Positions 1-64,000 of a stretch of DNA of 64,000 bases are shown piece after piece; within the stretch, counting starts at the first letter, position 1; the number at the start of each line of letters is the position of its first letter. Under the pieces are notes generated by a model. The model was not told the origin of the DNA, searched no databases, and saw only the letters and a list, made by a program, of their open reading frames with translations. Source of the DNA: Cryobacterium sp. Y11 (lineage in GTDB: Bacteria; Actinomycetota; Actinomycetes; Actinomycetales; Microbacteriaceae). Position numbers and translations under genes: made by a program. Where the stretch lies: the NCBI RefSeq assembly GCF_002929535.1, contig NZ_PJJO01000050.1, forward strand, positions 308 to 64,307, in the 5' to 3' direction.

Positions 1-47
1 CCCCACCAACCCGCAAGCCCCACCAAGAATTCCCTCGCGGGAACGAG

Positions 48-86
48 GCGGGCCCCACGTGCACAGCACGCAGGGCCCGCTTTTTT
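48..86 (+). terminator. Rho-independent terminator
   Basis: An 8-bp perfect GC stem (48-55 pairs with 73-80) is followed by six T residues at 81-86. It would end a transcript entering from the left edge; the gene it serves lies outside the window. Confidence 0.85.
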
Positions 87-242
87 GGCTGTGTCAGCCC
101 TCCCAACGTGCGTAGCTCACCATCGATCAACGCTGGCCGTCTTCGGAACTCGCCCCTTTCCAGTTGCAGGGGTGCGCACCAACTTGGCACCATTGACTAT
201 GCAAGAAGCATCACAGCGGATTTGGGCGGGCACGACCCGGTG

Positions 243-435
243 ATGCACGGTTTCGAAAAAGATTATTGGGAACAGCACTGAAACGAGACCGACGATTCAC
301 GCGTTGGCGTACCGAATCCCCATCTCGTCCCGGAGACGAGCTCACTCACTCCCGGAACAGCGCTTGACGCCGGATGCGGTGCCGGCGCCGAAGCCCTCTC
401 GTTACGTGAGAGTAATCTCCAGATCTCGCTCGTGA
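243..435 (+). pseudogene. Remnant of class I SAM-dependent methyltransferase
   Basis: Reading from the ATG at 243 gives a methyltransferase N-terminus: a KDYWEQH segment, then PNPHLVPE, then the SAM-binding motif I (LDAGCGAGAEAL). An in-frame TGA (279-281) follows EQH where these proteins usually have Trp, so one base change could have made it. After motif I the similarity stops abruptly about 60 residues in, and the rest of the catalytic domain is missing. Family members are usually about 200 residues. The gene is therefore both interrupted and truncated, and the next gene starts 70 bp later. The assignment rests on motif I and the segment before it. Confidence 0.6.
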
Positions 436-507
436 CGATTGCGCCCCCGCGAGCACGGTGGCACTATCTCTTCGCGACGCTCAACCATTCACGTACGAGG
501 AGAGAAC

Positions 508-1356
508 ATGCCCGTCATTACCGTCCCGGTTCAGAACGATACCGACGTTGAACTTCACTATGAAGATGTTGGCGTCGGCAATCCCGTCGTGCTCATTCAC
601 GGCTGGCCCCTCAGCGGCAGGTCGTGGGAGGGCCAGGTGCCCGCACTGGTCGACGCCGGCCACAGGGTCATCACTTACGACCGCCGTGGGTTCGGTCAGT
701 CATCACAGCCGTGGAACGGGTACGACTACGACACGTTCGCTGCCGACCTCAAGGTCGTTCTGGACACCCTTGACCTGCGAGAGGTCACCCTGATCGGATT
801 CTCGATGGGCGGTGGCGAGCTCGCCCGATATGTCAGCACCTACGGCACCGATCGCATTGCGAAGCTGGTCTTCGCCAGCGCAGTGCCGCCGTACCTCTGG
901 AAATCGGATGACAACCCTGAAGGGGGTGTCGACGAAGCGCTGGCCCAGTGGTTCCATGACGGCTTGACCGGAGACCGGCCGGCGTTCCTGCATGAATTTC
1001 TTCAGATGTTCTTCACAGCGGGTAAGCCATCGTTGGTCAACAAGCCCCAGGTCAGCTCCGAGCAGATTGCCTATAACCTCGATATCGCTCTGCTGGCCTC
1101 ACCGAAAGGCACCCTCGACGGCACGACAGCATTCGCGACGACGGACTTTCGCGATGATCTGACGAAAATCACCGTGCCGACCCTGGTGATTCACGGCGAC
1201 TCCGACACCATCGTGCCGTTCGAGGTCAGTGGCAAGCGCACGCACGAGGCCATCTCCGGCAGCGAACTCGTGCTGATCGAAGGCGCGCCGCACGGTCTCA
1301 TCGTGTCGCACACAGATGAATGGAACCGGCACGTACTCGCCTTTCTGGCCAAGTAG
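508..1356 (+). CDS. Alpha/beta hydrolase, cofactor-free haloperoxidase type
   Basis: This 282-residue protein matches the non-heme chloroperoxidase/bromoperoxidase branch of alpha/beta hydrolases, which act as esterases and perhydrolases. Visible landmarks are the oxyanion HGWPLSG segment (31-37), the nucleophile elbow GFSMGG with Ser99, the acid in HGDSD (probably Asp233) and the histidine in APHG (His262). Ser, Asp and His spacing matches the bacterial chloroperoxidases. I chose the ATG at 508 because a GAGGAGA ribosome site precedes it; an upstream TTG at 439 would add 23 residues that do not fit the family. It is cytoplasmic, with no signal peptide. It stands alone and converges on the next gene, so its substrate cannot be inferred. 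Confidence 0.85.
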   Translation: MPVITVPVQNDTDVELHYEDVGVGNPVVLIHGWPLSGRSWEGQVPALVDAGHRVITYDRRGFGQSSQPWNGYDYDTFAADLKVVLDTLDLREVTLIGFSMGGGELARYVSTYGTDRIAKLVFASAVPPYLWKSDDNPEGGVDEALAQWFHDGLTGDRPAFLHEFLQMFFTAGKPSLVNKPQVSSEQIAYNLDIALLASPKGTLDGTTAFATTDFRDDLTKITVPTLVIHGDSDTIVPFEVSGKRTHEAISGSELVLIEGAPHGLIVSHTDEWNRHVLAFLAK

Positions 1357-1366
1357 CTGAACCAAG

Positions 1367-1397
1367 GAGGGTTCTTCACCTGCGGTGGAGGACCCTC
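1367..1397. terminator. Hairpin between convergent genes
   Basis: An imperfect 14-bp stem (1367-1380 with 1384-1397, two G-T type mismatches) lies between two convergent stop codons. There is no long T run, so it is a plausible bidirectional terminator only. Confidence 0.4.
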
Positions 1398-1509
1398 TCA
1401 GCAGTAGTACGAGGTTGATGACCACGATTGCGGCGCGATCGCGCCGGGGGTTCCTGGGCCGAATACGGTCCGTGCGCAAAACCCCACTCAACGCAGAATG
1501 AGCCACCTT

Positions 1510-2601
1510 TTAGTCTGATGTCGGGATGAGATTCTCGGCGCGATAGCGGTTAAACAGGGCGGTGAAGGAGTCGATCGTGCGGTGGTGCGGGGTGAAACCC
1601 GCGAGGCGGCTCTTGGTGATGTCGGTGAAGACCTCGATGTTGCGGCCGAGATCGGCGTCGGTGTGCCACCACGAGGCGATGCGCCCCAGGTCGGCCTCAA
1701 CGAGGCCGTTCGCGGCGGCGAGTTCGGCCCAGACCGGCTCCAGGCCGGCCATCTGAACCTCAAGGGGACGCGGCTCGTTCATGAAACCCTGCGGCTCGAC
1801 GCCGAAGTATGCGGCGATCTTCGGCCACATCGCGCGCCAGCGAAAGACGTCGCCGTTGACCACGTTGAACGCCTGGTTGGCGCCGGCATCCGTTGTCGCT
1901 GCCCACACCATCTGCTCAGCGAGGATCGTCGCGTCGGTCATGTCGGTGACGCCGTTCCACTGGGTCTCGCTGCCGGGGAACACAAACGGAATACCGAGGT
2001 GCTTGCACAGGGACGCCTGCGCGGCGAGGGTGAGGCCCATATTCATCAGGTTGCCGACAGCGTGACCGATCACGGTGTGCGAGCGGTGCACCGACCAGGT
2101 AAATCCCTGGCGAGCGGATGCCGCGAACAGCTCGTCTTCCTGCGCATAGTAGAAGTTCGCCACGTCGAGGCGCGGTTCGTCTTCATGGAAGGGGGTGTCG
2201 GGCATGTTGCCCTGCCCGTAGGCCTCGAACGGGCCGAGGTAGTGCTTGAGTCCGGTGACGAGGGCGACGTGGGCAACCGGCGCGTGGGCGAGCGCGGCGA
2301 GGAGGTCGCGGACCATGCCGGCGTTCACCTCGATGTTGAGCTCTTCGGTTTCTTGACGGGACCACGCGGTGAAGAAGACCTGCTCGGGGTTCTCGTCGGC
2401 CAGTGCTTGCTGGAGGTCGGCGGCGGAGCGGAGGTCTGCCTGAATCCACCGCACCCCGGGGAGGTCGCGGCCGCTGCGGCGTGCGAGGGCGAGCACCTGC
2501 CAGCCCTCGGCCGAGAGCTGGTCGACGACGGCGGATCCGGTGATGCCGGAAGCTCCGACAACGAGGGCGGTGCGGGTGCGGGGCTGGGGTGAAGTAGTCA
2601 T
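1510..2601 (-). CDS. PRISE-type short-chain reductase (progesterone 5-beta-reductase/iridoid synthase-like, SDR75)
   Basis: The 363-residue protein starts with a Rossmann motif GASGITG (16-22). It then shows the two signatures of the PRISE group: VTGLKHY (115-121, catalytic Lys) and NFYYAQED (149-156, catalytic Tyr). PRISE enzymes reduce activated C=C bonds of enones with NADPH; bacterial members have no agreed physiological substrate. The ATG at 2601 follows AGAAGG at about 12 bases; a TTG four codons upstream is less likely. It is cytoplasmic and transcribed alone, converging on the hydrolase. The family call is good because both catalytic motifs are intact, but the substrate is unknown. 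Confidence 0.8.
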   Translation of the reverse strand: MTTSPQPRTRTALVVGASGITGSAVVDQLSAEGWQVLALARRSGRDLPGVRWIQADLRSAADLQQALADENPEQVFFTAWSRQETEELNIEVNAGMVRDLLAALAHAPVAHVALVTGLKHYLGPFEAYGQGNMPDTPFHEDEPRLDVANFYYAQEDELFAASARQGFTWSVHRSHTVIGHAVGNLMNMGLTLAAQASLCKHLGIPFVFPGSETQWNGVTDMTDATILAEQMVWAATTDAGANQAFNVVNGDVFRWRAMWPKIAAYFGVEPQGFMNEPRPLEVQMAGLEPVWAELAAANGLVEADLGRIASWWHTDADLGRNIEVFTDITKSRLAGFTPHHRTIDSFTALFNRYRAENLIPTSD

Positions 2602-2754
2602 TACTGGGTGCAACCTTCTGGGGGACTAGGTATTCCTCCCGCCGTGGCAGCCCAGGTGATGGGTGAGGCTGACCGGGCCGGATGCGGCGGCACGACCGCC
2701 GCTGGCGGGCATCCGTTTTTGAGGTGAGGTTGGGCAACGACGACAACGCGCTCA

Positions 2755-3669
2755 CTAGACGCGCGGCGGTGAGTGTTCCTCCGCAACGACGTCTGGCCTG
2801 TTTCGCTTGAGCCAACCCGATATTTTGACAACGATCACAACGATGATCAGGCCCAGGATGAGGCCGAATACGGCCGACATCGCGGTGTCGGTTAGCCAGA
2901 CGACGACGGGTCCGGCGGATTCGACAGCGCCGGTGACGGCGTGCAACACGTCAGAGGGGCCATGCCAAAAAGTCTCGGCCAGGTTGGTGATCACGAGGTG
3001 GCCGCCGACCCACAGCATGGCAACCGTGCCAATGATACCGATCACGCGAAATACGGCCGGCATGGCGGCCACGATGCGGTCGCCGGTGCGGCGCACCCGT
3101 GGCGCGGGGTTTTTCATGAGCGACAGGCCGATGTCGTCGATTTTGACCAGCAGCGCGACCGCGCCGTAGACGAGCACCGTCATACCGAGGCCGATCACTA
3201 CCAAAGCGCCCAGCGTCATCCAAATGCCAAAATCGGGGTCGAGGCTGGCCAGCGCGATCAGCATGATCTCGGTGCTGAGAATGAGGTCGGTGCGGATGGC
3301 GCCGAAGATGAGCTTGCTCTCATCGCGCGATTCGGTTTCGCCGGCGGCGTGATGAGCGCCGAACCATTCGGTGACTTTCTCCGCACCTTCGAAGCACAAG
3401 TAGGTACCGCCGAGAATGAGCAGCCAGGGCAACACCCAGGGCGCGAACGCTGACAGGAGCAATGCGAGCGGGATGATGATGATGAACTTGTTGAACAGAC
3501 TGCCCAGTGCGATGCGCCAGACGACGTGCAGCTCACGCGCCGGCGACAGCCCTTGAACGTATTGCGGGGTGACGGCCGCGTCGTCGATGACGACGCCGGC
3601 GGTCTTGGCGCTGGCTTTAAGCGCGGCGGTGAGGATGTCATCAACGACGGCGAGCAAACCGACTGACAT
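2755..3669 (-). CDS. DUF808 family inner membrane protein (YedI-like)
   Basis: This 304-residue protein has the DUF808 layout: an N-terminal amphipathic stretch (LLAVVDDILTAALKAS), a soluble segment with the DDAAVTPQYVQGL motif, then several membrane segments, including a hydrophobic run near residue 70, a pair near 140-180, one near 215-235 and a strongly hydrophobic C-terminal helix. E. coli YedI is the named relative; its function is not established. The start at 3669 is supported by AAGGAG eight bases upstream. The length is normal for the family. It lies about 150 bp behind the PRISE reductase gene with no sign of co-transcription. Confidence 0.85.
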   Translation of the reverse strand: MSVGLLAVVDDILTAALKASAKTAGVVIDDAAVTPQYVQGLSPARELHVVWRIALGSLFNKFIIIIPLALLLSAFAPWVLPWLLILGGTYLCFEGAEKVTEWFGAHHAAGETESRDESKLIFGAIRTDLILSTEIMLIALASLDPDFGIWMTLGALVVIGLGMTVLVYGAVALLVKIDDIGLSLMKNPAPRVRRTGDRIVAAMPAVFRVIGIIGTVAMLWVGGHLVITNLAETFWHGPSDVLHAVTGAVESAGPVVVWLTDTAMSAVFGLILGLIIVVIVVKISGWLKRNRPDVVAEEHSPPRV

Positions 3670-3822
3670 TTGGTTCTCCTTGGATGGGGTCCGCGTGGGG
3701 CAGCGGCAATGTTCTCCAGAATACCGTGAGGAGGTGGTCGTCGACATCTGCGCCACCGGGATGGGGCGCGGCGTACCGGGGTGGATTTGACGGGCGGAGT
3801 ATCACGGCACCTAAACTGCAGC

Positions 3823-3969
3823 TCACCGCCCACCCTGATCGACGCGGTTCCAGACGGCCTCAAGGACGTCGACAGCGATTGGGTTGGCGCGTACGTCTCG
3901 CGTCCTTACCTGGCCGGTGGCCCAGATGCGAGCTTCGTGTACCTGGGTGAGGTCGATGAGGCCGTTCAT
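3823..3969 (-). CDS. Small hypothetical protein (48 aa)
   Basis: An ATG at 3969 opens a 48-residue frame with a plausible amphipathic composition (starts MNGLIDLTQVHEARIW). It has no good ribosome site and no family I recognise. It could be a fragment of a larger decayed gene. It is the only sensible frame in the 640-bp gap between the DUF808 and CHRD-like genes. Confidence 0.22.
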   Translation of the reverse strand: MNGLIDLTQVHEARIWATGQVRTRDVRANPIAVDVLEAVWNRVDQGGR

Positions 3970-3976
3970 TCTTCGC

Positions 3977-4002
3977 GGCCGCCCGCTCGGGAGCGGGCGG
4001 CC
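3977..4002. repeat. 12-bp perfect inverted repeat
   Basis: GGCCGCCCGCTC (3977-3988) pairs perfectly with 3991-4002 across a 2-base loop. There is no T tract, so a terminator role is uncertain. Confidence 0.6.
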
Positions 4003-4090
4003 AGCCTTGGCATGCCGATGGGCTCGCCTTGCCCGAGTCGATGCGCCCGGAGCTGATCGCGCCCTACCTGCTCGCCCACCTCAACTAGCA

Positions 4091-4129
4091 CCACTAGTCC
4101 AGACCGGCACGCCCGGTCTGGACTGGTGG
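4091..4129. repeat. 17-bp inverted repeat
   Basis: Arms 4091-4107 and 4113-4129 are complementary apart from one G-T pair, with a 5-base loop. No T tract follows on either side. It sits about 180 bp downstream of the convergent CHRD-like gene end. Confidence 0.6.
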
Positions 4130-4312
4130 CAAGCGTCCGGCTCGACTAACGAGAAGGAGCGAGCCTTGACTGCTCCCGTGACGGGGTGGCGTCGGGGAGG
4201 GCCGGGAGCGCTACTTTTTCGTCGAAATCGCCCTCAACTAGCTGATGGCGCATTACCGCTCAGGGAGAACGGTGTGCCACGGATGCTTGGGCCTTGACCG
4301 GGCGGCTCGCAG

Positions 4313-4984
4313 CTAGTGCAGAACTCCGCAGGCGACCGGGTCTGTCGCCTCGGCGGGGAGGGTGGGGTCAAGTTCGCTCGCATTTTCGGGATCACTGAGG
4401 TTGTACGTTCCGTTGCCGTCGTAGTCGTTTCCGTGGATCACGACGACGCCTTGACCGTCGCGGATGGCTTCAGCGATCTGCGCGGCGGTACCGATTCCGG
4501 CCACGTCCGTGAAGCTGATGTTGGTGCGGAGGTAGTTATAGGAGCCGTTCTTCGAGACGGGGAACCGGGAAACGTCCAGAAAACTGGCCGGCGTGGTGTC
4601 TCCACTGGTGTTCAGGGAGACCACAACGGGGCCGTAGGCCGGAACACCCTCCACGGTGTTCAGTCGCCCGTCACCGTTGCTGTCCAACTCCAGGGTGGGG
4701 CACTCGTTCTGTGCCTGTTCCCCATAGTGGATGTGCTGGGCGTGCGGAGCATCGGGCGTCAAGCCCTTTGCTCGGATGCCGATCGCCCGGATCGTCTCGC
4801 CGCGAACGACCGCGATCGCCTTTCCCGAGGCTCCTGAGCCGTTAAGCGCCGTGAGGTTGGCGGTCAGCACTACGTTGCCGCGCACGGGTTTTGGGACATG
4901 TGCTGATGCCGGCACAGCGCCCAGTGACACGGCGACCAGCGCGATAGCACTCGCTCCGAGTACCAATCTGATGTTCTTTTTCAC
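4313..4984 (-). CDS. Secreted CHRD-like protein
   Basis: The 223-residue product has a clear signal peptide: KK near the N-terminus, a hydrophobic core, and cleavage after ASA at about residue 28. The mature part resembles CHRD-domain or Cu/Zn-SOD-like beta-sandwich proteins, with HAQHIH, a Cys-containing CPTLE segment, an Asp-rich DSNGDG loop and VVIHGND. These His residues could bind a metal, but that is inference. Translation starts at GTG 4984, preceded by GGAG seven bases upstream. It is monocistronic. The C-terminus has a second Asp-rich loop (NDYDGNGT) and a Cys near the end that could pair with the first. Confidence 0.65.
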   Translation of the reverse strand: MKKNIRLVLGASAIALVAVSLGAVPASAHVPKPVRGNVVLTANLTALNGSGASGKAIAVVRGETIRAIGIRAKGLTPDAPHAQHIHYGEQAQNECPTLELDSNGDGRLNTVEGVPAYGPVVVSLNTSGDTTPASFLDVSRFPVSKNGSYNYLRTNISFTDVAGIGTAAQIAEAIRDGQGVVVIHGNDYDGNGTYNLSDPENASELDPTLPAEATDPVACGVLH

Positions 4985-5418
4985 GATTCACTCCATTGTG
5001 TTCGCGCCCATCGGGACGATCCCCATGGTTAGATGCGACAGCGTTAGTTCGTAGCCGTCTATCAGATGGATTGGTTTTATTCGCGCGCGTCCTTCGCCCG
5101 CGAGAACGGCGCCGGTTGCGTCATCATTCTCGGGTTGGTTGATGGGCGCAGCCATCGCACCGCAGCTACCCGCCGAGTCCGCAGCACACTGACCCGGGCC
5201 GTGGCACCAGCGTGGGTGGTGACATCCGCTCTGGCAATGAGGGGGCGCCTAGAGATCTCAAAGGCTTTGCCTACCAGGGCCCGCAGGTTGTCGACGGCAG
5301 CAGTTCAAGGCCCAACCCAAAAGCAGCGGCGGGCTGTGCCAGTCCACGGCTCGTCGCGCACGGTTGCTCACATCGCGGGCGCTGGAATATCTCGGACAAC
5401 ATGGCCCTTGTACCAGCT
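4985..5418. other. Intergenic stretch without a recognisable gene
   Basis: The 434 bases between the CHRD-like gene and the next SDR carry open frames on the plus strand, but none has a ribosome site or a family resemblance. It may hold remains of an upstream gene and the SDR promoter. Confidence 0.4.
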
Positions 5419-6084
5419 ATGACTACTATCGCAATCATCGGAGCTGGCTCAGGACTCGGGGCCGCCGTCGCGCGGCGCTTTGGGGCCGAAGGCTTCACCG
5501 TCGCTCTCATCGCCCGCCACCAGGGACGTGTCGATGCCCTCGCCGCCGAACTGCGGGCCGAGGGCATCTCAGCTCACGGTTTCACCGCCGACGTGCGCGA
5601 TCCGGCCTCGATCACTCGCACTCTCGAACAGGTCGCAGAGACTCTCGGCCCGATCGAGGTACTGCAGTACAGCCCGTTGCCACAGAAGGACTTCATGCGC
5701 CCGGTTCTGGAGACCACTCCGGCCGACCTCGTGGGCCCGATTGAGTTCTCCATCTACGGACCCGTCGCCGCCGTTCACCAGGTCCTGCCCGGCATGCGTT
5801 TTCTCGGCGCCAACCGAGGCACCATCCTCTTCGTCAACGGTGGATCCGCCGTGACTCCAGGCCGCAATGTCACCGGCACGTCGATCGCATTCGCCGGACA
5901 GGCCGCCTACGCGCAGCTGCTCAACGAAGTCCTCGCAGAAGAAGGAATCCAGGTCTCCCAGCTCATCATCGGCGGGCGTATCATCGCCGGTGACCCCGAG
6001 AAGGACCCGTCAGTGCTCGCTGAGCACCTCTGGAATCTGCACAGCCGTCGCGATCGCTTTCGCCACCAGGTCAGCGCTGACTAG
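5419..6084 (+). CDS. Atypical SDR lacking the YxxxK catalytic pair
   Basis: The 221-residue protein has the SDR cofactor motif (GAGSGLG) near residue 7 and an Asp after the second strand segment (TADVRD), so it should bind NAD(P). The Ser in FVNGGSA is at the usual place, but where SDRs have YxxxK it reads FAGQ (SIAFAGQAAYAQ), so the proton-relay Tyr and Lys are absent. It may be a non-catalytic or divergent member. The start is uncertain: ATG 5419 gives the right N-terminus but has no clear ribosome site, and ATG 5401 is in frame. It is about 100 bp upstream of another SDR and may be co-transcribed with it. Confidence 0.65.
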   Translation: MTTIAIIGAGSGLGAAVARRFGAEGFTVALIARHQGRVDALAAELRAEGISAHGFTADVRDPASITRTLEQVAETLGPIEVLQYSPLPQKDFMRPVLETTPADLVGPIEFSIYGPVAAVHQVLPGMRFLGANRGTILFVNGGSAVTPGRNVTGTSIAFAGQAAYAQLLNEVLAEEGIQVSQLIIGGRIIAGDPEKDPSVLAEHLWNLHSRRDRFRHQVSAD

Positions 6085-6180
6085 ACAGCATCTTTCACGG
6101 ATGAGCATCCGTTCTAGAAGAAATGTCTTAACCTCGCCAGACGTTGTCTGTGCGCGTACGTTATTGAAAGGAATTTGCTC

Positions 6181-6999
6181 ATGAGCAAGACGTGGTTTAT
6201 TACAGGTGCGTCCAAGGGCTTTGGCCGCGAGTGGGCGGAGGCCGCGCTGGAGCGTGGGGACTCTGTCGCGGGCACCGCACGCAAATTGGAAACACTCGAC
6301 ACCCTCCGTGACGAATACCCCGAAACGTTTCTGCCTCTTCAGCTTGACGTCACGGATAAGGCTGCGGGCATCGCGGCCGTGCAGAAGGCAGCCGAGCACT
6401 TCAGCCGCCTCGATGTTGTCATCAACAACGCTGGATACGGTCATTTCGGCATGGTGGAGGAGGTGACTGAAGCTGAAGCTCGAGCGCAACTGGAGACGAA
6501 CTTGTTCGGCGCCCTGTGGATTACCCAAGCGGCGTTGCCGATCATGCGTCAGCAGGGTTCGGGCCACATCATCCAGGTGTCGAGCATTGGCGGGATCAGC
6601 GCGTTCCCATCTGTTGGCATCTACCATGCGTCGAAGTGGGCACTGGAGGGTTTCTCGCAGTCTCTCTCACAGGAGGTTGCAGGCTTTGGCATCAACGTGA
6701 CGCTGGTGGAACCCGGTGGCTTCTCGACCGATTGGTCCGGGCCATCCGCCTCACATAGCAAGCAGATGTCGGAGTACGCCGATGTCCGACAGGCCGCGGC
6801 GAATCGTCCCTCGGCGAACAACCCGGGCGATCCTACGGCCACCCGCGGCGCGATCCTCAAGGTCGTCGACGCGGAAAAGCCGCCACTGCGCATCTTCTTC
6901 GGTAAGGCGCCCCTAGACATCGCCACGAAGGATTATGAATCACGCCTGGCGACGTGGAACGAATGGCAGCCGGTTTCGATCGAGGCACACGGCCACTGA
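6181..6999 (+). CDS. Classical short-chain dehydrogenase/reductase
   Basis: This 272-residue enzyme has the complete SDR set: TGASKGFG (8-15), NNAGYG (82-87), a catalytic Ser at 134/135, and Tyr148 with Lys152 in YHASK. It should catalyse NAD(P)-dependent carbonyl/alcohol interconversion. The C-terminal tail (PPLRIFFGKAPLDIA) is typical of a common bacterial SDR group of unknown substrate. ATG 6181 is preceded by GAAAGGAA. A decayed relative of its C-terminal third lies at 53797-54088. It lies 96 bp downstream of the atypical SDR on the same strand. Confidence 0.88.
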   Translation: MSKTWFITGASKGFGREWAEAALERGDSVAGTARKLETLDTLRDEYPETFLPLQLDVTDKAAGIAAVQKAAEHFSRLDVVINNAGYGHFGMVEEVTEAEARAQLETNLFGALWITQAALPIMRQQGSGHIIQVSSIGGISAFPSVGIYHASKWALEGFSQSLSQEVAGFGINVTLVEPGGFSTDWSGPSASHSKQMSEYADVRQAAANRPSANNPGDPTATRGAILKVVDAEKPPLRIFFGKAPLDIATKDYESRLATWNEWQPVSIEAHGH

Positions 7000-7207
7000 G
7001 ACTCTGCTGAGTGACATCGTCGGCGTCTGAAAACTTGTGGCGCTGACGCGGGCCTCGGGAATTGGACGCCCCCTGGCCCGCCGATCAAATCGTCAGCATC
7101 CATTCTGGTCGTCAGTGAGTTGCCCATTCGCTATTCGCGGTGATCGCCACTTGTGCAGCGGAATTTCCGCCCATTTCAGGTACTCATAGACAAGGCGGGT
7201 TTTGTCA

Positions 7208-7846
7208 TCACCAGCCGCGTTGTTTCCACTCGGAGAGCTTGCTCCGCTCGGCTCCAATCGTTGTCCCTGCTCCGTGGCCGGGGTGCACCAGTGTGTCGTC
7301 GGGAAGGTAGTCGAAGATTCGGGTGACGATGTCGTTGTACAACGATGTGAAACGCTCAGCATCACCGTTGGTGTTCCCAACTCCGCCGGGGAACAGCGAA
7401 TCGCCAGTGAACAGATGGGCGGGACCAGACGGATCGCGGTAGAGCACGGCAATCGACCCGGGGGTGTGTCCGCGCAGGTGGATTACTTCGAGTTCAATGC
7501 CTTCGATGGACCTGACGTCCCCGTGGTGCAAGGGCATGTCTGTAGGCACGGCAATGTCCGCGATATCGTCGAGACCCGCCGCAGTTGGTGCCTTCGTGAG
7601 TTCCCTGACCTCGCCAAGTGCCCGCACATGATCCCAGTGCGAGTGTGTGGTGATTATGAGGGCCAGCCTGGCGATGGCACTCGTGTCTTTCTGTGCATCT
7701 TCGAGCAGGGTGAAGATAGCGGATGCATCGTCCGCGGCGTCGATCAGTACCTGCGCGCCATTGGATTTCGAAGTGAGTACGTACACGTTGTTGCTCATCT
7801 CAGACACTGAGATGCTGCGAACCGTAAGGTCATTGAGATCGTGCAT
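7208..7846 (-). CDS. Metallo-beta-lactamase-fold hydrolase
   Basis: The 212-residue protein has the full metal-binding set of glyoxalase II-like hydrolases: THSHWDH, then LRGHTPGS, TGDSLFPGG and HPGHG. It should be a two-metal cytoplasmic hydrolase, commonly acting on thioesters or similar substrates, but nothing nearby defines the substrate. ATG 7846 follows a CAGGA ribosome site. The C-terminus (ERSKLSEWKQRGW) is typical of this subgroup in actinobacteria. It is followed by about 200 bp with no gene, and the ABM gene lies 73 bp upstream on the same strand. Confidence 0.85.
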   Translation of the reverse strand: MHDLNDLTVRSISVSEMSNNVYVLTSKSNGAQVLIDAADDASAIFTLLEDAQKDTSAIARLALIITTHSHWDHVRALGEVRELTKAPTAAGLDDIADIAVPTDMPLHHGDVRSIEGIELEVIHLRGHTPGSIAVLYRDPSGPAHLFTGDSLFPGGVGNTNGDAERFTSLYNDIVTRIFDYLPDDTLVHPGHGAGTTIGAERSKLSEWKQRGW

Positions 7847-7919
7847 AGTCCTGTTCCTGTAACCGGTTGTTGGTCTCGCTCGGTGGCGTCGACCAATTCA
7901 GCAATCACCCATTTTTTTG

Positions 7920-8243
7920 CTACTGCGGCATCGTCATTTCTCCCAATGGGCCCCAACCTTCAGCATCGATACGCTCGCTGATGACCTCTGGAATCTTCAC
8001 GAGCGCTTGAGGCATGGCCTTCATAGCCGCCGAGAAGTGACTGCTGTTCACGTGAGCTCCCGCGGCGTCATCGTGGAATGCCTCGACGAGGACGAACTGG
8101 TGAGGATCGTCAACACTGCGCGACCAATCGAACCACAGGTTGCCTGGTTCTTGGCGCGTGGCCTCTGTGAAGTCTCGTGTGAGGTCCAGCCAGCGATCAC
8201 TCCACTCTGGTTTTACAGTGAACTTGGCAACGATGAAAATCAT
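7920..8243 (-). CDS. Antibiotic biosynthesis monooxygenase (ABM) domain protein
   Basis: A 107-residue single-domain protein of the ABM/YgiN family, a ferredoxin-like fold that forms dimers and oxidises quinol-like or polyketide substrates without a cofactor. Features are the FTVKPEW beginning, the FDWSRSVDDPHQFVLVEAF core and the SSHFSAAM helix. ATG 8243 follows GAAAGGA. The frame is open further upstream but without family resemblance, so the short start is preferred. The MBL hydrolase follows 73 bp downstream, so the two genes may share a transcript. Confidence 0.8.
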   Translation of the reverse strand: MIFIVAKFTVKPEWSDRWLDLTRDFTEATRQEPGNLWFDWSRSVDDPHQFVLVEAFHDDAAGAHVNSSHFSAAMKAMPQALVKIPEVISERIDAEGWGPLGEMTMPQ

Positions 8244-8846
8244 GGAATGGTTCCTTTCGTCGGTCACGTCCCATTGAATGGTGGCGCTTCCTAAAAACCT
8301 GACGGTGAGTTGTCCTAGTTTAGGTGGGGCCGCCGATAGTGGCAGTTGGATGATGGATGTTTCGGCGCCGGGCTCGTCGGGAAGTTCTCCGCACTGCACG
8401 ACGACTGGGTCTATGCCTGCGATCGCCACTAAAACTACGTGTCCCGGGTACGACGGCAGCGCCAGAGGAGGGCTTCGTGCAGTCGCCGACAGTCCTCTTA
8501 AGGCACCGCTCAAATCACCGTGACGATCCTGCTGACCAATTTCAGCCTCCACAAGATCACCGCGTTCATCAGCGACAAAATCAAAGCCAACACGAAGAAG
8601 CAGACGTTCGGCGAACCGGGCGTGGCGCTCGTCCGACGCCGCGACCGGGAATTCTATGACTCTGTACACCGGGACCTACCCGCCAGCGGTGACGCCGTCA
8701 GGTACGGCCACAGCGCGCACACTATCCGATGGGACCGGCGGATCTCCCCGGAGAACCTAAACCGGCCCATCGAGGCCACTTGTACCGTCCGAGAGGGCAA
8801 ACCCTTAGCGTTCTGGACAATCCGACGTGCCCTGAAAGGCCCAGAA
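8244..8846. other. 600-bp stretch without a supported gene
   Basis: Long frames exist on both strands, but none shows a recognisable domain or ribosome site. It may be decayed sequence; it leads into the repeat at 8847. Confidence 0.4.
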
Positions 8847-8964
8847 TCGCCAGTCCGGCAGCCAAACGCCGCGAATGGCCGGTCGAGGTTCGCGCAGCAG
8901 CATCCGTTTAAGCAAGAAATCGCTCCTGAGAAGTCTCAGGAGCGATTTCTTTTTGTTCCGACCG
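8847..8964. repeat. Dispersed repeat R1, copy 1
   Basis: About 118 bp beginning TCGCCAGTCCGGCAGCCAAA and ending in the hairpin plus TTTTTGTTCCGACC. A diverged copy lies at 10778-10891. The two copies flank the sigma-factor locus as direct repeats. Confidence 0.8.
8915..8954 (+). terminator. Strong hairpin terminator inside repeat R1
   Basis: A perfect 17-bp stem (8915-8931 with 8934-8950) has a 2-base loop and runs into a T tract. No intact gene reads into it, so it has probably travelled as part of the repeat. Confidence 0.75.
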
Positions 8965-9386
8965 GGCGGTTTCGTGAAGAGTTTCGCGAACGGCCCAAAT
9001 GTGGGCTGTTCACGTAACCCAGCAGGGCGCGGATCGAGAGAATACCGGGAAGTGTTTTTCCTCCGCACTGCGCGCGGTTTTTCTCCACTTCGCAGAAATC
9101 AGCACTCAACGCTTGGTCGGGATTTAGGTGACCGCGGCGCGGAGCGCGGCCGTGCGCAGCCTCCTGAACTGCCAGCGGTCACCGCACTGTGAGTGGATGT
9201 CCTTGAGCGGTAGCAACAAATCGTCGATGATGCGGCCTTTGACACTGCATCGAGCATCCAGACCTCTCTTGGCCGCAAGGCCCACGCCGAGAGGCATCGA
9301 CGTGGCACGGGCGGGAGTTGACAGGGTAGTACGGTGCGAGAAAACCTCGCATGAAATCCCCGCGGCTTTGCCGGACATGCCTCAGT

Positions 9387-9974
9387 ATGAGAGTTGTGAC
9401 CGACACTGACACCGACGCCGAGCGTGGGAAGCGGATGCGCAAACTCGTCGAGCTCGTCGTCGACCCTGTGCGCCGCTACCTGTACCGCCGCACCGACGCC
9501 GCGACGGCCGACGACGTGATCGGCGACACCCTTCTGGTGTGCTGGCGCCGCCTCGATGAGGTGCCCGACGATGCCCTCCCGTGGGCGATCGTCGTCGCGC
9601 GGCAGTGCCTCAGCAACGCCCAACGTGCCGAGCGTCGCCGCATCCGTCTTATCGGCCGCATTATCGCCATCGACCCGCCGCTGGATGCTGCGGACGAGAA
9701 CCCCGCAGCATCCAGCGGCGATGGCACCGTCGAGGCGGCCCGCGTGACTGCCGCTCTTGCCTGCCTGCGTCGAAACGACGCCGAGATTTTGCGGCTGTGG
9801 GCGTGGGACGAGTTGACGAGTCCGCAGCTTGCTGTTGTGCTCGGCATCAGCGCCAACGCAGCGGCGATCCGTCTTCACCGGGCTAAGGCGCGCCTTAAGC
9901 AGGAGCTACTGAAATCCGTCAGCGCGACCGGACATATCACTTACGACGAAGGGAGCGAGAATGCACGACGATGA
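9387..9974 (+). CDS. ECF-type RNA polymerase sigma factor
   Basis: A 195-residue sigma-70 family protein. Region 2 lies near the N-terminus (the PVRRYLYRRTDAATADDVIGDTL segment in two parts) and includes a CWRRLDEVPDDALPWAIVVARQ segment. Region 4 with its helix-turn-helix is at the C-terminus (LTSPQLAVVLGISANAAAIRLHRAK). It should direct RNA polymerase to a small regulon. The start is uncertain: ATG 9387 is chosen, with ATG 9435 possible; no strong ribosome site is seen. Its 3' end overlaps the next gene by 14 bp, so the two are translationally coupled. A TTGACA box lies at 9318. Divergence from other ECF groups prevents a group assignment. Confidence 0.85.
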   Translation: MRVVTDTDTDAERGKRMRKLVELVVDPVRRYLYRRTDAATADDVIGDTLLVCWRRLDEVPDDALPWAIVVARQCLSNAQRAERRRIRLIGRIIAIDPPLDAADENPAASSGDGTVEAARVTAALACLRRNDAEILRLWAWDELTSPQLAVVLGISANAAAIRLHRAKARLKQELLKSVSATGHITYDEGSENARR

Positions 9975-10569
9975 CCGTGCGCTGCGCGATCAGCTGCGCG
10001 CCGCCGATCCGGCCCGCGCGCTGCTCCCTGCCTCGCCGACGTGGCTCGACCACAGAATAGAGCAGATCATGACCGACCAGTCCTCCACCACTACAACCGT
10101 GACCCCCGAGGCGCCGCGACGTGCCTTTCGGCGGTGGATGCCGGCGGTTGGTGTCGCCGCCGGCCTCGCCATCGCTGCTGCGATCGTCGCGCCCCTCGTT
10201 TTCGGTGGCCCAGAACCTACCGTCGAGTCGCTGCGGCCTCCCACGGACGGAGGCCTCGCGAGTGGAAGCTGCCTCGTGCTTGAGCCGGCGACCGTAGCTG
10301 CGCAGGAGCAAGCGTTCGCCGCGACGGTGCTGTCGGTCCAGGGCGACACCGTTGTGCTGGACGTCACGGAGCGCTTCGGCGGCGACGTCGCTGACCGCGT
10401 CGAGGTGGCGCAGGTCGATGCCATGACTTCAGACTTCTCGGGCGTACCCTTCGAGGCCGGCCAGAGCTATCTCGTCGGCGCAGTCGATGGAACGATCACC
10501 GGGTGCGGCGTCACCGGGGCCGACAGTGCCGAGCTCCGCGCGGTCTACGACGCAGCGTTCCCCGGCTGA
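9961..10569 (+). CDS. Single-pass membrane protein, probable anti-sigma factor
   Basis: The 202-residue protein has a short cytoplasmic part with a leucine-rich N-terminus (LRDQLRAADPARALL), one transmembrane helix near residues 60-82 and an exported C-terminal domain of about 115 residues with two Cys that could form a disulfide. Position and topology fit an anti-sigma factor for the upstream ECF sigma. The zinc-binding HxxxCxxC motif of ZAS anti-sigma factors is absent, so the mode of binding is unclear. GGGAG precedes ATG 9961, and it overlaps the sigma gene. A second copy of its C-terminal half occurs at 38694-39022. Confidence 0.7.
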   Translation: MHDDDRALRDQLRAADPARALLPASPTWLDHRIEQIMTDQSSTTTTVTPEAPRRAFRRWMPAVGVAAGLAIAAAIVAPLVFGGPEPTVESLRPPTDGGLASGSCLVLEPATVAAQEQAFAATVLSVQGDTVVLDVTERFGGDVADRVEVAQVDAMTSDFSGVPFEAGQSYLVGAVDGTITGCGVTGADSAELRAVYDAAFPG

Positions 10570-10777
10570 CGGGAACAGTGCGGGGAATCGCCCTGATAAC
10601 GAGATGCCACGGCGGTCACTGCGAGCGCGGTGGCATTTCCCAAAAGCCCCACGACGCCGTCGCCGTGTGAGCGGGGCCAGCCGCCGGTCGTTTGGAGTTA
10701 TGGTGCTGACCAAGGACGACAGTCCAGGCTATATTTTCCATATTCTCGCCGGCAAGTGAGGCGTGTCTGACTCAAAT

Positions 10778-10891
10778 TCGCCAGTCCGGCAGCCAAACGC
10801 CTCGGATACCGGGCAGACGCTCGCGCAGCATCCACTTGAACAAGAAATTGCTCCGAAGAATCCTCAGAAGCGATTTCTTTTTGTTCCGACC
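10778..10891. repeat. Dispersed repeat R1, copy 2
   Basis: Same start (TCGCCAGTCCGGCAGCCAAA) and end as copy 1, with about 20 differences between. The hairpin is degraded (AGAAATTGCTCCGAA against AAGCGATTTCT), so the terminator is probably weaker here. Confidence 0.8.
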
Positions 10892-11036
10892 AGACCGTTG
10901 AATCGCATCGGCTTGGGCTGACTCTGCGCAGCACCTGGCGGCGCATTCCCCGCACCACCGGTTTCTGTGCGGTTTGCGCACGGGTATGTTCGGCAGAATG
11001 AGCGACGAGATGCCCCGATTTTAGCCGGAGTACCGT

Positions 11037-11333
11037 GCTGAATGGCGAGCATGGCTGGCGCAGCATTTGACGCGCGGCATCCGTTTGGGTGGTGTCGTGG
11101 AAGAAATCGTCGGGCAGGACGGGCCCGAGTTACGACGAACTATAGTGTCGGAGACGCTTGCCTTCGGCTGGATCGACGGCGAGGGTGACAGCATCGACAG
11201 CGACTGCACCATGCGCTATTTTCCAGCCGCAAGCGCGAATACGAACTCACGGCTCTGTGCAAGCGAAGGCTACCTGTGCGGCATAACTGGCGACGATCGT
11301 TTTTTTGCAATCGGGGTGATCGACAAACTGTAG
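11037..11333 (+). pseudogene. Remnant of YdeI/OmpD-associated family protein
   Basis: The frame reads AEWRAWLAQH, then an insertion-like diverged part, then SETLAFGWIDGEGDSID and MRYFPA. This matches the N-terminal half of YdeI-like proteins (WLAEHH and EALCFGWIDG, then FTPR). The start and the C-terminal domain are missing. The rest of the frame up to 11333 shows no resemblance. It sits directly before the first lipoprotein gene. Confidence 0.45.
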
Positions 11334-11340
11334 GGGAACC

Positions 11341-12831
11341 ATGTCGCGGCGTTTTGGGACAACTGCCTTAATCGGCCTCATGGCCATTCTGGTGTTGAGC
11401 GGATGCTCGGTGCCCGCACCAGAGTCGGCCGCGACCACCGATCCCTTTAATTTAGTGGCACCCATCGAGCCGACCTGGACCGCAGAGGCCGATCTGGTCG
11501 GGTATCCGATCTACCACGACGGCTTCGTCGCCTCATACGTTGCGGCCCCAAACGGAGCGCTCCATGTGGTCGTGTGGGACGCGGCCACTGGCTCTGAGGT
11601 GTGGCGCGACATCGCAGGGTTAGGGGCTACCTCTTCCGGCCTCATCACCCTGGCCGGCTTGGAATCAGGCGGAAAGTCCTTCGTCACCTACCTGAGCCCG
11701 TCGTCGAACCCGGACGACGCAGACAGCTGGTCCGACCTTATGATCGCAGAGATTGGCACTGCTACCTCAACGATCGGCATGGACAGTGAAATCTGGGCGC
11801 AGACGATCCCGACCGTTTGCGCCGATCAAACCGCGGTGTGTTTCTCCGGATTCCTGAAGGAGACAGCGGGTGGCGACAGTGCAGGGTTTCGCAGTGAGCC
11901 CGATTCAGGCACCATCGTCGTCGATACCGACGTCGTGCCCGCAAATGCACGCAGGATCGGTGCGAACCTCTTCTCCACCAATGACCGGTCGGACGGCGCA
12001 ATTGAACAGCTCGGGTACAGCGCCGGCGGTGCCATCGTGTGGCAAGTTCCGTACGGTGAGGTGTTTGGTGACGGCTACTCAGCCGACGGCGGCACACACT
12101 GGGGAATTTTCGCCTCGGATGCGGTGATTGTGGGTGAGGGTCATTTCGTCGACCGGGACAGAACCTACGGCAGTGAGTATGTGGCAAATGCGACCCTCCA
12201 AACGGTGGTCGGTCTCAACCCTGCGAGCGGTGAGGTGCTCTGGCGCCTCGCCGGTGCTGAGAACTGTTGGGGGGATGCGAGCGAATTAGAGCTCATCGAC
12301 GGCCTGGTTCCCCTGTGTCGCATGAACGCGGGAACGACGACCAACGCATTCGGATCCGACGGCACCACCATGGAAACAACACGGGCAGATTACGACATCG
12401 ATCTGTTGGGCGTGGATCCGCTTTCTGGCGAGGTCGTCTGGACGTCACCGCTGGGCGATGCAGGCTTAGACTCACCGACTTCCGATCTCTCCTTTCAAAG
12501 CCTTTCGGGCATGCGACCCGTCAATATCTCCGGCACGGCCAGACTGGTCGATATCCTGCGGGGTGAGGCCAGCGATCTGCCTGACGGTGCGATTCTGGCG
12601 TGCAACGACCCTCGGGACCCGTTCCAGGCGCCGAGCCTCGAAACCGAGACCGAGACCATGTCGGAGTATGGCGCCGGGAGCGATTTGATTCCGTGCACGA
12701 GCGACCTGATCGCGATCGAAGGCAACGCGTACTCTGCCGCTGCCGTGCGTATGGCCGGCCGAGAAACCGTCGAGAACACCTTCGTCATTGGCGGAGCGTC
12801 GGGGCTGTCGTCCTACACACTGTCCGACTGA
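11341..12831 (+). CDS. Lipoprotein with PQQ-like beta-propeller repeats
   Basis: The 496-residue product has a lipobox LSGC with Cys at about residue 22, so it should be lipid-anchored outside the membrane. The rest resembles PQQ-binding-like or quinoprotein propeller blades: VVWDAATGSEVWR, VVGLNPASGEVLWR and LLGVDPLSGEVVW are three blade-type repeats. No catalytic residues can be named. ATG 11341 follows AGGGGAA. A close paralogue follows 98 bp downstream. Function is unknown; such proteins serve as binding or scaffold lipoproteins in actinobacteria. Confidence 0.75.
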   Translation: MSRRFGTTALIGLMAILVLSGCSVPAPESAATTDPFNLVAPIEPTWTAEADLVGYPIYHDGFVASYVAAPNGALHVVVWDAATGSEVWRDIAGLGATSSGLITLAGLESGGKSFVTYLSPSSNPDDADSWSDLMIAEIGTATSTIGMDSEIWAQTIPTVCADQTAVCFSGFLKETAGGDSAGFRSEPDSGTIVVDTDVVPANARRIGANLFSTNDRSDGAIEQLGYSAGGAIVWQVPYGEVFGDGYSADGGTHWGIFASDAVIVGEGHFVDRDRTYGSEYVANATLQTVVGLNPASGEVLWRLAGAENCWGDASELELIDGLVPLCRMNAGTTTNAFGSDGTTMETTRADYDIDLLGVDPLSGEVVWTSPLGDAGLDSPTSDLSFQSLSGMRPVNISGTARLVDILRGEASDLPDGAILACNDPRDPFQAPSLETETETMSEYGAGSDLIPCTSDLIAIEGNAYSAAAVRMAGRETVENTFVIGGASGLSSYTLSD

Positions 12832-12929
12832 TCCGGGCGCATCGGAGAATTCGCTCGCCCGCAATACGGCATAGTTATCGAAGGTCCTGTGTTCGCGATC
12901 GGAGACGATCGACGAACCACAGGGAATCT

Positions 12930-14030
12930 ATGTCACGGCAGGTCACGAAAACCGCATTGAGCGGGATGATCGTCATCGCCGCGTTGAGCGGATGCGCCAC
13001 CACCACTGCAGAACCGAAACCGACCACGGCGGCTGCCGTTACCGACTTCGTAACCCCCATCGAGCCGACGTGGACGATCGATGTCGACCTTGTTGGAAAA
13101 CCGATCTACCAGAACGGCTACGTCGCATCGTATGTCGCGGCTGCGGACGGCGCACTCAACGTGATCGCGTGGGATGCCACGAGCGGCGTCGAGGTCTGGC
13201 GCGATGTTGCGGCCGTTGGCGCCGCGACCCAGGGCGTCGTGGTCAACCTGGATGGCCTGGAGTCGGGCGGAAAATCCTTCGTCACCTACCTGAGCCCGAT
13301 CGTGGGCGATGACTCCGGCTGGACCGAGCTCGTGATCGCGGAGATCGGCTCCGGCATCTCGACGTCCATCACCAACAACATGGTCTGGGCGACCCAGCGG
13401 CCAGCTGCCTGCGCCGATGACATCGCCGTGTGCTTCACCGGATTTCTCCAAGCGGCCCACGACGCCGACAAAGCTAAGTTTCACGTCGACCCCAAAGGCG
13501 GCACCATCGTGGCCGATACCGATGTGGTGATGCCCGCTAAAGCCCGCATGCTCAATGACCGCCTCTTCTCCACCAACGCGCGCACCCCCGACGGGGTGGA
13601 AGAACTCGGCTACAGCGCCGACGGCGCCATCGCATGGCAGATTCCCTACAGTGACATCTTTGCTGAGGGCTACTCGAGCGACGGCGGTTGGAACTGGGAT
13701 CTGTCCGCATCCGCAATCCGGGCGGTCAACGTGGCCGGAACACTCAGCCTGGTCAATGCGCTCACGGGCGACGTCACCGACCTTCCCGACGGCGCAATCT
13801 TCGCCTGTGGTCAGTACCGCGACGGATTCGAAGCGATGCAGCAGAGCAGCGGAGACGTTTTTGCGTATGGTTCCGGGTACGATGAATTCCCGTGCACGAG
13901 TGACCTCGTCGCGATTGAAGGCACCGCCTACTCGGCCGGCGCTGTGCGCATGGGCGGTCTCGAAACCGGCGAGAATACCTTCGTCATCGGCGGAGCATCG
14001 GGGTTGTCGTCCTACACGCTGCTGGACTGA
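12930..14030 (+). CDS. Paralogous PQQ-like lipoprotein, internally shortened
   Basis: This 366-residue lipoprotein (lipobox LSGC, Cys at about 22) is a paralogue of the preceding gene over its whole length, but it lacks about 130 residues in the middle. The blade-bearing part that in the first protein runs from ASDAVIVGEG to SLSGMRPVNIS is replaced by a direct join (NWDLSASAIRAVNVAG). Two of the three WD-type blade motifs are lost. The frame is kept, so it may still be made. ATG 12930 follows AGGGAA. It was probably created by tandem duplication and then deletion. Confidence 0.75.
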   Translation: MSRQVTKTALSGMIVIAALSGCATTTAEPKPTTAAAVTDFVTPIEPTWTIDVDLVGKPIYQNGYVASYVAAADGALNVIAWDATSGVEVWRDVAAVGAATQGVVVNLDGLESGGKSFVTYLSPIVGDDSGWTELVIAEIGSGISTSITNNMVWATQRPAACADDIAVCFTGFLQAAHDADKAKFHVDPKGGTIVADTDVVMPAKARMLNDRLFSTNARTPDGVEELGYSADGAIAWQIPYSDIFAEGYSSDGGWNWDLSASAIRAVNVAGTLSLVNALTGDVTDLPDGAIFACGQYRDGFEAMQQSSGDVFAYGSGYDEFPCTSDLVAIEGTAYSAGAVRMGGLETGENTFVIGGASGLSSYTLLD

Positions 14031-14061
14031 ACCTGAGGTCGTGCCCGAGTCATCCGCTCGC

Positions 14062-14232
14062 CGAGCCGTGAATTTGCCTCCGACTTCATGTCGTTGCCGG
14101 TTGGCGACCTGGTCAGATTGCTCCGGGATCAGGGCATGAATGCCGCTGTCCCGAAACATCTTTCGCTTCGCTTTCGACGAATACGCTTGATTACCCATGG
14201 CCCGATCCCGCGTCGCGGGCGGACGGTTTGAG
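14062..14232 (-). pseudogene. IS5-family transposase fragment
   Basis: The minus strand encodes GNQAYSSKAKRK, IHALIPEQSDQVANR and a Gly/Arg stretch. This matches the part of IS5-family DDE transposases around the second Asp (GDKAYSS, IPEKSDQ-AN). Both ends of the gene are missing and no terminal repeats are visible, so it is a dead fragment. Confidence 0.65.
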
Positions 14233-14496
14233 ACCGCGGCCCTGCACGATGGAGGCGAGAAACCGGACACCTGCTGCTGGCGAAGAACTGTGAAGCATTT
14301 CAAACCACCTAAAAAGTAGGTGTTGCTTCGATCAATAGAATCCCCTGATCAGTGGGCAGGCGCAGCGTCACGTTTCACTTGGCGGCACCGGGGCGGATGC
14401 ATGTGGCATAAGAGGTTGGCAGTAGCTGCCTGGGCTTTTGGATGTGCGACAGCATCAGATTTTATGAGACTCGATTGTTCTAGTAGCGTTGTAAAC

Positions 14497-14853
14497 ATGT
14501 TGTTCGTGGTGGATGCGTCTTCGTCGGTGTCACTGGCGATGCAGATTGCCGTGCAGGTGCGTTCCGGGGTGGTGAACGGCGATCTGAAACCGGGTGACCG
14601 GCTGCCTCCGGCACGTGATCTGGCTGAGTCTTTGCGCGTGAATATGCACACGGTGTTGCGCGCATATGCGGAGTTGCGAAACGACGAGGTGATTGAAATG
14701 CGTCAGGGGCGCGGGACGTTCGTGCGCAAGGACGCTGGCTCTGGGCTTATTCGCGTGACCGAGCTGGCCGCACAGTTTACGCACGAGGCGCGAAAGCTGG
14801 GATTGACCCGGTCAGATATTTTGCGATTGATCCAGAGGGGTGAAATTACATGA
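14497..14853 (+). CDS. GntR-family regulator, YtrA subgroup
   Basis: A 118-residue regulator with an N-terminal winged helix (SVSLAMQIAVQVRSGVV, GDRLPPARDLAESLRVNMHTV) and a short C-terminal helical tail, as in the YtrA group. These usually repress the operon they begin, often one for membrane proteins or ABC exporters. The ATG at 14497 lacks a clear ribosome site, so a leaderless transcript is possible. It overlaps the DUF1648 gene by ATGA, so the two form one operon and the regulator probably controls it. Confidence 0.85.
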   Translation: MLFVVDASSSVSLAMQIAVQVRSGVVNGDLKPGDRLPPARDLAESLRVNMHTVLRAYAELRNDEVIEMRQGRGTFVRKDAGSGLIRVTELAAQFTHEARKLGLTRSDILRLIQRGEIT

Positions 14854-15851
14854 GTGAGAAAAACGTGAGTGCCGAGATGATCCGGAGGGTTCTCGCGGGA
14901 GCCGCATCATGCGTACCGGTGCTGGTGGTGATCATCTCGTGGTGGGTCTGGAAGGATCGCCTTCCCGCTGAGCTCGCCTCGCACTGGTCGGGGTCGGGGC
15001 CGGCCGACGACGCAATGGCCGTGGGAGCCTTGCTCGCCCTGAACCTTGGACTGACGGGCGTGCCGGCCGTCGCCGGAGTCGCGATAAGCGTCTGGCCCGG
15101 AATGAGCGCGCGGGCCCGGCGAGGTGCCTATTTCTTCCTCGGCGTATTCGGCGGGATGGGTGCCGCCACCTGGTTGCTCTCGGCGGCCTTGACGATGCAG
15201 GTCGGCGACCCGTATGAAGTCGTCCTCGGGGCATGGGTCATCGTGTTATTCGCCGCCGCTGGCTATGGGATCATCCCCTTCCTTATCGCACCAAAGCCCC
15301 GACTCAAGGCGACAGATGTCGAAAGGCGCATCGAATTCGCGCCCAGCGCTATCGGTGCTTGGTCTCAAACGATCGCGGGAAACATGTTCCTGTGGGTTGC
15401 AATCGGACTGATCATTCTCGGTTCCGTCCTTTATGGGCCAGCAATCATCGCCGGGCAGGCTTTGGACCAGATCGTTGGCATAGCCGCGATAGCCGTCGCC
15501 GTTGTCTTAGTCGCATCGTTTGTCCGGTTGCGCGTGACTGCAGATTGGCGAGGTCTGCGGGTGGTCTCGACCATTTTTCGGATTCCGTTTAAACGCATTC
15601 GCTTAGACGCCATTGCTGTCGTCGAGGCCGCTGATCTTCAGCCCATGGAGTGGGGCGGGTGGGGGTATCGAATCATGCCCGGACGATCCGCGATCATTTT
15701 GAGGAAGGGTCCCGGGCTAGTCGTGACCACGCGAAACGATAAGCAGTTCGCAATCAGTCTCGACGATCCCGAAACGCCGGCAGCCTTGCTGGCAACACTT
15801 CGAGACGGAAATGCTGCAGCGCCGGAGAGGCAGATAGAAAGCAAGCCATGA
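14850..15851 (+). CDS. DUF1648 domain membrane protein
   Basis: The 333-residue protein starts with a membrane helix and then the DUF1648 signature (LPAELASHWSGSGPADD). At least six more hydrophobic segments follow, with a soluble C-terminal domain rich in beta strands. DUF1648 proteins are integral membrane proteins of unknown function, often paired with YtrA-type GntR genes exactly as here (4-base overlap). Expression is probably autoregulated by the upstream repressor. Confidence 0.85.
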   Translation: MSEKNVSAEMIRRVLAGAASCVPVLVVIISWWVWKDRLPAELASHWSGSGPADDAMAVGALLALNLGLTGVPAVAGVAISVWPGMSARARRGAYFFLGVFGGMGAATWLLSAALTMQVGDPYEVVLGAWVIVLFAAAGYGIIPFLIAPKPRLKATDVERRIEFAPSAIGAWSQTIAGNMFLWVAIGLIILGSVLYGPAIIAGQALDQIVGIAAIAVAVVLVASFVRLRVTADWRGLRVVSTIFRIPFKRIRLDAIAVVEAADLQPMEWGGWGYRIMPGRSAIILRKGPGLVVTTRNDKQFAISLDDPETPAALLATLRDGNAAAPERQIESKP

Positions 15852-16263
15852 CGGGAATAACCGGCCGCGGGGCTTCTTTCGGGCGATCCGCGTCAGAAGC
15901 TCCGGATCTTGTATGTCTAGGGTTTCTAGACACTCGGCAAACACGGGATCCGCGTCCGCAGGCCTGCAGGCGAACCGATCTGGGCGAGTGGGGTCATGAG
16001 TCAATCCTCAGAAGCGAACGAGAAGAACAGGACCGCGCAAGGTTAGTTGCTTTCTAGTCGTGCGAATTTAGTTCGCGATCGATCCACATCACCGAGACTG
16101 CACGAAATTTACGGCACGATGTCATGGCATCATCCCTGCGGTGGATACGAAAGGGACTGGGACGTGCCGCATGTTGAGTTGCAACGCGAACTGCTGGAAA
16201 CGTAAATAACATACGTATTATTTCTGCTCTGGATGCCGTCCTGATCGTCGGTATCGTCTGCTT
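15852..16263. other. Intergenic stretch without a recognisable gene
   Basis: About 410 bp after the DUF1648 gene contains no frame with a family resemblance. A short AT-rich part around 16200-16230 may hold a promoter. Confidence 0.4.
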
Positions 16264-16458
16264 ATGATGCAGATCTCGAAGCTTGACGTTGGGTACCTGT
16301 GGGTCAAGCGTATTGTGGCGATTTTCGGAGTGATCGTCACCTTTCTCGGCATCAGGGGTGTCAGACTCCAGGGTGTGGGCATCTTCCACTTGAAAGAATG
16401 TTGGAACCCTAAGCCTCGTGCGGGTCACGGATTATCCGATACTGGCACCACTAATTGA
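16264..16458 (+). CDS. Small hypothetical membrane protein (64 aa)
   Basis: The frame has one hydrophobic helix (RIVAIFGVIVTFLGI) and a Trp-rich beginning. It has no family I recognise and may itself be a truncated piece of a membrane protein. It ends 10 bp before another membrane-protein remnant. Confidence 0.25.
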   Translation: MMQISKLDVGYLWVKRIVAIFGVIVTFLGIRGVRLQGVGIFHLKECWNPKPRAGHGLSDTGTTN

Positions 16459-16467
16459 AGGCGAGCC

Positions 16468-16686
16468 ATGAAATATTTTGTAGCTGCAGTCTGACTATCG
16501 GTTGGGATCCTGGGCACGGTGGAGATTCTGTCAACATTTTTTGACACGGCCACGCGGGCGACGATAAACCCATTCAACTTCTTCGGATTCTTCACCATGC
16601 ACAGCAACATCATTCTGGTTGTTGTGCTGCTGGTCGCCTCTGTCGTCTCCCTCTCCGGACGACGCCAGTTCAGTCCCGGTCGTTGA
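16468..16686 (+). pseudogene. Remnant of Pr6Pr-type membrane protein
   Basis: ATG 16468 opens a frame with a stop TGA at codon 9 (16492-16494). After it comes NPFNFFGFFTMHSNIIL and a membrane helix, matching the FSYFTxQSN signature of Pr6Pr-family membrane proteins. The frame ends at 16686 after one helix, whereas family members have about six. It is both interrupted and truncated. Confidence 0.5.
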
Positions 16687-16731
16687 TGTTGGCGCGAGGT
16701 TGTGCAACGACCAACATAGTCATCACCGGCG

Positions 16732-18444
16732 TTATGTAGAACGTGTTGTTGGCGGGACTTGAAGGTGCTGTGTCCCTCGCGTGGGCTCTACGCTCTGGCC
16801 ATTGCTATTGCACCGGTCGTTTTCGCCGGCCGCTTCCTCGTCGCGCTGCTCGTGGTACGGCGCCGTTCCGGAGAGCCGCAGCGTCGCCAGGAAGCCGAGC
16901 ACGAGAAACCCGGCCGCAGCGAAGGCCGAGTAGCGGGTGCCGTCGCTGAAGGCCTCCCGCGCGGCATCCGCCACGGCCGGGCTCTGCGCCTCCAGAGCCG
17001 GGATCGCGGAGCCAGCACTGTTGACGACCGCGTCGACGATCTGCGTCTGGGTCTGGGCCGGCAGGCCCGGCACGGAGGACAACTTCGCGTCAAGCGATGC
17101 ACCGACCGCGGTGAACAGCACCGTGCCGAGCACCGCGATCCCGAGCGCGGACCCGATCTGCCGGGCGGTGCTGGAGGTGCCGGAGCCCTGGCCGCTCTGC
17201 GCCACGGGGACGTCCTTGAGCACCACGCCGGTCAGCTGCGCGGTGGCCAGGCCGACGCCGATCCCGTAGACGAACAGGAACGGCACGACCGTGAGCCAGG
17301 TGGCGTCCGCGGTGATGATGATGCCGAGCCCGGTGACACCGATGATCTCCGCAACGATGCCCATGCGCACGATCGTCTCCGGCGAGGTCTTGTTGCCGAA
17401 CGCGCCCGACAGCCCGCTGGCCACGAACGACCCCAGCGCAAGGGCGAGCAGTACGAAACCGGTCTGCAGGGCGTCATAGCCGAGCACGTTCTGCAACCAG
17501 AGCGGCAGCGAGAGGATGATGCCGAATTCGCCGAGCGACACGATCATGGCGGCGATGTTGCCGTTGCGGAACGAGGGGATCGCGAACAGGGAGAAAGCGA
17601 GCAGGGTGCTCTGGCCGGCCCGCTGCCGGTAGCGCCCCCAGGAGACGAAGGCGATCCCGGAAACGATGGTGAGCAGAAAGACGAACGGGATAATCGACCA
17701 GGAGTACGGCCAGGTCCAGTCGCCGATCGTTGGGGCGTTGTTGGTGAGCCACCAGCCGTAGGTGCGGCCCTCGATCAACCCGAAGACGAGCGAGGCGCTG
17801 GTGATGACCGAGAGGATGGCACCGACCACGTCGACGCGGCGAGGCTCCCCGGCATCCCGGGATTCGACTACGAAGACCAGCACGCCGATGATGATGACGA
17901 TGCCGAGGGGCACGTTGATGCCGAACGCCCAGCGCCAGGAGAAGTAGGTGGTGAGCCAGCCGCCGAGCAGCGGGCCGACGGCCACCATGCCACCGATGGT
18001 CGAGCCCCAGATCGCGAACGCGATGCCGCGGTCCCGGCCACGGAAGGTGGCGTTGATGATCGACAGGGTGGTCGGCAGCACCATCGCGCCGCCGACGCCC
18101 TGGATCAGTCGGGCCAGGATCAGCAGGTCGCCCGACTGGGAGAACGCGGCAAAGACGGATGCCGTGGCGAAGACGATCACGCCGAGCACCAGGAGGCGGC
18201 GGCGACCGAAGCGGTCAGCGAGCGTGCCAAACACGAGCAGGAGCGCGGCGAAGACGAGCGTGTAGCTCTCCTGCACCCACTGCACCTGGGTCGACGTGAT
18301 GCCCAGGTCATCCACGATCGAGGGGATGGCGACGTTGATGATCGTGGAGTCGACGATGATCAGGGCGACCGCGACGCTAATGAAGACGAGGCCGGCCCAG
18401 CGACGGCGCGCCGAGGCGGCGGCGGTGGGGGCGGTGCTGGTCAT
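16732..18444 (-). CDS. MFS drug exporter, DHA2 (14-TM) family
   Basis: The 570-residue transporter has the DHA2 marks: IIVDSTIINVAIPSI in helix 1, GTLADRFGRRR (motif A), the ARLIQGVGGA stretch in helix 4 and a second half with GVVLKDVPVAQSGQGSG. About 14 membrane segments can be counted. These are proton-driven exporters of drugs or other amphipathic compounds. Its ATG overlaps the stop of the TspO gene (ATGA), so the two are co-translated. The divergent MarR gene and the palindrome between them suggest repression relieved by a ligand. Confidence 0.9.
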   Translation of the reverse strand: MTSTAPTAAASARRRWAGLVFISVAVALIIVDSTIINVAIPSIVDDLGITSTQVQWVQESYTLVFAALLLVFGTLADRFGRRRLLVLGVIVFATASVFAAFSQSGDLLILARLIQGVGGAMVLPTTLSIINATFRGRDRGIAFAIWGSTIGGMVAVGPLLGGWLTTYFSWRWAFGINVPLGIVIIIGVLVFVVESRDAGEPRRVDVVGAILSVITSASLVFGLIEGRTYGWWLTNNAPTIGDWTWPYSWSIIPFVFLLTIVSGIAFVSWGRYRQRAGQSTLLAFSLFAIPSFRNGNIAAMIVSLGEFGIILSLPLWLQNVLGYDALQTGFVLLALALGSFVASGLSGAFGNKTSPETIVRMGIVAEIIGVTGLGIIITADATWLTVVPFLFVYGIGVGLATAQLTGVVLKDVPVAQSGQGSGTSSTARQIGSALGIAVLGTVLFTAVGASLDAKLSSVPGLPAQTQTQIVDAVVNSAGSAIPALEAQSPAVADAAREAFSDGTRYSAFAAAGFLVLGFLATLRLSGTAPYHEQRDEEAAGENDRCNSNGQSVEPTRGTQHLQVPPTTRST

Positions 18445-19250
18445 GCGGGTACCAGCCTTCGCGTTGACGTGGGGGAGGAGCTTCGGATGCGAATGGCGAT
18501 GGTGACGGTGAGAATGACGACCACCGCGACGAGGGCAGCGATCGCGGCCGGGGTGGACAGAAGGGTTCCTGTGAGGCGGGCTGCGGCGATCCAGGCGAGT
18601 CCCCAGCACAGGGAGGCGGAGGGGGTAAGCCGGCCACGTCCGGAGAAGGCGATCAACACGCCGACCAGACCGGCCACCGCGATCACCCCAACTGCCCAGA
18701 CGTCCGCGCTGATGCCGAAACCGCCGAAGCCGGCGGCGACGAGCACGGCCGTCACGTTCGCCGCGGTGGCAATGCTGACCCAGCCCAGGTACAAGCCGAT
18801 CGTGCCGTCGGCGACGATCGTCTCGACCAGGTTCTTCGGCCGCGAGGCGAGGGTGAGCTGGAACGCCCGCACAAGCACGGCCAGAAGCAGCACGATCACG
18901 GGCACGCTGAGTACGAGCAGGTCGAATTGGATGCTGAGGATCCAGGCCGCGTTCAAGACCAGCGACGCGGCAACCGGGTAGCCGAGGGCGCGCTGCCGGG
19001 CATCCGTTGTCTGCGCCGGCAAAAACTGCCAGATGGCGTAGGCGATGAGGCCGAGGTAGATCGGCGTCCAGATGCTAAATGCCGGGCCGGCGGGGGCGAT
19101 CAGGGTCGCATCGGCGGCCAGGGCCCCGCCCGACGCGTTCTGGATCGCGGTTCCACCGGCGGCGCCCGAACCGATGAACGATCCCACGATGGCTAGGATC
19201 GCACTGACCAGCACCACGGTCTGACGCAGACGATCGTTGCTCTGTTTCAT
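18441..19250 (-). CDS. TspO/MBR family tryptophan-rich protein
   Basis: The 269-residue membrane protein carries the TspO signature PAGPAFSIWTPIYLGL, with its conserved Trp and Pro, and about seven hydrophobic helices. It is longer than the classic five-helix TspO (about 160 residues), as is usual for this actinobacterial group. TspO proteins bind porphyrins and other ligands; the role here is unknown. ATG 19250 follows AGGAG. It heads an operon with the MFS exporter and is divergent from the MarR gene. Confidence 0.75.
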   Translation of the reverse strand: MKQSNDRLRQTVVLVSAILAIVGSFIGSGAAGGTAIQNASGGALAADATLIAPAGPAFSIWTPIYLGLIAYAIWQFLPAQTTDARQRALGYPVAASLVLNAAWILSIQFDLLVLSVPVIVLLLAVLVRAFQLTLASRPKNLVETIVADGTIGLYLGWVSIATAANVTAVLVAAGFGGFGISADVWAVGVIAVAGLVGVLIAFSGRGRLTPSASLCWGLAWIAAARLTGTLLSTPAAIAALVAVVVILTVTIAIRIRSSSPTSTRRLVPA

Positions 19251-19259
19251 CTCAGTCTC

Positions 19260-19282
19260 CTAATAGTCAGCTAGCTGATTAG
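19260..19282. promoter_or_regulatory. Palindromic operator between tspO-like and marR genes
   Basis: TCAGCTAGCTGA (19267-19278) is a perfect palindrome and is extended by CTAAT and ATTAG at its flanks. It lies in the 57-bp divergent region, which is where a MarR dimer would bind to control both directions. Confidence 0.65.
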
Positions 19283-19307
19283 TTGACGCTAGCACTAGAT
19301 TAGGGGC

Positions 19308-19781
19308 ATGACTACACCTGATCCGGAACCCCCAGCGGAGCAGGAGCCGAGACCGGCGCCAGTGCAGGAATCCATGGCCTACTGGCCGACCGGACGCCTG
19401 CTTTCGACCGCCGCGCGGCTGGTCGAACACGCCTGGGTGAAGGCGCTGGACCAGCTGGGACTGACCCACGCCGGCATGATCGCACTGCATCTGCTCAGCT
19501 CGGGGCCGCTCAGCCAGACCGAACTCGCGCAGGCCGCCCGCGTGCAGACGCAGACCATGTCCCGCACCCTCGAACGACTCGAACGCGAGGGCTACGTCGT
19601 GCGCACCCGGGATGAGCACGACGCTCGGCGACACTCCGTGGTCAGAACGGATGCCGGCGCCGCCGTCTGGGAGAAGTCCCGCACGCTCGAGGCCGACCTC
19701 TTTCCCGAGCTCGAGAACGCGGACGCGATGCGTGACGCGCTGCTCACGATCATCTCCGCCTCCTCGGCCCGCCGCTGGTAA
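19308..19781 (+). CDS. MarR-family regulator
   Basis: A 157-residue MarR protein. The winged-helix part is LSQTELAQAARVQTQTMSRTLERLEREGYVVRT, followed by the wing (DEHDARRHSVVRTDAG). A Pro/Glu-rich N-terminal tail of about 22 residues is not typical; an in-frame ATG at residue 23 (MAYWPTG) may be the true start. GGGG sits only a few bases before ATG 19308. It is the likely repressor of the divergent TspO/MFS operon. Confidence 0.85.
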   Translation: MTTPDPEPPAEQEPRPAPVQESMAYWPTGRLLSTAARLVEHAWVKALDQLGLTHAGMIALHLLSSGPLSQTELAQAARVQTQTMSRTLERLEREGYVVRTRDEHDARRHSVVRTDAGAAVWEKSRTLEADLFPELENADAMRDALLTIISASSARRW

Positions 19782-20009
19782 CCCGTGCCGTCCGACATCT
19801 AGCAAGCGGGGCACCCCAAATAAGCTAGCAACGATCTGGACCATCGATCGGGGATGCGGTAATCTCGCGCCGAAACGTCGCTGTGACGCGGGGTCGCGAG
19901 GCGAGCAGCATCCTCTTTGGCATTACGTCCCCTGGGATGAGCCGAGCATCGACTTTGCCGTCCTTCGCCCGCGAGTGGGAGTGGTTCCAATGTTTCGCTT
20001 GATCTGCAC

Positions 20010-20201
20010 GCATCCGTTGCACAGATTCCGCCCCGGATCCATCTTGATCTCCACACCGGGGAGCAGGCGGCCGAGGTAGCGCTATTGCTGGCGCTGGGGG
20101 CGACGGAAGTCTTCTGGGACAAGCGACCAGCAGATGCTGACTACGTGATCCTGGCGGATCCCGAGGGCAACCGGTTTTGCGTTGTGGATACGGCCGGCTG
20201 A
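20010..20201 (+). pseudogene. C-terminal fragment of VOC/glyoxalase-like protein
   Basis: The frame RIHLDLHTGEQAAEV, LLALGATEV and ADPEGNRFCVVD matches the C-terminal half of actinobacterial VOC-superfamily proteins. The N-terminal beta-alpha-beta unit is missing; the DNA upstream is in other frames and unrelated. Nothing upstream could start it. Confidence 0.6.
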
Positions 20202-20317
20202 GCAGGGCGAACTTTTGCTCCGTGCGGGTCAGGAGTGAAGGAGCGCGCACTCAGGCCTTCGGATTCGGTTCTGGCTACACTCGCTGGCTGGTGCCATGCT
20301 GCTCATCTTCTGGTACG

Positions 20318-20458
20318 GCGGCGCAGTTCGACGAGGTTGTCGGCATGCTCGAACGCTCCCACCCTAAAGTCGCCCAGACGCTCCACGACGCCCGCGCAAC
20401 CATCGACACCAGCATCCTCACGGAGATGATTCCCGTTCCCGAACTCACTGCGGCATAA
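20318..20458 (+). pseudogene. Possible IS256-type transposase fragment
   Basis: A short stretch (FDEVVGMLERSHPKVAQTL, HDARATI) resembles the segment after the third catalytic residue region of IS256-family transposases. It covers about 30 residues only, so the call is weak. Confidence 0.35.
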
Positions 20459-20532
20459 TCAAAACCACTGACCCGCACAGTGCCGAGAAACTTCACCACC
20501 CAGCGGGACATGACCCCCCATTTCCAGCCCGG

Positions 20533-22140
20533 TCAGGCGAGTCCGGTGTCCCATTGTGCTGGAGCCGCTGTCATCGGATTGTTCGTGATGGTATCGACTG
20601 CGTCCTCGGGTCCAACCCGATATTGCACCATCATGTCGTGATCCTCGTGCACGGTGTTGTGACAGTGAATCATGTATCGGCCACGATGTGGCCCGAACTT
20701 CATCAGTACCTTGACGTTTTCATTCTCGCCGACGTAGACAACGTCTTTCGGACCCTTCTCATATGCGAACGGGGCCCGACCATTCCGGCTGAGAATCTGA
20801 AAGTCGATCAGGTGAACGTGCATGGGGTGGTACCAGCCGCCAGCATTGTTGGCAAATTCCCAAACCTCAACCGAGTTCAGTTCCGGATTCGCCAATACCT
20901 CACGGTATCCACTGGCAACGACTTGCTCCCACGTACTGCCGTTCACGGTCCACAAACCGTTGTTTCGGTTGACTCGGAAGGAGCGCTGGATCGTCGCTGC
21001 GGAAGGCTTTAGCGACATCGCCTCGCTAGGGGCCAGCTGCACGGGAATCGTATTCCAGGTGGGATCGGTCGTGTTGACCGTGTCCGGAACAACGTCGAAA
21101 GCCATGATCGAATTCGTGAACTCGTAGTCGACGTTGTTTTTGTTAGACAGGTTGCGCAGCTCGATCCGTTGGCCCGGCGTGTATTTACGGAAATCGATCA
21201 GGATCTCATAGCGCTCGGCTGGGGCGTGGCGCCAGCTCGCCACGGACTGGGACACCGGCATCAGCCCGCCGTCGGTGGCGACGACTGTGACGGGATCGCC
21301 CGTGCTGAGAGTCGGACGCAACGATCGGGAAATGCAGGCGTTCATGATGCGGAACCGGTAAACGCGCTTCTTGACCTTCATGACCGGCCACGGCCTGCCG
21401 TTGACCAAAATCACATCGCCCCAGAGCCCGGAGTGGTCACTGTCATCAAAACCGAGCGATCCATCGAGCGCGAACATGGCGTCATTAATGGTCAGTGCTA
21501 CGTCGAATTCTCCCTGGGGAAGGAGCGCTCGTTCCAGCGGATCGTGCAGGTGGTACTGCGCGGCCAGGCCCGAGTAGACGTTGATCGCGGTGTGATGCAC
21601 CGCATGATCGTGATACCACAAGGTACGGGCCGGTTGAAAATTGGGAAATGCGTAGTCCTTGCGAAATCCCGGATTCGTAATGTCGTTTGCGTAGCCGTCA
21701 TATTGCGGCAGCGAGGCTGATCCGTGCAGGTGTGTGGACGTATAGAGCGGGTGGCCGTCGAACGGATGCTTGGCAGGTAGCTGATTACGCATGCGCAGCA
21801 CAGTCTTCGTTCCCTGTTCGACGCTAATGGTAGGACCAGGGAAAATACCGTTGTACCCAAGAATTGGCGTCTTTAGTCGGGGAAGAATAGCGGCGCTGGC
21901 CGCCACCTCCGCGACGGTAAAGTACTGGACGGGCGCGCCATCAACGGGATCAATACCCGATCGATCAGGTCGCAAAATGGGCGCCTGAACGAACGGTGTT
22001 TGATACGGTCGGGGCAACTCGCTCGGATCAAGAGCACTCGCGGCTCCTGCTTCCGCCTTCCGCAGGGGAAGTGTCAACAAACCCACTCCCACCGCTCCTG
22101 CACCACCTAATAACAAAACCTGTCGCCGAGAAATAGCCAT
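20533..22140 (-). CDS. Multicopper oxidase, CotA/bilirubin-oxidase-like
   Basis: The 535-residue enzyme has a Tat-type signal (SRRQVLLLGG, then a hydrophobic core), so it should be exported folded. The copper ligands are all visible: HLHG and WYHDHA in the first domain, HPMHVH in the third, and HCHNTVHEDHDM with Met as the likely axial type-1 ligand. It should oxidise phenols, bilirubin-like compounds or metals with O2. ATG 22140 follows GGGAG. It is monocistronic. A broken, inverted copy of the same gene lies just upstream at 22367-22590. Confidence 0.9.
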   Translation of the reverse strand: MAISRRQVLLLGGAGAVGVGLLTLPLRKAEAGAASALDPSELPRPYQTPFVQAPILRPDRSGIDPVDGAPVQYFTVAEVAASAAILPRLKTPILGYNGIFPGPTISVEQGTKTVLRMRNQLPAKHPFDGHPLYTSTHLHGSASLPQYDGYANDITNPGFRKDYAFPNFQPARTLWYHDHAVHHTAINVYSGLAAQYHLHDPLERALLPQGEFDVALTINDAMFALDGSLGFDDSDHSGLWGDVILVNGRPWPVMKVKKRVYRFRIMNACISRSLRPTLSTGDPVTVVATDGGLMPVSQSVASWRHAPAERYEILIDFRKYTPGQRIELRNLSNKNNVDYEFTNSIMAFDVVPDTVNTTDPTWNTIPVQLAPSEAMSLKPSAATIQRSFRVNRNNGLWTVNGSTWEQVVASGYREVLANPELNSVEVWEFANNAGGWYHPMHVHLIDFQILSRNGRAPFAYEKGPKDVVYVGENENVKVLMKFGPHRGRYMIHCHNTVHEDHDMMVQYRVGPEDAVDTITNNPMTAAPAQWDTGLA

Positions 22141-22366
22141 ATTGTGAATCTCCCTCACTGTTTGAGTAGGAACGTATCCGGCACCGGAGAGAGGGGCTAG
22201 GGATCGTTTCTTACGGGACTGTGACGCCTAATGCCGGGAGAGAATCGGGCACTATGTACGTCTTCTAGAACCAGCGCAACTGCTACATCCTGAAATTCGC
22301 ATACCAGGGTGGCCCCGATGGTTGTGTCCTGCACGGTGTGCGCCCGTTTGGTGAATTGAGACAATC

Positions 22367-22590
22367 GTGCTGCGCAATCTGTCTCACAAAAACAACGTCG
22401 ACGACAGTTCACGAATTCGATCATTGCTTTCGACGTCATTCCGAACACGTCCGGCGGCTGGTTTCACCCCGTGCATGAAAACCGCGACATGATGGTGCAA
22501 TATCGCGTTGGACTCGAAGACGTGGCGGATATCATCACGAACAATCCGATAACGGCAGCCCCGGCACTAGGGGACACCGGACTAACCTGA
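22367..22590 (+). pseudogene. Broken inverted copy of the multicopper oxidase
   Basis: Plus-strand pieces match three separate parts of the intact neighbour: LRNLSHKNNVD, then AFDVIP (after a frame change), then SGGWFHPVHE joined to NRDMMVQYRV and the C-terminal tail (DIITNNPITAAPA, GDTGL) ending at TGA 22590. Two large deletions removed most copper ligands. Its stop lies 5 bp before the signal peptidase start. Confidence 0.85.
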
Positions 22591-22595
22591 CCGAG

Positions 22596-23117
22596 ATGGA
22601 AGTGGGGCATAGTGTGACGGCTGGCGACCGTGGTGCGAGCACGACGCGCATTCGCGCCACGGTGGTCGTCATCGTAACTTTGGCCGTATTTTTAGGGTTG
22701 CGTTTGTGGGTTGTTGAACCGCTGACCGTTTCGTCCAACAGCATGGAACCAACAGTTGCTCGCGGAAGCATAATTTTTTTGCTGAAGACCACTCCGTCAG
22801 CGGATGCTTTCACCCCCGGGCGGCTCGTGGTCTTCCAAAGCCCCAAGGACGGTCACACGACGATCAAGCGAGTGATCGCCGTCGGGGGTCAGCAGGTCGA
22901 CATCCGCGATGCCATCCTGTACGTGGATGGGGTTCGGGTCAATGAACCCTTCGTGGATCACAGCCGAATCGATGGTACATATTTTGGCCCGGTGACAGTT
23001 CCGTTGGGTTGTGTCTTCGTTCTGGGTGACAACCGCGCTGTCTCCATCGACTCGCGCGAATTTGGCGCCGTACCGCTGGAAAACTTCGACGTGTCACTGC
23101 TCTGGCCTCGCACCTAA
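22596..23117 (+). CDS. lepB: Signal peptidase I
   Basis: The 173-residue protein has a single N-terminal membrane helix and the conserved signal peptidase boxes: SNSMEPT with the nucleophile Ser49, TTIKRVIAVGG with the general base Lys91, and GDNRAVSIDSREFG. It cleaves signal peptides at the outer face of the membrane. It is short, like Gram-positive type I enzymes. The start ATG 22596 has only a weak ribosome site, and it follows the oxidase remnant by 5 bp, which suggests an ancestral operon with an exported oxidase. Confidence 0.9.
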   Translation: MEVGHSVTAGDRGASTTRIRATVVVIVTLAVFLGLRLWVVEPLTVSSNSMEPTVARGSIIFLLKTTPSADAFTPGRLVVFQSPKDGHTTIKRVIAVGGQQVDIRDAILYVDGVRVNEPFVDHSRIDGTYFGPVTVPLGCVFVLGDNRAVSIDSREFGAVPLENFDVSLLWPRT

Positions 23118-23166
23118 GCTGACAGGCTCATCGCCTGTTTCACGCAGCTTGTCCGAAACGCTGGAT

Positions 23167-23275
23167 CATGCAGGCCGACCCGCGGTTGTTTCGCGCCTAT
23201 TGCTTGAAGGAAGCCTTCGCGCGATCTTCAAACTGCCTCTCGATGAAGCGACCGTGGCTCTGTTAGCGCCGACGG
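23167..23275 (+). pseudogene. ISL3-type transposase fragment
   Basis: Two frames give LFRAYCLKEA and then RAIFKLPLDEATVALL, which matches the LKEALRxIF helix of ISL3-family transposases with one frameshift. No ends are visible. The remainder of the gap to 23426 shows nothing recognisable. Confidence 0.4.
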
Positions 23276-23426
23276 ATTCAACTGGTCGACGTAAAGGTCG
23301 TCACGCCGGGTTCCCGCCGAAACTTCTGCACGCGACGACAGCGGCTGAGCGCCGGGCCAACGAGCGCAACGAGAGGACTGGCGATCCAATATGCGCAGAG
23401 GGCCGCGCGGCGGTCTGTGAACGTCG

Positions 23427-24101
23427 CTATGCGGAGACTCGGAGGGGCTCGAGGGCGGCTAGCACGAGGTCGAGGCCGAAAATGAACTCCTCGGCTGGGT
23501 CGTAGCCGGCGGCGATGAGCGCCGCGGCGGACTCGTTGAGGTAGGGGAACTCGTCAGGAGGAAGCTGGGGTAAAAAGACGTTCTCGGCCATGTCCGCGAA
23601 CTCATCGGTGGTGTCGAACGGCACGCTGGCTGCGTGCAGGGCGAAACCGTAGACATAGCTGTCGAGCAACCAGTTGGCGTGCGTCGCCATCAAGACCGGG
23701 AAGCCAGCCTTCCGCAGGCAGGCGGTGACCGCTTCATGGTGGCGGAGGTTCGCGGGCCCCGCCGATGTCCGTGACTCCATCAAACCGATCGCCCACGGGT
23801 GGCGTGCGAGAACCTGTCGGGCGGATATCGCCCGCCGTCGCATCGCCGACTGCCAGTCGGTCCCTTCGGGCGCGAGCTCGATCTCCTCGAACACGAGATC
23901 GACCATGGCGTCCAGCAACTCCTCTTTGCTTGCCACGTAGTGGTAGAGCGACATCGCGCCCGCGCCGAGCGCGCCAGCCAGCCGGCGCATGCTCAGCCCG
24001 TCGACCCCCTCGCGGTCGGCGAGCCGGACCGCTTCAACTACCACCCGCTGCTTGCTCAGGACCGCGCCTGACGCGACCTGTTCTTGTTCCCTCGCAGACA
24101 C
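23427..24101 (-). CDS. TetR-family regulator with TetR_C domain
   Basis: A 224-residue repressor. The helix-turn-helix is VDGLSMRRLAGALGAGAMSLYHYVASKEELL, typical of the TetR subgroup with a type-1 C-terminal domain that senses small drugs. The rest is helical and has a hydrophobic ligand pocket. GTG 24101 follows GGAG. It faces the reductase gene across three copies of an 11-bp palindrome, so it probably represses both directions. Confidence 0.88.
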   Translation of the reverse strand: MSAREQEQVASGAVLSKQRVVVEAVRLADREGVDGLSMRRLAGALGAGAMSLYHYVASKEELLDAMVDLVFEEIELAPEGTDWQSAMRRRAISARQVLARHPWAIGLMESRTSAGPANLRHHEAVTACLRKAGFPVLMATHANWLLDSYVYGFALHAASVPFDTTDEFADMAENVFLPQLPPDEFPYLNESAAALIAAGYDPAEEFIFGLDLVLAALEPLRVSA

Positions 24102-24153
24102 GGGTCTCCTCGCTCGCTCGAACGGCTTGACAATCGCCTAGCGCTCCTTCATC

Positions 24154-24192
24154 GTACAGTGTACGACGTACAGTGTACGACGTACGGTGTAC
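24154..24192. promoter_or_regulatory. Triple TetR operator
   Basis: Three copies of GTACRGTGTAC lie at 24154-24164, 24168-24178 and 24182-24192, at an exact 14-bp period. They fill the space between the TetR gene and the reductase gene. This is the likely binding array of the TetR protein. Confidence 0.75.
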
Positions 24193-24232
24193 TAGCCAGC
24201 GAAAGTCGCAGCTCGAACGTGAGGAGGCTTGT

Positions 24233-25273
24233 GTGGGAATCAAACAGCGAACGAATGCTGGAGCACGCCTAGCGCCGGGGGCGAGTCCGACCGGGGCGGC
24301 GACGATGTGGGCTGCCGTGCACCACCGCTACGGCCCGCCCTCAGTACTTGAGTTGGCCAAGGTCGGGCTACCACTGCCCGGTCGAGGCGATGTGCTCGTC
24401 CAGGTGGGCGCGGCCTCGGTACATCCTGGCGACTACTTCGTCATGACCGGTGAGCCGTACGTGGTGCGCCTGGCATTCGGGCTCCGCCGGCCGCGCCACG
24501 GCGTCCCTGGCAGGGACCTCGCTGGCGTGGTGAAAGCGGTCGGGAAAGATGTCACCGCTCTCCGCCCCGGCGACGCGGTGTTCGGCTGGAGCACCGCTGG
24601 AACGCTCGCGGAGTATGCCTGCGTTCCGGTGGACAACCTCGTGTCCGTGCCTGCCAACCTGTCGGACGTGAACGCGGCAGCGGTGCCCACGTCGGCCATG
24701 ACGGCGTTGCAGGCATTGCGCGATATTGCGAACGTTCGGCCGGGCCAGACGGTGCTGGTCACGGGCGCGTCGGGCGGCGTGGGCTCCTTCGCCGTACAGA
24801 TCGCCAAGGCGTTTGGCGCCGAGGTGACGGGTGTGTGCAGCACCCGCAATGTCGACTTGGTCCGGTCGCTCGGTGCCGACCACGTCGTTGACTACACGAG
24901 GACCGACTTCACCCGCACCGAGCAGCACTACGACGTCATTCTCGACAACGTGGAAGCCCAGCCCCTGGCGGCTGTCCGCCGAGCGCTGACTTCCACCGGC
25001 ACCCTCATCCCCAACAGCGGACGCGGCGGCCGCTGGCTAGGCCCCCTCGGTCGGATCGTCACAGCGCGCGTGCTGTCCGGGTTCACCCGTCAGCAGCTGA
25101 AGCCGTTCACTTCGGTCGCGAAGCGCCAGGACCTGCTCACCCTGGCCGACCTGCTCACGACCGGGCAGGTCACGCCCGTCATCGACTGCACCTACCCCCT
25201 CGACAAAGCAGCCGACGCCCTCCGCCACGTCGGGGCCGGCCACACCCGAGGGAAGGTCGTCGTCACCGTCTGA
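24233..25273 (+). CDS. NAD(P)-dependent medium-chain reductase (quinone oxidoreductase-like)
   Basis: The 346-residue protein is a zinc-free MDR: GroES-like N-terminal domain (PGRDLAGVVKAVGKDV) and a Rossmann domain with VTGASGGVGSFAVQIAKAFGAEV. It should reduce quinones or enones with NADPH. GTG 24233 is preferred because AGGAGG lies five bases upstream; it gives a 24-residue basic N-terminal extension. ATG 24305 would give the more usual length. Control by the divergent TetR protein is likely. Confidence 0.8.
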   Translation: MGIKQRTNAGARLAPGASPTGAATMWAAVHHRYGPPSVLELAKVGLPLPGRGDVLVQVGAASVHPGDYFVMTGEPYVVRLAFGLRRPRHGVPGRDLAGVVKAVGKDVTALRPGDAVFGWSTAGTLAEYACVPVDNLVSVPANLSDVNAAAVPTSAMTALQALRDIANVRPGQTVLVTGASGGVGSFAVQIAKAFGAEVTGVCSTRNVDLVRSLGADHVVDYTRTDFTRTEQHYDVILDNVEAQPLAAVRRALTSTGTLIPNSGRGGRWLGPLGRIVTARVLSGFTRQQLKPFTSVAKRQDLLTLADLLTTGQVTPVIDCTYPLDKAADALRHVGAGHTRGKVVVTV

Positions 25274-25369
25274 CGACCGGACTGACGAGAACGACCCCAC
25301 CCGTGCCTATGCACGCCCAGACCTGCCGCCACTCCGGCGGACGGACCGCTCCTCTCGAAAGAAGAACCG

Positions 25370-25903
25370 ATGACCATCCAAACGAAAACCCCGAACCTGC
25401 TCGACAACCCGCCGATCCCCGTGCAGGCCAAGCTCGCGGCCGCATGGACCAGCTTCATGTTCCTCTACATCTATGTCGACTACTTCCACCTCTACAAGCC
25501 CGGCGCCATCGACGATATCTTGGTTGGCGTCGTCTTCAAGTTCGACATCACCCCGGCGTTGTTGACCGCGTTCCTCGCGCTGATAGCGATCCCCGCCCTG
25601 ATGGTTATGCTCTCCATGACGCTACCCGCCCGGGTGAACCGCGCCATGAACCTCGTCGTGGCATCGCTGTACATCCCCGTCACGGTGTTCAACGCGGCAG
25701 GGGCGTCCTGGGACTGGGCGTTCTTCGACGGCCTCTCCATCGGACTTGAGGTGCTGCTCCTGGCCTTCATCGTGCGCTCCGCCTGGACATGGCCCCGTAC
25801 CCACCGCCGTCCCAGCCGGTCCCGCGACAGCCGACCTTCGACAGTAGGTATCCGTGTAAAGCCCTTCGGCGGGAAGCCCACCACTGCGGACACTGGACCG
25901 TGA
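25370..25903 (+). CDS. DUF6326 family membrane protein
   Basis: The 177-residue protein has the family pattern: QAKLAAAWTSFMFLYIYVDYFHLY in helix 1 and three further membrane helices, the last ending in LLAFIVRSAWTWPR. Function is unknown. The last 35 residues (from HRRPSRSR) are unlike the family and may come from a 3' frame change. Its start has a weak ribosome site. It lies 97 bp after the reductase and may be in the same TetR-controlled transcript. Confidence 0.7.
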   Translation: MTIQTKTPNLLDNPPIPVQAKLAAAWTSFMFLYIYVDYFHLYKPGAIDDILVGVVFKFDITPALLTAFLALIAIPALMVMLSMTLPARVNRAMNLVVASLYIPVTVFNAAGASWDWAFFDGLSIGLEVLLLAFIVRSAWTWPRTHRRPSRSRDSRPSTVGIRVKPFGGKPTTADTGP

Positions 25904-26580
25904 CCGTCTCAGTCGCGGTATGCGCAGAGAACCTGCTCTCGAACGGTCTGGTGTCCGCGCGGGCGGACTCGCAGGCCGGACCGCCGCATCGCTTCCTTTC
26001 CTCCGGGACGGGGGCAGTTGCGACACCGGGAGAACGTGACCATATATGCACCATAAACTCCAGAATCTGACCAGATTCAGTCCGTATTCCACTGCGCAGT
26101 GCGTAAACGAAATCTCATGAAACCTGCGGAATTCTGCGGCATTCTGCCCGTGTTACATGTTGGCGACAAGGCCAAGACGCCTATCATTTGAAGGTTTTTG
26201 CCTTCATTATCTCGTTGCCGACTGTCTCCGAAAACCCGCGGATTCCCCTGTGTTTACAGGGAACCGGGCGGTTCGCTGCCTCCAATTGTCCGTCATCGTT
26301 TTGAGTCATTTAGTGATGAATGTGATGGGTAAATGATGACCTTGTGAACCGCTTTTGGCGGGCGCACAGTCGTGGAATGACCGCGGCCCTGACGCGGTCC
26401 ATGACGCTGACCGGCGCACCGCGCATCGCCTCGGCAGCCGAGTTGCAAACCCCGCCCACGCGCTCGTTGCCAGCCGAGCCGTTTCATGAAAGAAGCCCCG
26501 GTTCGCCGCCGCTGAGGAGAACCCCGAGCTCGGGCAACTCGCCATCTAAACTTGGCCTAGTACGAGCGAAAGGAACCACC
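25904..26580. other. 680-bp stretch without a supported gene
   Basis: No frame here shows a known domain. The last 240 bp are open in frame with the ABC exporter but lack family resemblance, so they are probably leader and promoter. Confidence 0.4.
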
Positions 26581-28494
26581 ATGAGCATGGAAGGCGCGGC
26601 CTGGAGCTCGCTGCACAAGATCTCGACCGCCAGGGACGCCAAGCACGGCTTCTCCCGTGAGTCCGTGCGGCGGATCATGACGTTCGCGGTGCCCTACCGG
26701 TCCAAGCTGCTGATCTTCATCACCCTCTCCACCGTGGGAGCTTTCCTCGCGGTCGCGACGCCGGTACTCGCCGGCCAGGTGGTCGACGTCATCGTCGCCC
26801 AGGGCGCGGTCACCACGATTGTGTGGCTCGCCGTCGTCATCGCGCTCGTGGCCGTGGCCGACGCCGCCGTGTCACTCGTGACGCGCTGGTACTCGGCGCG
26901 GATCGGTGAAGGCGTGATCCTCGACCTCCGCACCGCCGTCTTCAACCACGTGCAGAAGATGCCGATCGCGTTCTTCACCCGCACACGAACGGGCGCCCTC
27001 GTGAGCCGCCTCAACAACGATGTGATCGGCGCTCAGCAGGCCTTCAGCGGCACGCTGTCCGGCGTGGTCACGAACGTCGTGGCGCTGATCCTCACCCTGA
27101 TCGTCATGCTCAGCACGTCCTGGCTCGTGACGGTTCTCGCCGTGATCATGCTCCCCATCTTCCTGGTACCCGCCCGCCGCATGGGAAGCCGCCTCGCCGC
27201 GCTCCGCCGCGAGGCCGCCGACCACAATTCCGCCATGAGCACGCAGATGACCGAGCGCTTCTCAGCGCCCGGCGCCACCCTCGTCAAGCTGTTCGGCCGG
27301 CCCGACGAGGAAGCCGAGGAGTTCCGTGTCCGCGCCGCCCGTGTCCGCGACATCGGTGTGCGCGCCGCGATGCTGCAGTTCGTCTTCTACACCGCACTGA
27401 TGCTCGTCTCCGCTCTCGCCCTCGCGCTCGTGTACGGGCTCGGCGGCGCCCTCGCACTAGCCGACCAGCTGAACACCGGTGACGTGGTCACCCTGGCGCT
27501 CCTCCTCACCCGCCTCTACGCGCCGCTCACCGGCCTCGCAAACGCACGGGTGGAGATCATGAGCGCGGTGGTCAGCTTCGAGCGCGTCTTCGAGGTGCTC
27601 GACCTTGACCCGCTCATCAAGGAGAAGCCCGACGCCGTCGCCGTTCCCGAAGGCCCGGTGTCCGTCGAGTTCGACAACGTGCGCTTCGCTTACCCGTCCG
27701 CGGACAAGGTATCTCTTGCGTCTCTCGAGGAGGTTTCCACATTGGACACCCGCGGCGGTGAGGAGGTACTGCACGGCGTGTCCTTCAGGATCGAGCCGGG
27801 TCAGACCGTTGCCCTCGTTGGTTCGTCCGGTGCCGGCAAATCCACGATTGCGCAGCTCCTCTCGCGCCTGTACGACGTCGACAGCGGCGCCGTGCGCCTC
27901 GCGGGGACGGATGTCCGCGATGTCACGTTCGCCTCCATGCGGCACACCCTGGGCATGGTGACGCAAGACGGCCACCTGTTCCACGAGACCATCCTCTCCA
28001 ATCTGCGCCTCGCGAGGCCGGAAGCGTCCGACGATGAGGTGTGGGACGCCGTCCGCCGTGCGCGGCTCGAGCCGCTCATCCGGTCCCTGCCCGACCAGCT
28101 GAACACCATGGTGGGCGAGCGTGGCTACCGATTGTCCGGGGGTGAGCGCCAGCGGATGACCATCGCGAGGCTCCTGCTCGCCCAGCCGCGCGTCGTCATC
28201 CTCGACGAGGCGACGGCGGCGCTGGACTCGACATCTGAGGCCGCCGTGCAGGCGGCGCTCAGCGAGGCGCTCAAGGGACGGACAGCGATGGTGATCGCAC
28301 ACCGCCTCTCCACCATCCGCAGCGCGGACCTGATCCTCGTGGTTGAGGACGGCTCGATCGTGGAGCGCGGTACGCACGAGGAACTACTGGCTGTGCGTGG
28401 GCGGTACGAGGAATTGCACCGGACCCAGTTCGCCGTGCAGAAGAATGTTGCGGCGGATACGGATACGGATACGGAAGCGCTACGCGGGATCTAG
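26581..28494 (+). CDS. ABC exporter with fused membrane and ATPase domains
   Basis: The 637-residue half-transporter has six membrane helices (about residues 40-330) and an ATPase domain. Walker A is GSSGAGKST near 414, the signature LSGGERQ near 517, and Walker B VVILDEAT near 537; the switch His is in VIAHRLST. It should work as a homodimer exporting lipids, drugs or peptides. ATG 26581 follows GAAAGGA. A TACGGA-type hexamer repeated three times near the 3' end encodes a TDTDTD tail. No regulator is adjacent. Confidence 0.9.
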   Translation: MSMEGAAWSSLHKISTARDAKHGFSRESVRRIMTFAVPYRSKLLIFITLSTVGAFLAVATPVLAGQVVDVIVAQGAVTTIVWLAVVIALVAVADAAVSLVTRWYSARIGEGVILDLRTAVFNHVQKMPIAFFTRTRTGALVSRLNNDVIGAQQAFSGTLSGVVTNVVALILTLIVMLSTSWLVTVLAVIMLPIFLVPARRMGSRLAALRREAADHNSAMSTQMTERFSAPGATLVKLFGRPDEEAEEFRVRAARVRDIGVRAAMLQFVFYTALMLVSALALALVYGLGGALALADQLNTGDVVTLALLLTRLYAPLTGLANARVEIMSAVVSFERVFEVLDLDPLIKEKPDAVAVPEGPVSVEFDNVRFAYPSADKVSLASLEEVSTLDTRGGEEVLHGVSFRIEPGQTVALVGSSGAGKSTIAQLLSRLYDVDSGAVRLAGTDVRDVTFASMRHTLGMVTQDGHLFHETILSNLRLARPEASDDEVWDAVRRARLEPLIRSLPDQLNTMVGERGYRLSGGERQRMTIARLLLAQPRVVILDEATAALDSTSEAAVQAALSEALKGRTAMVIAHRLSTIRSADLILVVEDGSIVERGTHEELLAVRGRYEELHRTQFAVQKNVAADTDTDTEALRGI

Positions 28495-28604
28495 TCACTG
28501 AGCACTTCGCCACCATGCGGTCCGGCGCCTGAGCCAGACGACCGACGAGTCGGTGGCGCTGGTAATCACGGCCGCGTAATCGACTCCGGCCCGGTGGCCT
28601 CACG

Positions 28605-29072
28605 TCAAGCGCGGGCGGAGCGCGACCTGAGTTGGCGAAGGGTGGCTTCGATGCCGGCGGCGTTCTGCCGAGGAAAGCCGAGCAGCTCGTAGACCTTTCC
28701 CTGAACGGCTGGGACGGTGCTGTAGTCAAACGTCTCAGTAACGCGCGTAGACGTGGGCGTGAGCGGCGTGAGTTCCCAACGCCACCGGTGTCCCGCGGGG
28801 TGACGCCACTCTACAAGCCGACCGTCTTCGATGCGCGTCACCGTGCTGGTGATGCGATACGGGACGCCGAACTGCTTCATCGCTACCGAGAATTTTGCGC
28901 CCTGGGTGAGCCGCCGCGGCCCCGACACCGTACCGCCGACGGTGCCCGAGCCGTCCAGCTCACCGTGACGGTGCGGATCAGCCACCAACGCGAAGACGTC
29001 TTCGGCCGAAGCCGACACCTCAACAGTGCGCGCGACTTGGCGAGGCCCTTGCTCAACCTGTTCGACCGTCAT
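28605..29072 (-). CDS. SRPBCC-fold protein (polyketide cyclase/dehydrase-like)
   Basis: A 155-residue single-domain protein with the START/SRPBCC pattern: VEVSASAEDVFALVADP at the first strand and helix, then alternating strands, and a long C-terminal helix. Such proteins bind hydrophobic ligands in a cavity. ATG 29072 has a weak ribosome site; a longer start at 29132 exists. It converges on the exporter gene. Confidence 0.75.
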   Translation of the reverse strand: MTVEQVEQGPRQVARTVEVSASAEDVFALVADPHRHGELDGSGTVGGTVSGPRRLTQGAKFSVAMKQFGVPYRITSTVTRIEDGRLVEWRHPAGHRWRWELTPLTPTSTRVTETFDYSTVPAVQGKVYELLGFPRQNAAGIEATLRQLRSRSARA

Positions 29073-29172
29073 ACTGCTCAGCCTAGGTGGGGGCTGTCTC
29101 TTAGACAATGTTTCCGGCCCGACGCGCTGCACGTGGGCCTTTCAGGAGCGGCATCGATGCAACGAATTGCCG

Positions 29173-29697
29173 CTACGCGGGGTCGACACGGGCGCCGTCA
29201 TCCTCGTCGCCCCAAGACTCAACAAGCGTGATTCGCCCGCGCGAATCCCGAATCGAAAGCACGAGCGCAATGATCGCGGTCGCGATTCCGATAACGCCCA
29301 GGGGGTTCGCGATACCAATAGCGATATCCAACGCAGGCTGTGTGGGTCCGCTGATGATTGTCTGCAAACCGCGAGGTGTTGAATCTGGAAGCGTGAGTCC
29401 CAACAAGAGTCCGATAACGCCTGATGCAAGGAAAAACACGTATGTTATCGCGCGAGTTTCGAACCCTCGACGTGCCGTGCGTCGTACCGCGAGCCCCGTG
29501 AACACCAGCAAGGCGGCAAAAATCACACCCAGCGTCGCCGCGTAGATGATGGTGAGGTCGCCACCGATCCCGAAGAGGTGGCGGCCGAAAGAGATCCACG
29601 CGGCCACCGCGATACCAGCAACCACGACCACGCCACCCATGTGCCCTGAGCGCGAGGCACCAGGCGTCGCGCGAACTCGAATTACGCTGTACGTCAT
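29173..29697 (-). CDS. Hypothetical four-helix membrane protein
   Basis: The 174-residue protein has four hydrophobic helices (near residues 22-40, 52-70, 85-105 and 128-145) and an acidic C-terminal tail (WGDEDDGARVD). I do not recognise a family. GTG 29700 would add one residue. It lies 100 bp upstream of the SRPBCC gene on the same strand. Confidence 0.6.
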   Translation of the reverse strand: MTYSVIRVRATPGASRSGHMGGVVVVAGIAVAAWISFGRHLFGIGGDLTIIYAATLGVIFAALLVFTGLAVRRTARRGFETRAITYVFFLASGVIGLLLGLTLPDSTPRGLQTIISGPTQPALDIAIGIANPLGVIGIATAIIALVLSIRDSRGRITLVESWGDEDDGARVDPA

Positions 29698-29849
29698 CAC
29701 GCGCTCTCAATCACTGTGCTCGTTACAACCGTAGCCATGGAAGTGCTTGCGCGTGCGCACCTCCACAGATGGACAAGCCCGCGAACCGCGAAATAAATGC
29801 GACGCTATCCGACAACACACCCCTACGCCACTTGGGACTGCGGCCGGTT

Positions 29850-30055
29850 CGATCGACTCATCTAGCCATATTGTTCGCCGGATGATGGCTCCCGCGACGG
29901 GGAATGCGGTCAGCAGCAAGCTGGCCATGTGGCCGCCGACGACACGGATATCCTCGAGGTGCATCGGCGATGCGGACCACGTCTTCCAACGCCCGGTAGG
30001 CGGCGTCATCGGCATTGGAGGTCGCGACCGTCTCCACCGAGCGTCGGATTATCAA
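29850..30055 (-). pseudogene. Fragment of nucleotidyltransferase-like protein
   Basis: The minus strand reads NADDAAYRALEDVVRIAD in one frame and IRVVGGHMASLLLTAFPVAGAIIRRT in the next. Together they match the beginning of actinobacterial nucleotidyltransferase (AbiEii-like) proteins. One frameshift separates them, and everything after the RRT is lost. The family name is tentative. Confidence 0.4.
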
Positions 30056-30436
30056 GATCCTCCTCGTGCAAGCACCAAATCGCGGATCCGTTGAACAGCC
30101 TCATCCGCGTCCGTGCCACCCGTCCGACTGACATCCCACGCCGCGATGACCGGATCGACGGTCGGCGTGGTGGTTCTTCGCGAACACGAGGCTGCGATTG
30201 CCCAAATCGTTTGGTCGGCCGGAACGGTAAACGTGAGCGTGGCACGCGCAGCAGTGGTCTGCGCGAAGCCAAGCTTGCTCAGGGCGATCCCCGACGTGGC
30301 GTAGATGACCGAACGCGCAGGCACCCGCCACGGCGCCAATTGGTCAGCTGCGGAATCTCCAGAAACTAGAACGTGGACTCCAGCGGATGCGCCGGCGGCC
30401 ACAACCGCAGTCGACTGGTCAGTGACAGGGCGCCCA
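30052..30436 (-). pseudogene. 5'-truncated gene upstream of the nucleotidyltransferase remnant
   Basis: An open frame with a coherent protein character (APWRVPARSVIYA, TLTFTVPADQTIWA, DPVIAAWDVSRTGGTDADEAVQ) ends 4 bp before the remnant's start. Such a gene commonly precedes AbiEii-like genes. Its 5' end is cut by the repeat fragment at 30431, so it lacks its beginning. I do not recognise the family. Confidence 0.4.
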
Positions 30437-30538
30437 TTTGTTGTCCAGCAGCCGTGTGTCCGAACGGACCAAGCCATTCAGAGCGAGGAGGACATTCGCA
30501 ACCGCCCGGCGTGATCCGCAGACCTGTCGGACGCACTC
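30431..30538 (-). pseudogene. Fragment duplicated from the gene at 37620-38276
   Basis: About 108 bp with few differences from 37702-37808, encoding ECVRQVCGSRRAVANVLLALN and the LDNKWAP segment. It is the C-terminal third of that protein, fused here to unrelated sequence on both sides. Confidence 0.8.
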
Positions 30539-30835
30539 TGGGTAAATGGTGGGCAACTGCGTGTGCTCGAAAGCGCAGCAGGAAGAGACCGAGAACTTGA
30601 AAATGCCATCATCCGCGCGAACTTTCGCAGCGGTCATCGCCGGGTGCGAGGCCGCGTGGACCTTCTTCAACGCGGTCTTCAAAGTCCTCATCCCCGACCG
30701 TCTGCCTGTCGCCTAGGACGGGCACAGGCACGTGCTCGTTACCTTGCGGTCCGTGGGCTCGAACGAGTGGGCTGCCCGTGGTCTCCTGCTGAGTTTCTCC
30801 CAAGTGTCACGGCGGGAACGTGCCATCAGCACCGC

Positions 30836-31837
30836 TCAGTTGTGAGCGGTTACGCGGCACTCTCGTGGAGAGACGCCGAACTCCTTGCGGAAGGCCCTCG
30901 CGAACGACGCCGCATCGTCGAATCCCCAGCTGGCGCCGATAGCAGCGATTGGCCGCTGTGCGAGGCTCGGGTTCAGGAGATCACGCCTGGCTTCCTCGAG
31001 TCGGCGGTGCCTGATGCGGCCTCGAACGGTTTCTTCCTGTTCCTCAAACAGCTTCTGCAGGTAGCGCACAGAAATGTGGTGCGCGGCAGCAATGCCTGTT
31101 ACTGACAGCCTGGAGTCGCCGAGGTGAGAGACGATGTGTTGGTCGATTCGTGCCAACAATAGTCGGCGTTGAGCATTTTCATCGCCCGAAGTGGCTTCGT
31201 CGAGACGTTCGCCGAGGGTTGCGGCTACGAGTTCGAAGATTGCATCCGACACCTGAAATCCGCGCCCCAGTGAGTCGCTGTCGAGCTGTCGACTCATCTC
31301 TCCAAGAAAGCTCGACGTGATCGCCCCGAGTCCGCGCCGGCCGGAGAACCGCGATGCCGTGAGTGACGACAACTGCCTGTGGTTCAGGCTGAGGGATTTC
31401 AGAGGAAACATAACAACGAACATACGGAAGGAGTCATCGAAATCGAGTTGGTAGGGCCGGCGCGTATCGTAGATGGCGAAATCTCCTGGAGCGAGAGCCG
31501 CATCGCGGCCGTCCTGGGTGATTACGCTGTAGCCGCGTAGCTGTAATCCAAGCTTGATGAAACCGGGGTCGGCGCGCGCAATCTGCCGCTGCGTGCGTCG
31601 TACCGACACTGCGGAACCGGTGACCGTGCTAATTTCTGCCGATCCGAGCTGCTGGGAGACCAGTGCGCCGTCGAAGCCAGCTGGAGTGAAGCCGTCGGGC
31701 AAGTCAGCGGTGAGCGGAACGAAACTGCGACTGACGGCGTCGGTCCAGGCGTCGAACCTTTCGACCGTGTCGAGTTCGGAGCAGTCAAGCATTTCACGCC
31801 CCGAACCGGACACCGACGGAACAAGTGCCAAGGTCAT
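30836..31837 (-). CDS. AraC-family regulator (FeaR/NphR type)
   Basis: The 333-residue activator has an N-terminal AraC-binding-2 domain (VERFDAWTDAVSRSFVP to YDTRRPYQLDF) and a C-terminal double helix-turn-helix (SVTGIAAAHHISVRYLQKLF and IAAIGASWGFDDAASFARAFRKEFG in parts). Members activate catabolic genes for amines, alcohols or aldehydes. ATG 31837 follows GGAGG. The GMC/ALDH operon 1.1 kb away on the other strand is its most likely target. Confidence 0.85.
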   Translation of the reverse strand: MTLALVPSVSGSGREMLDCSELDTVERFDAWTDAVSRSFVPLTADLPDGFTPAGFDGALVSQQLGSAEISTVTGSAVSVRRTQRQIARADPGFIKLGLQLRGYSVITQDGRDAALAPGDFAIYDTRRPYQLDFDDSFRMFVVMFPLKSLSLNHRQLSSLTASRFSGRRGLGAITSSFLGEMSRQLDSDSLGRGFQVSDAIFELVAATLGERLDEATSGDENAQRRLLLARIDQHIVSHLGDSRLSVTGIAAAHHISVRYLQKLFEEQEETVRGRIRHRRLEEARRDLLNPSLAQRPIAAIGASWGFDDAASFARAFRKEFGVSPRECRVTAHN

Positions 31838-31984
31838 TGCAGCCTCCACGTCGTCGTGTGTGCCGCCCGCTCGTTGATAGGAGGGCGCTTGCGAAAGCAT
31901 AACCCGGCCGGACGTGCATGGTATCGGAGTATCCGTACCTGCAGCATCTGGCCGGGCGCCGTCATTTGGGTTGTACGTGGGCGC

Positions 31985-32519
31985 TCAGGCCAGCACTGGT
32001 ATCTGGTTCAGGAATTCCAGGACGAGTTGAGTGAATTCATCTGTGCGTTCGAACAGGGTAGCCTGACTGCTAACCGGACCCGTGAAAACATGCCACTGCG
32101 CTCCGGGGATCGCATTCGCCGCAAGCAGCCCAACTACGATTGGCGTCAGCAGATCTTGCTCACCGCCGATGGCCACGGTCGGCGCGGAGATCGAGGTCAG
32201 CTGGTGCAACGTGTCGTGGGCGAGGTCGGCATCCCACTGTTCAGCCACCGTGGCCATGCCTTCTGGCGTGCTCGGGAACAACGGGTCGACCTGCTGCGTG
32301 TGGGTGCGAAATTCGGGCGTCGACAGAAATTCGGGCAAATAGGCGATAGCGAGGGCGCCGAGGACTACTCCGCGATCACCGGTGCGCCACGGGTGGGCGA
32401 GTGCGGACAGCATGGCAGTCTGGAAAGCGCTGGCGCGCCCCCAAGCCGAAGCAAGTACCAGTTCGAAGGAGAATTCGTCAGTTCGAAGTTCAGGAACTCT
32501 GAGCATGAACATAGAGTGA
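31985..32519 (-). pseudogene. Alpha/beta hydrolase missing its N-terminal half
   Basis: The frame matches the cap and C-terminal part of hydrolases (SAWGRASAFQTAML, LAHDTLHQLTSISAPTVAIGGEQDLLTP). The nucleophile region is absent, and the position of the catalytic His reads GPVSSQATLF without His. It is therefore inactive. Before 32519 nothing resembles the missing part. Confidence 0.55.
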
Positions 32520-32857
32520 CGGACGGCCACGATAGCGCTGCTGCGATGCCTCATGAGCTCGGCTACGTCAGCTAGCGGCCGCGGCCTTACGCGGTCATGA
32601 ACCGCTCCAACATGGACTGGTGCAGACAAAACCACGGCTGTTCTCACCTTGTGCCTCCACTACCTTGTGGCCATTACCCAGCGGCTACCTCAGAAGAGCG
32701 GGAAGAACTCGTTGCGTGTGATGCGCTGGATGAACACAAGCCCTGGAACGGGTAAAGCGATCTCGATGTAAGCGAATCACCTTGACGACGATCCTAGAGC
32801 GCTGGAGTAACAAGCCACCCACCGCGAATACGGGTGCGCGACCGAGGTGCGCGTCGG

Positions 32858-32871
32858 GCACAGTACTGTGC
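32858..32871. promoter_or_regulatory. Palindrome upstream of the GMC operon
   Basis: GCACAGTACTGTGC is a perfect 14-bp palindrome 100 bp before the GMC start, in a stretch with repeated GTGCGCG motifs. It could be a regulator site; the 320-bp region otherwise holds no gene. Confidence 0.45.
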
Positions 32872-32970
32872 GCGTTCGGCGCAGTGCGAACAGCGGTCGA
32901 TGGGGGAGGCTCGAAGTACCGACCTGATTCTGAATGAGCGGTCGGTCCATCACGTTCAAAGGAGAACACA

Positions 32971-34527
32971 ATGCGATCGGATTACATCGTCGTCGGAGCC
33001 GGTTCGGCTGGCAGCGTCATAGCGCGCCGCCTCATCGATCAGGGCCACACGGTTCACGTCATCGAGGCAGGGTCAGTCGACACTGACCCGAACATTCACA
33101 ACCCGCAGGGGTGGCCTGCTCTGCTGTTCTCCCCCAATGATTGGGCTGTCATGACTGCCCCGCAGATCCACGCAGCAGGCCGAAGCCTCTACTGGCCGCG
33201 CGGCAAGGTTCTCGGTGGAAGCAGCTCGCTGAATGGAATGATCTACGTTCGGGGACATCACAGTGACTACGACGGGTGGGCAGCGGAAGGTAACACCGGA
33301 TGGGCGTGGAAAGATGTCTTCCCGCTCTTCAAGCGCAGCGAGGACCACATCGGCGGGGCATCCGAGTACCACGGCGTCGGTGGCCCACTGAGCGTCGAGA
33401 AGATCATCGATGGTCGGGCACCCACTGCTCAGGCCTTCGTCGATGCTGCGGTATCGCTCGGCTATCCCGCGACAGACGACTTCAACGGAGCGGTGATGGA
33501 GGGCGTTGGTTTCAATGACACCACAACGCGAAAGGGTAAGCGGGCCAGCGCCTGGCAGAGTTTTATGGTGCCCGTGCTCGACAATCCGCGTCTCACGGTG
33601 ACGACCGGTGCCCTCGTGCATCGCATTCTGATCGAAGGTAATCGGGCTGTCGGTATCGAGTACGAAGCTGGCGGTGAGGTCGGCCGGGCTTTTGCCGACG
33701 CTGAGGTCATCATCAGTGCCGGCGCGATCGGTTCGCCCAAGATTCTGCTCCTGTCGGGAATTGGTGGCCGTGAGCAGCTCGACGAGCACGGTATCGGTGT
33801 TATCGCCGACCTGCCCGGTGTGGGTGAGAACCTGCACGACCACTTGTTGGTGAGCAACGTCTACGAGGCCAAAGAACCGTTGCCGGCGGGAGCGAATAAC
33901 CTGCTCGAGAGCCAGCTGTACACGCGCAGTACCGATTGGGATGGGCCCGGCCCCGATCTGCAGCCGCTCTTTCTACACCTGCCCTACCCGACCGACGGCG
34001 GTGCCGTGCCTGAGAACGGCTACACGATTGCACCGGGAATCGTGCGTCCGGCGTCGCGGGGAACCCTGCGGCTGGCGTCGGCAGACCCGAACGAGGCGCC
34101 GATTGCCGACCCTAACGTTTTTGCCGATGAGTACGATCTCGAAGCTATGGTCGACGCGATCATCCTGTGCCGGGAGATCGGTCAGCAGGATGCCTTCGCA
34201 CCGTTCCGCAAGCAGGAATTCGCCCCCGGCCCCGACGTCACTACCCGCGATCAGCTTCGCGAGTTCGCACGTCGCTCGGTGGGGACCTATCACCACCAGG
34301 TCGGCACCTGCCGTATGGGCTCCGACGACGCGTCCGTCGTCGATGCATCGCTTCGTGTGCACGGCATCGACGGTCTGCGCGTCGCGGACGCCTCGATCAT
34401 GCCGCGCATTTCCAGTGGCAACACGAACGCACCGTCGATCATGATCGGCGAGAAACTCGCCGAGCTGCTGTCGAATTCAGCGGATGGCGTGGCCCAGACC
34501 GCGCAGCTCAGCGGCGCCCACAACTGA
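32971..34527 (+). CDS. GMC-family FAD-dependent alcohol dehydrogenase (choline dehydrogenase-like)
   Basis: The 518-residue flavoenzyme shows the FAD motif GAGSAG (9-14), the GMC signatures (PRGKVLGGSSSLNGMIYVRG and SAGAIGSPKILLLSGIG) and the active site His in YHHQVGTCRMG with Asn in SGNTNAPSIMIGEK. It oxidises primary alcohols to aldehydes with FAD; choline is possible but not proven. ATG 32971 follows AAAGGAG. An aldehyde dehydrogenase gene follows after 34 bp, giving a two-step alcohol-to-acid path. Confidence 0.9.
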   Translation: MRSDYIVVGAGSAGSVIARRLIDQGHTVHVIEAGSVDTDPNIHNPQGWPALLFSPNDWAVMTAPQIHAAGRSLYWPRGKVLGGSSSLNGMIYVRGHHSDYDGWAAEGNTGWAWKDVFPLFKRSEDHIGGASEYHGVGGPLSVEKIIDGRAPTAQAFVDAAVSLGYPATDDFNGAVMEGVGFNDTTTRKGKRASAWQSFMVPVLDNPRLTVTTGALVHRILIEGNRAVGIEYEAGGEVGRAFADAEVIISAGAIGSPKILLLSGIGGREQLDEHGIGVIADLPGVGENLHDHLLVSNVYEAKEPLPAGANNLLESQLYTRSTDWDGPGPDLQPLFLHLPYPTDGGAVPENGYTIAPGIVRPASRGTLRLASADPNEAPIADPNVFADEYDLEAMVDAIILCREIGQQDAFAPFRKQEFAPGPDVTTRDQLREFARRSVGTYHHQVGTCRMGSDDASVVDASLRVHGIDGLRVADASIMPRISSGNTNAPSIMIGEKLAELLSNSADGVAQTAQLSGAHN

Positions 34528-34561
34528 ACTCGACCACACGACTAATAGAAAAGGACGATCT

Positions 34562-36058
34562 ATGACTATCGAAAGCAATACCAGCGCGGCCGTCGGTGAA
34601 CACGGAAGCGAAGATGAGCCCGTATTCACCACCGGAATGCTCATCAACGGAACGTGGCGGCAGGCCGACGAGACCTTCACCGATCTGAACCCCGCCAATG
34701 GCCGCCCCCTCGCCACGGTTTCCAGCGGATCGGCGAGCGACATCAATGAGGCCGTCGCCGCCGCGAGGGCCGCGCTCACGGGCGCCTGGAAGACCACGCC
34801 GGGTGCGGTCAGAGGTCAACTCCTCAACCGCATCGCCGATCTCATTGAGCGCGACGGAGAGTACCTCGCGCGACTGGAAGCCCTCGACATCGGCAAGCCC
34901 CTAGCCCAGCCGGGAATGCTTGATGTGCCCAACGCCGCAGCAACGTTCCGACACTTCGCTGGATGGGCGGACAAGATTCAAGGCACGACCATCCCGACAG
35001 CCGGTGCGATGGGGCGACCCACGCTGTCGTATACGGTGCGCGAGCCCGTCGGCGTTATCGGTGCGATCGTGCCATGGAACACTCCACTGATGATCGCAGC
35101 GTGGAAAATCGCGCCCGCTCTTGCAACGGGAAACACGCTTGTCGTGAAGCCCGCTGAAGATGCCCCGCTGTCGATTCTGCACCTCGCCACTCTGATCGTG
35201 GAAGCGGGGGTGCCGGTAGGCGTAGTCAATGTTGTTCCCGGAATGGGGAGCATTGCAGGGGCGGCGTTGGTCGAGCATCCGGATGTAGACAAGATCAGCT
35301 TCACCGGAAGCCCCGCGGTCGGCCGCCAGATCCAGATCGCTGCAGCCGCGACGTTCAAACGGGTGACGCTGGAACTCGGTGGCAAGACGCCGCAGATCAT
35401 CTTTGCCGACGCCAACGTCGAAGCGGCGGTCGGTGGTTCGGCAATGGGTCTGTTCTTCAATCAGGGCGAGGTGTGTGCTGCAGGAACGCGCATTCTGGCC
35501 CACCGTTCGATATACCAGCAGGTCGTCGACGGTCTGGCGGCGGCAGCGTCGGCACAGGTGCTTGGCGATCCTTTCGACAGCACGACCACGATCGGAGCGT
35601 TGGTCAACGAAAAGCAGCAGAAGAGCGTGCTCGCCTATATCGAGAAGGGAAAGGCCGAAGGAGCGCGCGTCGTCGCGGGCGGCGACACGGGAAAGTCCGA
35701 GGGCTTCTACGTACGACCGACCATCTTCGCCGACGTCGACAACAGCATGACGATTGCCCAGGAGGAGATTTTCGGACCGGTCGGCGTTGTGATTCCGTTC
35801 GACACTGAAGAAGAAGCGATTCAGATTGCAAACGGCACGCCGTACGGCCTCGCTGCCAGCGTCTGGACCTCCGACGTCTCCACCGCACACAGAGTGGCCG
35901 CGGAGATTCGCGCGGGCGCCGTGTGGATCAACGGCTGGGCCGCAATCGACCCCGCTCTGCCCTGGGGCGGCATGAAGACCTCGGGCATCGGCCGCGAACT
36001 CGGTTATGCCGGTATTCTCGCCAACACCGAAGAGAAGGTGGTCACGGTCGTTCTCTAG
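34562..36058 (+). CDS. Aldehyde dehydrogenase (betaine-aldehyde-dehydrogenase-like)
   Basis: The 498-residue enzyme has IVPWNTPL with the catalytic Asn, the NAD motif FTGSPAVGR, the general base Glu in LELGGKTPQ and the nucleophile Cys (about 305) in NQGEVCAAGT. It oxidises an aldehyde to the acid with NAD. AAAGGA precedes ATG 34562. It is the second gene of the GMC operon. The substrate is not determinable by eye. Confidence 0.9.
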   Translation: MTIESNTSAAVGEHGSEDEPVFTTGMLINGTWRQADETFTDLNPANGRPLATVSSGSASDINEAVAAARAALTGAWKTTPGAVRGQLLNRIADLIERDGEYLARLEALDIGKPLAQPGMLDVPNAAATFRHFAGWADKIQGTTIPTAGAMGRPTLSYTVREPVGVIGAIVPWNTPLMIAAWKIAPALATGNTLVVKPAEDAPLSILHLATLIVEAGVPVGVVNVVPGMGSIAGAALVEHPDVDKISFTGSPAVGRQIQIAAAATFKRVTLELGGKTPQIIFADANVEAAVGGSAMGLFFNQGEVCAAGTRILAHRSIYQQVVDGLAAAASAQVLGDPFDSTTTIGALVNEKQQKSVLAYIEKGKAEGARVVAGGDTGKSEGFYVRPTIFADVDNSMTIAQEEIFGPVGVVIPFDTEEEAIQIANGTPYGLAASVWTSDVSTAHRVAAEIRAGAVWINGWAAIDPALPWGGMKTSGIGRELGYAGILANTEEKVVTVVL

Positions 36059-36273
36059 ACGGGCATGCCGGGCTGCATCCTGAACTTTGCAGGCTGAGCG
36101 CACGCCAATGCGGCGGAGGGGTACAAGAGCTCCTCCGCCGCGTTCTCCTACCGCGGCATGATCAGCCCTGCGTGGAGCGCACCTGGATTCAGTCGAACCG
36201 GTTCGTAGCCAGGCGTCGCAGGGCGAGGGCTAGTGCCAGTCGCACGCGTCCGCGGGGAGGGCGCGAACTCAGC

Positions 36274-36637
36274 ATGGGTCGATGCGGGCTTGAAGTCCCG
36301 ATCGTGCGCGCACCGTCGCCGGCGATCGACGATATCGCCGGCTGGTCGGCCTGTGTCGAGCAGACCGACGCGTTCGTCACTGAGATGCTGGCCGGAATGA
36401 CCCTCCCGATGGAATCGTCTCTGGAGCAGATCGGGGGCGTCCCCACCTATGTCGTCACGCCGATCGGCACGGTGGTCGGCGACGATGCTCCCATATTCCG
36501 CAGCATTCACGGCGGCGCCATGATCGTGGGCGGCGGCGACCTCACCCGTGTGATGACGGAGATTTCAGCGCTCAGCGCGCCAATCACACGCTGGGCGCCG
36601 GACTACCGGCGACGCTCTGGAGGATGCCGAGGACGTC
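36274..36637 (+). pseudogene. N-terminal half of HSL-type esterase
   Basis: The frame runs through IHGGAMIVGGGDL (the oxyanion HGG motif of the hormone-sensitive-lipase group) to WAPDYR, then shifts frame into ALEDAEDVV. The catalytic GDSAG and the C-terminal part are absent; the sequence passes straight into an SDR start. It results from a deletion that fused two genes. Confidence 0.6.
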
Positions 36638-37461
36638 GTGCCCCTTGCCGCCCGTTCGGGACGGGACGTTGTTGTTGTGATCGGTTTTGGAGGTATAGGG
36701 GAACTTATTGCCCGTCGCCAGGCGCCGGGCAAGCGCCTGTTGATCGCCGACTTCAGCCAGGAAGCTCTCGATCGGGTCGGTTCGATGCTGCGCGTTGACG
36801 CTACGACGTCACCGAACACAAGGTGGACGTTTCGTCCGCGGAATCGATGGCGGAGTTGGCGGACGTGGCATCCGCTCTGGGATCCGTCGTGCAGGTGATT
36901 CACACGGCGGGACTCTCGCCGGTGCAGGCATCGGTGGCGGCGATCGTCGCGGTGGACCTGGTGGGGGTGGCTAACATGCTGGAGCTATTCGGTGCTGTGA
37001 TCGCGCCGGGCGGAGCGGGCCTGGTCATCTCCAGCATGGCCGGTCACGGTGTTGAGCTGTCGGCGGAGGACGAAGACGCCCTCGCCACCCTGTCCGCGGC
37101 CGAATTGTCTGCTCTGCCCGTGATTCAGGGCCTGACGGAACCCGGGATGGCCTACGGTATCGCCAAGCGGGGAAACCAGGTTCGTGTTCAAGCGGCCAGC
37201 GTGGAGTGGGGTCGTCGTGGGGCCCGCGTCAATTCGATCAGCCCGGGCGTGATCTCGACCCCGATGGGGCAGCAGGAACTCAACGGCGAACACGGCGACA
37301 TCATGCGCGCGATGATCGAGTCCTCCGGAACGGGACGCATCGGCACACCGACCGACATCGCCGACGCATCCGCTTTTCTTCTCGGCCCGACGGCGTCCTT
37401 CATCACCGGCACCGACCTGCTCGTCGACGGGGGAGTGGTGGGTGCACGAAGCGCATCCTGA
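36638..37461 (+). pseudogene. SDR with a one-base frameshift
   Basis: From GTG 36638 the frame gives VVVVIGFGGIGE, LLIADFSQEALD and MLRVD. At about 36798 a single missing base changes frame; the second frame then continues YDVTEHKVDVSSAES through HTAGLSPVQAS, SSMAGH, YGIAKRGNQ (Tyr and Lys) to a normal C-terminus (TGTDLLVDGG). Both halves are otherwise intact, so the mutation is recent or a sequencing error. Confidence 0.75.
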
Positions 37462-37619
37462 AGGCCAGTGGCGCGTTGGGGCGGGGCAACCGATTGCCCC
37501 ACGCCCGCAAGGTCATTTCGACATGGTCTCGCGCGGGTATGGCACGACAGACTCATTACCAACTCGCCGGACTGCCAGTGCCATCACGCGCTCCTCGCTA
37601 GTCCAGTCCCTCGACGATC

Positions 37620-38276
37620 TCAGCGGCTACGGCGCCGGCTTGCGCGCTCAGCAGCATTCTGAAGGGCGCGGTTTAAGTCGACGATCAAACGTACGGCGGG
37701 AGCCCATTTGTTGTCCAACAGCAGTGTGTCCGAACGGACCAACCCATTCAGAGCGACGAGGACATTCGCAACCGCCCGGGGTGATCCGCAAACCTGTCGG
37801 ACGCACTCGGTGATGTCGTGCCCTTCATCGATGGTCCGAATCATCTCAACCGTCTCCACGACAGTACGGTCGACAATTCGCACGTGAAATGCCTCGGGTT
37901 TACGAGCCCGTCTGTCGTCGTACGGTGCTTTGCGGCAGCCAGGTCCACAAAAGACGCGCGGTCGTCCGGTGCCCGCGGCCGGCGGCAGCGCAACGCCACA
38001 CCGGACGCATTGGGTCGAGGTCATCCGTCGGATGGTGACTTTCTGCAGGTCGCTCATACTCAGGAGGAGCGCCAGGCTGCACAGTTTCGTCACCGACGCG
38101 AACTTCAGGTGCTTGCCGAAACGGTAAGCCGTGGGGCCTTTGCCGTGCACCCGCCAGTCGTAGACCGTGGAGATGGGGATGCCCGGGTAAGCGGCCAGCT
38201 CGGCAACGTCCATCAGGGGTTCGAGCCCCCAGTCGTCGGTGGGATGGGAGGTTAGCTTGTCGTCGTGGATACTCAT
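37620..38276 (-). CDS. Excisionase-like helix-turn-helix fused to a Cys-containing mobile-element protein
   Basis: The frame codes for about 218 residues. The first 65 carry a MerR/excisionase-type helix-turn-helix (LMDVAELAAYPGIPISTVYDWRVHGKGP, AYRFGKHLKF). Instead of the usual end after this domain, it passes through LLLSMSDLQK into a second protein (from about Met 38024): CVRCGVALPPAAGTGRPRVFCGPGCRK, a four-Cys zinc-ribbon-like motif, then a helical tail. The second part is typical of small plasmid or ICE proteins. The join is probably an accidental fusion, and the two genes may have been separate. The start has no clear ribosome site. Its coordinate could be off by one base. Confidence 0.55.
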   Translation of the reverse strand: MSIHDDKLTSHPTDDWGLEPLMDVAELAAYPGIPISTVYDWRVHGKGPTAYRFGKHLKFASVTKLCSLALLLSMSDLQKVTIRRMTSTQCVRCGVALPPAAGTGRPRVFCGPGCRKAPYDDRRARKPEAFHVRIVDRTVVETVEMIRTIDEGHDITECVRQVCGSPRAVANVLVALNGLVRSDTLLLDNKWAPAVRLIVDLNRALQNAAERASRRRSR

Positions 38277-38454
38277 GCCCAGAAGGTGTGCACGTCGATC
38301 CCGGACAATCGGGAGGTACCGAAACCGACGTCGGCGACTCGCACGAGAAGGCCGAATCACCGGCTCTGGCACTCTGAAAGTGATGGGTAGTGATGGGAAC
38401 ATCAAATCTTCAACCTAAAAAGTACTGGAAACTCTTGAGTTTCCGGGACCTTTG

Positions 38455-39022
38455 GTGGGCTGTTCACGTAACCCAGCAGGGCGCGGATCGAGAGAATACC
38501 GGGAAGTGTTTTTCCTCCACACTGCGCGCGGTTTTTCTCCAGTTCGCAGAAATCAGCACTCACCGCTTGGTCGGGATTTAGGTGACCGCGGCGCGTAGCG
38601 CGGCCCTGCGCGGCCTCCTAAACTGCCAGTAGTCACAGCGCTGTGTGTGGATGTCCTTGAGCGGTAGCAACAAATCGTCGATGATGCGGCCTCCCACGGA
38701 CGGAGGCCTCGCGAGTGGAAGCTGCCTCGTGCTTGAGCCGGCGACCGTAGCTGCGCAGGAGCAAGCGTTCGCCGCGACGGTGCTGCAGATCCAGGGCGAC
38801 ACCGTTGTGCTGGACGTCACGGAGCGCTTCGGCGGCGACGTCGCTGACCGCGTCGAGGTGGCGCAGGTCGATGCCATGACTTCAGACTTCTCGGGTGTAC
38901 CCTTCGGGGCCGGCCAGAGCTATCTCGTCGGCGCAGTCGATGGAACGATCACCGGGTGCGGCGTCACCGGGGCCGACAGTGCCGAGCTCCGCGCGATCTA
39001 CGACGCAGCGTTCCCCGGCTGA
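38455..39022. repeat. Repeat R2, shortened copy
   Basis: Position 38455-38692 matches 9001-9238, and 38685-39022 matches 10232-10569, with scattered substitutions. The join falls in the 8-mer TGCGGCCT (38685-38692). Weaker similarity continues to about 39065. Confidence 0.85.
38694..39022 (+). pseudogene. Truncated copy of the anti-sigma C-terminal domain
   Basis: The last 108 codons of the membrane protein at 9961-10569 occur here with a handful of changes (for example GTVLQIQGD for TVLSVQGD, GVPFGAGQS). The cytoplasmic part, the membrane helix and the start are missing. A frame from 38645 could express it but without export signal. Confidence 0.75.
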
Positions 39023-39359
39023 TCTACGCCCGCGAGAGCGGCTGGGGGCAACAGTGCGTGGAATCGTCCCATCTGGCATCTCGCTGCCGCGCCGCACACT
39101 GCGGCTCTGCCTGGCCGAGGAGCTGCGGCGTTTGAATCCCGACGGGGTCTTCGGCAAAACTGTTCGCAGCCTCGGCACCTCTACGGTGCATGGGAAAGCC
39201 AGGTAGAGTCAAGCGGCAGGCCACAGGAACGCGAGCGTTCCGCACTGATCGCCGTATAACGAGGGACCGCCCAGGGCCCGACGACGGGAAATACCAGCGC
39301 GTCAATTAGATTGGCGCTGGTGCCCCCACTCACCGGATTCTAGAAAGGAACCCCAAAAC
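39023..39359. other. Leader region of mscR
   Basis: 337 bp without a recognised gene. A plus-strand frame ending at 39206 (LCLAEELRRLNPDGVFG) is coherent in character but matches nothing known. The mscR ribosome site (AAAGGA) lies at its end. Confidence 0.35.
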
Positions 39360-40445
39360 ATGGTCCATAGAGTACGAGCAGTCATCGCCAGGGAAAAGGA
39401 CGCCCCGGTGTCACTGGTGACCATCCTGGTGCCGGACCCCGGTCCCGGCGAGGCCCTGGTGGACATCATCACCTGCGGAGTCTGCCACACCGACCTGCAC
39501 TACAAACAGGGCGGCATCGGTGATGACTTCCCGTACCTGCTCGGCCATGAGGCCACCGGCGTGGTCAGTGCCGTGGGCCCTGACGTCACCCAGGTGGCAC
39601 CGGGTGACCGGGTCATCCTCAACTGGCGCGCTGTCTGCGGGCAGTGCCGCGCTTGCGCCAAGGGCCAGCCGCAGTACTGCTTCAACACCCACACCGCTAC
39701 GCAGAAGATGACGCTCGAGGATGGCACCGAGCTATCGCCCGCGCTCGGGATCGGTGCCTTTGCCGAAAAGACCCTAGTGGCGGCCGGTCAGTGCACCAAA
39801 GTCGATCCCGAAGCGGATGCCGCTGCCGTCGGATTGCTCGGCTGCGGCGTGATGGCTGGCATCGGCGCCGCGATCAACACCGGTCAGGTCAAGCCGGGCG
39901 AGTCCGTTGCCGTAATCGGTTGCGGCGGCGTGGGTATCGCCGCGATTGCCGGCGCGAAGCTCGCCGGCGCCACAACCATCATCGCGGTGGACATCGACGA
40001 CAACAAGATCGCGATGGCCAGGTCGCTCGGCGCCACCCACGGGGTCAACTCCAAGGAGCACGACGCCGTCGACGCGATTCGCGCCCTGACCAACGGCAAC
40101 GGAGCGGACGTGGTGATCGACGCGGTCGGCCGCCCCGAAACGTATAAGCAGGCGTTCTACGCCCGTGACCTCGCCGGCCGGGTGGTCCTGGTGGGCGTGC
40201 CCGCACCGGACATGAAAATCGAACTGCCGCTGCTGGACGTCTTCGGCCGCGGTGGGTCCCTGAAATCCTCGTGGTACGGCGACTGCCTGCCCTCCCGCGA
40301 CTTTCCCATGCTCGTGGCCCACTACAAGCAGGGCAATCTCAACCTCGACGCCTTCGTCTCCGAGCGCATCACGATCGACCAGGTGGAAGAAGCCTTCGTC
40401 AAGATGCACGAGGGCACGGTCCTCCGCTCGGTCGTGGAGCTCTAA
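39360..40445 (+). CDS. mscR: S-(hydroxymethyl)mycothiol dehydrogenase
   Basis: The 361-residue zinc alcohol dehydrogenase matches Msc[13 protein letters not shown] with the catalytic zinc Cys and His, GHEATGVV, the structural zinc set [15 protein letters not shown], the [18 protein letters not shown] stretch typical of MscR, and the Rossmann motif [18 protein letters not shown]. It oxidises the mycothiol adduct of formaldehyde (and denitrosylates S-nitrosomycothiol) with NAD, in the cytoplasm. ATG 39360 follows AAAGGA. It overlaps the next gene in TAATG, as in mycobacteria. The presence of mycothiol chemistry marks the host as an actinobacterium. Confidence 0.92.
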
Positions 40446-41065
40446 TGGCCGTCACGATTGAAAACTTGGTCACCTCGGGAACCTTTTCGCTCGACGGCGG
40501 CACGTGGGAAGTCGACAACAACGTCTGGATCGTCGGCAACGACGAGGAATGCGTGATCATCGACTCTCCGCACGACGCCGCGGCGATCATTCGCCAGGTG
40601 CGGGGGCGCAAGGTGCTCGCCATTCTGCTCACCCACGCACACAATGACCACATCGGCGCGGCGCGGCAAGTCGCGCAGGCGGTGGGCGCTGCCATCTACC
40701 TGAACTCGGAGGACCTGATTCTCTGGGATCAGGTGTACCCCGATGTGCAGCCTGACCGGCAGCACATCGACGGGGACCTGTTCGAGGTCGGCGGGACCAC
40801 GCTGCGGGCTATCCACACGCCGGGACACTCGCCGGGGTCAACCTGCTTCTATCTCGAGAGTGAAAAAACGGTCTTCACGGGGGACACGCTGTTCCACGGC
40901 GGCCCGGGTGCAACGGGGCGGTCCTACAGCGATTACCCCACCATCCTGGCCTCAATTCGGGAACGCCTGCTGACCCTGCCGGCCGACACGGTGGTGCGCA
41001 CCGGCCATGGCGACAACACCAGCATTGCGGCCGAAAAAGAAACGCTCGCGAAGATTTCTCAGTAG
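40445..41065 (+). CDS. MBL-fold hydrolase, mscR partner
   Basis: The 206-residue hydrolase has the metal motif THAHNDH, then HTPGHSPGS, TGDTLFHGGPG and GHGDNTS. It is the partner found next to mscR in mycobacteria (the Rv2260 type), probably hydrolysing the S-formylmycothiol thioester to formate, which is inference from context. Its start overlaps the mscR stop (TAATG), so the two are translated together. Confidence 0.88.
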   Translation: MAVTIENLVTSGTFSLDGGTWEVDNNVWIVGNDEECVIIDSPHDAAAIIRQVRGRKVLAILLTHAHNDHIGAARQVAQAVGAAIYLNSEDLILWDQVYPDVQPDRQHIDGDLFEVGGTTLRAIHTPGHSPGSTCFYLESEKTVFTGDTLFHGGPGATGRSYSDYPTILASIRERLLTLPADTVVRTGHGDNTSIAAEKETLAKISQ

Positions 41066-41122
41066 TATCCCACCGCGGCCGGGCCGGCCACGGGCGGAAC
41101 GCGCGCTCACGGCATCCGCTGC

Positions 41123-41177
41123 CCGCACCGACGAAGGGCCGTACTCATGGTGTGAGTACGGCCATTCGTCGGTGCGG
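41123..41177. terminator. Long inverted repeat between convergent genes
   Basis: Nearly perfect arms at 41123-41147 and 41153-41177 form a stem of over 20 bp. No T tract follows, so it is a candidate bidirectional terminator or a processing site for the mscR transcript. Confidence 0.55.
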
Positions 41178-41183
41178 CTGCAG

Positions 41184-41868
41184 TTACCTCGAGGCCAGGA
41201 TGTCTGTTTCCTTGTGGTGCATCCAGTCCTTGAACAGCTGGGTGACCGCGCCCAGGTTGAAGGGCGGGTAATCCGTGGCGGCGATGAGCTCCCGCAGGTA
41301 GTCCGTCTGAAAGTCGGCCTCGGAATTGTGATCCGGCAGCGCGGCCAGGCGCTCAAGCCTGAGCTGGATGTTCGCCTCGCGCTCCGCCAGGGGTGGCACG
41401 GTGATCACTTCGGTCATGACGTCGCGGGCGTACCAGGCCTGCGCGTCAAACATGTTGAACGCGTAGAACTGGTCTTGGGTACCCAGGTAGAACAGGTTGG
41501 TGTTCTGCTGCCACACCACTCCCTTCTAGAGGTTGGCCGGGTGCAGCACATTGGCGTCGTGCGGTAGCTGAATGTGATGGACGCGGCGCCCATCGTGTGG
41601 GCCTGCATGCCGATACCCTCAGCGGAATAGCTACTGTCGATCATGAGCAGGTTCTTGCCGTAGAACCGCTCGGCTCCGCGAAAGTCGTGGGCGTGCAACA
41701 CTTCGCCGGGGAAGGACTTGATGCCCTTAGACTCGGGAACGGTCGGTACGGAGAAGTGGCCGGTGGCGACCACGAGCTTGTCGAAGACGTGGGTCTCGAT
41801 GATGTTGGTCTTGAGGTTCTCGACCGTCCGGGTGAATTCCTGGGTGTCCTCGTTGTAGCTGGTGCTTT
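41184..41868 (-). pseudogene. Broken flavin monooxygenase, trimethylamine-monooxygenase-like
   Basis: Reading from 41868, the minus strand gives YNEDTQEFTRTVENL, VATGHFSVPTVPES, VLHAHDFRG and SSYSAE-GMQAHTMGAASITFSYRT, all typical of trimethylamine monooxygenase. A deletion and an in-frame stop then remove about 60 residues before VVWQQNTNLFYLGTQDQFYAFNMFDAQAWYARDV in pieces at 41184-41519. The FAD-binding N-terminus is missing. It is therefore inactive. It sits between the formaldehyde and amide genes, in keeping with a methylated-amine theme. Confidence 0.75.
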
Positions 41869-41986
41869 GAGTTCTCCGGCGATGTGCCGAGGTTGCCGCT
41901 CGTCCTGGTCGGTGCCGTAGCGTAAGCCCCTTAATGCAAGAAAATGCCCCGAGTCGATCTGGTCTTGGGCTGTTCCCCAGTTGCTT

Positions 41987-42445
41987 TTAGCGGTTCTGGC
42001 TGTTTCCCGCGACGAGTTGCGTCAGTAGGCGGATGAGCTCTCGGCTTTCCTTCGGTGACAGATGGGAGGTCATCTCGGCCTCCGCCTCACGGATTAGAGG
42101 GAGCAGCTCTCGCACGAGGGAGCGTCCGCGCTTGGAGAGAAAAGCCAGCACTCGGCGCCGATCTGCGGAGTCGACGTTGCGATAGCACAGCGTCGACTCG
42201 ATAAGTTGATCGACCACTCGCGTCAGCGTTGGCCCCGTGATATTCGTCGCGGCCGCCAACTCGGCCATCGGTGACGCCGTGTGGTCGAAGAGATATGACA
42301 GTACGCGCCACTGGTCGAGGCTGATCCCATGTTCTCGGAGCCGGCGTTCGATCTGCCCCGAAAGCAGCTGGTTTGCTTGAGAAACCAGCTGTATGTTCGG
42401 TCCGTCCACGGGTAGGGTCGCGCCCTCGGAGGGTGACGCTTGCAC
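41987..42445 (-). CDS. MarR-family regulator of the amide cluster
   Basis: The 152-residue regulator has the winged-helix set (SPMAELAAATNITGPTLTRVVDQLIE) and wing (SADRRRVLAFLS). GTG 42445 is chosen because GAAAGGA lies five bases upstream. It is divergent from the amide-sensor gene, with a palindrome (42470-42492) between them, so it probably regulates that promoter. Ligand unknown. Confidence 0.8.
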   Translation of the reverse strand: MQASPSEGATLPVDGPNIQLVSQANQLLSGQIERRLREHGISLDQWRVLSYLFDHTASPMAELAAATNITGPTLTRVVDQLIESTLCYRNVDSADRRRVLAFLSKRGRSLVRELLPLIREAEAEMTSHLSPKESRELIRLLTQLVAGNSQNR

Positions 42446-42469
42446 TTTCGTCCTTTCCACGCCGGAACT

Positions 42470-42492
42470 ATCAACAATAGAATGCTGTTGAT
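42470..42492. promoter_or_regulatory. Palindromic operator between marR and the amide sensor
   Basis: ATCAACA (42470-42476) and TGTTGAT (42486-42492) are perfect inverted arms with a 9-bp spacer. They lie 25 bp before the MarR gene and 50 bp before the sensor start. Confidence 0.6.
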
Positions 42493-42540
42493 AAATTCTA
42501 AGTCGAAGTAATCCATTTGCATGCGAACAAGGGTGTTCTC

Positions 42541-43629
42541 TTGGCAAACTATAAGCGCCGACACCGACACAACGCTCCGGTCCCCGATGACACGATACGA
42601 ATCGGGTTGGCCGTTCCGCTGCAGGGGCCGGCCGGTATATTCGGGCCGTCCTGCGAGGCCATAGTCGAGTTGTGCGTTTCTGAGCTGAACGAGACGGGGC
42701 TGCTCGGCCGTCGAGTAGAGATTGAGACCATCGATGCGGGGGCACCGCCCCCGGAGATCGCCCAGACAGTGGCGAGCCTGATCGATCGCGGGCGTATCCA
42801 AGCGCTGACGGGCTGGCACATCTCATCCGTGAGAAGTCATCTCGTCCCTGTTGTGGCGGGCCGTATCCCCTACGTCTACACCTCCTTGTACGAGGGCGGG
42901 GAACGTCATCCCGGAGTCTTCTGCTCGGGGGAGACTCCCACGATGCAGATCGCGCCCGCCCTGTCCTGGCTGCGCGACCAGCTTGGCGTGCGTCGCTGGT
43001 TCATCGTGGGTGATGACTATGTGTGGCCGCGTCGTTCAGCGACCGCGGCGATGAGCTACGCGAGGGCGCTGGGGTTGCAGGTGGTCGGCTCGCAGTTCGT
43101 TCAATTCGGCACGGAGGACTTCTCGTCCCTGATCAGGCGGCTCAGCCGTTCCGGGGCAGACGGCGTGCTCATGTTCCTAGTAGGGCAAGATGCCGTTGCT
43201 TTTAATCGCGCCTTCGCACGCGAACACATGGAGCACCGTGTCATCCGCTTTTCACCGCTCATGGAGGAGAACATGCTGATCGCGTCCGGCCCCAGTGCGA
43301 TCGACGACATGTATGTCTCCGCTGGCTACTTTCGCTCGCTGTCGACGGCAGGCTCGCTCGATCTCGTCGGCGAGTACACCGACAACTTCGGAGCGGATGC
43401 GCCTCCGCTGAACAATCAGGCGGAGTCCTGCTACGAGGGCATCGCCGTTTTGGCGAACCTGATTCGTGCCGCGCAGTGCCTGGACGTGTATTGCCTGACC
43501 GCGGTGTCGGAGGGGGTCGGTTACGACGGTCCACGGGGAGCCGTCGAGTTGAGGCGCGGCCATCTTCAGCAGAAGGTGCACTTGGCGCGGGCCACCGTGG
43601 CAGACTTCGACGTGATCACGACCCTGTGA
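42541..43629 (+). CDS. AmiC-like amide/urea-type substrate-binding protein
   Basis: The 362-residue protein belongs to the type-1 periplasmic binding fold of AmiC and the urea/short-chain-amide binding proteins: IGLAVPLQGPAGIFGPSCEAIVELCV, then ALTGWHISSVRSH, FIVGDDYVWPR and FNRAFAREHM. It has no signal peptide, so like AmiC of Pseudomonas it should act in the cytoplasm as a ligand sensor. In Pseudomonas AmiC holds back the antiterminator AmiR; no AmiR gene is visible here. TTG 42541 is chosen since AAGGG precedes it; TTG 42517 is also in frame. It converges on the formamidase gene. Confidence 0.75.
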   Translation: MANYKRRHRHNAPVPDDTIRIGLAVPLQGPAGIFGPSCEAIVELCVSELNETGLLGRRVEIETIDAGAPPPEIAQTVASLIDRGRIQALTGWHISSVRSHLVPVVAGRIPYVYTSLYEGGERHPGVFCSGETPTMQIAPALSWLRDQLGVRRWFIVGDDYVWPRRSATAAMSYARALGLQVVGSQFVQFGTEDFSSLIRRLSRSGADGVLMFLVGQDAVAFNRAFAREHMEHRVIRFSPLMEENMLIASGPSAIDDMYVSAGYFRSLSTAGSLDLVGEYTDNFGADAPPLNNQAESCYEGIAVLANLIRAAQCLDVYCLTAVSEGVGYDGPRGAVELRRGHLQQKVHLARATVADFDVITTL

Positions 43630-43709
43630 GAGGGCCGCGACTACATCGAGCGGATGGTACGGCGCCGATCCATCCGGTCTTGTGCGGATTCGGCCTCCCG
43701 TCGATTCGC

Positions 43710-44960
43710 TCAGGAGGAGGCGACGGCCACCTGTCCTCGGTCGGTGTAGATCGGTCCGTCACCGTGAGGACGCACATCGAAATCGAAGATCTCGGTCGGC
43801 AGGAACACCGAGCAAGCCGCATTCGGTATGTCGACGACGCCGCCGATGCGACCCTCGATGGGGGACGTGCCGAGGATCAGGTACGCCTGCTCTCCGGTGT
43901 AACCCCACTTGGTCAGGTATTTGATCGCGTTCAGACAGGCGTTGCGGTAGGCCTCGGTGGCGTCCATGTACAGGTTTGTGTTGTCGCGGTGATCGACCGA
44001 GATCCCCACGAATGTCAGCCACTCAGAGTAGAGCGGCGCGACGCGCCCCGGCATGAAGACTGGGTTCCTGTGGATACCGTACTTCTCCATTCCTCCCTTG
44101 ATGAGGTCGACGCGCATATCGATGTAGCCACCCATTTCGATGGCACCACAAAAATTGATCTCGCCGTCGCCCTGGCTGAAGTGCAGGTCGCCGCCCGAGA
44201 GCAGCGCACCGTCAACGAAGACCGGGTAGAAGATCCTGCTGCCCCGCGAGAGGTTCTTGATGTCCATGTTGCCACCGTGCTCTCGGGGAGGAACGGTGCG
44301 CGCACCCTCGCTGGCGATGCGGTCGGCCACGGCTCCGCTTGCCGTGCCTGCGAGCGTGCCGCGGACCGTGGGTGGCAGTGCGAGTGCGGGAACACGGTGC
44401 GGGTCGGTGTCGATCAGCGCCTGCTCGCGACGGTTCCAGCTCGCCAGCAGATCGGGCGAGGGGGCCGTGCCGAAGAGTCCGGGGTGCGCGATGCCGGTGT
44501 ACTTCACCCCGGGAACGTGACGCGATGTGCAGTTTTGCCCACTGAAATCCCAGATGGCTTTGTAGGCCTCGGGGTAATAGTCGGTCAGGAACCCGCCACC
44601 GTTGACCTTCGCGAAGATACCCGAGTAGCCCCATCCTTCGCCGCAGTTTTTGCCGACGGTCTGTGGAACCGGACCGATATCGAGGATGTCGACAACGAGT
44701 AGATCGCCCGGCTCTGCCCCTTCGATTCTGATTGGTCCGGAAAGCATGTGGCAGGGGTCGAGGTCGACATGGCGAACATCGTCCGCTGAGTCGTTGTTGC
44801 CGATCTGGCCGTCCGTCCACTCCTTGCACTCGATGCGGAACTCGGCACCGGGTTTGACGGTCGCCGCCGCAGGAATGTCTGGATGCCAACGGTTGTGACC
44901 GGGAACGGCTTGCTGTGCCATGGGAAGGTTCTGATCGACGCTGAAAATGACTTCTGGCAT
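43710..44960 (-). CDS. fmdA: Formamidase/acetamidase
   Basis: The 416-residue enzyme matches the FmdA/AmdA family: the start MPEVIFSVDQ, GHNRWHPDIP, IECKEWTDGQIGNND, VHVDLDPCHMLSGPI-like segment, and the C-terminal FDFDVRP. It hydrolyses formamide (or short amides) to ammonium and formate. The length is normal. ATG 44960 follows AAGGA six bases upstream. The FmdB gene lies 47 bp upstream on the same strand and is probably co-transcribed. The amide sensor lies convergent downstream. Confidence 0.92.
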   Translation of the reverse strand: MPEVIFSVDQNLPMAQQAVPGHNRWHPDIPAAATVKPGAEFRIECKEWTDGQIGNNDSADDVRHVDLDPCHMLSGPIRIEGAEPGDLLVVDILDIGPVPQTVGKNCGEGWGYSGIFAKVNGGGFLTDYYPEAYKAIWDFSGQNCTSRHVPGVKYTGIAHPGLFGTAPSPDLLASWNRREQALIDTDPHRVPALALPPTVRGTLAGTASGAVADRIASEGARTVPPREHGGNMDIKNLSRGSRIFYPVFVDGALLSGGDLHFSQGDGEINFCGAIEMGGYIDMRVDLIKGGMEKYGIHRNPVFMPGRVAPLYSEWLTFVGISVDHRDNTNLYMDATEAYRNACLNAIKYLTKWGYTGEQAYLILGTSPIEGRIGGVVDIPNAACSVFLPTEIFDFDVRPHGDGPIYTDRGQVAVASS

Positions 44961-45007
44961 GAGTAGTCCTTAGCTGAGTATCGAGTGAATGTGCTGGTGA
45001 CGTGCCG

Positions 45008-45292
45008 TCAGTTCTTGGGGAGTCGTGGATATCGCGGGTCGCGAACCGGCCCGACCGACGCCCGTCTCGCGGACGGTACCGAGCGGACGACCTCGGGTAC
45101 TTCACTGCTTCGCCCGGCCTGAGTGAAGGCGTAGTCCAGTGCGCGTGAGCGAGACCCAAAATTAGGAGCCGTGAATACCCGAGCCGCCATCTGGCGGCAA
45201 TTCGGGCAGGAAGTATCGGAGGTATTTCCGGTAAGGGAGAGATCGGCGTCGAACTCTCCGCAATCGGGACAGCGAAATGAGTAAAGAGGGAT
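45008..45292 (-). CDS. fmdB: FmdB-family zinc ribbon protein with a non-ATG start
   Basis: The frame codes for 94 residues: PLYSFRCPDCGEFDADLSL, then CPNC, then a basic tail, matching FmdB/zinc-ribbon regulators associated with formamidase. The protein's normal first residue before PLY is Met, but here the codon is ATC (45292-45290), preceded by ATT and ATA. AGGAG sits six bases before the ATC and three before the ATT. There is no in-frame ATG, GTG or TTG in the right place. It may be started from ATC or ATT at low efficiency, or be a mutated start. Its partner is the formamidase 47 bp downstream. Confidence 0.65.
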   Translation of the reverse strand: MPLYSFRCPDCGEFDADLSLTGNTSDTSCPNCRQMAARVFTAPNFGSRSRALDYAFTQAGRSSEVPEVVRSVPSARRASVGPVRDPRYPRLPKN

Positions 45293-45480
45293 AATTATCT
45301 CCTTTCCTTTTATTCAGTTTATATTCATTTGGAAGTAAATGTCCATCGTGATACGCGATCGGATGAAGCCGGTCCCATGGTCATTCAGGAGTCCGGTCGA
45401 TACGGCTGAAGGGCAGCTCCGAAGGCACCCGGTTTCTTAAAGCGATGTATAATATTTTTATTTGAAAGTATTTTACGTCA

Positions 45481-45493
45481 ATTGAGTCTCAAT
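45481..45493. promoter_or_regulatory. Palindrome in the divergent amide promoter region
   Basis: ATTGAGTCTCAAT is a perfect palindrome around a central T, downstream of a TATAAT box at 45448-45453. It lies between the fmdB and transporter starts in an AT-rich stretch and may be an operator. Confidence 0.5.
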
Positions 45494-45567
45494 GTAGAGT
45501 CCCGATCGATCCGCGCCGATGTCTCCAACCGCCCGGATCTCACGGCACAACACTTCAAGGAGTTCTT

Positions 45568-45633
45568 ATGCTGAAGGTACGTCCCGACTTTTCTCGAAAA
45601 CGTCTGATCGCGCGGATCGAAGGCGCGTCATGA
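45568..45633 (+). CDS. Leader peptide of the transporter operon (21 aa)
   Basis: ATG 45568 with a strong AAGGAG site opens a 21-codon frame rich in Lys and Arg (MLKVRPDFSRKRLIARIEG). Its stop overlaps the transporter start (ATGA), and the transporter has only a weak site of its own. It looks like a leader for translational coupling. I do not recognise the peptide. Confidence 0.5.
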   Translation: MLKVRPDFSRKRLIARIEGAS

Positions 45634-46286
45634 CAGATCAACAGCAAAGTTCGCCATCCGCTACCGCCGTCGTTGTGACGGCGAGCGGTGTGCCGCTCGC
45701 CGTCATCGGTTTCGGCTTCGCGATCATCACCCTGTCTCTCTTCAACGTGGGCGCGCTCGCCGCCGGGGCTTTCTCCTTCTTTCCTATAGTGGCGATGGGA
45801 ACCGGGGGGTTGGCAATGCTCATCGGTGGCATCTGGGAGGCTCGCTCGGCGAACGTCTTCGGTGCGACCTTCGGGGTGGCGTACGCCTGCTTCTTGCTGA
45901 CGACAGGGGCCTTGCTGCAGTTCTTTGCTCCGGGTATCCGCGAAGCCGCAGGCGAGGTCGTGTTTAATCAGGCCTTCGCCGCTTATCTGCTCATCTGGAC
46001 CGTGTTCACGGCGGTGATGACGATCGGCTCTTTCTATGTCAACCTTCCCGCCCTTCTCGCCTTCGCGCTGCTGACCATCGTCTATCTTCTTGTCGGGCTC
46101 TCGAACCTCGTCACTGGTGATGCCTCCGTTATCCTGACGAGGATCGCCGGCTGGGCGGGGCTGCTCGACGGCGTGGCAGCCTGGTACCTGGGCCTTGGCA
46201 TCCTCTTGAATGTCATAAGTGGCAAAACCTTGATGCCGATGCGGCCGTACGTCCCCCACGCAGTATCGAATAGGAGAAAAGCATGA
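45630..46286 (+). CDS. GPR1/FUN34/YaaH family transporter
   Basis: The 218-residue protein has six membrane helices and the family pattern around SGVPLAVIGFGFAIITLSLFNVG (compare NPAPLGLxGF) and GGIWEARSANVFGATFG. This family takes up acetate, succinate or ammonium; transport of an amide or its product is inferred here. It overlaps the leader frame upstream and the hydrolase gene downstream (both ATGA), so the three are coupled. An extended start upstream at 45519 is open but lacks resemblance. Confidence 0.8.
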   Translation: MTDQQQSSPSATAVVVTASGVPLAVIGFGFAIITLSLFNVGALAAGAFSFFPIVAMGTGGLAMLIGGIWEARSANVFGATFGVAYACFLLTTGALLQFFAPGIREAAGEVVFNQAFAAYLLIWTVFTAVMTIGSFYVNLPALLAFALLTIVYLLVGLSNLVTGDASVILTRIAGWAGLLDGVAAWYLGLGILLNVISGKTLMPMRPYVPHAVSNRRKA

Positions 46287-47299
46287 CTACGGAATATGAA
46301 ACCTTCGAGCTCGGGGACATCCTCCTGCAATCGGGAATGACGCTTCGAAACGCCAAGCTCGCCTACAAGACCTTCGGGACACTCGATGCCGATAAAAGCA
46401 ATGCAATCCTCTTTCCCACCTGGTATTCGAGCTTCATCAGTGAGAATCAATGGCTCATCGGCGAGGGGATGGGCCTCGACCCGGCGAAATACTTCATCAT
46501 CGTGCCCGCCCTGTTCGGAAACGGCCAGTCCTCCTCGCCGAGCAATACGCCGGAGCCCAGCAACGGCCCACGTTTTCCCAACGTCACGATGAGCGACAAT
46601 GTGAGCTGCCAGCACCGGCTGGTCACCGAGCACTTCGGCATCGAGCACCTGCGTTTGGTGCTTGGCTGGTCCATGGGTGCAGGGCAGGCCTGGCAGTGGG
46701 GAGTGCAGTATCCCGAGATGATGGATGCGCTCCTTCCGTTCTGCGGCTCCTCGAAGACGGCGCCGCACAATGTCGTCTTTCTGGAGGGCGTCAAAGGTGC
46801 TTTAACGGCAGATGCGGCCTGGGACAACGGTTGGTACGACAAGCAGCCGAAAACGGGGCTCCGTGCGGCGGCCCGCGTCTACGCAGGCTGGGGATTCTCG
46901 CAGGCGTTTTACTGGAACGAGGAATGGCGCCAGTTGGGATATACCTCCCTGGAGGACTTTCTCGTCTCCTATTGGGAGGGGTTCTTCCTCGGTGGACGCG
47001 ACGCTAACAATCTTCTGACCGAGCTGTGGACGTGGCAACACGCCGATGTCGGGCTCACCCCGGGCTACGACGGAGACACGAAGAAAGCCTTGGGTGCGAT
47101 CACGGCACGGATCATCCAGATGCCCGGCATCAAGGATCTGTACTTCCCCCCGGAGGATGAGGATTGGGCCGCGCAGCACATCGCGAACAGCGAAGTGCGC
47201 CCGATCCCGAGCACCTGGGGCCATTTCGCCGGAATCGGAGCGAACCCCGTCGACACCGAGTTCATCGATAAGGCAGTGAAGGAACTGCTCGGCGACTAA
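46283..47299 (+). CDS. MetX-like alpha/beta hydrolase
   Basis: The 338-residue enzyme resembles homoserine O-acetyltransferase: LAYKTFGTLDADKSNAILF, the nucleophile elbow GWSMGAGQAWQWG and a His in WGHFAG, with an acidic residue in PPEDEDW. Typical MetX residues that bind homoserine cannot be confirmed. Such proteins accompany amidase and nitrilase genes and may be amidases or acyltransferases. GGAGAAAAGC lies before ATG 46283. It ends the transporter operon and is followed by a terminator. Confidence 0.7.
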   Translation: MTTEYETFELGDILLQSGMTLRNAKLAYKTFGTLDADKSNAILFPTWYSSFISENQWLIGEGMGLDPAKYFIIVPALFGNGQSSSPSNTPEPSNGPRFPNVTMSDNVSCQHRLVTEHFGIEHLRLVLGWSMGAGQAWQWGVQYPEMMDALLPFCGSSKTAPHNVVFLEGVKGALTADAAWDNGWYDKQPKTGLRAAARVYAGWGFSQAFYWNEEWRQLGYTSLEDFLVSYWEGFFLGGRDANNLLTELWTWQHADVGLTPGYDGDTKKALGAITARIIQMPGIKDLYFPPEDEDWAAQHIANSEVRPIPSTWGHFAGIGANPVDTEFIDKAVKELLGD

Positions 47300-47328
47300 C
47301 TCGTACCGCCGGGCAGCCCGGCGAACGC

Positions 47329-47369
47329 AGATGCGGCCTCACACCATTCGCTGTGAGGCCGCATCTTTT
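47329..47369 (+). terminator. Rho-independent terminator of the amide operon
   Basis: A perfect 15-bp stem (47329-47343 with 47352-47366), with an 8-base loop and a short T run. Confidence 0.8.
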
Positions 47370-47399
47370 CGAACGCGTGGGCTGATTCCCTTCGTGATG

Positions 47400-47790
47400 C
47401 TCCTGCGGCTGTCAATTGATGTTGGGTTTCCTTTCTCTCGTGGAGCCAGTCCCTGAATTGGGTAGCGAGGGTATCGTCTCGGTTGAGTCCTCGTTCGAAT
47501 CGGGAGAGAGTGCCGGGCCAAGTGTTGAAGTGGTGGAGCGTCGCGGAGGGTGATGTGGAGCTCCTGGCGCGTCCTGCGTAGGTTGGTGATTGAGTGCGGT
47601 TTTTGCGGGTCGGTTGGCTCACGGTAGAGTTCCCGGAAAATGTATCGTTTTAGGCAGCGCATGATTACCTTCTTGGTCTTGCATGGAGTCGCCAGGGAGA
47701 CGGCGTGGGCTGCTTCCTTCGGGTAGAATCGCGGCCGCGCAAAAGTGCCGAAGCGGGTGGCGACGTCGACGATGAAATTCGGGGAATCTG
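47400..47790 (-). pseudogene. C-terminal remnant of a transposase
   Basis: The minus strand reads TKKVIMRCLKRYIFRELYRE in one frame and FNTWPGTLSRFERGLNRDD in another. Together they look like the C-terminal end of an actinobacterial IS110-type transposase with a helix-turn-helix tail. The catalytic domain is absent and at least one frameshift is present. Confidence 0.45.
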
Positions 47791-47857
47791 CGTCAAGTTG
47801 AGTAAAAAAGGACGAGTCGGCTATCCGTAAAAACAAATGCGCATGACCAATTACCAC

Positions 47858-48448
47858 TCGTCATAATCGACAGCATCGGCGTGCGTTGTGACAAGTTGCA
47901 GGCGATATTCCACCTTGAGCTATCGCTATGCCGAACTCTAACGCCACAGATAGACCGAGGAGCCCGTGTCTAAGTCAGAATGATGGCTCATATTCGTCGT
48001 GCGGCGGCCGGAGTCGCTCCCGGTAGATTTCGGTTGGATTGCGCGACATACCGCCTCGTTCCACTGCGACATGAGCCTAGACAGAAACCGAACGCGAGAC
48101 CTGTCGCGGGTCTTGCCGGTTCTCTAAAATGTGTGTAGTCGAGCTTTCGCAACGCGTGACCATCCCGGGGGGGGGCGGCAGCGGAACATCGATTGTGAGA
48201 AAGCCGGGAGAATATCTGGGGTTGATAGCCATGCCCGGGCAAAGCACCACCTGCTGGATGATCGCCAGACTCTTGACTGCGCCGTGGTTCGCGGGTACTT
48301 TGCTGGAGCGCTCTGAACGCGCTAGCCGGGCTGCCTACCCATGCGCGGGGTCAGGCGGGGTCGACGCGAGCAGGGAACGCTGCCTCGGCCCCACGCCGCC
48401 TAGCGTCGTCGTCGACGACGAACTGCACAAAATCCTCGTCGCGGTCGC
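47858..48448. other. 590-bp stretch without a supported gene
   Basis: I see no recognisable frame. A run of nine Gs at 48168-48176 is unusual. Confidence 0.35.
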
Positions 48449-48892
48449 CTATGACGACGTCTTCGACTGTGTCTGGGGGCGGTTCTCCTGGCCAGACAGT
48501 CTGGCGAGTAGGCCGGTCGCGTTCCAAGCGTATCCCTGAGTCGCCACCCAGTCGCGGAGCTGCTTGCGGGCGTCGGCGTAGTCGCGGTGCCAGCCGAGCG
48601 GGGCCGAGCCGTGCTGGTCGGGGTCGTAGGCGCCGGGCCGGTGCAGGTGCAGCGCAGAGAGTTCCCAGACGAGTTCGGGGTGTCGATGCCAGAACGGTGG
48701 CACGACGGTTGCTGGCAGCCCGTAGGTGCGTTGCAGCCAGTTCACCCACCGGTTGCGTTCGATCCATTCAGCCTCAGCGTCGTGGGCATTGAGGAGGTTC
48801 CAGTTGATTTGATGCAGCGGTTCCGCGGTGAGCGGCCCGTCGAGGTTGTCCAGCGAGCTCTCTCCGAACGCGTCATTGTGATTGCCGAACAC
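48449..48892 (-). CDS. DUF4913 family protein
   Basis: The 147-residue product has the DUF4913 core: NWNLLNAHDAEAEWIERNRWVNWLQRTYGLP, PPFWHRHPELVWELSALHL and GWHRDYADARKQLRDWV (in parts). These proteins belong to actinobacterial plasmids and integrative elements and are of unknown function. A GTG at 48892 begins it. The N-terminal part before NWNLL is short. Its presence near the tRNA suggests a decayed mobile element. Confidence 0.7.
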   Translation of the reverse strand: MFGNHNDAFGESSLDNLDGPLTAEPLHQINWNLLNAHDAEAEWIERNRWVNWLQRTYGLPATVVPPFWHRHPELVWELSALHLHRPGAYDPDQHGSAPLGWHRDYADARKQLRDWVATQGYAWNATGLLARLSGQENRPQTQSKTSS

Positions 48893-49345
48893 TTCCTCGA
48901 CCTAGGATTTTGCCATTGCAACCATCACATCCGAAAACGGATAAGCCGGCGTGAGGCGCTTCCGCCTCGTGCAGAATCGCATTCTGCGTCGCCGGCGCAT
49001 CCCGTTCGGTGCCGGGAGTTCACCGCTGGGCCGCCCGATCCACCTGATAGTTCGTGCGCGCGAGGTCCTGGCCGATCCTCTTGGCGACGACGATAGGTTG
49101 TCCCTGTTTGATTCTCACGTGAGCGCGCTGGTCCGAGGTAATTGCGCGCGGCGTGCCACGTGCAATGAAGGAGGACGTGCGGCTTCACGACCGTGCCCGG
49201 CCGACGACCGTTCGGATATCGTTGATGACGATCGTTTCGGGTACTGGCACGCGCCGTCTCTCGGATTGACGATGTCGGGTCGACGCTCAGTGTTACGTCA
49301 CTCCGGAGGAAATGGGCAAATCAACCGGCAAATCAAATGGACACG

Positions 49346-49385
49346 AAAAAGTCCCGGTAGATCTCGCGATCTACCGGGACTTTTT
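49346..49385 (-). terminator. Terminator of the tRNA-Pro transcript
   Basis: An 18-bp perfect stem (49346-49363 with 49368-49385), with a run of five A on the plus strand that is T on the tRNA strand. It lies a few bases after the tRNA 3' end. Confidence 0.85.
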
Positions 49386-49392
49386 CGTTTGG

Positions 49393-49466
<74 letters not shown>

Positions 49467-49641
49467 CTGCTTCCACAACGCGATTTCAAGATTCGAAACC
49501 TGCGGAAGACAACTGTAAGAGCTTACCGCTTTCTAAGAGGACCCAAGAACACCTGGCTGGCGATCACCCCGCGGGTGAACCCGGTCGCCATGGCGGGGTT
49601 GTCCTTCCCTGGTGGCGTCAAAATACCGTGGCGGCTATCAG

Positions 49642-49662
49642 ACCGTCAAATAGCTTGACGGT
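49642..49662. promoter_or_regulatory. Operator of the hipBA-like locus
   Basis: ACCGTCAA (49642-49649) and TTGACGGT (49655-49662) form a perfect palindrome. Further ACCGTCA and CCGTCA half-sites follow up to the ribosome site, so a HipB-type repressor would bind cooperatively. Confidence 0.65.
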
Positions 49663-49712
49663 AATAACGCCGTCAGATTACATGAAGGTAATAAGACCGT
49701 CAGGAGGCGATT

Positions 49713-49985
49713 ATGGTGGCAGCACGAGGAGAAGTGAAAAGCATCGAGGCTCTCGGTCATATGCTGCAGCGAGGGCGCCTGGTTAGCGGGCTCACGCAAC
49801 GACAGCTCGCTGGCAAGCTCGAGACCGACCAGAAATATGTCTGGGCTGTGGAGTCGGGCAAGAACACCATCATTCTCGAGTGCATTTTCGCGATCATGCG
49901 AGAGACCGGAGTGCGGATGTATATGAAGATCGACTTCCCATCCGATGATTCTGTCGCCGACGTCAAGGACGAACCCCGTGGCTGA
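49713..49985 (+). CDS. hipB: HipB-type Xre antitoxin
   Basis: The 90-residue protein has a helix-turn-helix (LTQRQLAGKLETDQKYVWAVESGK), as in HipB antitoxins, which also repress their own operon. AGGAGG lies before ATG 49713. It overlaps the hipA remnant by 8 bp. Because the toxin is broken, it may have been kept as a repressor only. Confidence 0.85.
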   Translation: MVAARGEVKSIEALGHMLQRGRLVSGLTQRQLAGKLETDQKYVWAVESGKNTIILECIFAIMRETGVRMYMKIDFPSDDSVADVKDEPRG

Positions 49986-50645
49986 CCTGCGGGTCGAGCT
50001 CTACGGTGAGCTGGTCGGGCATCTAGTCGGGCACGATCGCAGCGAGTTCGATTTCGTCGCCAGCAGAAACGCGATTGACACTTTTGGGCTCGGCAGTAAA
50101 GTCCTCTCCGAGTCGGTGCCCTCGACATCCACGCGAATCGCAATCGGGCTGCACGTCGCCGAAATTTCTTTGCCGAGTTGCTTCACGAGGGGCAGCACTC
50201 GACAATCTCACCGCCGAGGTCCGAGGTCCGAGTTTCGACCGGCGACGTTGCTGCGGACGTTCAGGTCAGGGTCTCACAGGCCGTGAGAAACCACGACCTG
50301 CACGGCAAGAACATCAGCATGTTGCACATGCCCAATGGCACCACGTGGATCGCCCCGGCCTACGATGCTGTGCCGCAAACTCACCTCGACAGCGGCGGCA
50401 AAATGGCGCTGGCCATCAATCATAAGTATCTGCACGCCGCACTCACGATTGACGATCTCGTTGCAGAAGGCGAGGCCTGGAAGGTGCGGTCACCGCGAGC
50501 GGTCATCACCTCAGCGCTCGAGGCTGTTGACCTGTTCGTTCGCACGGAAAACTTCGTCGAGAACGCTTGCGCAGGGCTGCAGCACGACGTCTCCAGGTTC
50601 ACCAGAAATCTGCTCGATGGCCGCGCGACCGGCGACGGCGAGTAG
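49978..50645 (+). pseudogene. hipA: Broken HipA-type kinase toxin
   Basis: From GTG 49978 the HipA N-terminus is intact (ADLRVELYGELVGHLVGHDRSEFDF, FGLGSKVLSES), then a frame change and a large deletion follow. Later, from 50178, the C-terminal part appears (NHDLHGKNISMLH with the catalytic Asp-His-Asn motif, APAYDAVP, GGKMALAINHK). The ATP-binding lobe between them is missing. Kinase activity is not expected. Confidence 0.8.
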
Positions 50646-50685
50646 TTCGTGCACAACCAAGCTGCTCGCTAGGCTGAACGGCATC

Positions 50686-51453
50686 ATGCATATTCGAGAC
50701 ATTGGCGTATCGCCGCTCAAGGGTGGCCGCCACCAGCCACGGGAGAACGTTCTGCTCGCGGTTGACGGTCCAATCGGCGACCGCGACTTCGCGGTCGTCG
50801 ATCGGGATGCCGGCACAATTCTAAAGACGGTTGAGCATCCGCTTCTGGTGACGTGTGAGGCACAGTGGGTTGACGGGGTGCTTGCCGTCAAGCTCGATGG
50901 CCGCCGCGTTGCTGCGGAACCCGAAATGACGGGCGAGTATCTCGACCTGGACTACTGGGGTCGATCCACCGCCATGCACGTGGTCGCGGGGCCGTGGGCG
51001 CGAGAATTCTCGCAGCTGCTGGGGCGCAGCGTCATCCTCACGCGCAGCGTGACAGCGGGAGCCGTGGTGTACGGCGATTCCGTCACGATCAGCACGACGA
51101 GCTCGCTTGCCCGGCTGGCCGCCGAATCCGGGATCGCGGTCGATCCGCGCCGGTTCCGTTCCACCTTCACGATTGATACCGGCGACGCCGACGCGCACGT
51201 CGAAGACTCCTGGGCTGGGCGTGAACTCGAGCTGGGGGGAGCCCGACTCCTCGTGAAGGGTGGCATTCCCCGGTGCGCGGTCATCGATATCGACCCCGAC
51301 ACCGGTGCTCGCGGAACACGCCTGCTGAAAACTCTCGCCGGCTACCGGCTGCAGGCCAGCGACATTATGTTCGGCGTTTACGCCGAGGTGATCCGCCCTG
51401 GAACAGTGTCTGTCGCAGACGGCGTGCGGCTATCGACAGTGTCACCCCGCTGA
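50686..51453 (+). CDS. MOSC domain protein
   Basis: The 255-residue protein has an N-terminal beta-barrel domain (ISPLKGGRH, GDRDFAVVD) and a MOSC domain (FRSTFTIDTG, LLVKGGIPRCAVIDIDPDTG with the conserved Cys). MOSC proteins handle molybdenum cofactor sulfur or reduce N-hydroxylated compounds. The start ATG 50686 has a weak ribosome site. No Mo-cofactor genes are nearby. Confidence 0.8.
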   Translation: MHIRDIGVSPLKGGRHQPRENVLLAVDGPIGDRDFAVVDRDAGTILKTVEHPLLVTCEAQWVDGVLAVKLDGRRVAAEPEMTGEYLDLDYWGRSTAMHVVAGPWAREFSQLLGRSVILTRSVTAGAVVYGDSVTISTTSSLARLAAESGIAVDPRRFRSTFTIDTGDADAHVEDSWAGRELELGGARLLVKGGIPRCAVIDIDPDTGARGTRLLKTLAGYRLQASDIMFGVYAEVIRPGTVSVADGVRLSTVSPR

Positions 51454-51657
51454 ATTCAGTCAGCACTCTGAGCGCACGGCAATCATCGCCCGCCTTCTTC
51501 AGTCGCTCGTCGGTCAGCTGGTAGCTCACTGCCGCACCGGAATCACCGGCGGTCGTCTCACCTCACGGCACGTATCCGAGAAGCCGGCACGTGTTCCAAC
51601 CAGTGCCACGGGGGCAAACACGTGCCGCGAGGAGGCGACAAGGAGAGACGGCGCGGT

Positions 51658-52665
51658 TTAGCGGCGGATTTCTGCGTCGGCGCGCAGCCGGATCAGCCGC
51701 TGCGGGCCATCCTCTTTCAGCTCGGCTAGGTCGCTGCGCGAGGAGAGAAAGTCGGTGAAGGAACGAAAACCGAGCGGCTTCTCATTGAAGGACGGGTCCA
51801 TGCGGCGCATCTGGTTCTTGATCGTGCCCGTGTTGAGCCACTCGTCGGCATCGCCCTTGGCGTGACCGATCTGCAGCGCTCGCACCAGGAGCTCTGTGGC
51901 CAGAGTCTGTGGGTCAATGTCGTCGCCGGCCTCAGGCTCGTCTAACTGCGCGTCCTCGGTGTGCGAGAACATGGGATTAGTGGCGAACAGACGGGCCTGG
52001 ATGGGTGCCGGGTCGGGCACGGTCTCGGCGGGTTCCGGAGCCTTTCTGCTGGCCTTGGGCCTGCCAGCGGCGGCTGTCGCGGTGGCGTTGTCGATTCCGG
52101 GTAGCGAGTCGTAGTCCTCGAACTCGTCGCATGCCGCCGCCAGCGACGTGCTGGTCGACCCCGCGACACCGATGCCCACCACGAAACGACCCAGCCGCTT
52201 CGATTTCTGGGCCAAGGCGATGTAGTCGGAATCGCCAGCGATGATGATGACGTGGGTCAAATCGGGCAGCCGAAAGAGGTCTTCGACCACGTCGACGGCC
52301 AAACGGATGTCCGCACCGTTCTTGGTTCCGCGGGTGGTGGTGGTGAACAGCTGAGTCAGGTCCACAGCGCGCGACATGAGCTGGCGCTGGTAACTCGCGT
52401 TGACGGGAACGGACCAATCGGCGTAGGCACGATTGACGACCAGGGTGCCAAATGACGCCGCAAAGTCGATGATCGCGTTGAAGTCCACCGTCGCGGCGGT
52501 GAGGCGCGCGGCGATCTCGGGGTCGGCATCCGCACTCGACTTATTGAAATTGCGGATGCCGTCGCGCTGAAACGCATTGCGCCCGTGCAGCTGCTGATAC
52601 CGCGAGATGACGATGTTGTCGAAGTCGATATAGAGGCCGACGCGCGCATCGTTGGGTTCAGTCAT
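51658..52665 (-). CDS. NYN ribonuclease-like protein with LOTUS domain
   Basis: The 335-residue protein has an N-terminal NYN (PIN-like) domain with the acidic residues YIDFDNI and IIAGDSDYIAL, and a C-terminal OST-HTH/LOTUS-like domain (ATELLVRALQIGHAKG, DFLSSRSDLAEL). NYN proteins are RNA-cleaving or RNA-binding. A Pro/Ala-rich linker joins the two domains. AAGGAG precedes ATG 52665. Typical of actinobacteria and close to the usual length. Confidence 0.85.
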   Translation of the reverse strand: MTEPNDARVGLYIDFDNIVISRYQQLHGRNAFQRDGIRNFNKSSADADPEIAARLTAATVDFNAIIDFAASFGTLVVNRAYADWSVPVNASYQRQLMSRAVDLTQLFTTTTRGTKNGADIRLAVDVVEDLFRLPDLTHVIIIAGDSDYIALAQKSKRLGRFVVGIGVAGSTSTSLAAACDEFEDYDSLPGIDNATATAAAGRPKASRKAPEPAETVPDPAPIQARLFATNPMFSHTEDAQLDEPEAGDDIDPQTLATELLVRALQIGHAKGDADEWLNTGTIKNQMRRMDPSFNEKPLGFRSFTDFLSSRSDLAELKEDGPQRLIRLRADAEIRR

Positions 52666-52873
52666 GGTGAGCTCCTTAGCCACAGGCGGAAGACTCAGTT
52701 GCGATCCGGTGTGTACAGTCTGCGCCGACCGGCGGGCAGAGGGCAACTCGGTGCGTGGTCGCGCCGCTGACATTGTTAGACGCTGCCTCGCCCAATCGCG
52801 TGCCACGGCGAGGCGTCTTCCGAGGTTTGCTAGGCCGGAGATTGAGGATCTCCGTCCTCACCGTAACAGTGGG

Positions 52874-53605
52874 TTAGGGAGCGATCTGCTTGACCGGGCG
52901 CATCAGGATCTCCTGGATGAGCACGTTGGCCGGCTGCGCGAAAGCGAAGACCAGGGCCTGGGCTACGTCTTCGGACTGCATCGCTTCTAGCTGGGTGCGG
53001 CGGGTCAGGAGAGCGTCGCTGACGTTCTCGCCGAACTCGGTCCACACGGCGCCCGGTTCGAGAACCGAGACTCGGATTCCCTCCTCGCCGAGTTCTTTGC
53101 GCAGGGCATCGTGAAAGCCGACGACGGCGTACTTCGTCGCGCTGTAGACCGACCAGGTGGCTGCGCCGAATCGGCCGCCGACGCTCGAAACGGAGCAGAT
53201 CATTGCACCGGCGCGACCACGCATGAGGGGGATGGCCGCCTGGGTGCAGTTCAGCACGCCATACAGGTTTGCATCGATCATTGCCTTCCAGTCGGCGGGG
53301 TCGCTGCTCTCAAATGGTGAACTGATGCCAAGGCCGGCGTTGTTGAAGAGCAGGTCTACTCCACCGAAACGGGTCTTGATCGTGGCGAACATCGCGGTAA
53401 CGGCGGCGCTATCAGCCACATCGAGCTGCATCACCGTGGCGGAGTCGCCAAGTTCGGTGGCCAGCGCCTGCAAGCGCTCCACGCGTCGGGCGACCAGGAT
53501 GACGTGTGCACCCTCTTCGACGAGGAGGCGTGCTGCCGCTTCACCGATTCCGCTAGAGGCTCCGGTGATGACGACGATTTTTGCGGTTAGGTCCTGCATT
53601 TTCAT
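52874..53605 (-). CDS. Short-chain dehydrogenase/reductase
   Basis: The 243-residue SDR has TGASSGIG (about 14-21), NNAGLG, a catalytic Ser in SSVGG and YSATK with Tyr and Lys. NAD(P)-dependent oxidoreductase of unknown substrate. ATG 53605 has GAGAG as a weak ribosome site; ATG 53620 is a possible longer start. A TCAACTGTACAGTTGA palindrome lies 130 bp upstream. Confidence 0.88.
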   Translation of the reverse strand: MKMQDLTAKIVVITGASSGIGEAAARLLVEEGAHVILVARRVERLQALATELGDSATVMQLDVADSAAVTAMFATIKTRFGGVDLLFNNAGLGISSPFESSDPADWKAMIDANLYGVLNCTQAAIPLMRGRAGAMICSVSSVGGRFGAATWSVYSATKYAVVGFHDALRKELGEEGIRVSVLEPGAVWTEFGENVSDALLTRRTQLEAMQSEDVAQALVFAFAQPANVLIQEILMRPVKQIAP

Positions 53606-53736
53606 GGGTGTGGCTCTCATGCTCGTGATGAGGCAAGAAAGGCGACCCAGCGCTGATTCACGGGGTGGTGGAATCAAAGCACATGGCGCAGCACTACACC
53701 GGACAGGCGCTGGAGAACCCAGACTTGCGCGAATAC

Positions 53737-53752
53737 TCAACTGTACAGTTGA
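53737..53752. promoter_or_regulatory. Perfect 16-bp palindrome
   Basis: TCAACTGTACAGTTGA is a perfect palindrome in the region between the SDR and its decayed neighbour. It looks like a TetR-type operator; no TetR gene is near. Confidence 0.55.
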
Positions 53753-53796
53753 TGGCACCGGACCGTTCGTTTGCCCACAGAAATGGAATTTTCAAT

Positions 53797-54088
53797 GCCG
53801 AGAAAATTCTCGACGGACTGGGGCGGGACCTCCGGAATCCACGCGAGCGCGCTCTCCGGCTACGACGGTGTGAAAGAACTCGCCGATGCTGCGCGCAAGT
53901 CGCGCGTAAGCGTTTCGGGCGACCCGGTCGCATCCGCTGCGGTTGTCTTGAAAATTGTGGATGCCGCCGAGCCGCCACTGCGCATCTTTTTTGGGGAAGC
54001 CCCGCTCAAAATTGCACAGACGGAGTACGCGTCGCGACTGGCCGTCTGGGAAAAATGGAACGCTTTGTCCATCGAAGCCCAGGGCTGA
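53797..54088 (+). pseudogene. C-terminal remnant of an SDR related to the one at 6181
   Basis: The frame reads FSTDWGGTSG, VVLKIVDAAEPPLRIFFGEAPLKIAQTEYASRLAVWEKW (in parts), which matches the C-terminal third of the SDR at 6181-6999 (PPLRIFFGKAPLDIATKDYESRL). The Rossmann part and start are missing. Confidence 0.75.
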
Positions 54089-54288
54089 ACGAAAGAACAA
54101 TGAAGTAATGCAAATCTCGCAGTGGGCGTCGTCGGGGGGCCGCCGAAATCATAACGAGGGTCGGTGCCATGCGGGCTCCACAAGCACGTCAGCGACGCGG
54201 CCTTGCTCCGGAATTATCGGCAGCGATCGGGTCTACCCATAATTGAGCCAAGGCACCGGGCCAACGATCGGCGGGAGATACTGGAGGG

Positions 54289-55167
54289 ATGGACGACAAA
54301 GATACCCTGGCTGATTTTCTCCGCTCGGCCCGGGCTCGACTCACGCCAGCCGATGTCGGGCTTCCAGTCAACCCGCTCGCGGCGGCCCGGCGAGTGCCGG
54401 GCCTTCGCCGTGACGAAGTGGCCGGGCTCGCCGGCGTGAGCGTGGACTACTACGCGCGCATGGAGCAGGGTCGGGTAACGCAGGCATCCGACGCAGTGGT
54501 CAATGCGCTCGCCGGGGTGCTGCACCTGAATGAGGCCGAGCGCAACTATCTGTTTTCGCTATTGTCGGCGTCGACCGGTGGGCGCACGCAACAGCGGCGT
54601 CGCACCCACACCGTTCGGCCGTCGGTGCGCACCATCATGGACTCCTTCGCCGCGCAGCCCGCGTTCGTGCTCGGCGTTGGCATGGACGTGCTGGCTATGA
54701 ACGACCTCGCCAAGCTGCTGCTCAAGGACTTCACGCCCGGAGTGGGGCTCGGGCGCAGCATGGCCAGATGGACATTCCTCGACCCAGCGGCGCGCACCCT
54801 GTACTTGGACTGGGACATTGTGGCGTGCGACGTGGCAGCCATGCTCCGCCACGACGCGCGATCCCACCCCAACGACCGGGCACTCAACGAACTCATTGGC
54901 GAGTTGACCGTGAAAAGCGACGAATTTCGCGCCTGGTGGAGTCAACACCGGGTGTGGGAGTGCACGTTCGGAGTTAAGCGTTTCGTGCACCCGATCGTTG
55001 GCCGGGTTGACGTGGACTACGAAACCTTCCCGGTTCCGGGCGAACCCGACCAACAACTCTTTGTCTACAGCACGCAACCTGGGTCTGCCTCAAGCGACGC
55101 CCTGCGCATTTTGGCCTCGTGGCGAACCAATCAAACGGATGCCGCCGCGCTCGAGTCCATTCGCTAG
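54289..55167 (+). CDS. Xre-family regulator with MmyB-like sensor domain
   Basis: The 292-residue protein has an N-terminal helix-turn-helix (GLRRDEVAGLAGVSVDYYARMEQGR) and a C-terminal MmyB-like ligand-binding domain with a PAS-like fold (FVLGVGMDVLAMNDLAKLLL, HRVWECTFGVKRF). Such regulators in actinobacteria bind small molecules and often control a nearby oxidoreductase. The GGAGGG site is only one base from ATG 54289. It is convergent with the aldo/keto reductase, so a link is unclear. Confidence 0.88.
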   Translation: MDDKDTLADFLRSARARLTPADVGLPVNPLAAARRVPGLRRDEVAGLAGVSVDYYARMEQGRVTQASDAVVNALAGVLHLNEAERNYLFSLLSASTGGRTQQRRRTHTVRPSVRTIMDSFAAQPAFVLGVGMDVLAMNDLAKLLLKDFTPGVGLGRSMARWTFLDPAARTLYLDWDIVACDVAAMLRHDARSHPNDRALNELIGELTVKSDEFRAWWSQHRVWECTFGVKRFVHPIVGRVDVDYETFPVPGEPDQQLFVYSTQPGSASSDALRILASWRTNQTDAAALESIR

Positions 55168-55171
55168 CGCT

Positions 55172-56149
55172 TTAGAACCCTTCGGGCATTCGCGGCAGGT
55201 ACGGTGCCTCGAGCCGCGCGCGCTCCTCCGTGCTGAGCTCGAGGTCGAGCGAGGCGATAGAGTCGTCGAGGTGCTGCTGCTTCGTTGCCCCGACGATCGG
55301 CGCCGTCACGGCAGGGTTGCCCGACACCCAGGCCAGGGCTACCTGAGCCCGCGGCACTCCGCGCTCGGCAGCAATGTCGGCCACGACGGACGCCACAGCG
55401 CGATCGCCGTCCTCCGCCTGCGAGTACAGGGCCTGGCTGATCAGATCCGTTTCGGTGCGGGCGGTCGTCTCGTCCCAGTCGCGGGTGAGTTTTCCGCGGG
55501 CAAGCGGGCTCCACGGGGTGAGGCCGATGCCGGCATCCGCTGCCAGCGGGTACATTTCTCGTTCCTCTTCGCGACTGATCAGGTTGTACTGGCTTTGCAT
55601 CGACACAAATGGCGTCCAGCCGTTCACCTGCTGCAGGCGCAGGGCCTTGGCAAACTGCCAGGCAAACATCGAGGAGGCGCCGAGGTAGCGTGCCTTACCT
55701 GAACGCACCACGTCGTGCAGGGCTTCGAGGGTTTCTTCGAGCGGCGTCAGCGGGTCGAAGCGGTGCACGATATAAAGGTCAACGTAGTCGAGGTCGAGCC
55801 GGCGCAGGCTGTTGTCAATTTCTTGCAGCACAGCCTTGCGCGACAGTCCGCTCTGGTTGGGTCCCTCGCCGACGGATCCATAGACCTTGGTGGCCACGAC
55901 GATTTCGTCTCGGTTGGCGTACTCCGCCAGAGCACGGCCGAGGATCTCTTCGCTCGATCCGGCCGAGTAGGCGTTTGCGGTGTCGAAGAAGTTGATGCCC
56001 GCCTCAACAGCCTGTCGAATGAAGGGCCGGCTGGTCGCCTCGGTCAGCGTCCACGCGTGGTTTCCGCGCTCCGGTTCGCCATAGCTCATGCAGCCAAGGG
56101 CGAGCGCCGAGACATCGAGGCCGGTGGTTCCGAGCTTCACGTACTTCAT
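55172..56149 (-). CDS. Aldo/keto reductase
   Basis: The 325-residue NADPH-dependent reductase has GINFFDTANAYSAGSSEEILG (Asp and Tyr of the tetrad), IVVATKVYG (Lys) and LYIVHRFD (His). It reduces aldehydes or ketones, as in the AKR11/YhdN group. AAAGGAG lies before ATG 56149. It lies downstream of the alcohol dehydrogenase, but two hairpins separate them. Confidence 0.88.
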   Translation of the reverse strand: MKYVKLGTTGLDVSALALGCMSYGEPERGNHAWTLTEATSRPFIRQAVEAGINFFDTANAYSAGSSEEILGRALAEYANRDEIVVATKVYGSVGEGPNQSGLSRKAVLQEIDNSLRRLDLDYVDLYIVHRFDPLTPLEETLEALHDVVRSGKARYLGASSMFAWQFAKALRLQQVNGWTPFVSMQSQYNLISREEEREMYPLAADAGIGLTPWSPLARGKLTRDWDETTARTETDLISQALYSQAEDGDRAVASVVADIAAERGVPRAQVALAWVSGNPAVTAPIVGATKQQHLDDSIASLDLELSTEERARLEAPYLPRMPEGF

Positions 56150-56170
56150 GGGACTCCTTTAATGACGGAT

Positions 56171-56204
56171 GCCCCGGGCCGCATTAAAAACTGCGGCCCG
56201 GGGC
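56171..56204 (-). terminator. Hairpin after the alcohol dehydrogenase gene
   Basis: A perfect 13-bp GC stem (56171-56183 with 56192-56204) around an 8-base AT-rich loop. No long T tract. Confidence 0.55.
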
Positions 56205-56225
56205 GGTTCATGCCTGGGTTTTATC

Positions 56226-56253
56226 GAGCCGCGCGGCTTATGCCGCGCGGCTC
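56226..56253 (-). terminator. Second hairpin after the alcohol dehydrogenase gene
   Basis: A 12-bp perfect stem (56226-56237 with 56242-56253), 8 bp downstream of the stop codon. With the preceding hairpin it should end the transcript. Confidence 0.5.
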
Positions 56254-56260
56254 GGAGCGC

Positions 56261-57328
56261 CTACGCGTCGACGCGAGCCTCGTTGGCAAACGTGGCAACG
56301 TCGATAACAAAACGGTAGCGCACGTCGCTGCGGATAACACGCTCGTATGCCTCGTTGACCTGATCGACCGAGATGATCTCAATGTCGGCGCCGATTCCGT
56401 GGGCGGCACAGAAGTCGAGCATTTCCTGGGTCTGGCGGATGCCACCGATCTTGGAGGCGGCGATGGCGCGACGCTGGGAGGCGAGCCACACCATCTTCAC
56501 GCTGTCAGGCTCGGTGGGGATTCCAACGTGCACGAGCGTGCCGTTGAGGGCGAGCAGCTTGAGGTAGCCCTCCAGCTCGAGGTTCGCGGCCACGGTGTTC
56601 ACGATGAGGTCGAAGTGGTTCTCGAGCTCGGTAAAGGTGGTCGGGTCGCTGGTGGCGTAGTAGTGGTCTGCGCCGAAACGCAGGCCGTCTTCCTTCTTGC
56701 TGAGGGTCTGGCTGAGTACGGTGACCTCGGCGCCGAGCGCGTGAGCGATCTTCACACCCATGTGTCCGAGGCCGCCCATGCCGAGAATGGCAACCTTCTT
56801 GCCGGGGCCGGCCTTCCAATTCGTGAGGGGGGAGAAGAGCGTGATGCCGGCGCAGAGCAGGGGAGCGGCCTCGGAGAGCTCGATGCCATCGGGGATGCCG
56901 AGCACGTAGTTCTCGTCGACAACGATCGCGGTGCTGTAGCCGCCGTTGGTGGGGGAGCCGTCGTGGTTGCGGTCGTTGTAGGTGCCGACCTCGCCCTTCA
57001 GGCAGTACTGCTCCTCGCCGGCGAGACAGTTGACGCACTCGCGGCAGGAGTCCACGAAGCAGCCAACACCCACACGGTCACCCACGCGGTAGCGGGTGAC
57101 GTCGCTGCCGACGGCGGAGACGATGCCGGCAATTTCGTGGCCAGGAACCATCGGGAACAGTCCCACGCCCCACTCGTCGCGAGCCTGGTGAATGTCAGAG
57201 TGGCAGATGCCAGCGAACTTGATGTCGATCGCCACGTCGTTGGCGCCGGGGGTGCGCAACTCGATCGTGGTGCGAGCAAGGGGCTGGTTGGCCGCGGGAG
57301 CGGCGAGAGCAGAAACGGTGGTCGTCAT
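56261..57328 (-). CDS. Zinc-dependent alcohol dehydrogenase (YahK/cinnamyl-alcohol-dehydrogenase-like)
   Basis: The 355-residue enzyme has GICHSDIHQ with the catalytic zinc ligands, GHEIAGIV, the structural zinc Cys set ([13 protein letters not shown]) and [17 protein letters not shown] for NADP. It reduces aldehydes or oxidises alcohols. ATG 57328 is chosen to match the family. Its ribosome site is weak. It is followed by two hairpins. Confidence 0.9.
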
Positions 57329-57534
57329 AAAAGAAGATCTTTCAGTACAGATGATGAAATGCGAGGGAACCCCGTGCCGTGGCACGTGTCGACGGTGACA
57401 TCCGCTCGAACAACGTTACGCTGTGCCACCGACGTAGTCGGGGCCGGAGCGTGGCACTAACTGACCTACCCAGAGCATCCACTGCTCGCGCCAGCCCGGT
57501 CAGCCTGAGCCGGCTGACCAGGCTGCAGCGACGC

Positions 57535-57762
57535 CTAAGCCTTCTGAACGGTGATGGTCCAGGCAGCGTCGCCGACGCGATCAAAATTGGTGACCGGGTA
57601 GCCTTCCTCCGCGGCCCAGCGTGGCAGGGCATCCGTCGCTTGGGTGCAGTCGAAGTTGATGACCAACTCATCGCCCAGATCGAGCAGAGCAATGGCTTCT
57701 TTGGCCTCAACGATGGGGAACGGGCAAACTTGACCGTCGGTTTCAAGTACGTGTACTGCCAT
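57535..57762 (-). CDS. tusA: TusA-family sulfur carrier protein
   Basis: A 75-residue protein with the conserved CPFP motif (Cys13), which carries persulfide sulfur. AAGGAG precedes ATG 57762. It lies 60 bp downstream of the YeeE-type transporter and is probably in the same operon, as in many bacteria. Confidence 0.9.
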   Translation of the reverse strand: MAVHVLETDGQVCPFPIVEAKEAIALLDLGDELVINFDCTQATDALPRWAAEEGYPVTNFDRVGDAAWTITVQKA

Positions 57763-57822
57763 GGGGAATCTCCTTGTTTTGCGGTAAATTGTTGATGGGA
57801 ACGTGGCGCGAGGCGACGGATG

Positions 57823-58935
57823 CTAGCGGCGAACGGATGCCCGGGCGGCGCTGGGACCGGGCGCCGTCGCCTGGCTGGGCGAGCCCGCCGCTGCGGCATT
57901 GCGGGCGGAACGGGCCTTGGACGGCCCGGTGATGAAGAGCCGGGTGGCGGCGCCGGTGCCGAGGATCATAAAGCCGAAAGCCACCCAGCCCTGCAGCTCA
58001 AAGGAAGCCGTGTTGACCATGGCGTTGCCGATGGTGCAACCGCCGGCCAGGCTGGCGCCGATACCCATGAGGGCACCGCCGGCGATGCTGCGAACGGTGG
58101 TGATGGCATCCGGAATTCGAATGCGGAATTCTCCGCTGCCCTTGGCGGCGATGAAGGCTCCGGTCAGGATTCCGATCACCAGATAAACACCCCAGTCGAT
58201 GACCTCGGCGTCGCCGCTCACCAGATAGTTGACGATGTTTGACGACGGACCGGTGATTCCAAGACCCGCTTCGCGGCCGGTGGCCCAGCTCAACGGCCAG
58301 GCCAAAATAGCCAGCGCGGCAATCACGAGCGCGGTCGTGAACGCGCCCCACTGCTTCTCGAAGAGAAGATGGGCGATGCCGCGTTTACGGGGCGGCAAGG
58401 TGGCTAGGCGAGCTCCTGGGCGTTTGCGCAGGTGATGCCGGACCAGCAAACCAACCGCACTGGCCAACACAGCGATCAGGAGCCAGGGCGAGACGCCAAA
58501 CAGTCCGTGCACGGTTGCGGCCTCTACCGTTACGCTGCGCAGGCCGGAGACTCCCGTAGCCAGCACGCCGGTCTTTGAGATCGCGGAGAACAGCGCGTAG
58601 AAGATGAGCGCCAGCCAGCTGCCCACCAGACCCTCACCGGCGCGATAGTAGGTACCCGTGGCGCAGCCACCGGCGAGCACGATGGCGAAGCCAAAGAGGA
58701 AGGCTCCAAGAACCGTGGCGAGCCAAGGAAAAGCGCTGGACGACAACGAGATGACGCCGACTGCATCCAGGGTGAAGACCCCGACGCTCTGCACGGCGAT
58801 CACGATCAGAAACGCCGTGATCCAGCGGGTGTTGCCGGTGACCCAGAGATCACGGAATGCGCCGGTGACGCAGAAACGACCGCGTTGCATCGCGAAGCCG
58901 AGGGCAATACCCAGGCCCAAACCAGTGAGAAGCAT
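57823..58935 (-). CDS. YeeE/YedE family thiosulfate transporter
   Basis: The 370-residue membrane protein has the YeeE/YedE pattern with repeated glycine-cysteine motifs: GRFCVTGAFRD, LAGGCATGTYYRAGEG and LAGGCTIGNAMVN. In YeeE (TsuA) these Cys pass thiosulfate through the membrane. About ten helices are visible, and the last 40 residues are Ala/Ser-rich. The start ATG 58935 has GGGGA upstream. The TusA gene follows. Confidence 0.88.
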   Translation of the reverse strand: MLLTGLGLGIALGFAMQRGRFCVTGAFRDLWVTGNTRWITAFLIVIAVQSVGVFTLDAVGVISLSSSAFPWLATVLGAFLFGFAIVLAGGCATGTYYRAGEGLVGSWLALIFYALFSAISKTGVLATGVSGLRSVTVEAATVHGLFGVSPWLLIAVLASAVGLLVRHHLRKRPGARLATLPPRKRGIAHLLFEKQWGAFTTALVIAALAILAWPLSWATGREAGLGITGPSSNIVNYLVSGDAEVIDWGVYLVIGILTGAFIAAKGSGEFRIRIPDAITTVRSIAGGALMGIGASLAGGCTIGNAMVNTASFELQGWVAFGFMILGTGAATRLFITGPSKARSARNAAAAGSPSQATAPGPSAARASVRR

Positions 58936-59304
58936 GTCGTATCCCCGTTCATTTCAGCCTTCGTTAAAGACGTGAAGGCACCATTGACGCTACGACTCGT
59001 CGTCGGATCAGCGCCGCAGAAGTCGCCGGGTGACCCTGTGAGACGACACATTTGACTGCTTCACGGTTGAGCGCTACGCATCGAGGTCATGAACTCGTGA
59101 AAGCGATTCGTTGTGGCGGTCACGGGAGCTTTTCTATCCGCCAAAAATCGCGCTGTCTCGCCGCGTCAGCTAGGTCCAACCACATTTCTGAATCGACAGC
59201 CGCATTCACCGGCGCCACCATGCTCGCTTTTGCGCGTAGCCGTGGGGTATCGACTGGCGTTCGGCGGATGGAAACATTTTGCCGCAGAATGCGTTGTGTC
59301 TTGC
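58936..59304. other. Intergenic stretch without a recognisable gene
   Basis: 369 bp between divergent genes; I see no coding feature. It must hold promoters for both directions. Confidence 0.4.
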
Positions 59305-60336
59305 ATGAAGACCATTGTGTATAGCCAGACCGGTGACCCGTCCGTGCTCCAACTAGTCGATCGCCCGATGCGTGAACCGGGTGCGGGGGAGGTGCGGGTG
59401 CGCATCGTGGTGAGCGGGGTCAACCCCACCGATTGGAAGTCGCGTCGCGGCACGGTGCCGGGAGAAACGCTGGCATTCGCCGACGTCGTACCCAATCAAG
59501 ACGGCGCTGGCATAGTGGATGCGATCGGTGACGACGTCAAAACCGTCGTCGTTGGCGACCGGGTGTGGCTCGCGCTCGCCGCGTACCAGCGTGCCGATGG
59601 CGGCACCGCACAGGAGTACGCGGTACTGCCGGCGGAGCGCGTGTTCGCCTTGCCACCCGAGACGAGTTTCGACCAGGGCGCAAGCCTGGGAGTTCCGGCC
59701 GTCACGGCGTATCGCGCTCTGACGGTGGCCGAGGACGGCCCACGCTCGCTGTTGCCGGGAGCCCTGGCTGGCAAGACTGTGCTCGTGGCCGGCGGCGCTG
59801 GAGCCGTCGGACATGCCGCCATTCAGCTGGCGCGGTGGGCTGGCGCCATAGTGATCACGACGGTGAGCGGGCCGGCCAAGGCGGCGCTCGCTGCCGCCGC
59901 CGGCGCGCACCATGTGCTCACCTATACCGATTCCGACGTGGTCACCCAGATTCGCAGTATCGCGCCCGACGGTGTTGACCTGATCGTGGAGGTCGCCCCG
60001 GCCCAGAATTCCACCCTCGACCTCGCCGTTATTCGTAACCGGGGCTCGATCGCGGTCTACGCCAATAATGGCGGTGACCTGGTGACGCTCGACGTGCGCA
60101 AACACTTCAGCCTCAACGTGCGCTACCAGTTTGTGCTGCTCTATACGGTCGGCGCCGAGGTGGTGCAGCAGGCCGCCGCCGGCATCAATGCCGCACTCAG
60201 TGACGGCGCGCTCGACGTGGGAGCGGATGCGGGACTGCCGCTGCACCGCTTTGACCTCGCGCACACAGCGGATGCGCATGCCCTGGTCGAAAGTGGTGTC
60301 ACCGGCAAGGTGCTCATCGACGTGGCGGCTGCCTGA
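59305..60336 (+). CDS. NADPH:quinone reductase (zeta-crystallin-like)
   Basis: The 343-residue MDR has the NPTDWKSRRG and GAGIVDAIGDDV GroES part and VAGGAGAVGHAAIQLARWAGA for NADPH. It has no zinc Cys set, so it should be a one-electron quinone or enone reductase. ATG 59305 fits the family, with only a weak ribosome site. It is 65 bp before the acyl-CoA ligase. Confidence 0.85.
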   Translation: MKTIVYSQTGDPSVLQLVDRPMREPGAGEVRVRIVVSGVNPTDWKSRRGTVPGETLAFADVVPNQDGAGIVDAIGDDVKTVVVGDRVWLALAAYQRADGGTAQEYAVLPAERVFALPPETSFDQGASLGVPAVTAYRALTVAEDGPRSLLPGALAGKTVLVAGGAGAVGHAAIQLARWAGAIVITTVSGPAKAALAAAAGAHHVLTYTDSDVVTQIRSIAPDGVDLIVEVAPAQNSTLDLAVIRNRGSIAVYANNGGDLVTLDVRKHFSLNVRYQFVLLYTVGAEVVQQAAAGINAALSDGALDVGADAGLPLHRFDLAHTADAHALVESGVTGKVLIDVAAA

Positions 60337-60401
60337 TCACGGGTGTTGCGGCATCCGCTGGTCACGCGCCGTTCAGCTTGAAATCACGGGAGGATGGGGT
60401 C

Positions 60402-62090
60402 ATGGCAAACAATGAACACCAGCAGTGGGTCAAGAACTACCAACCGGGCGTTCCCGCCGAGATTGAACTCCCCACGGAGTCCCTCGTGGCGATGCTCGAG
60501 CGGTCAGTGGCCGAGGCCGGCGCGCACCCCGCGATGGAGTTCTTTGGGCGTCGAACGACCTACACCGAGCTCGGCGACCAGATCGACCGGGCAGCGGAGG
60601 GATTGCGTCACCTCGGGGTGCGAGCTGGCGATCGGGTGGCGCTGATCTTGCCGAACTGCCCTCAGCACGTCGTCGCGTTCTACGCGGTGCTGCGCCTCGG
60701 CGCGGTGGTGGTGGAGCACAACCCGCTCTATACCACCAGAGAACTACGCCACCAGTTCGAAGATCACCAGGCCCGCGTCGTCATCGCGTGGGACAAGGCG
60801 ACGGCCGCCGTGCGTGAGTTCCCGGCCGACATCGAGATAGACCATGTCGTCTCGGTCAATCTCCTCACGGAGTTTCCCGCCCTGAAACGCCTAGCCCTAC
60901 ACCTGCCGGTGAAGAGCCTGCGTGAGTCACGCGCGGCGCTGTCCGGCCCGGCGCCGGGAACGATGTCGTGGAAAGACCTGCTCGGTCACGGCGTAATTGA
61001 TTCGGAGCATCCGCGCCCCTCGGTCGATGACCTGGCCGCCATCCAGTACACCTCGGGCACCACTGGCACGCCAAAGGGGGTCATGCTCACGCATTTCAAC
61101 CTGTATTCCAATGCCCTGCAGGGTGAGGCGTGGATGCACGGCGCGGAGTATCGCAAAGAAATCTTCTACGCCATCCTGCCGATGTTCCACGCGTTCGGAA
61201 TGACCCTCTACCTGACCTACGGCATCCGCAAGCAGGGGCTACTCGTGCTGTTCCCAAAGTTCGAGCCCGGTCTGATTCTCGCCGCCATGAAGAAGTCGCC
61301 CGCCACGGTCTACTGCGCGGTGCCGCCGATCTACGAGCGCACGGCGCTCGCCGCAAAGGAAAAGGGGATCTCGCTGCGGTCGTGCAAGTACTGCATTTCG
61401 GGCGCCATGAATCTACCCGATCACGTCGTAGAGCTCTGGGAGTCGGTGTCGGGCGGGCTTCTGGTGGAGGGATATGGCATGACCGAGTCCTCTCCGGTCG
61501 CCCTCGGCAATCCGTTTCATGCCAGCCGACGCACGGGCACGATCGGTGTGCCGTTCCCGTCGACTCTGATGAAGGTGGTCGATCTGGATGACCCGAACAC
61601 TGAGGTGCCTGTGGGGCAGCCCGGTGAGCTGCTACTGAAGGGGCCGCAGGTTTTTCAGGGGTATTGGAACAACCCGGAGGAGACCGCGAAGACTCTCCTG
61701 CCCAATGGTTGGCTGCGCACCGGCGATATCGTGACCGTGGATGAGGATGGCTTCACCACGATCGTCGACCGCGCTAAGGAGCTCATCATCACCGGCGGCT
61801 TCAACGTCTCGCCCTCCGAAGTGGAGGCCGTTTTACGGCTGCACCCAAGCGTCAGCGACGCTGCCGTGTTCGGCCGGCCGCTCGAGCGGGGTGGGGAGAT
61901 GGTCGTCGCCGCGATCGAGCTCAAGCCGGGTGCCACCCTTGATGAGGATGCCTTGCGGGCGCACTGCCGGGAACACCTCGCGGCCTACAAGATTCCGCGG
62001 CGAGTCGTGCAAATCGAGAACACGCCGCGCTCGATGCTCGGCAAGGTTTTGCGCAAGCAGGTTCGGGAGCAGGTTTTGCCGCTGCTGTGA
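60402..62090 (+). CDS. Long-chain fatty-acid-CoA ligase (acyl-CoA synthetase)
   Basis: The 562-residue enzyme has the AMP-binding signatures YTSGTTGTPKG, GYGMTESSPV, GWLRTGDI and KELIITGGFNVSPSEVE, with the catalytic Lys near the end (SMLGKVLRK). It activates fatty acids with ATP and CoA in the cytoplasm. GGGAGG lies before ATG 60402. It follows the quinone reductase on the same strand. Confidence 0.92.
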   Translation: MANNEHQQWVKNYQPGVPAEIELPTESLVAMLERSVAEAGAHPAMEFFGRRTTYTELGDQIDRAAEGLRHLGVRAGDRVALILPNCPQHVVAFYAVLRLGAVVVEHNPLYTTRELRHQFEDHQARVVIAWDKATAAVREFPADIEIDHVVSVNLLTEFPALKRLALHLPVKSLRESRAALSGPAPGTMSWKDLLGHGVIDSEHPRPSVDDLAAIQYTSGTTGTPKGVMLTHFNLYSNALQGEAWMHGAEYRKEIFYAILPMFHAFGMTLYLTYGIRKQGLLVLFPKFEPGLILAAMKKSPATVYCAVPPIYERTALAAKEKGISLRSCKYCISGAMNLPDHVVELWESVSGGLLVEGYGMTESSPVALGNPFHASRRTGTIGVPFPSTLMKVVDLDDPNTEVPVGQPGELLLKGPQVFQGYWNNPEETAKTLLPNGWLRTGDIVTVDEDGFTTIVDRAKELIITGGFNVSPSEVEAVLRLHPSVSDAAVFGRPLERGGEMVVAAIELKPGATLDEDALRAHCREHLAAYKIPRRVVQIENTPRSMLGKVLRKQVREQVLPLL

Positions 62091-62267
62091 AAAAGCGCGC
62101 TCGGTTTCGCCTGCAGATTAGCGCCGACTAATCGCCGGGCACGTCGCGGCACGTGTGTGAGAAGCCCGCCCGTGTTCAAACCAGTGCCAACTCCTCAAAC
62201 ACGTGCCACGAGAACGCGGCGCCTCTATTCGGCGAGCAGGGTCCAGTTTTCGTCGGCGCTGACGACG

Positions 62268-62782
62268 ATGGCCGACGGGCCGGAGCTGAGTGGCACGGTT
62301 CCCGCGTATGCCCCGTCGTGGGGTGATGTTCTCGACATTTACGAAGCGGCCGGCATGCCTAAGTCGTCGCTGAGTGATCTGACCCCGGAGTTCGTTCAGC
62401 TGACCTCGGCGGAGGTGATTGCAGCGCTCGTCGAGATGTCGCGCGAGGCCGCTGCCGAGTCGCAGCGTGGCTCGCACTTCAAGCCAGCGCTGACCAATGA
62501 CGAGCTGGCGTTCTACGACGCGGTGGCGCAAAACGAGTCCGCGGTGGATCTGCAGGGCGTGGGCAAGCTGGCCGACATCGCCCGGGGCTGGTGCAGGTGA
62601 TGCGGCGTGACGTGCGCACCGACTGGACCGTGCGCGACGACGTGTGCGCCAAGCTGCGCTGGTCGATCAAGCGGCTGCTCGTGTTGCACGGCTACCCGCC
62701 CGACCAGCAGCCGGCCGCAATCAAACTGGCAATGGAGCAAATGGAGTCGATGGCGCTGTGGTTTGCGGAGGCGCGTGCCTAG
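62268..62782 (+). pseudogene. hsdR: C-terminal remnant of type I restriction subunit HsdR
   Basis: The frames read AGMPKSSLSDLTPEF, VQLTSAEVIAALVEMSRE, LTNDELAFYDAVAQNESAV and, after a frameshift near 62585, RRDVRTDWTVRDDVCAKLRWSIKRLL and GYPPDQQ. This is the DUF3387 tail of HsdR. An in-frame deletion of about 50 residues joins PEF to VQLTS. The helicase and nuclease parts are gone, so restriction is not possible. Confidence 0.8.
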
Positions 62783-63159
62783 AAAGTCGGCGTTGCACCA
62801 GCGGCGGGTGGTCGTTCTGTCGATTTTCGGTGGTGGCTCGGTGGTCAAGGGGGAAGAAATCTCATAAGTCATGGCTGTTCAATGTTTCGTTGGAGGAGAG
62901 GGCACCGCGGCCGCGAGTGGCGCGGGACGAGGAATTCGATCAGGCGCGGAGAGTGTTTCGCCGAAGGTATCTGCCGAGAGTCGGACGAGGCCGAAAGCCT
63001 GTCGCCCGATGACCGTTCGAGATCCGGTACTCGGATTTTGGAGGTCTCACGAGGAACGCTAGTGGATTGTTCCGGTGAAGCCAACGGAAAATCACGAAGC
63101 CCCGCCCACTTTCGATCGGTGCGTGATCGCCAGAGGGCGGGGCGACGTACGATCAGTGG
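62783..63159. other. Intergenic stretch without a recognisable gene
   Basis: 377 bp with no known frame, probably residue of the restriction locus and the promoter of the next gene. Confidence 0.4.
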
Positions 63160-64000
63160 ATGCCCCCGCGCTCGCCACTTCCACAACGTCACGGCCTCGA
63201 GGCCGCGTGGGTCTGCACGCCGGAACGGGCGCAGCATCCGCTCTGGGAGACCATGGGCGCCTGGCTCGACGAGCGCTTGTCTGAGTTTGTGGATGTAGCC
63301 GGGTTTCTAGCCCGGGAGCGGTTTGTCTACGAGTCGGGCGCCGCGGTCACCGGCCTCGACGCGTACCGGCCCACCACCTTTGTCTGGTTCCATCGCGATC
63401 TGGCCGAGGAGACCGTCGTTCCGGGGCCCATCCACGTGATTTATCGTGACGATCGCATCGTGGTGATCGACAAGCCAGCTTTTCTCTCGACCATTCCCCG
63501 CGGGCGCCACGTCGTGCAGAGCGTGGTGGTGCGCCTGCGCGCCGAGTTGGAGCTGCCCGAGCTCTCGCCGCTGCACCGGCTGGACCGGGCGACGTCGGGG
63601 CTGCTGATACTGGCGACCGAACGACGGTGGCGCGGGGCGTATCAATCGCTGTTCCAACGCCAAGAGATCGAAAAGACCTACCGGGCGCTGGCGCCGCTGC
63701 GACCGGACCTCGACCTGCCCGTGACGGTACGCAACCACCTCACGACCAGCCGCGGTCAGTGGCAGGCCGAGGTGGTGCCCGATGCGCCCGCAAACGCCGA
63801 GTCGTTGATCGAACTTGACTCGGTGATCGACGGCCTGGGCAGCTATCGACTGACGCCCCGCACCGGACGCACCCACCAACTGCGCCTCCACATGCTTGGC
63901 CTTGGAATTCCGATCAGTGACGACTCGATCTACCCGGTCGTGCGAGATATTGCGATCGACGATTTCACCCGCCCCCTGCAGCTGCTCGCGAACGAGGTGC
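63160..64000 (+). CDS. RluA-family pseudouridine synthase (partial, runs off the window)
   Basis: From ATG 63160 the frame stays open to the window end, giving 280 codons. Landmarks are the HVIYRDDRIVVIDKPAFL segment, the catalytic Asp in HRLDRATSGLL and TGRTHQLRLHMLGLGIPI. It makes pseudouridine in rRNA or tRNA, acting in the cytoplasm. No S4 domain is seen; the N-terminus before the catalytic domain is about 90 residues long. The C-terminus lies outside this window. Confidence 0.88.
   Translation, partial: MPPRSPLPQRHGLEAAWVCTPERAQHPLWETMGAWLDERLSEFVDVAGFLARERFVYESGAAVTGLDAYRPTTFVWFHRDLAEETVVPGPIHVIYRDDRIVVIDKPAFLSTIPRGRHVVQSVVVRLRAELELPELSPLHRLDRATSGLLILATERRWRGAYQSLFQRQEIEKTYRALAPLRPDLDLPVTVRNHLTTSRGQWQAEVVPDAPANAESLIELDSVIDGLGSYRLTPRTGRTHQLRLHMLGLGIPISDDSIYPVVRDIAIDDFTRPLQLLANEV

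Follow-up and report, generated by a model that had tools for sequence, protein, structure and literature searches.

Relation to described amide switches

In Mycobacterium smegmatis, AmiA is a negative regulator and AmiC and AmiD are positive regulators of an inducible amidase (PMC12719403, available excerpt), and the gene set amiC, amiA, amiD, amiS and amiE is also named in excerpts of PMC5861769 and PMC11005228. An expression vector lacking amiD and amiS was made with this system (PMC12719403, same excerpt); AmiS was therefore not counted as defining the mycobacterial regulon. In Pseudomonas, AmiR is a positive regulator that AmiC keeps silent (PMC13209695, available excerpt).

We analysed a 64,000-nucleotide stretch of the Cryobacterium sp. 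Y11 genome (the window), in which six genes form a small set for formamide use, probably under the control of a repressor and a separate intracellular amide sensor (Table 1). As in the mycobacterial AmiA/AmiC regulon, a repressor gene lies beside the gene for an AmiC-like sensor, both here and in 57 further loci. The window differs from M. smegmatis in that fmdBA is convergent with the sensor gene and AmiS is not near (no match in 36001-52000), and it adds genes for a YaaH-family transporter and a MetX-like hydrolase. We take AmiA to be MarR-type, AmiD to be FmdB-like and the mycobacterial gene order to be amiC / amiA-amiD-amiS-amiE; one genome of the class (L058) has the matching order sensor / MarR-FmdB-AmiS-FmdA, with the box described below between MarR and FmdB. 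The earlier note had proposed a different sensing design, but AmiA and AmiC of M. smegmatis already follow this logic genetically (PMC12719403, available excerpt), and two Rhodococcus nitrile hydratase plasmids carry the pair. A new design is thus not supported, and the island is closer to the mycobacterial system than to that of Pseudomonas.

Gene layout of the island

The gene content and families given in the earlier note were borne out by profile matches plus an FmdB-like ORF, but its count of three transcripts was not, as the layout implies four: MarR (-), sensor (+), fmdB-fmdA (-) and transporter-hydrolase (+). The transporter and hydrolase genes overlap by 4 nt; elsewhere in the window, an MsbA-type exporter is encoded at 26344-28491. 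No ATG, GTG or TTG is available to fmdB, which starts at ATC, and its copies in two sibling loci, Cryobacterium Y50 (L036) and Y29 (L038), are 90-91% identical. The closest named relatives belong to Cryobacterium, and these siblings and Y57 (L037) were used for conservation. In one other locus (L064), a relative of the MetX-like hydrolase adjoins fmdA, fmdB and the sensor.

Table 1. Features of the formamide island (positions in the window)
Feature	Positions	Strand	Details
MarR-family repressor	41987..42445	-	152 aa; GTG start (most likely); PF01047 37.1 bits over 41987-42457
Inverted repeat TATCAACA-N9-TGTTGATA	42469..42493	.	perfect; 8-bp arms, 9-bp spacer
Weak 22-bp box match, MarR-sensor gap	42492..42513	-	12.4 bits; rank 5 in the window
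Amide/urea-type sensor	42541..43629	+	362 aa; TTG start; PF13458 261 bits
fmdA, formamidase	43710..44960	-	NF045496 642 bits (cut-off 500)
fmdB, small Cys-pair protein	45008..45292	-	ATC start codon; in-frame reading
Promoter-like TGGACA-N18-TAAACT before fmdB	45316..45345	-	contains the 45319-45340 box
Box ATTTACTTCCAAATGAATATAA, before fmdB	45319..45340	-	18.7 bits; second-best place in the window
Box AAATACTTTCAAATAAAAATAT, fmdB-transporter gap	45452..45473	-	27.4 bits; best place in the window
GPR1/FUN34/YaaH (acetate uptake) transporter	45630..46286	+	NF038013 87.2 bits (cut-off 50); PF01184
MetX-like alpha/beta hydrolase	46283..47299	+	NF005757 509 bits (cut-off 332)

The MarR gene most likely starts at GTG 42445 rather than at the ATG at 42826 that opens the listed ORF, a reading based on the Shine-Dalgarno sequence GGAAAGGA and on a 152-aa counterpart ORF in Y50. 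The gap between this start and the sensor gene holds the perfect inverted repeat of Table 1. Arms of this length arose in 3% of 200 shuffles of the 200-nt stretch that contains it. In Y50 the repeat has one mismatch, and Y57 and Y29 lack it. The operator palindrome that the earlier note placed at 42470-42492 therefore exists as a repeat but is not conserved even within Cryobacterium, and it was rejected as an operator. The same gap contains a weak box match, whose sibling counterparts score 6.7 (Y50), 6.3 (Y57) and 5.9 bits (Y29).

The sensor is an AmiC-like protein without a leader

The structure model of the sensor (pLDDT 90.9) matched urea-binding protein 8tg1 with Z 44.1 and AmiC 1pea with Z 42.7 (341 residues superposed with an rmsd of 1.9). 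The fold is thus common to the sensor and P. aeruginosa AmiC, and both are leaderless. The pocket positions of AmiC, which we take to be Ser85, Tyr104 and Tyr150, align with Ser95, Tyr113 and Tyr160 of the sensor. By sequence, the sensor is closer to urea-binding proteins than to AmiC (205.9 bits to 8tg1), and its ligand could therefore be urea. An in-frame TTG at 42517 is an alternative to the start given in Table 1.

UrtA and related urea-binding proteins, the closest to the sensor in both sequence and fold, are secreted parts of ABC importers, whereas the sensor is leaderless and adjoins a repressor gene. Hydrophobicity and reading by eye revealed no signal peptide on it, nor on any other of the 57 sensors that could be judged among the 58 actinobacterial loci analysed (in Y57 the start codon is lost), with start codons uncertain for several; here the earlier note was right. 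It is very unlikely that the sensor is an ordinary ABC-transporter binding protein that has lost its leader or had it annotated wrongly, although the nearest solved sequences are indeed periplasmic urea-binding proteins. Seven of eight lower-scoring transporter-type paralogues do carry a signal peptide, as do all three binding proteins encoded downstream of plasmid sensors; the sensor scored 156 bits against the urea importer model TIGR03407 (cut-off 492.75); and no Urt/Liv-type importer permease was found among the window proteins scanned, which represent part of the ORFs.

The MarR gene is the constant neighbour of the sensor

When gene order was compared across actinobacterial genomes, as the earlier note had suggested, the sensor-MarR part of the arrangement persisted and the enzyme genes varied. 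A MarR gene adjoined the sensor gene in 58/58 loci (divergent in 54), and the same loci encoded formamidase (17), aliphatic amidase (14) or neither (27), with AmiS in 23. This set may include the same species more than once, so its members are not fully independent. It excludes L055 (a 352-bit urea type without MarR), L093 (404 bits, with MarR flanked by two sensor-like genes), nine weaker matches (141-208 bits) and L095, the urea-type homologue of this genome. On plasmids, MarR adjoined the sensor in 10 of 12 regions, hand-chosen among 60 listed of 796 records; those ten sensors are leaderless, and the sensors of the two regions lacking MarR have a leader. Distance correlations were not decisive: 0.76 for sensor and MarR over 57 loci, 0.87 for sensor and MarR versus 0.47 for sensor and FmdA at formamidase loci, and 0.91-0.96 for every pair at amidase loci.

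Rhodococcus plasmids pRJH2 and p1 of Rhodococcus sp. M8 carry a sensor-class protein gene and a MarR gene beside nthBA. The NhhC/NhhD proteins of the Rhodococcus J1 nitrile hydratase cluster are presumably comparable to the sensor-MarR pair. These clusters differ from the island in their enzyme, nitrile hydratase, in a convergent MarR gene and in an extra ArsR gene.

As MarR is the constant neighbour of the sensor, the best reading of the gene arrangement is that the sensor would act on MarR. Direct binding of a small ligand is the usual mode of MarR proteins, which speaks for a simpler scheme in which MarR itself binds amide, formate or another inducer and the sensor merely gives support, for example by buffering amide. 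We consider this scheme unlikely. It leaves unexplained why MarR stays beside all 58 sensors while the enzymes change, and why AmiC is a positive regulator in M. smegmatis (PMC12719403, available excerpt).

No AmiR-type partner lies near the sensor

Unlike Pseudomonas AmiC-AmiR, the window sensor neighbours MarR, and no ANTAR partner is nearby. The earlier note saw no AmiR/ANTAR gene, and the wider search agreed: no ANTAR match was found on the contig of the window, and no ANTAR ORF adjoined the sensor in any of the 58 loci, two of which had one at a distance of at least 6 kb. The whole genome gave five matches, three on contig C54 and two on C21. All 45 relatives searched have ANTAR matches. 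The profile used on the 58 loci was built from these five matches of the genome, which makes their recovery a trivial control; its matches in L067 and L075 coincided with PF03861 places among the matches listed, which is a better one. An antiterminator encoded elsewhere could in principle serve the sensor in these genomes, but the distances described above make such a partner highly improbable. Consistent with this, no Rfam match was found in 41500-47500, with the caveat that the ami leader is possibly absent from Rfam. The sole terminator-like site in 42380-45700 falls within the sensor gene.

A 22-bp box accompanies the sensor-MarR pair

We identified a 22-bp palindromic box with a consensus of about TACTTYC-N4-GRAAGTA. 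We built a model on 13 sites taken from other genera and scanned the window with it; the two best places both lay upstream of island genes (Table 1). The box in the fmdB-transporter gap has a 24.2-bit counterpart in Y50; the box before fmdB recurs as the same 22-mer in Y29 and scores 13.8 bits in Y50. The latter is contained in a promoter-like site, of which 42380-45700 has five compared with 1.0 expected from shuffles. A pattern scan of the window revealed two exact matches, both of them the island boxes, and 10 matches with up to two mismatches versus 3.4 expected, a scan that is not independent since the pattern was widened to fit the sites of the window.

By length, 1.4 of the 45 untrained loci would be expected to have their best box site within a promoter zone. 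It lay there in 20, under a zone rule set after the box matches had been inspected, and outside the zone in 25. Across 200 column-permuted models, at most 15 loci had their best site in the zone. The zone means of these models (5.6 and 6.3) also exceeded the length expectation, and AT-richness therefore explains part of the excess. Arm symmetry of the untrained matches was discounted, as the model itself is palindromic. There was no convincing box at L037, L060, L066, L067, L073, L076, L079, L080 or L082. In L074, a 32-bit box lies 13 nt upstream of a nitrile hydratase beta ORF.

The box tracked the pair at fmdA. In 30 places scanned of 35 found (five were left out), the median best score was 17.1 bits for pair-linked fmdA (8 loci) versus 3.1 bits for unlinked fmdA (22 loci; P = 0.001). 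Five of the eight linked loci exceeded 14 bits, with L123 (0.2 bits) as an exception. The unlinked loci included a single high score (L098, 26.3 bits) and one moderate score (L119, 12.3 bits). The genome of L098 has the pair on another contig, and a diffusible factor from that pair would allow a box there; overall, a box was found at one of six unlinked fmdA loci with the pair elsewhere in the genome (L098).

These data bear on whether the box could instead serve a different regulator, for example a protein of nitrogen control, with the target of MarR elsewhere. The box is AT-rich and lies in promoters, amides are nitrogen sources, and the genome-wide count showed no enrichment (20 consensus matches and 20 for the reversed control), so the consensus alone defines no regulon. 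A general nitrogen box, however, should not track the MarR-sensor pair as this one does at linked and unlinked fmdA, and we regard another regulator as quite improbable. The GlnR-type nitrogen box was considered and set aside, as its spacing and symmetry differ.

Proposed mechanism and implications

The sequence evidence covers the genes, the pairing, the missing leader, the lack of a nearby AmiR, and the box with its association to the pair. That MarR is the box-binding protein, what the ligand is and that sensor and MarR are in direct contact are what we infer beyond it. We favour, with reasonable confidence, a formamide-inducible nitrogen-scavenging island run by a two-protein MarR/sensor switch, since MarR remains adjacent at every sensor locus analysed while the enzymes vary and since M. 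smegmatis genetics make AmiA negative and AmiC positive (PMC12719403, available excerpt). MarR would act as a repressor by binding the predicted box at the promoter of fmdBA and in the gap between fmdB and the transporter gene, and perhaps also, weakly, the box that separates its own gene from that of the sensor. The leaderless sensor would bind formamide or another small amide inside the cytoplasm, and the amide-loaded form would antagonise MarR and so open the genes, whereupon formamidase would yield formate and ammonia. If this model is right, the sign is inverted relative to Pseudomonas AmiC-AmiR, as the sensor would relieve a repressor.

No description of the shared box, of the wide sensor-MarR coupling or of sensor-MarR contact was found in the literature searched, which lay outside the primary M. 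smegmatis papers. The evidence leaves evenly balanced a broader proposal, in which a wide class of MarR repressors would not read its inducer unaided but would rely on a dedicated binding protein in the cytoplasm, one captured from the family of urea/amide importers. The pair would form a portable amide switch, opposite in sign to Pseudomonas AmiC-AmiR. It would accompany genes for formamidase, amidase, nitrile hydratase or ABC import, both in Actinobacteria and on certain plasmids of proteobacteria, and much of the actinobacterial set would have the box in common. MarR under the control of a binding protein would be unusual. The box offers a concrete DNA target and a route to regulon searches, and amide-inducible expression tools could derive from the switch. 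If the proposal is true, the mycobacterial system becomes a general, testable module, and a single receptor type serves two unrelated outputs, AmiR or MarR, with opposite sign.

Adjoining sensor and MarR genes in genomes and plasmids

Sensor genes scoring above 430 bits were analyzed at 58 loci, comprising the window, L036-L054 (n = 19) and L056-L092 plus L094 (n = 38), where L numbers denote loci or regions fetched from other genomes or plasmids. A MarR match adjoined the sensor at all 58 loci and was divergent at 54, with other orientations at L069, L070, L074 and L078. The associated enzymes varied (formamidase at 17 loci, aliphatic amidase at 14, neither at 27), as did AmiS (23), an AAA gene (14) and FmdB (17); among loci with neither enzyme, L074 carried nitrile hydratase alpha and beta genes, L068 an amidase-family gene and L062 an importer permease. 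MarR was the one constant neighbour.

Twelve regions were picked by choice from 60 listed of 796 matching plasmid records and read. MarR adjoined the sensor in 10, from three Rhodococcus plasmids (these carry genes for amidase or nitrile hydratase), R. jostii RHA1, Corynebacterium, Arthrobacter, Agrobacterium, Aminobacter, Klebsiella and Sulfitobacter; the Variovorax and Burkholderia sensors had no MarR beside them and lay inside ABC operons. All 10 MarR-linked plasmid sensors lacked a leader, and both others carried one. On the Agrobacterium, Klebsiella and Sulfitobacter plasmids (L133, L135, L137), genes for a secreted binding protein and for ABC import lie downstream of the leaderless sensor with its MarR. 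Class-wide, 46 of 394 genomes gave a match with an E-value no higher than 1e-40; in the window's family, none of the 20 other genomes listed had a sensor of this class, although a 164-bit relative occurred in one. The patchy distribution, together with the presence on plasmids, hints at lateral spread.

Sensor properties

Leaders were judged from hydrophobicity and by eye, with start choice uncertain for several sensors. By this measure no leader with a lipobox was seen on 57 of the 58 sensors, the remaining one (L037, Cryobacterium sp. Y29) having no start codon, compared with a leader on 7 of 8 lower-scoring paralogues (exception, the 350-bit gene of L093). ANTAR ORFs occurred at only two of the 58 loci (L067 and L075), at least 6 kb away from the sensor.

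The sensor belongs to PF13458 (261 bits), and its closest sequences are urea-binding proteins of the periplasm (8tg1, 205.9 bits; UrtA chains, 166-170 bits), followed by AmiC (137 bits). Structural alignment of its AlphaFold2 model (pLDDT 90.9) gave Z 44.1 against 8tg1 (1.8 A over 343 residues) and Z 42.7 against AmiC (1pea; 1.9 A over 341 residues). Sensor Ser95, Tyr113 and Tyr160 align with the AmiC pocket residues Ser85, Tyr104 and Tyr150; across 46 aligned sensors, Ser95 and Tyr160 were invariant and Tyr113 was conserved in at least 90%. The ligand is likely an amide or urea.

A shared DNA box

Thirteen loci have approximately ACTTYCANNTGRAA in common in the gap between MarR and sensor. 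A 22-position model was built from these sites (eight Mycolicibacterium or Mycobacterium loci and one other, plus Prauserella, Amycolatopsis, Qaidamihabitans and Actinosynnema), excluding window data, and scanned over the 64-kb window. The top place was 45452, which scored 27.4 bits on one strand and 20.6 on its complement, followed by 45319 (18.7 bits). The site in the MarR-sensor gap, 42492, ranked fifth (12.4 bits). The palindrome called in the earlier note was not upheld as an operator. A promoter-like TGGACA-N18-TAAACT encloses the fmdB box site.

Under a promoter-zone rule drawn up after the hits had been inspected, the best site fell within the zone in 20 of 45 untrained loci (window included), compared with 1.4 expected by length and with maxima of 14 and 15 (means 5.6 and 6.3) in two sets of 100 column-permuted controls. 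Widening the zone by 220 nt behind the sensor, also post hoc, gave 33 of 45 (control maximum 20). A box started 45-49 nt upstream of FmdB in L039, L041, L049, L056 and L058, and the box also preceded amidase genes on the pNit and pRHL2 plasmids; scores in proteobacterial plasmid regions were at most 15.3 bits. Two family-f24 loci, L084 and L085, have a variant box, AAAAGTTTTC-N4-GAAAACTT, directly behind the sensor; in the recognition-helix region of MarR they have HPTLTKAID where the window has GPTLTRVVD. From these sequences, box and helix possibly co-vary.

Among fmdA genes of the class, the median best upstream box score was 17.1 bits for those linked to the pair (n = 8, window included) and 3.1 for unlinked genes (n = 22; P = 0.001), with exceptions at L123 (linked, 0.2 bits) and L119 (unlinked, 12.3 bits). 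Six of the 22 unlinked genes came from genomes where the pair lies at another place (G383, G139, G314, G315, G131 and G182), and only L098 of G383 had a high-scoring box (26.3 bits), which fits a diffusible regulator; the five box-less genes would lie outside the regulon.

In Y29 (L037, 5620-7514) the module has broken down in nature. Its MarR has an in-frame deletion across the DNA-binding part, the sensor start codon is missing, only residues 304-416 of the first fmdA are left, and no box was found (best 6.3 bits). These parts appear to have decayed together.

Organization of the island

Contig C29, which carries the window, belongs to a 4.03-Mb genome; the closest named matches were Cryobacterium sp. 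Y50, Y29 and Y57 (sensor identity 93-95%). Strand and spacing of the island genes imply four transcripts, not the three previously proposed.

Genes of the amide island (window coordinates)
Gene	Position	Strand
MarR	41987-42445	-
Sensor	42541-43629	+
fmdA	43710-44960	-
fmdB	45008-45292	-
GPR1/FUN34/YaaH transporter	45630-46286	+
MetX-like hydrolase	46283-47299	+

The transporter profile matched only the window among 60 stretches scanned; at L064 a MetX-like gene also adjoins fmdA, fmdB and the sensor. The fmdB start (45290-45302, -) reads GGAG, six bases, ATC and a Pro codon. The apparent ATC start is kept in all three copies of this fmdB version (window, Y50 and Y57), and in Y29 and Y57 the second fmdB begins with ATG; an AUC start codon, if conserved, would be rare.

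Close to the island, 39360-41065 (+) encodes a formaldehyde dehydrogenase of the mycothiol-dependent type (TIGR03451, 663 bits) together with a protein of metallo-beta-lactamase fold, a possible C1 neighbourhood. A choline-dehydrogenase-like gene precedes a gene for a StyD-type phenylacetaldehyde dehydrogenase (894 bits against a cut-off of 800) at 32971-36055 (+). A flavin-binding monooxygenase-like fragment at 41187-41773 (-; PF00743, 25 bits, 41417-41773), overlapped by an ORF in another frame, looks like a decayed gene. A tRNA-Pro (49390-49466, -) lies about 2 kb past the island and is a possible insertion site.

Proposed regulation

MarR would repress the island genes, and the amide-loaded sensor would act as an anti-repressor that relieves MarR. 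This scheme accounts for most of the observations and matches M. smegmatis genetics; we infer sensor-MarR contact, MarR binding at the box and the identity of the ligand. Because the box was missing from five of the six unlinked fmdA genes whose genomes carry the pair, and the zone rule was post hoc, our confidence in this explanation was lowered very slightly and that in two rivals raised by still less.

AmiA of M. smegmatis is negative, AmiC and AmiD are positive, and a vector lacking amiD and amiS was built (PMC12719403). In Pseudomonas-type systems, AmiC silences the positive regulator AmiR (PMC13209695); if the anti-repressor model holds, the receptor's sign would therefore be inverted here. 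The proposed design with the sensor acting on MarR is likely right, but it is not new, since the AmiA/AmiC logic of M. smegmatis agrees with it. Taken together, the original observation of the island was largely right, and what goes beyond the known system is the wide sensor-MarR coupling and the box.
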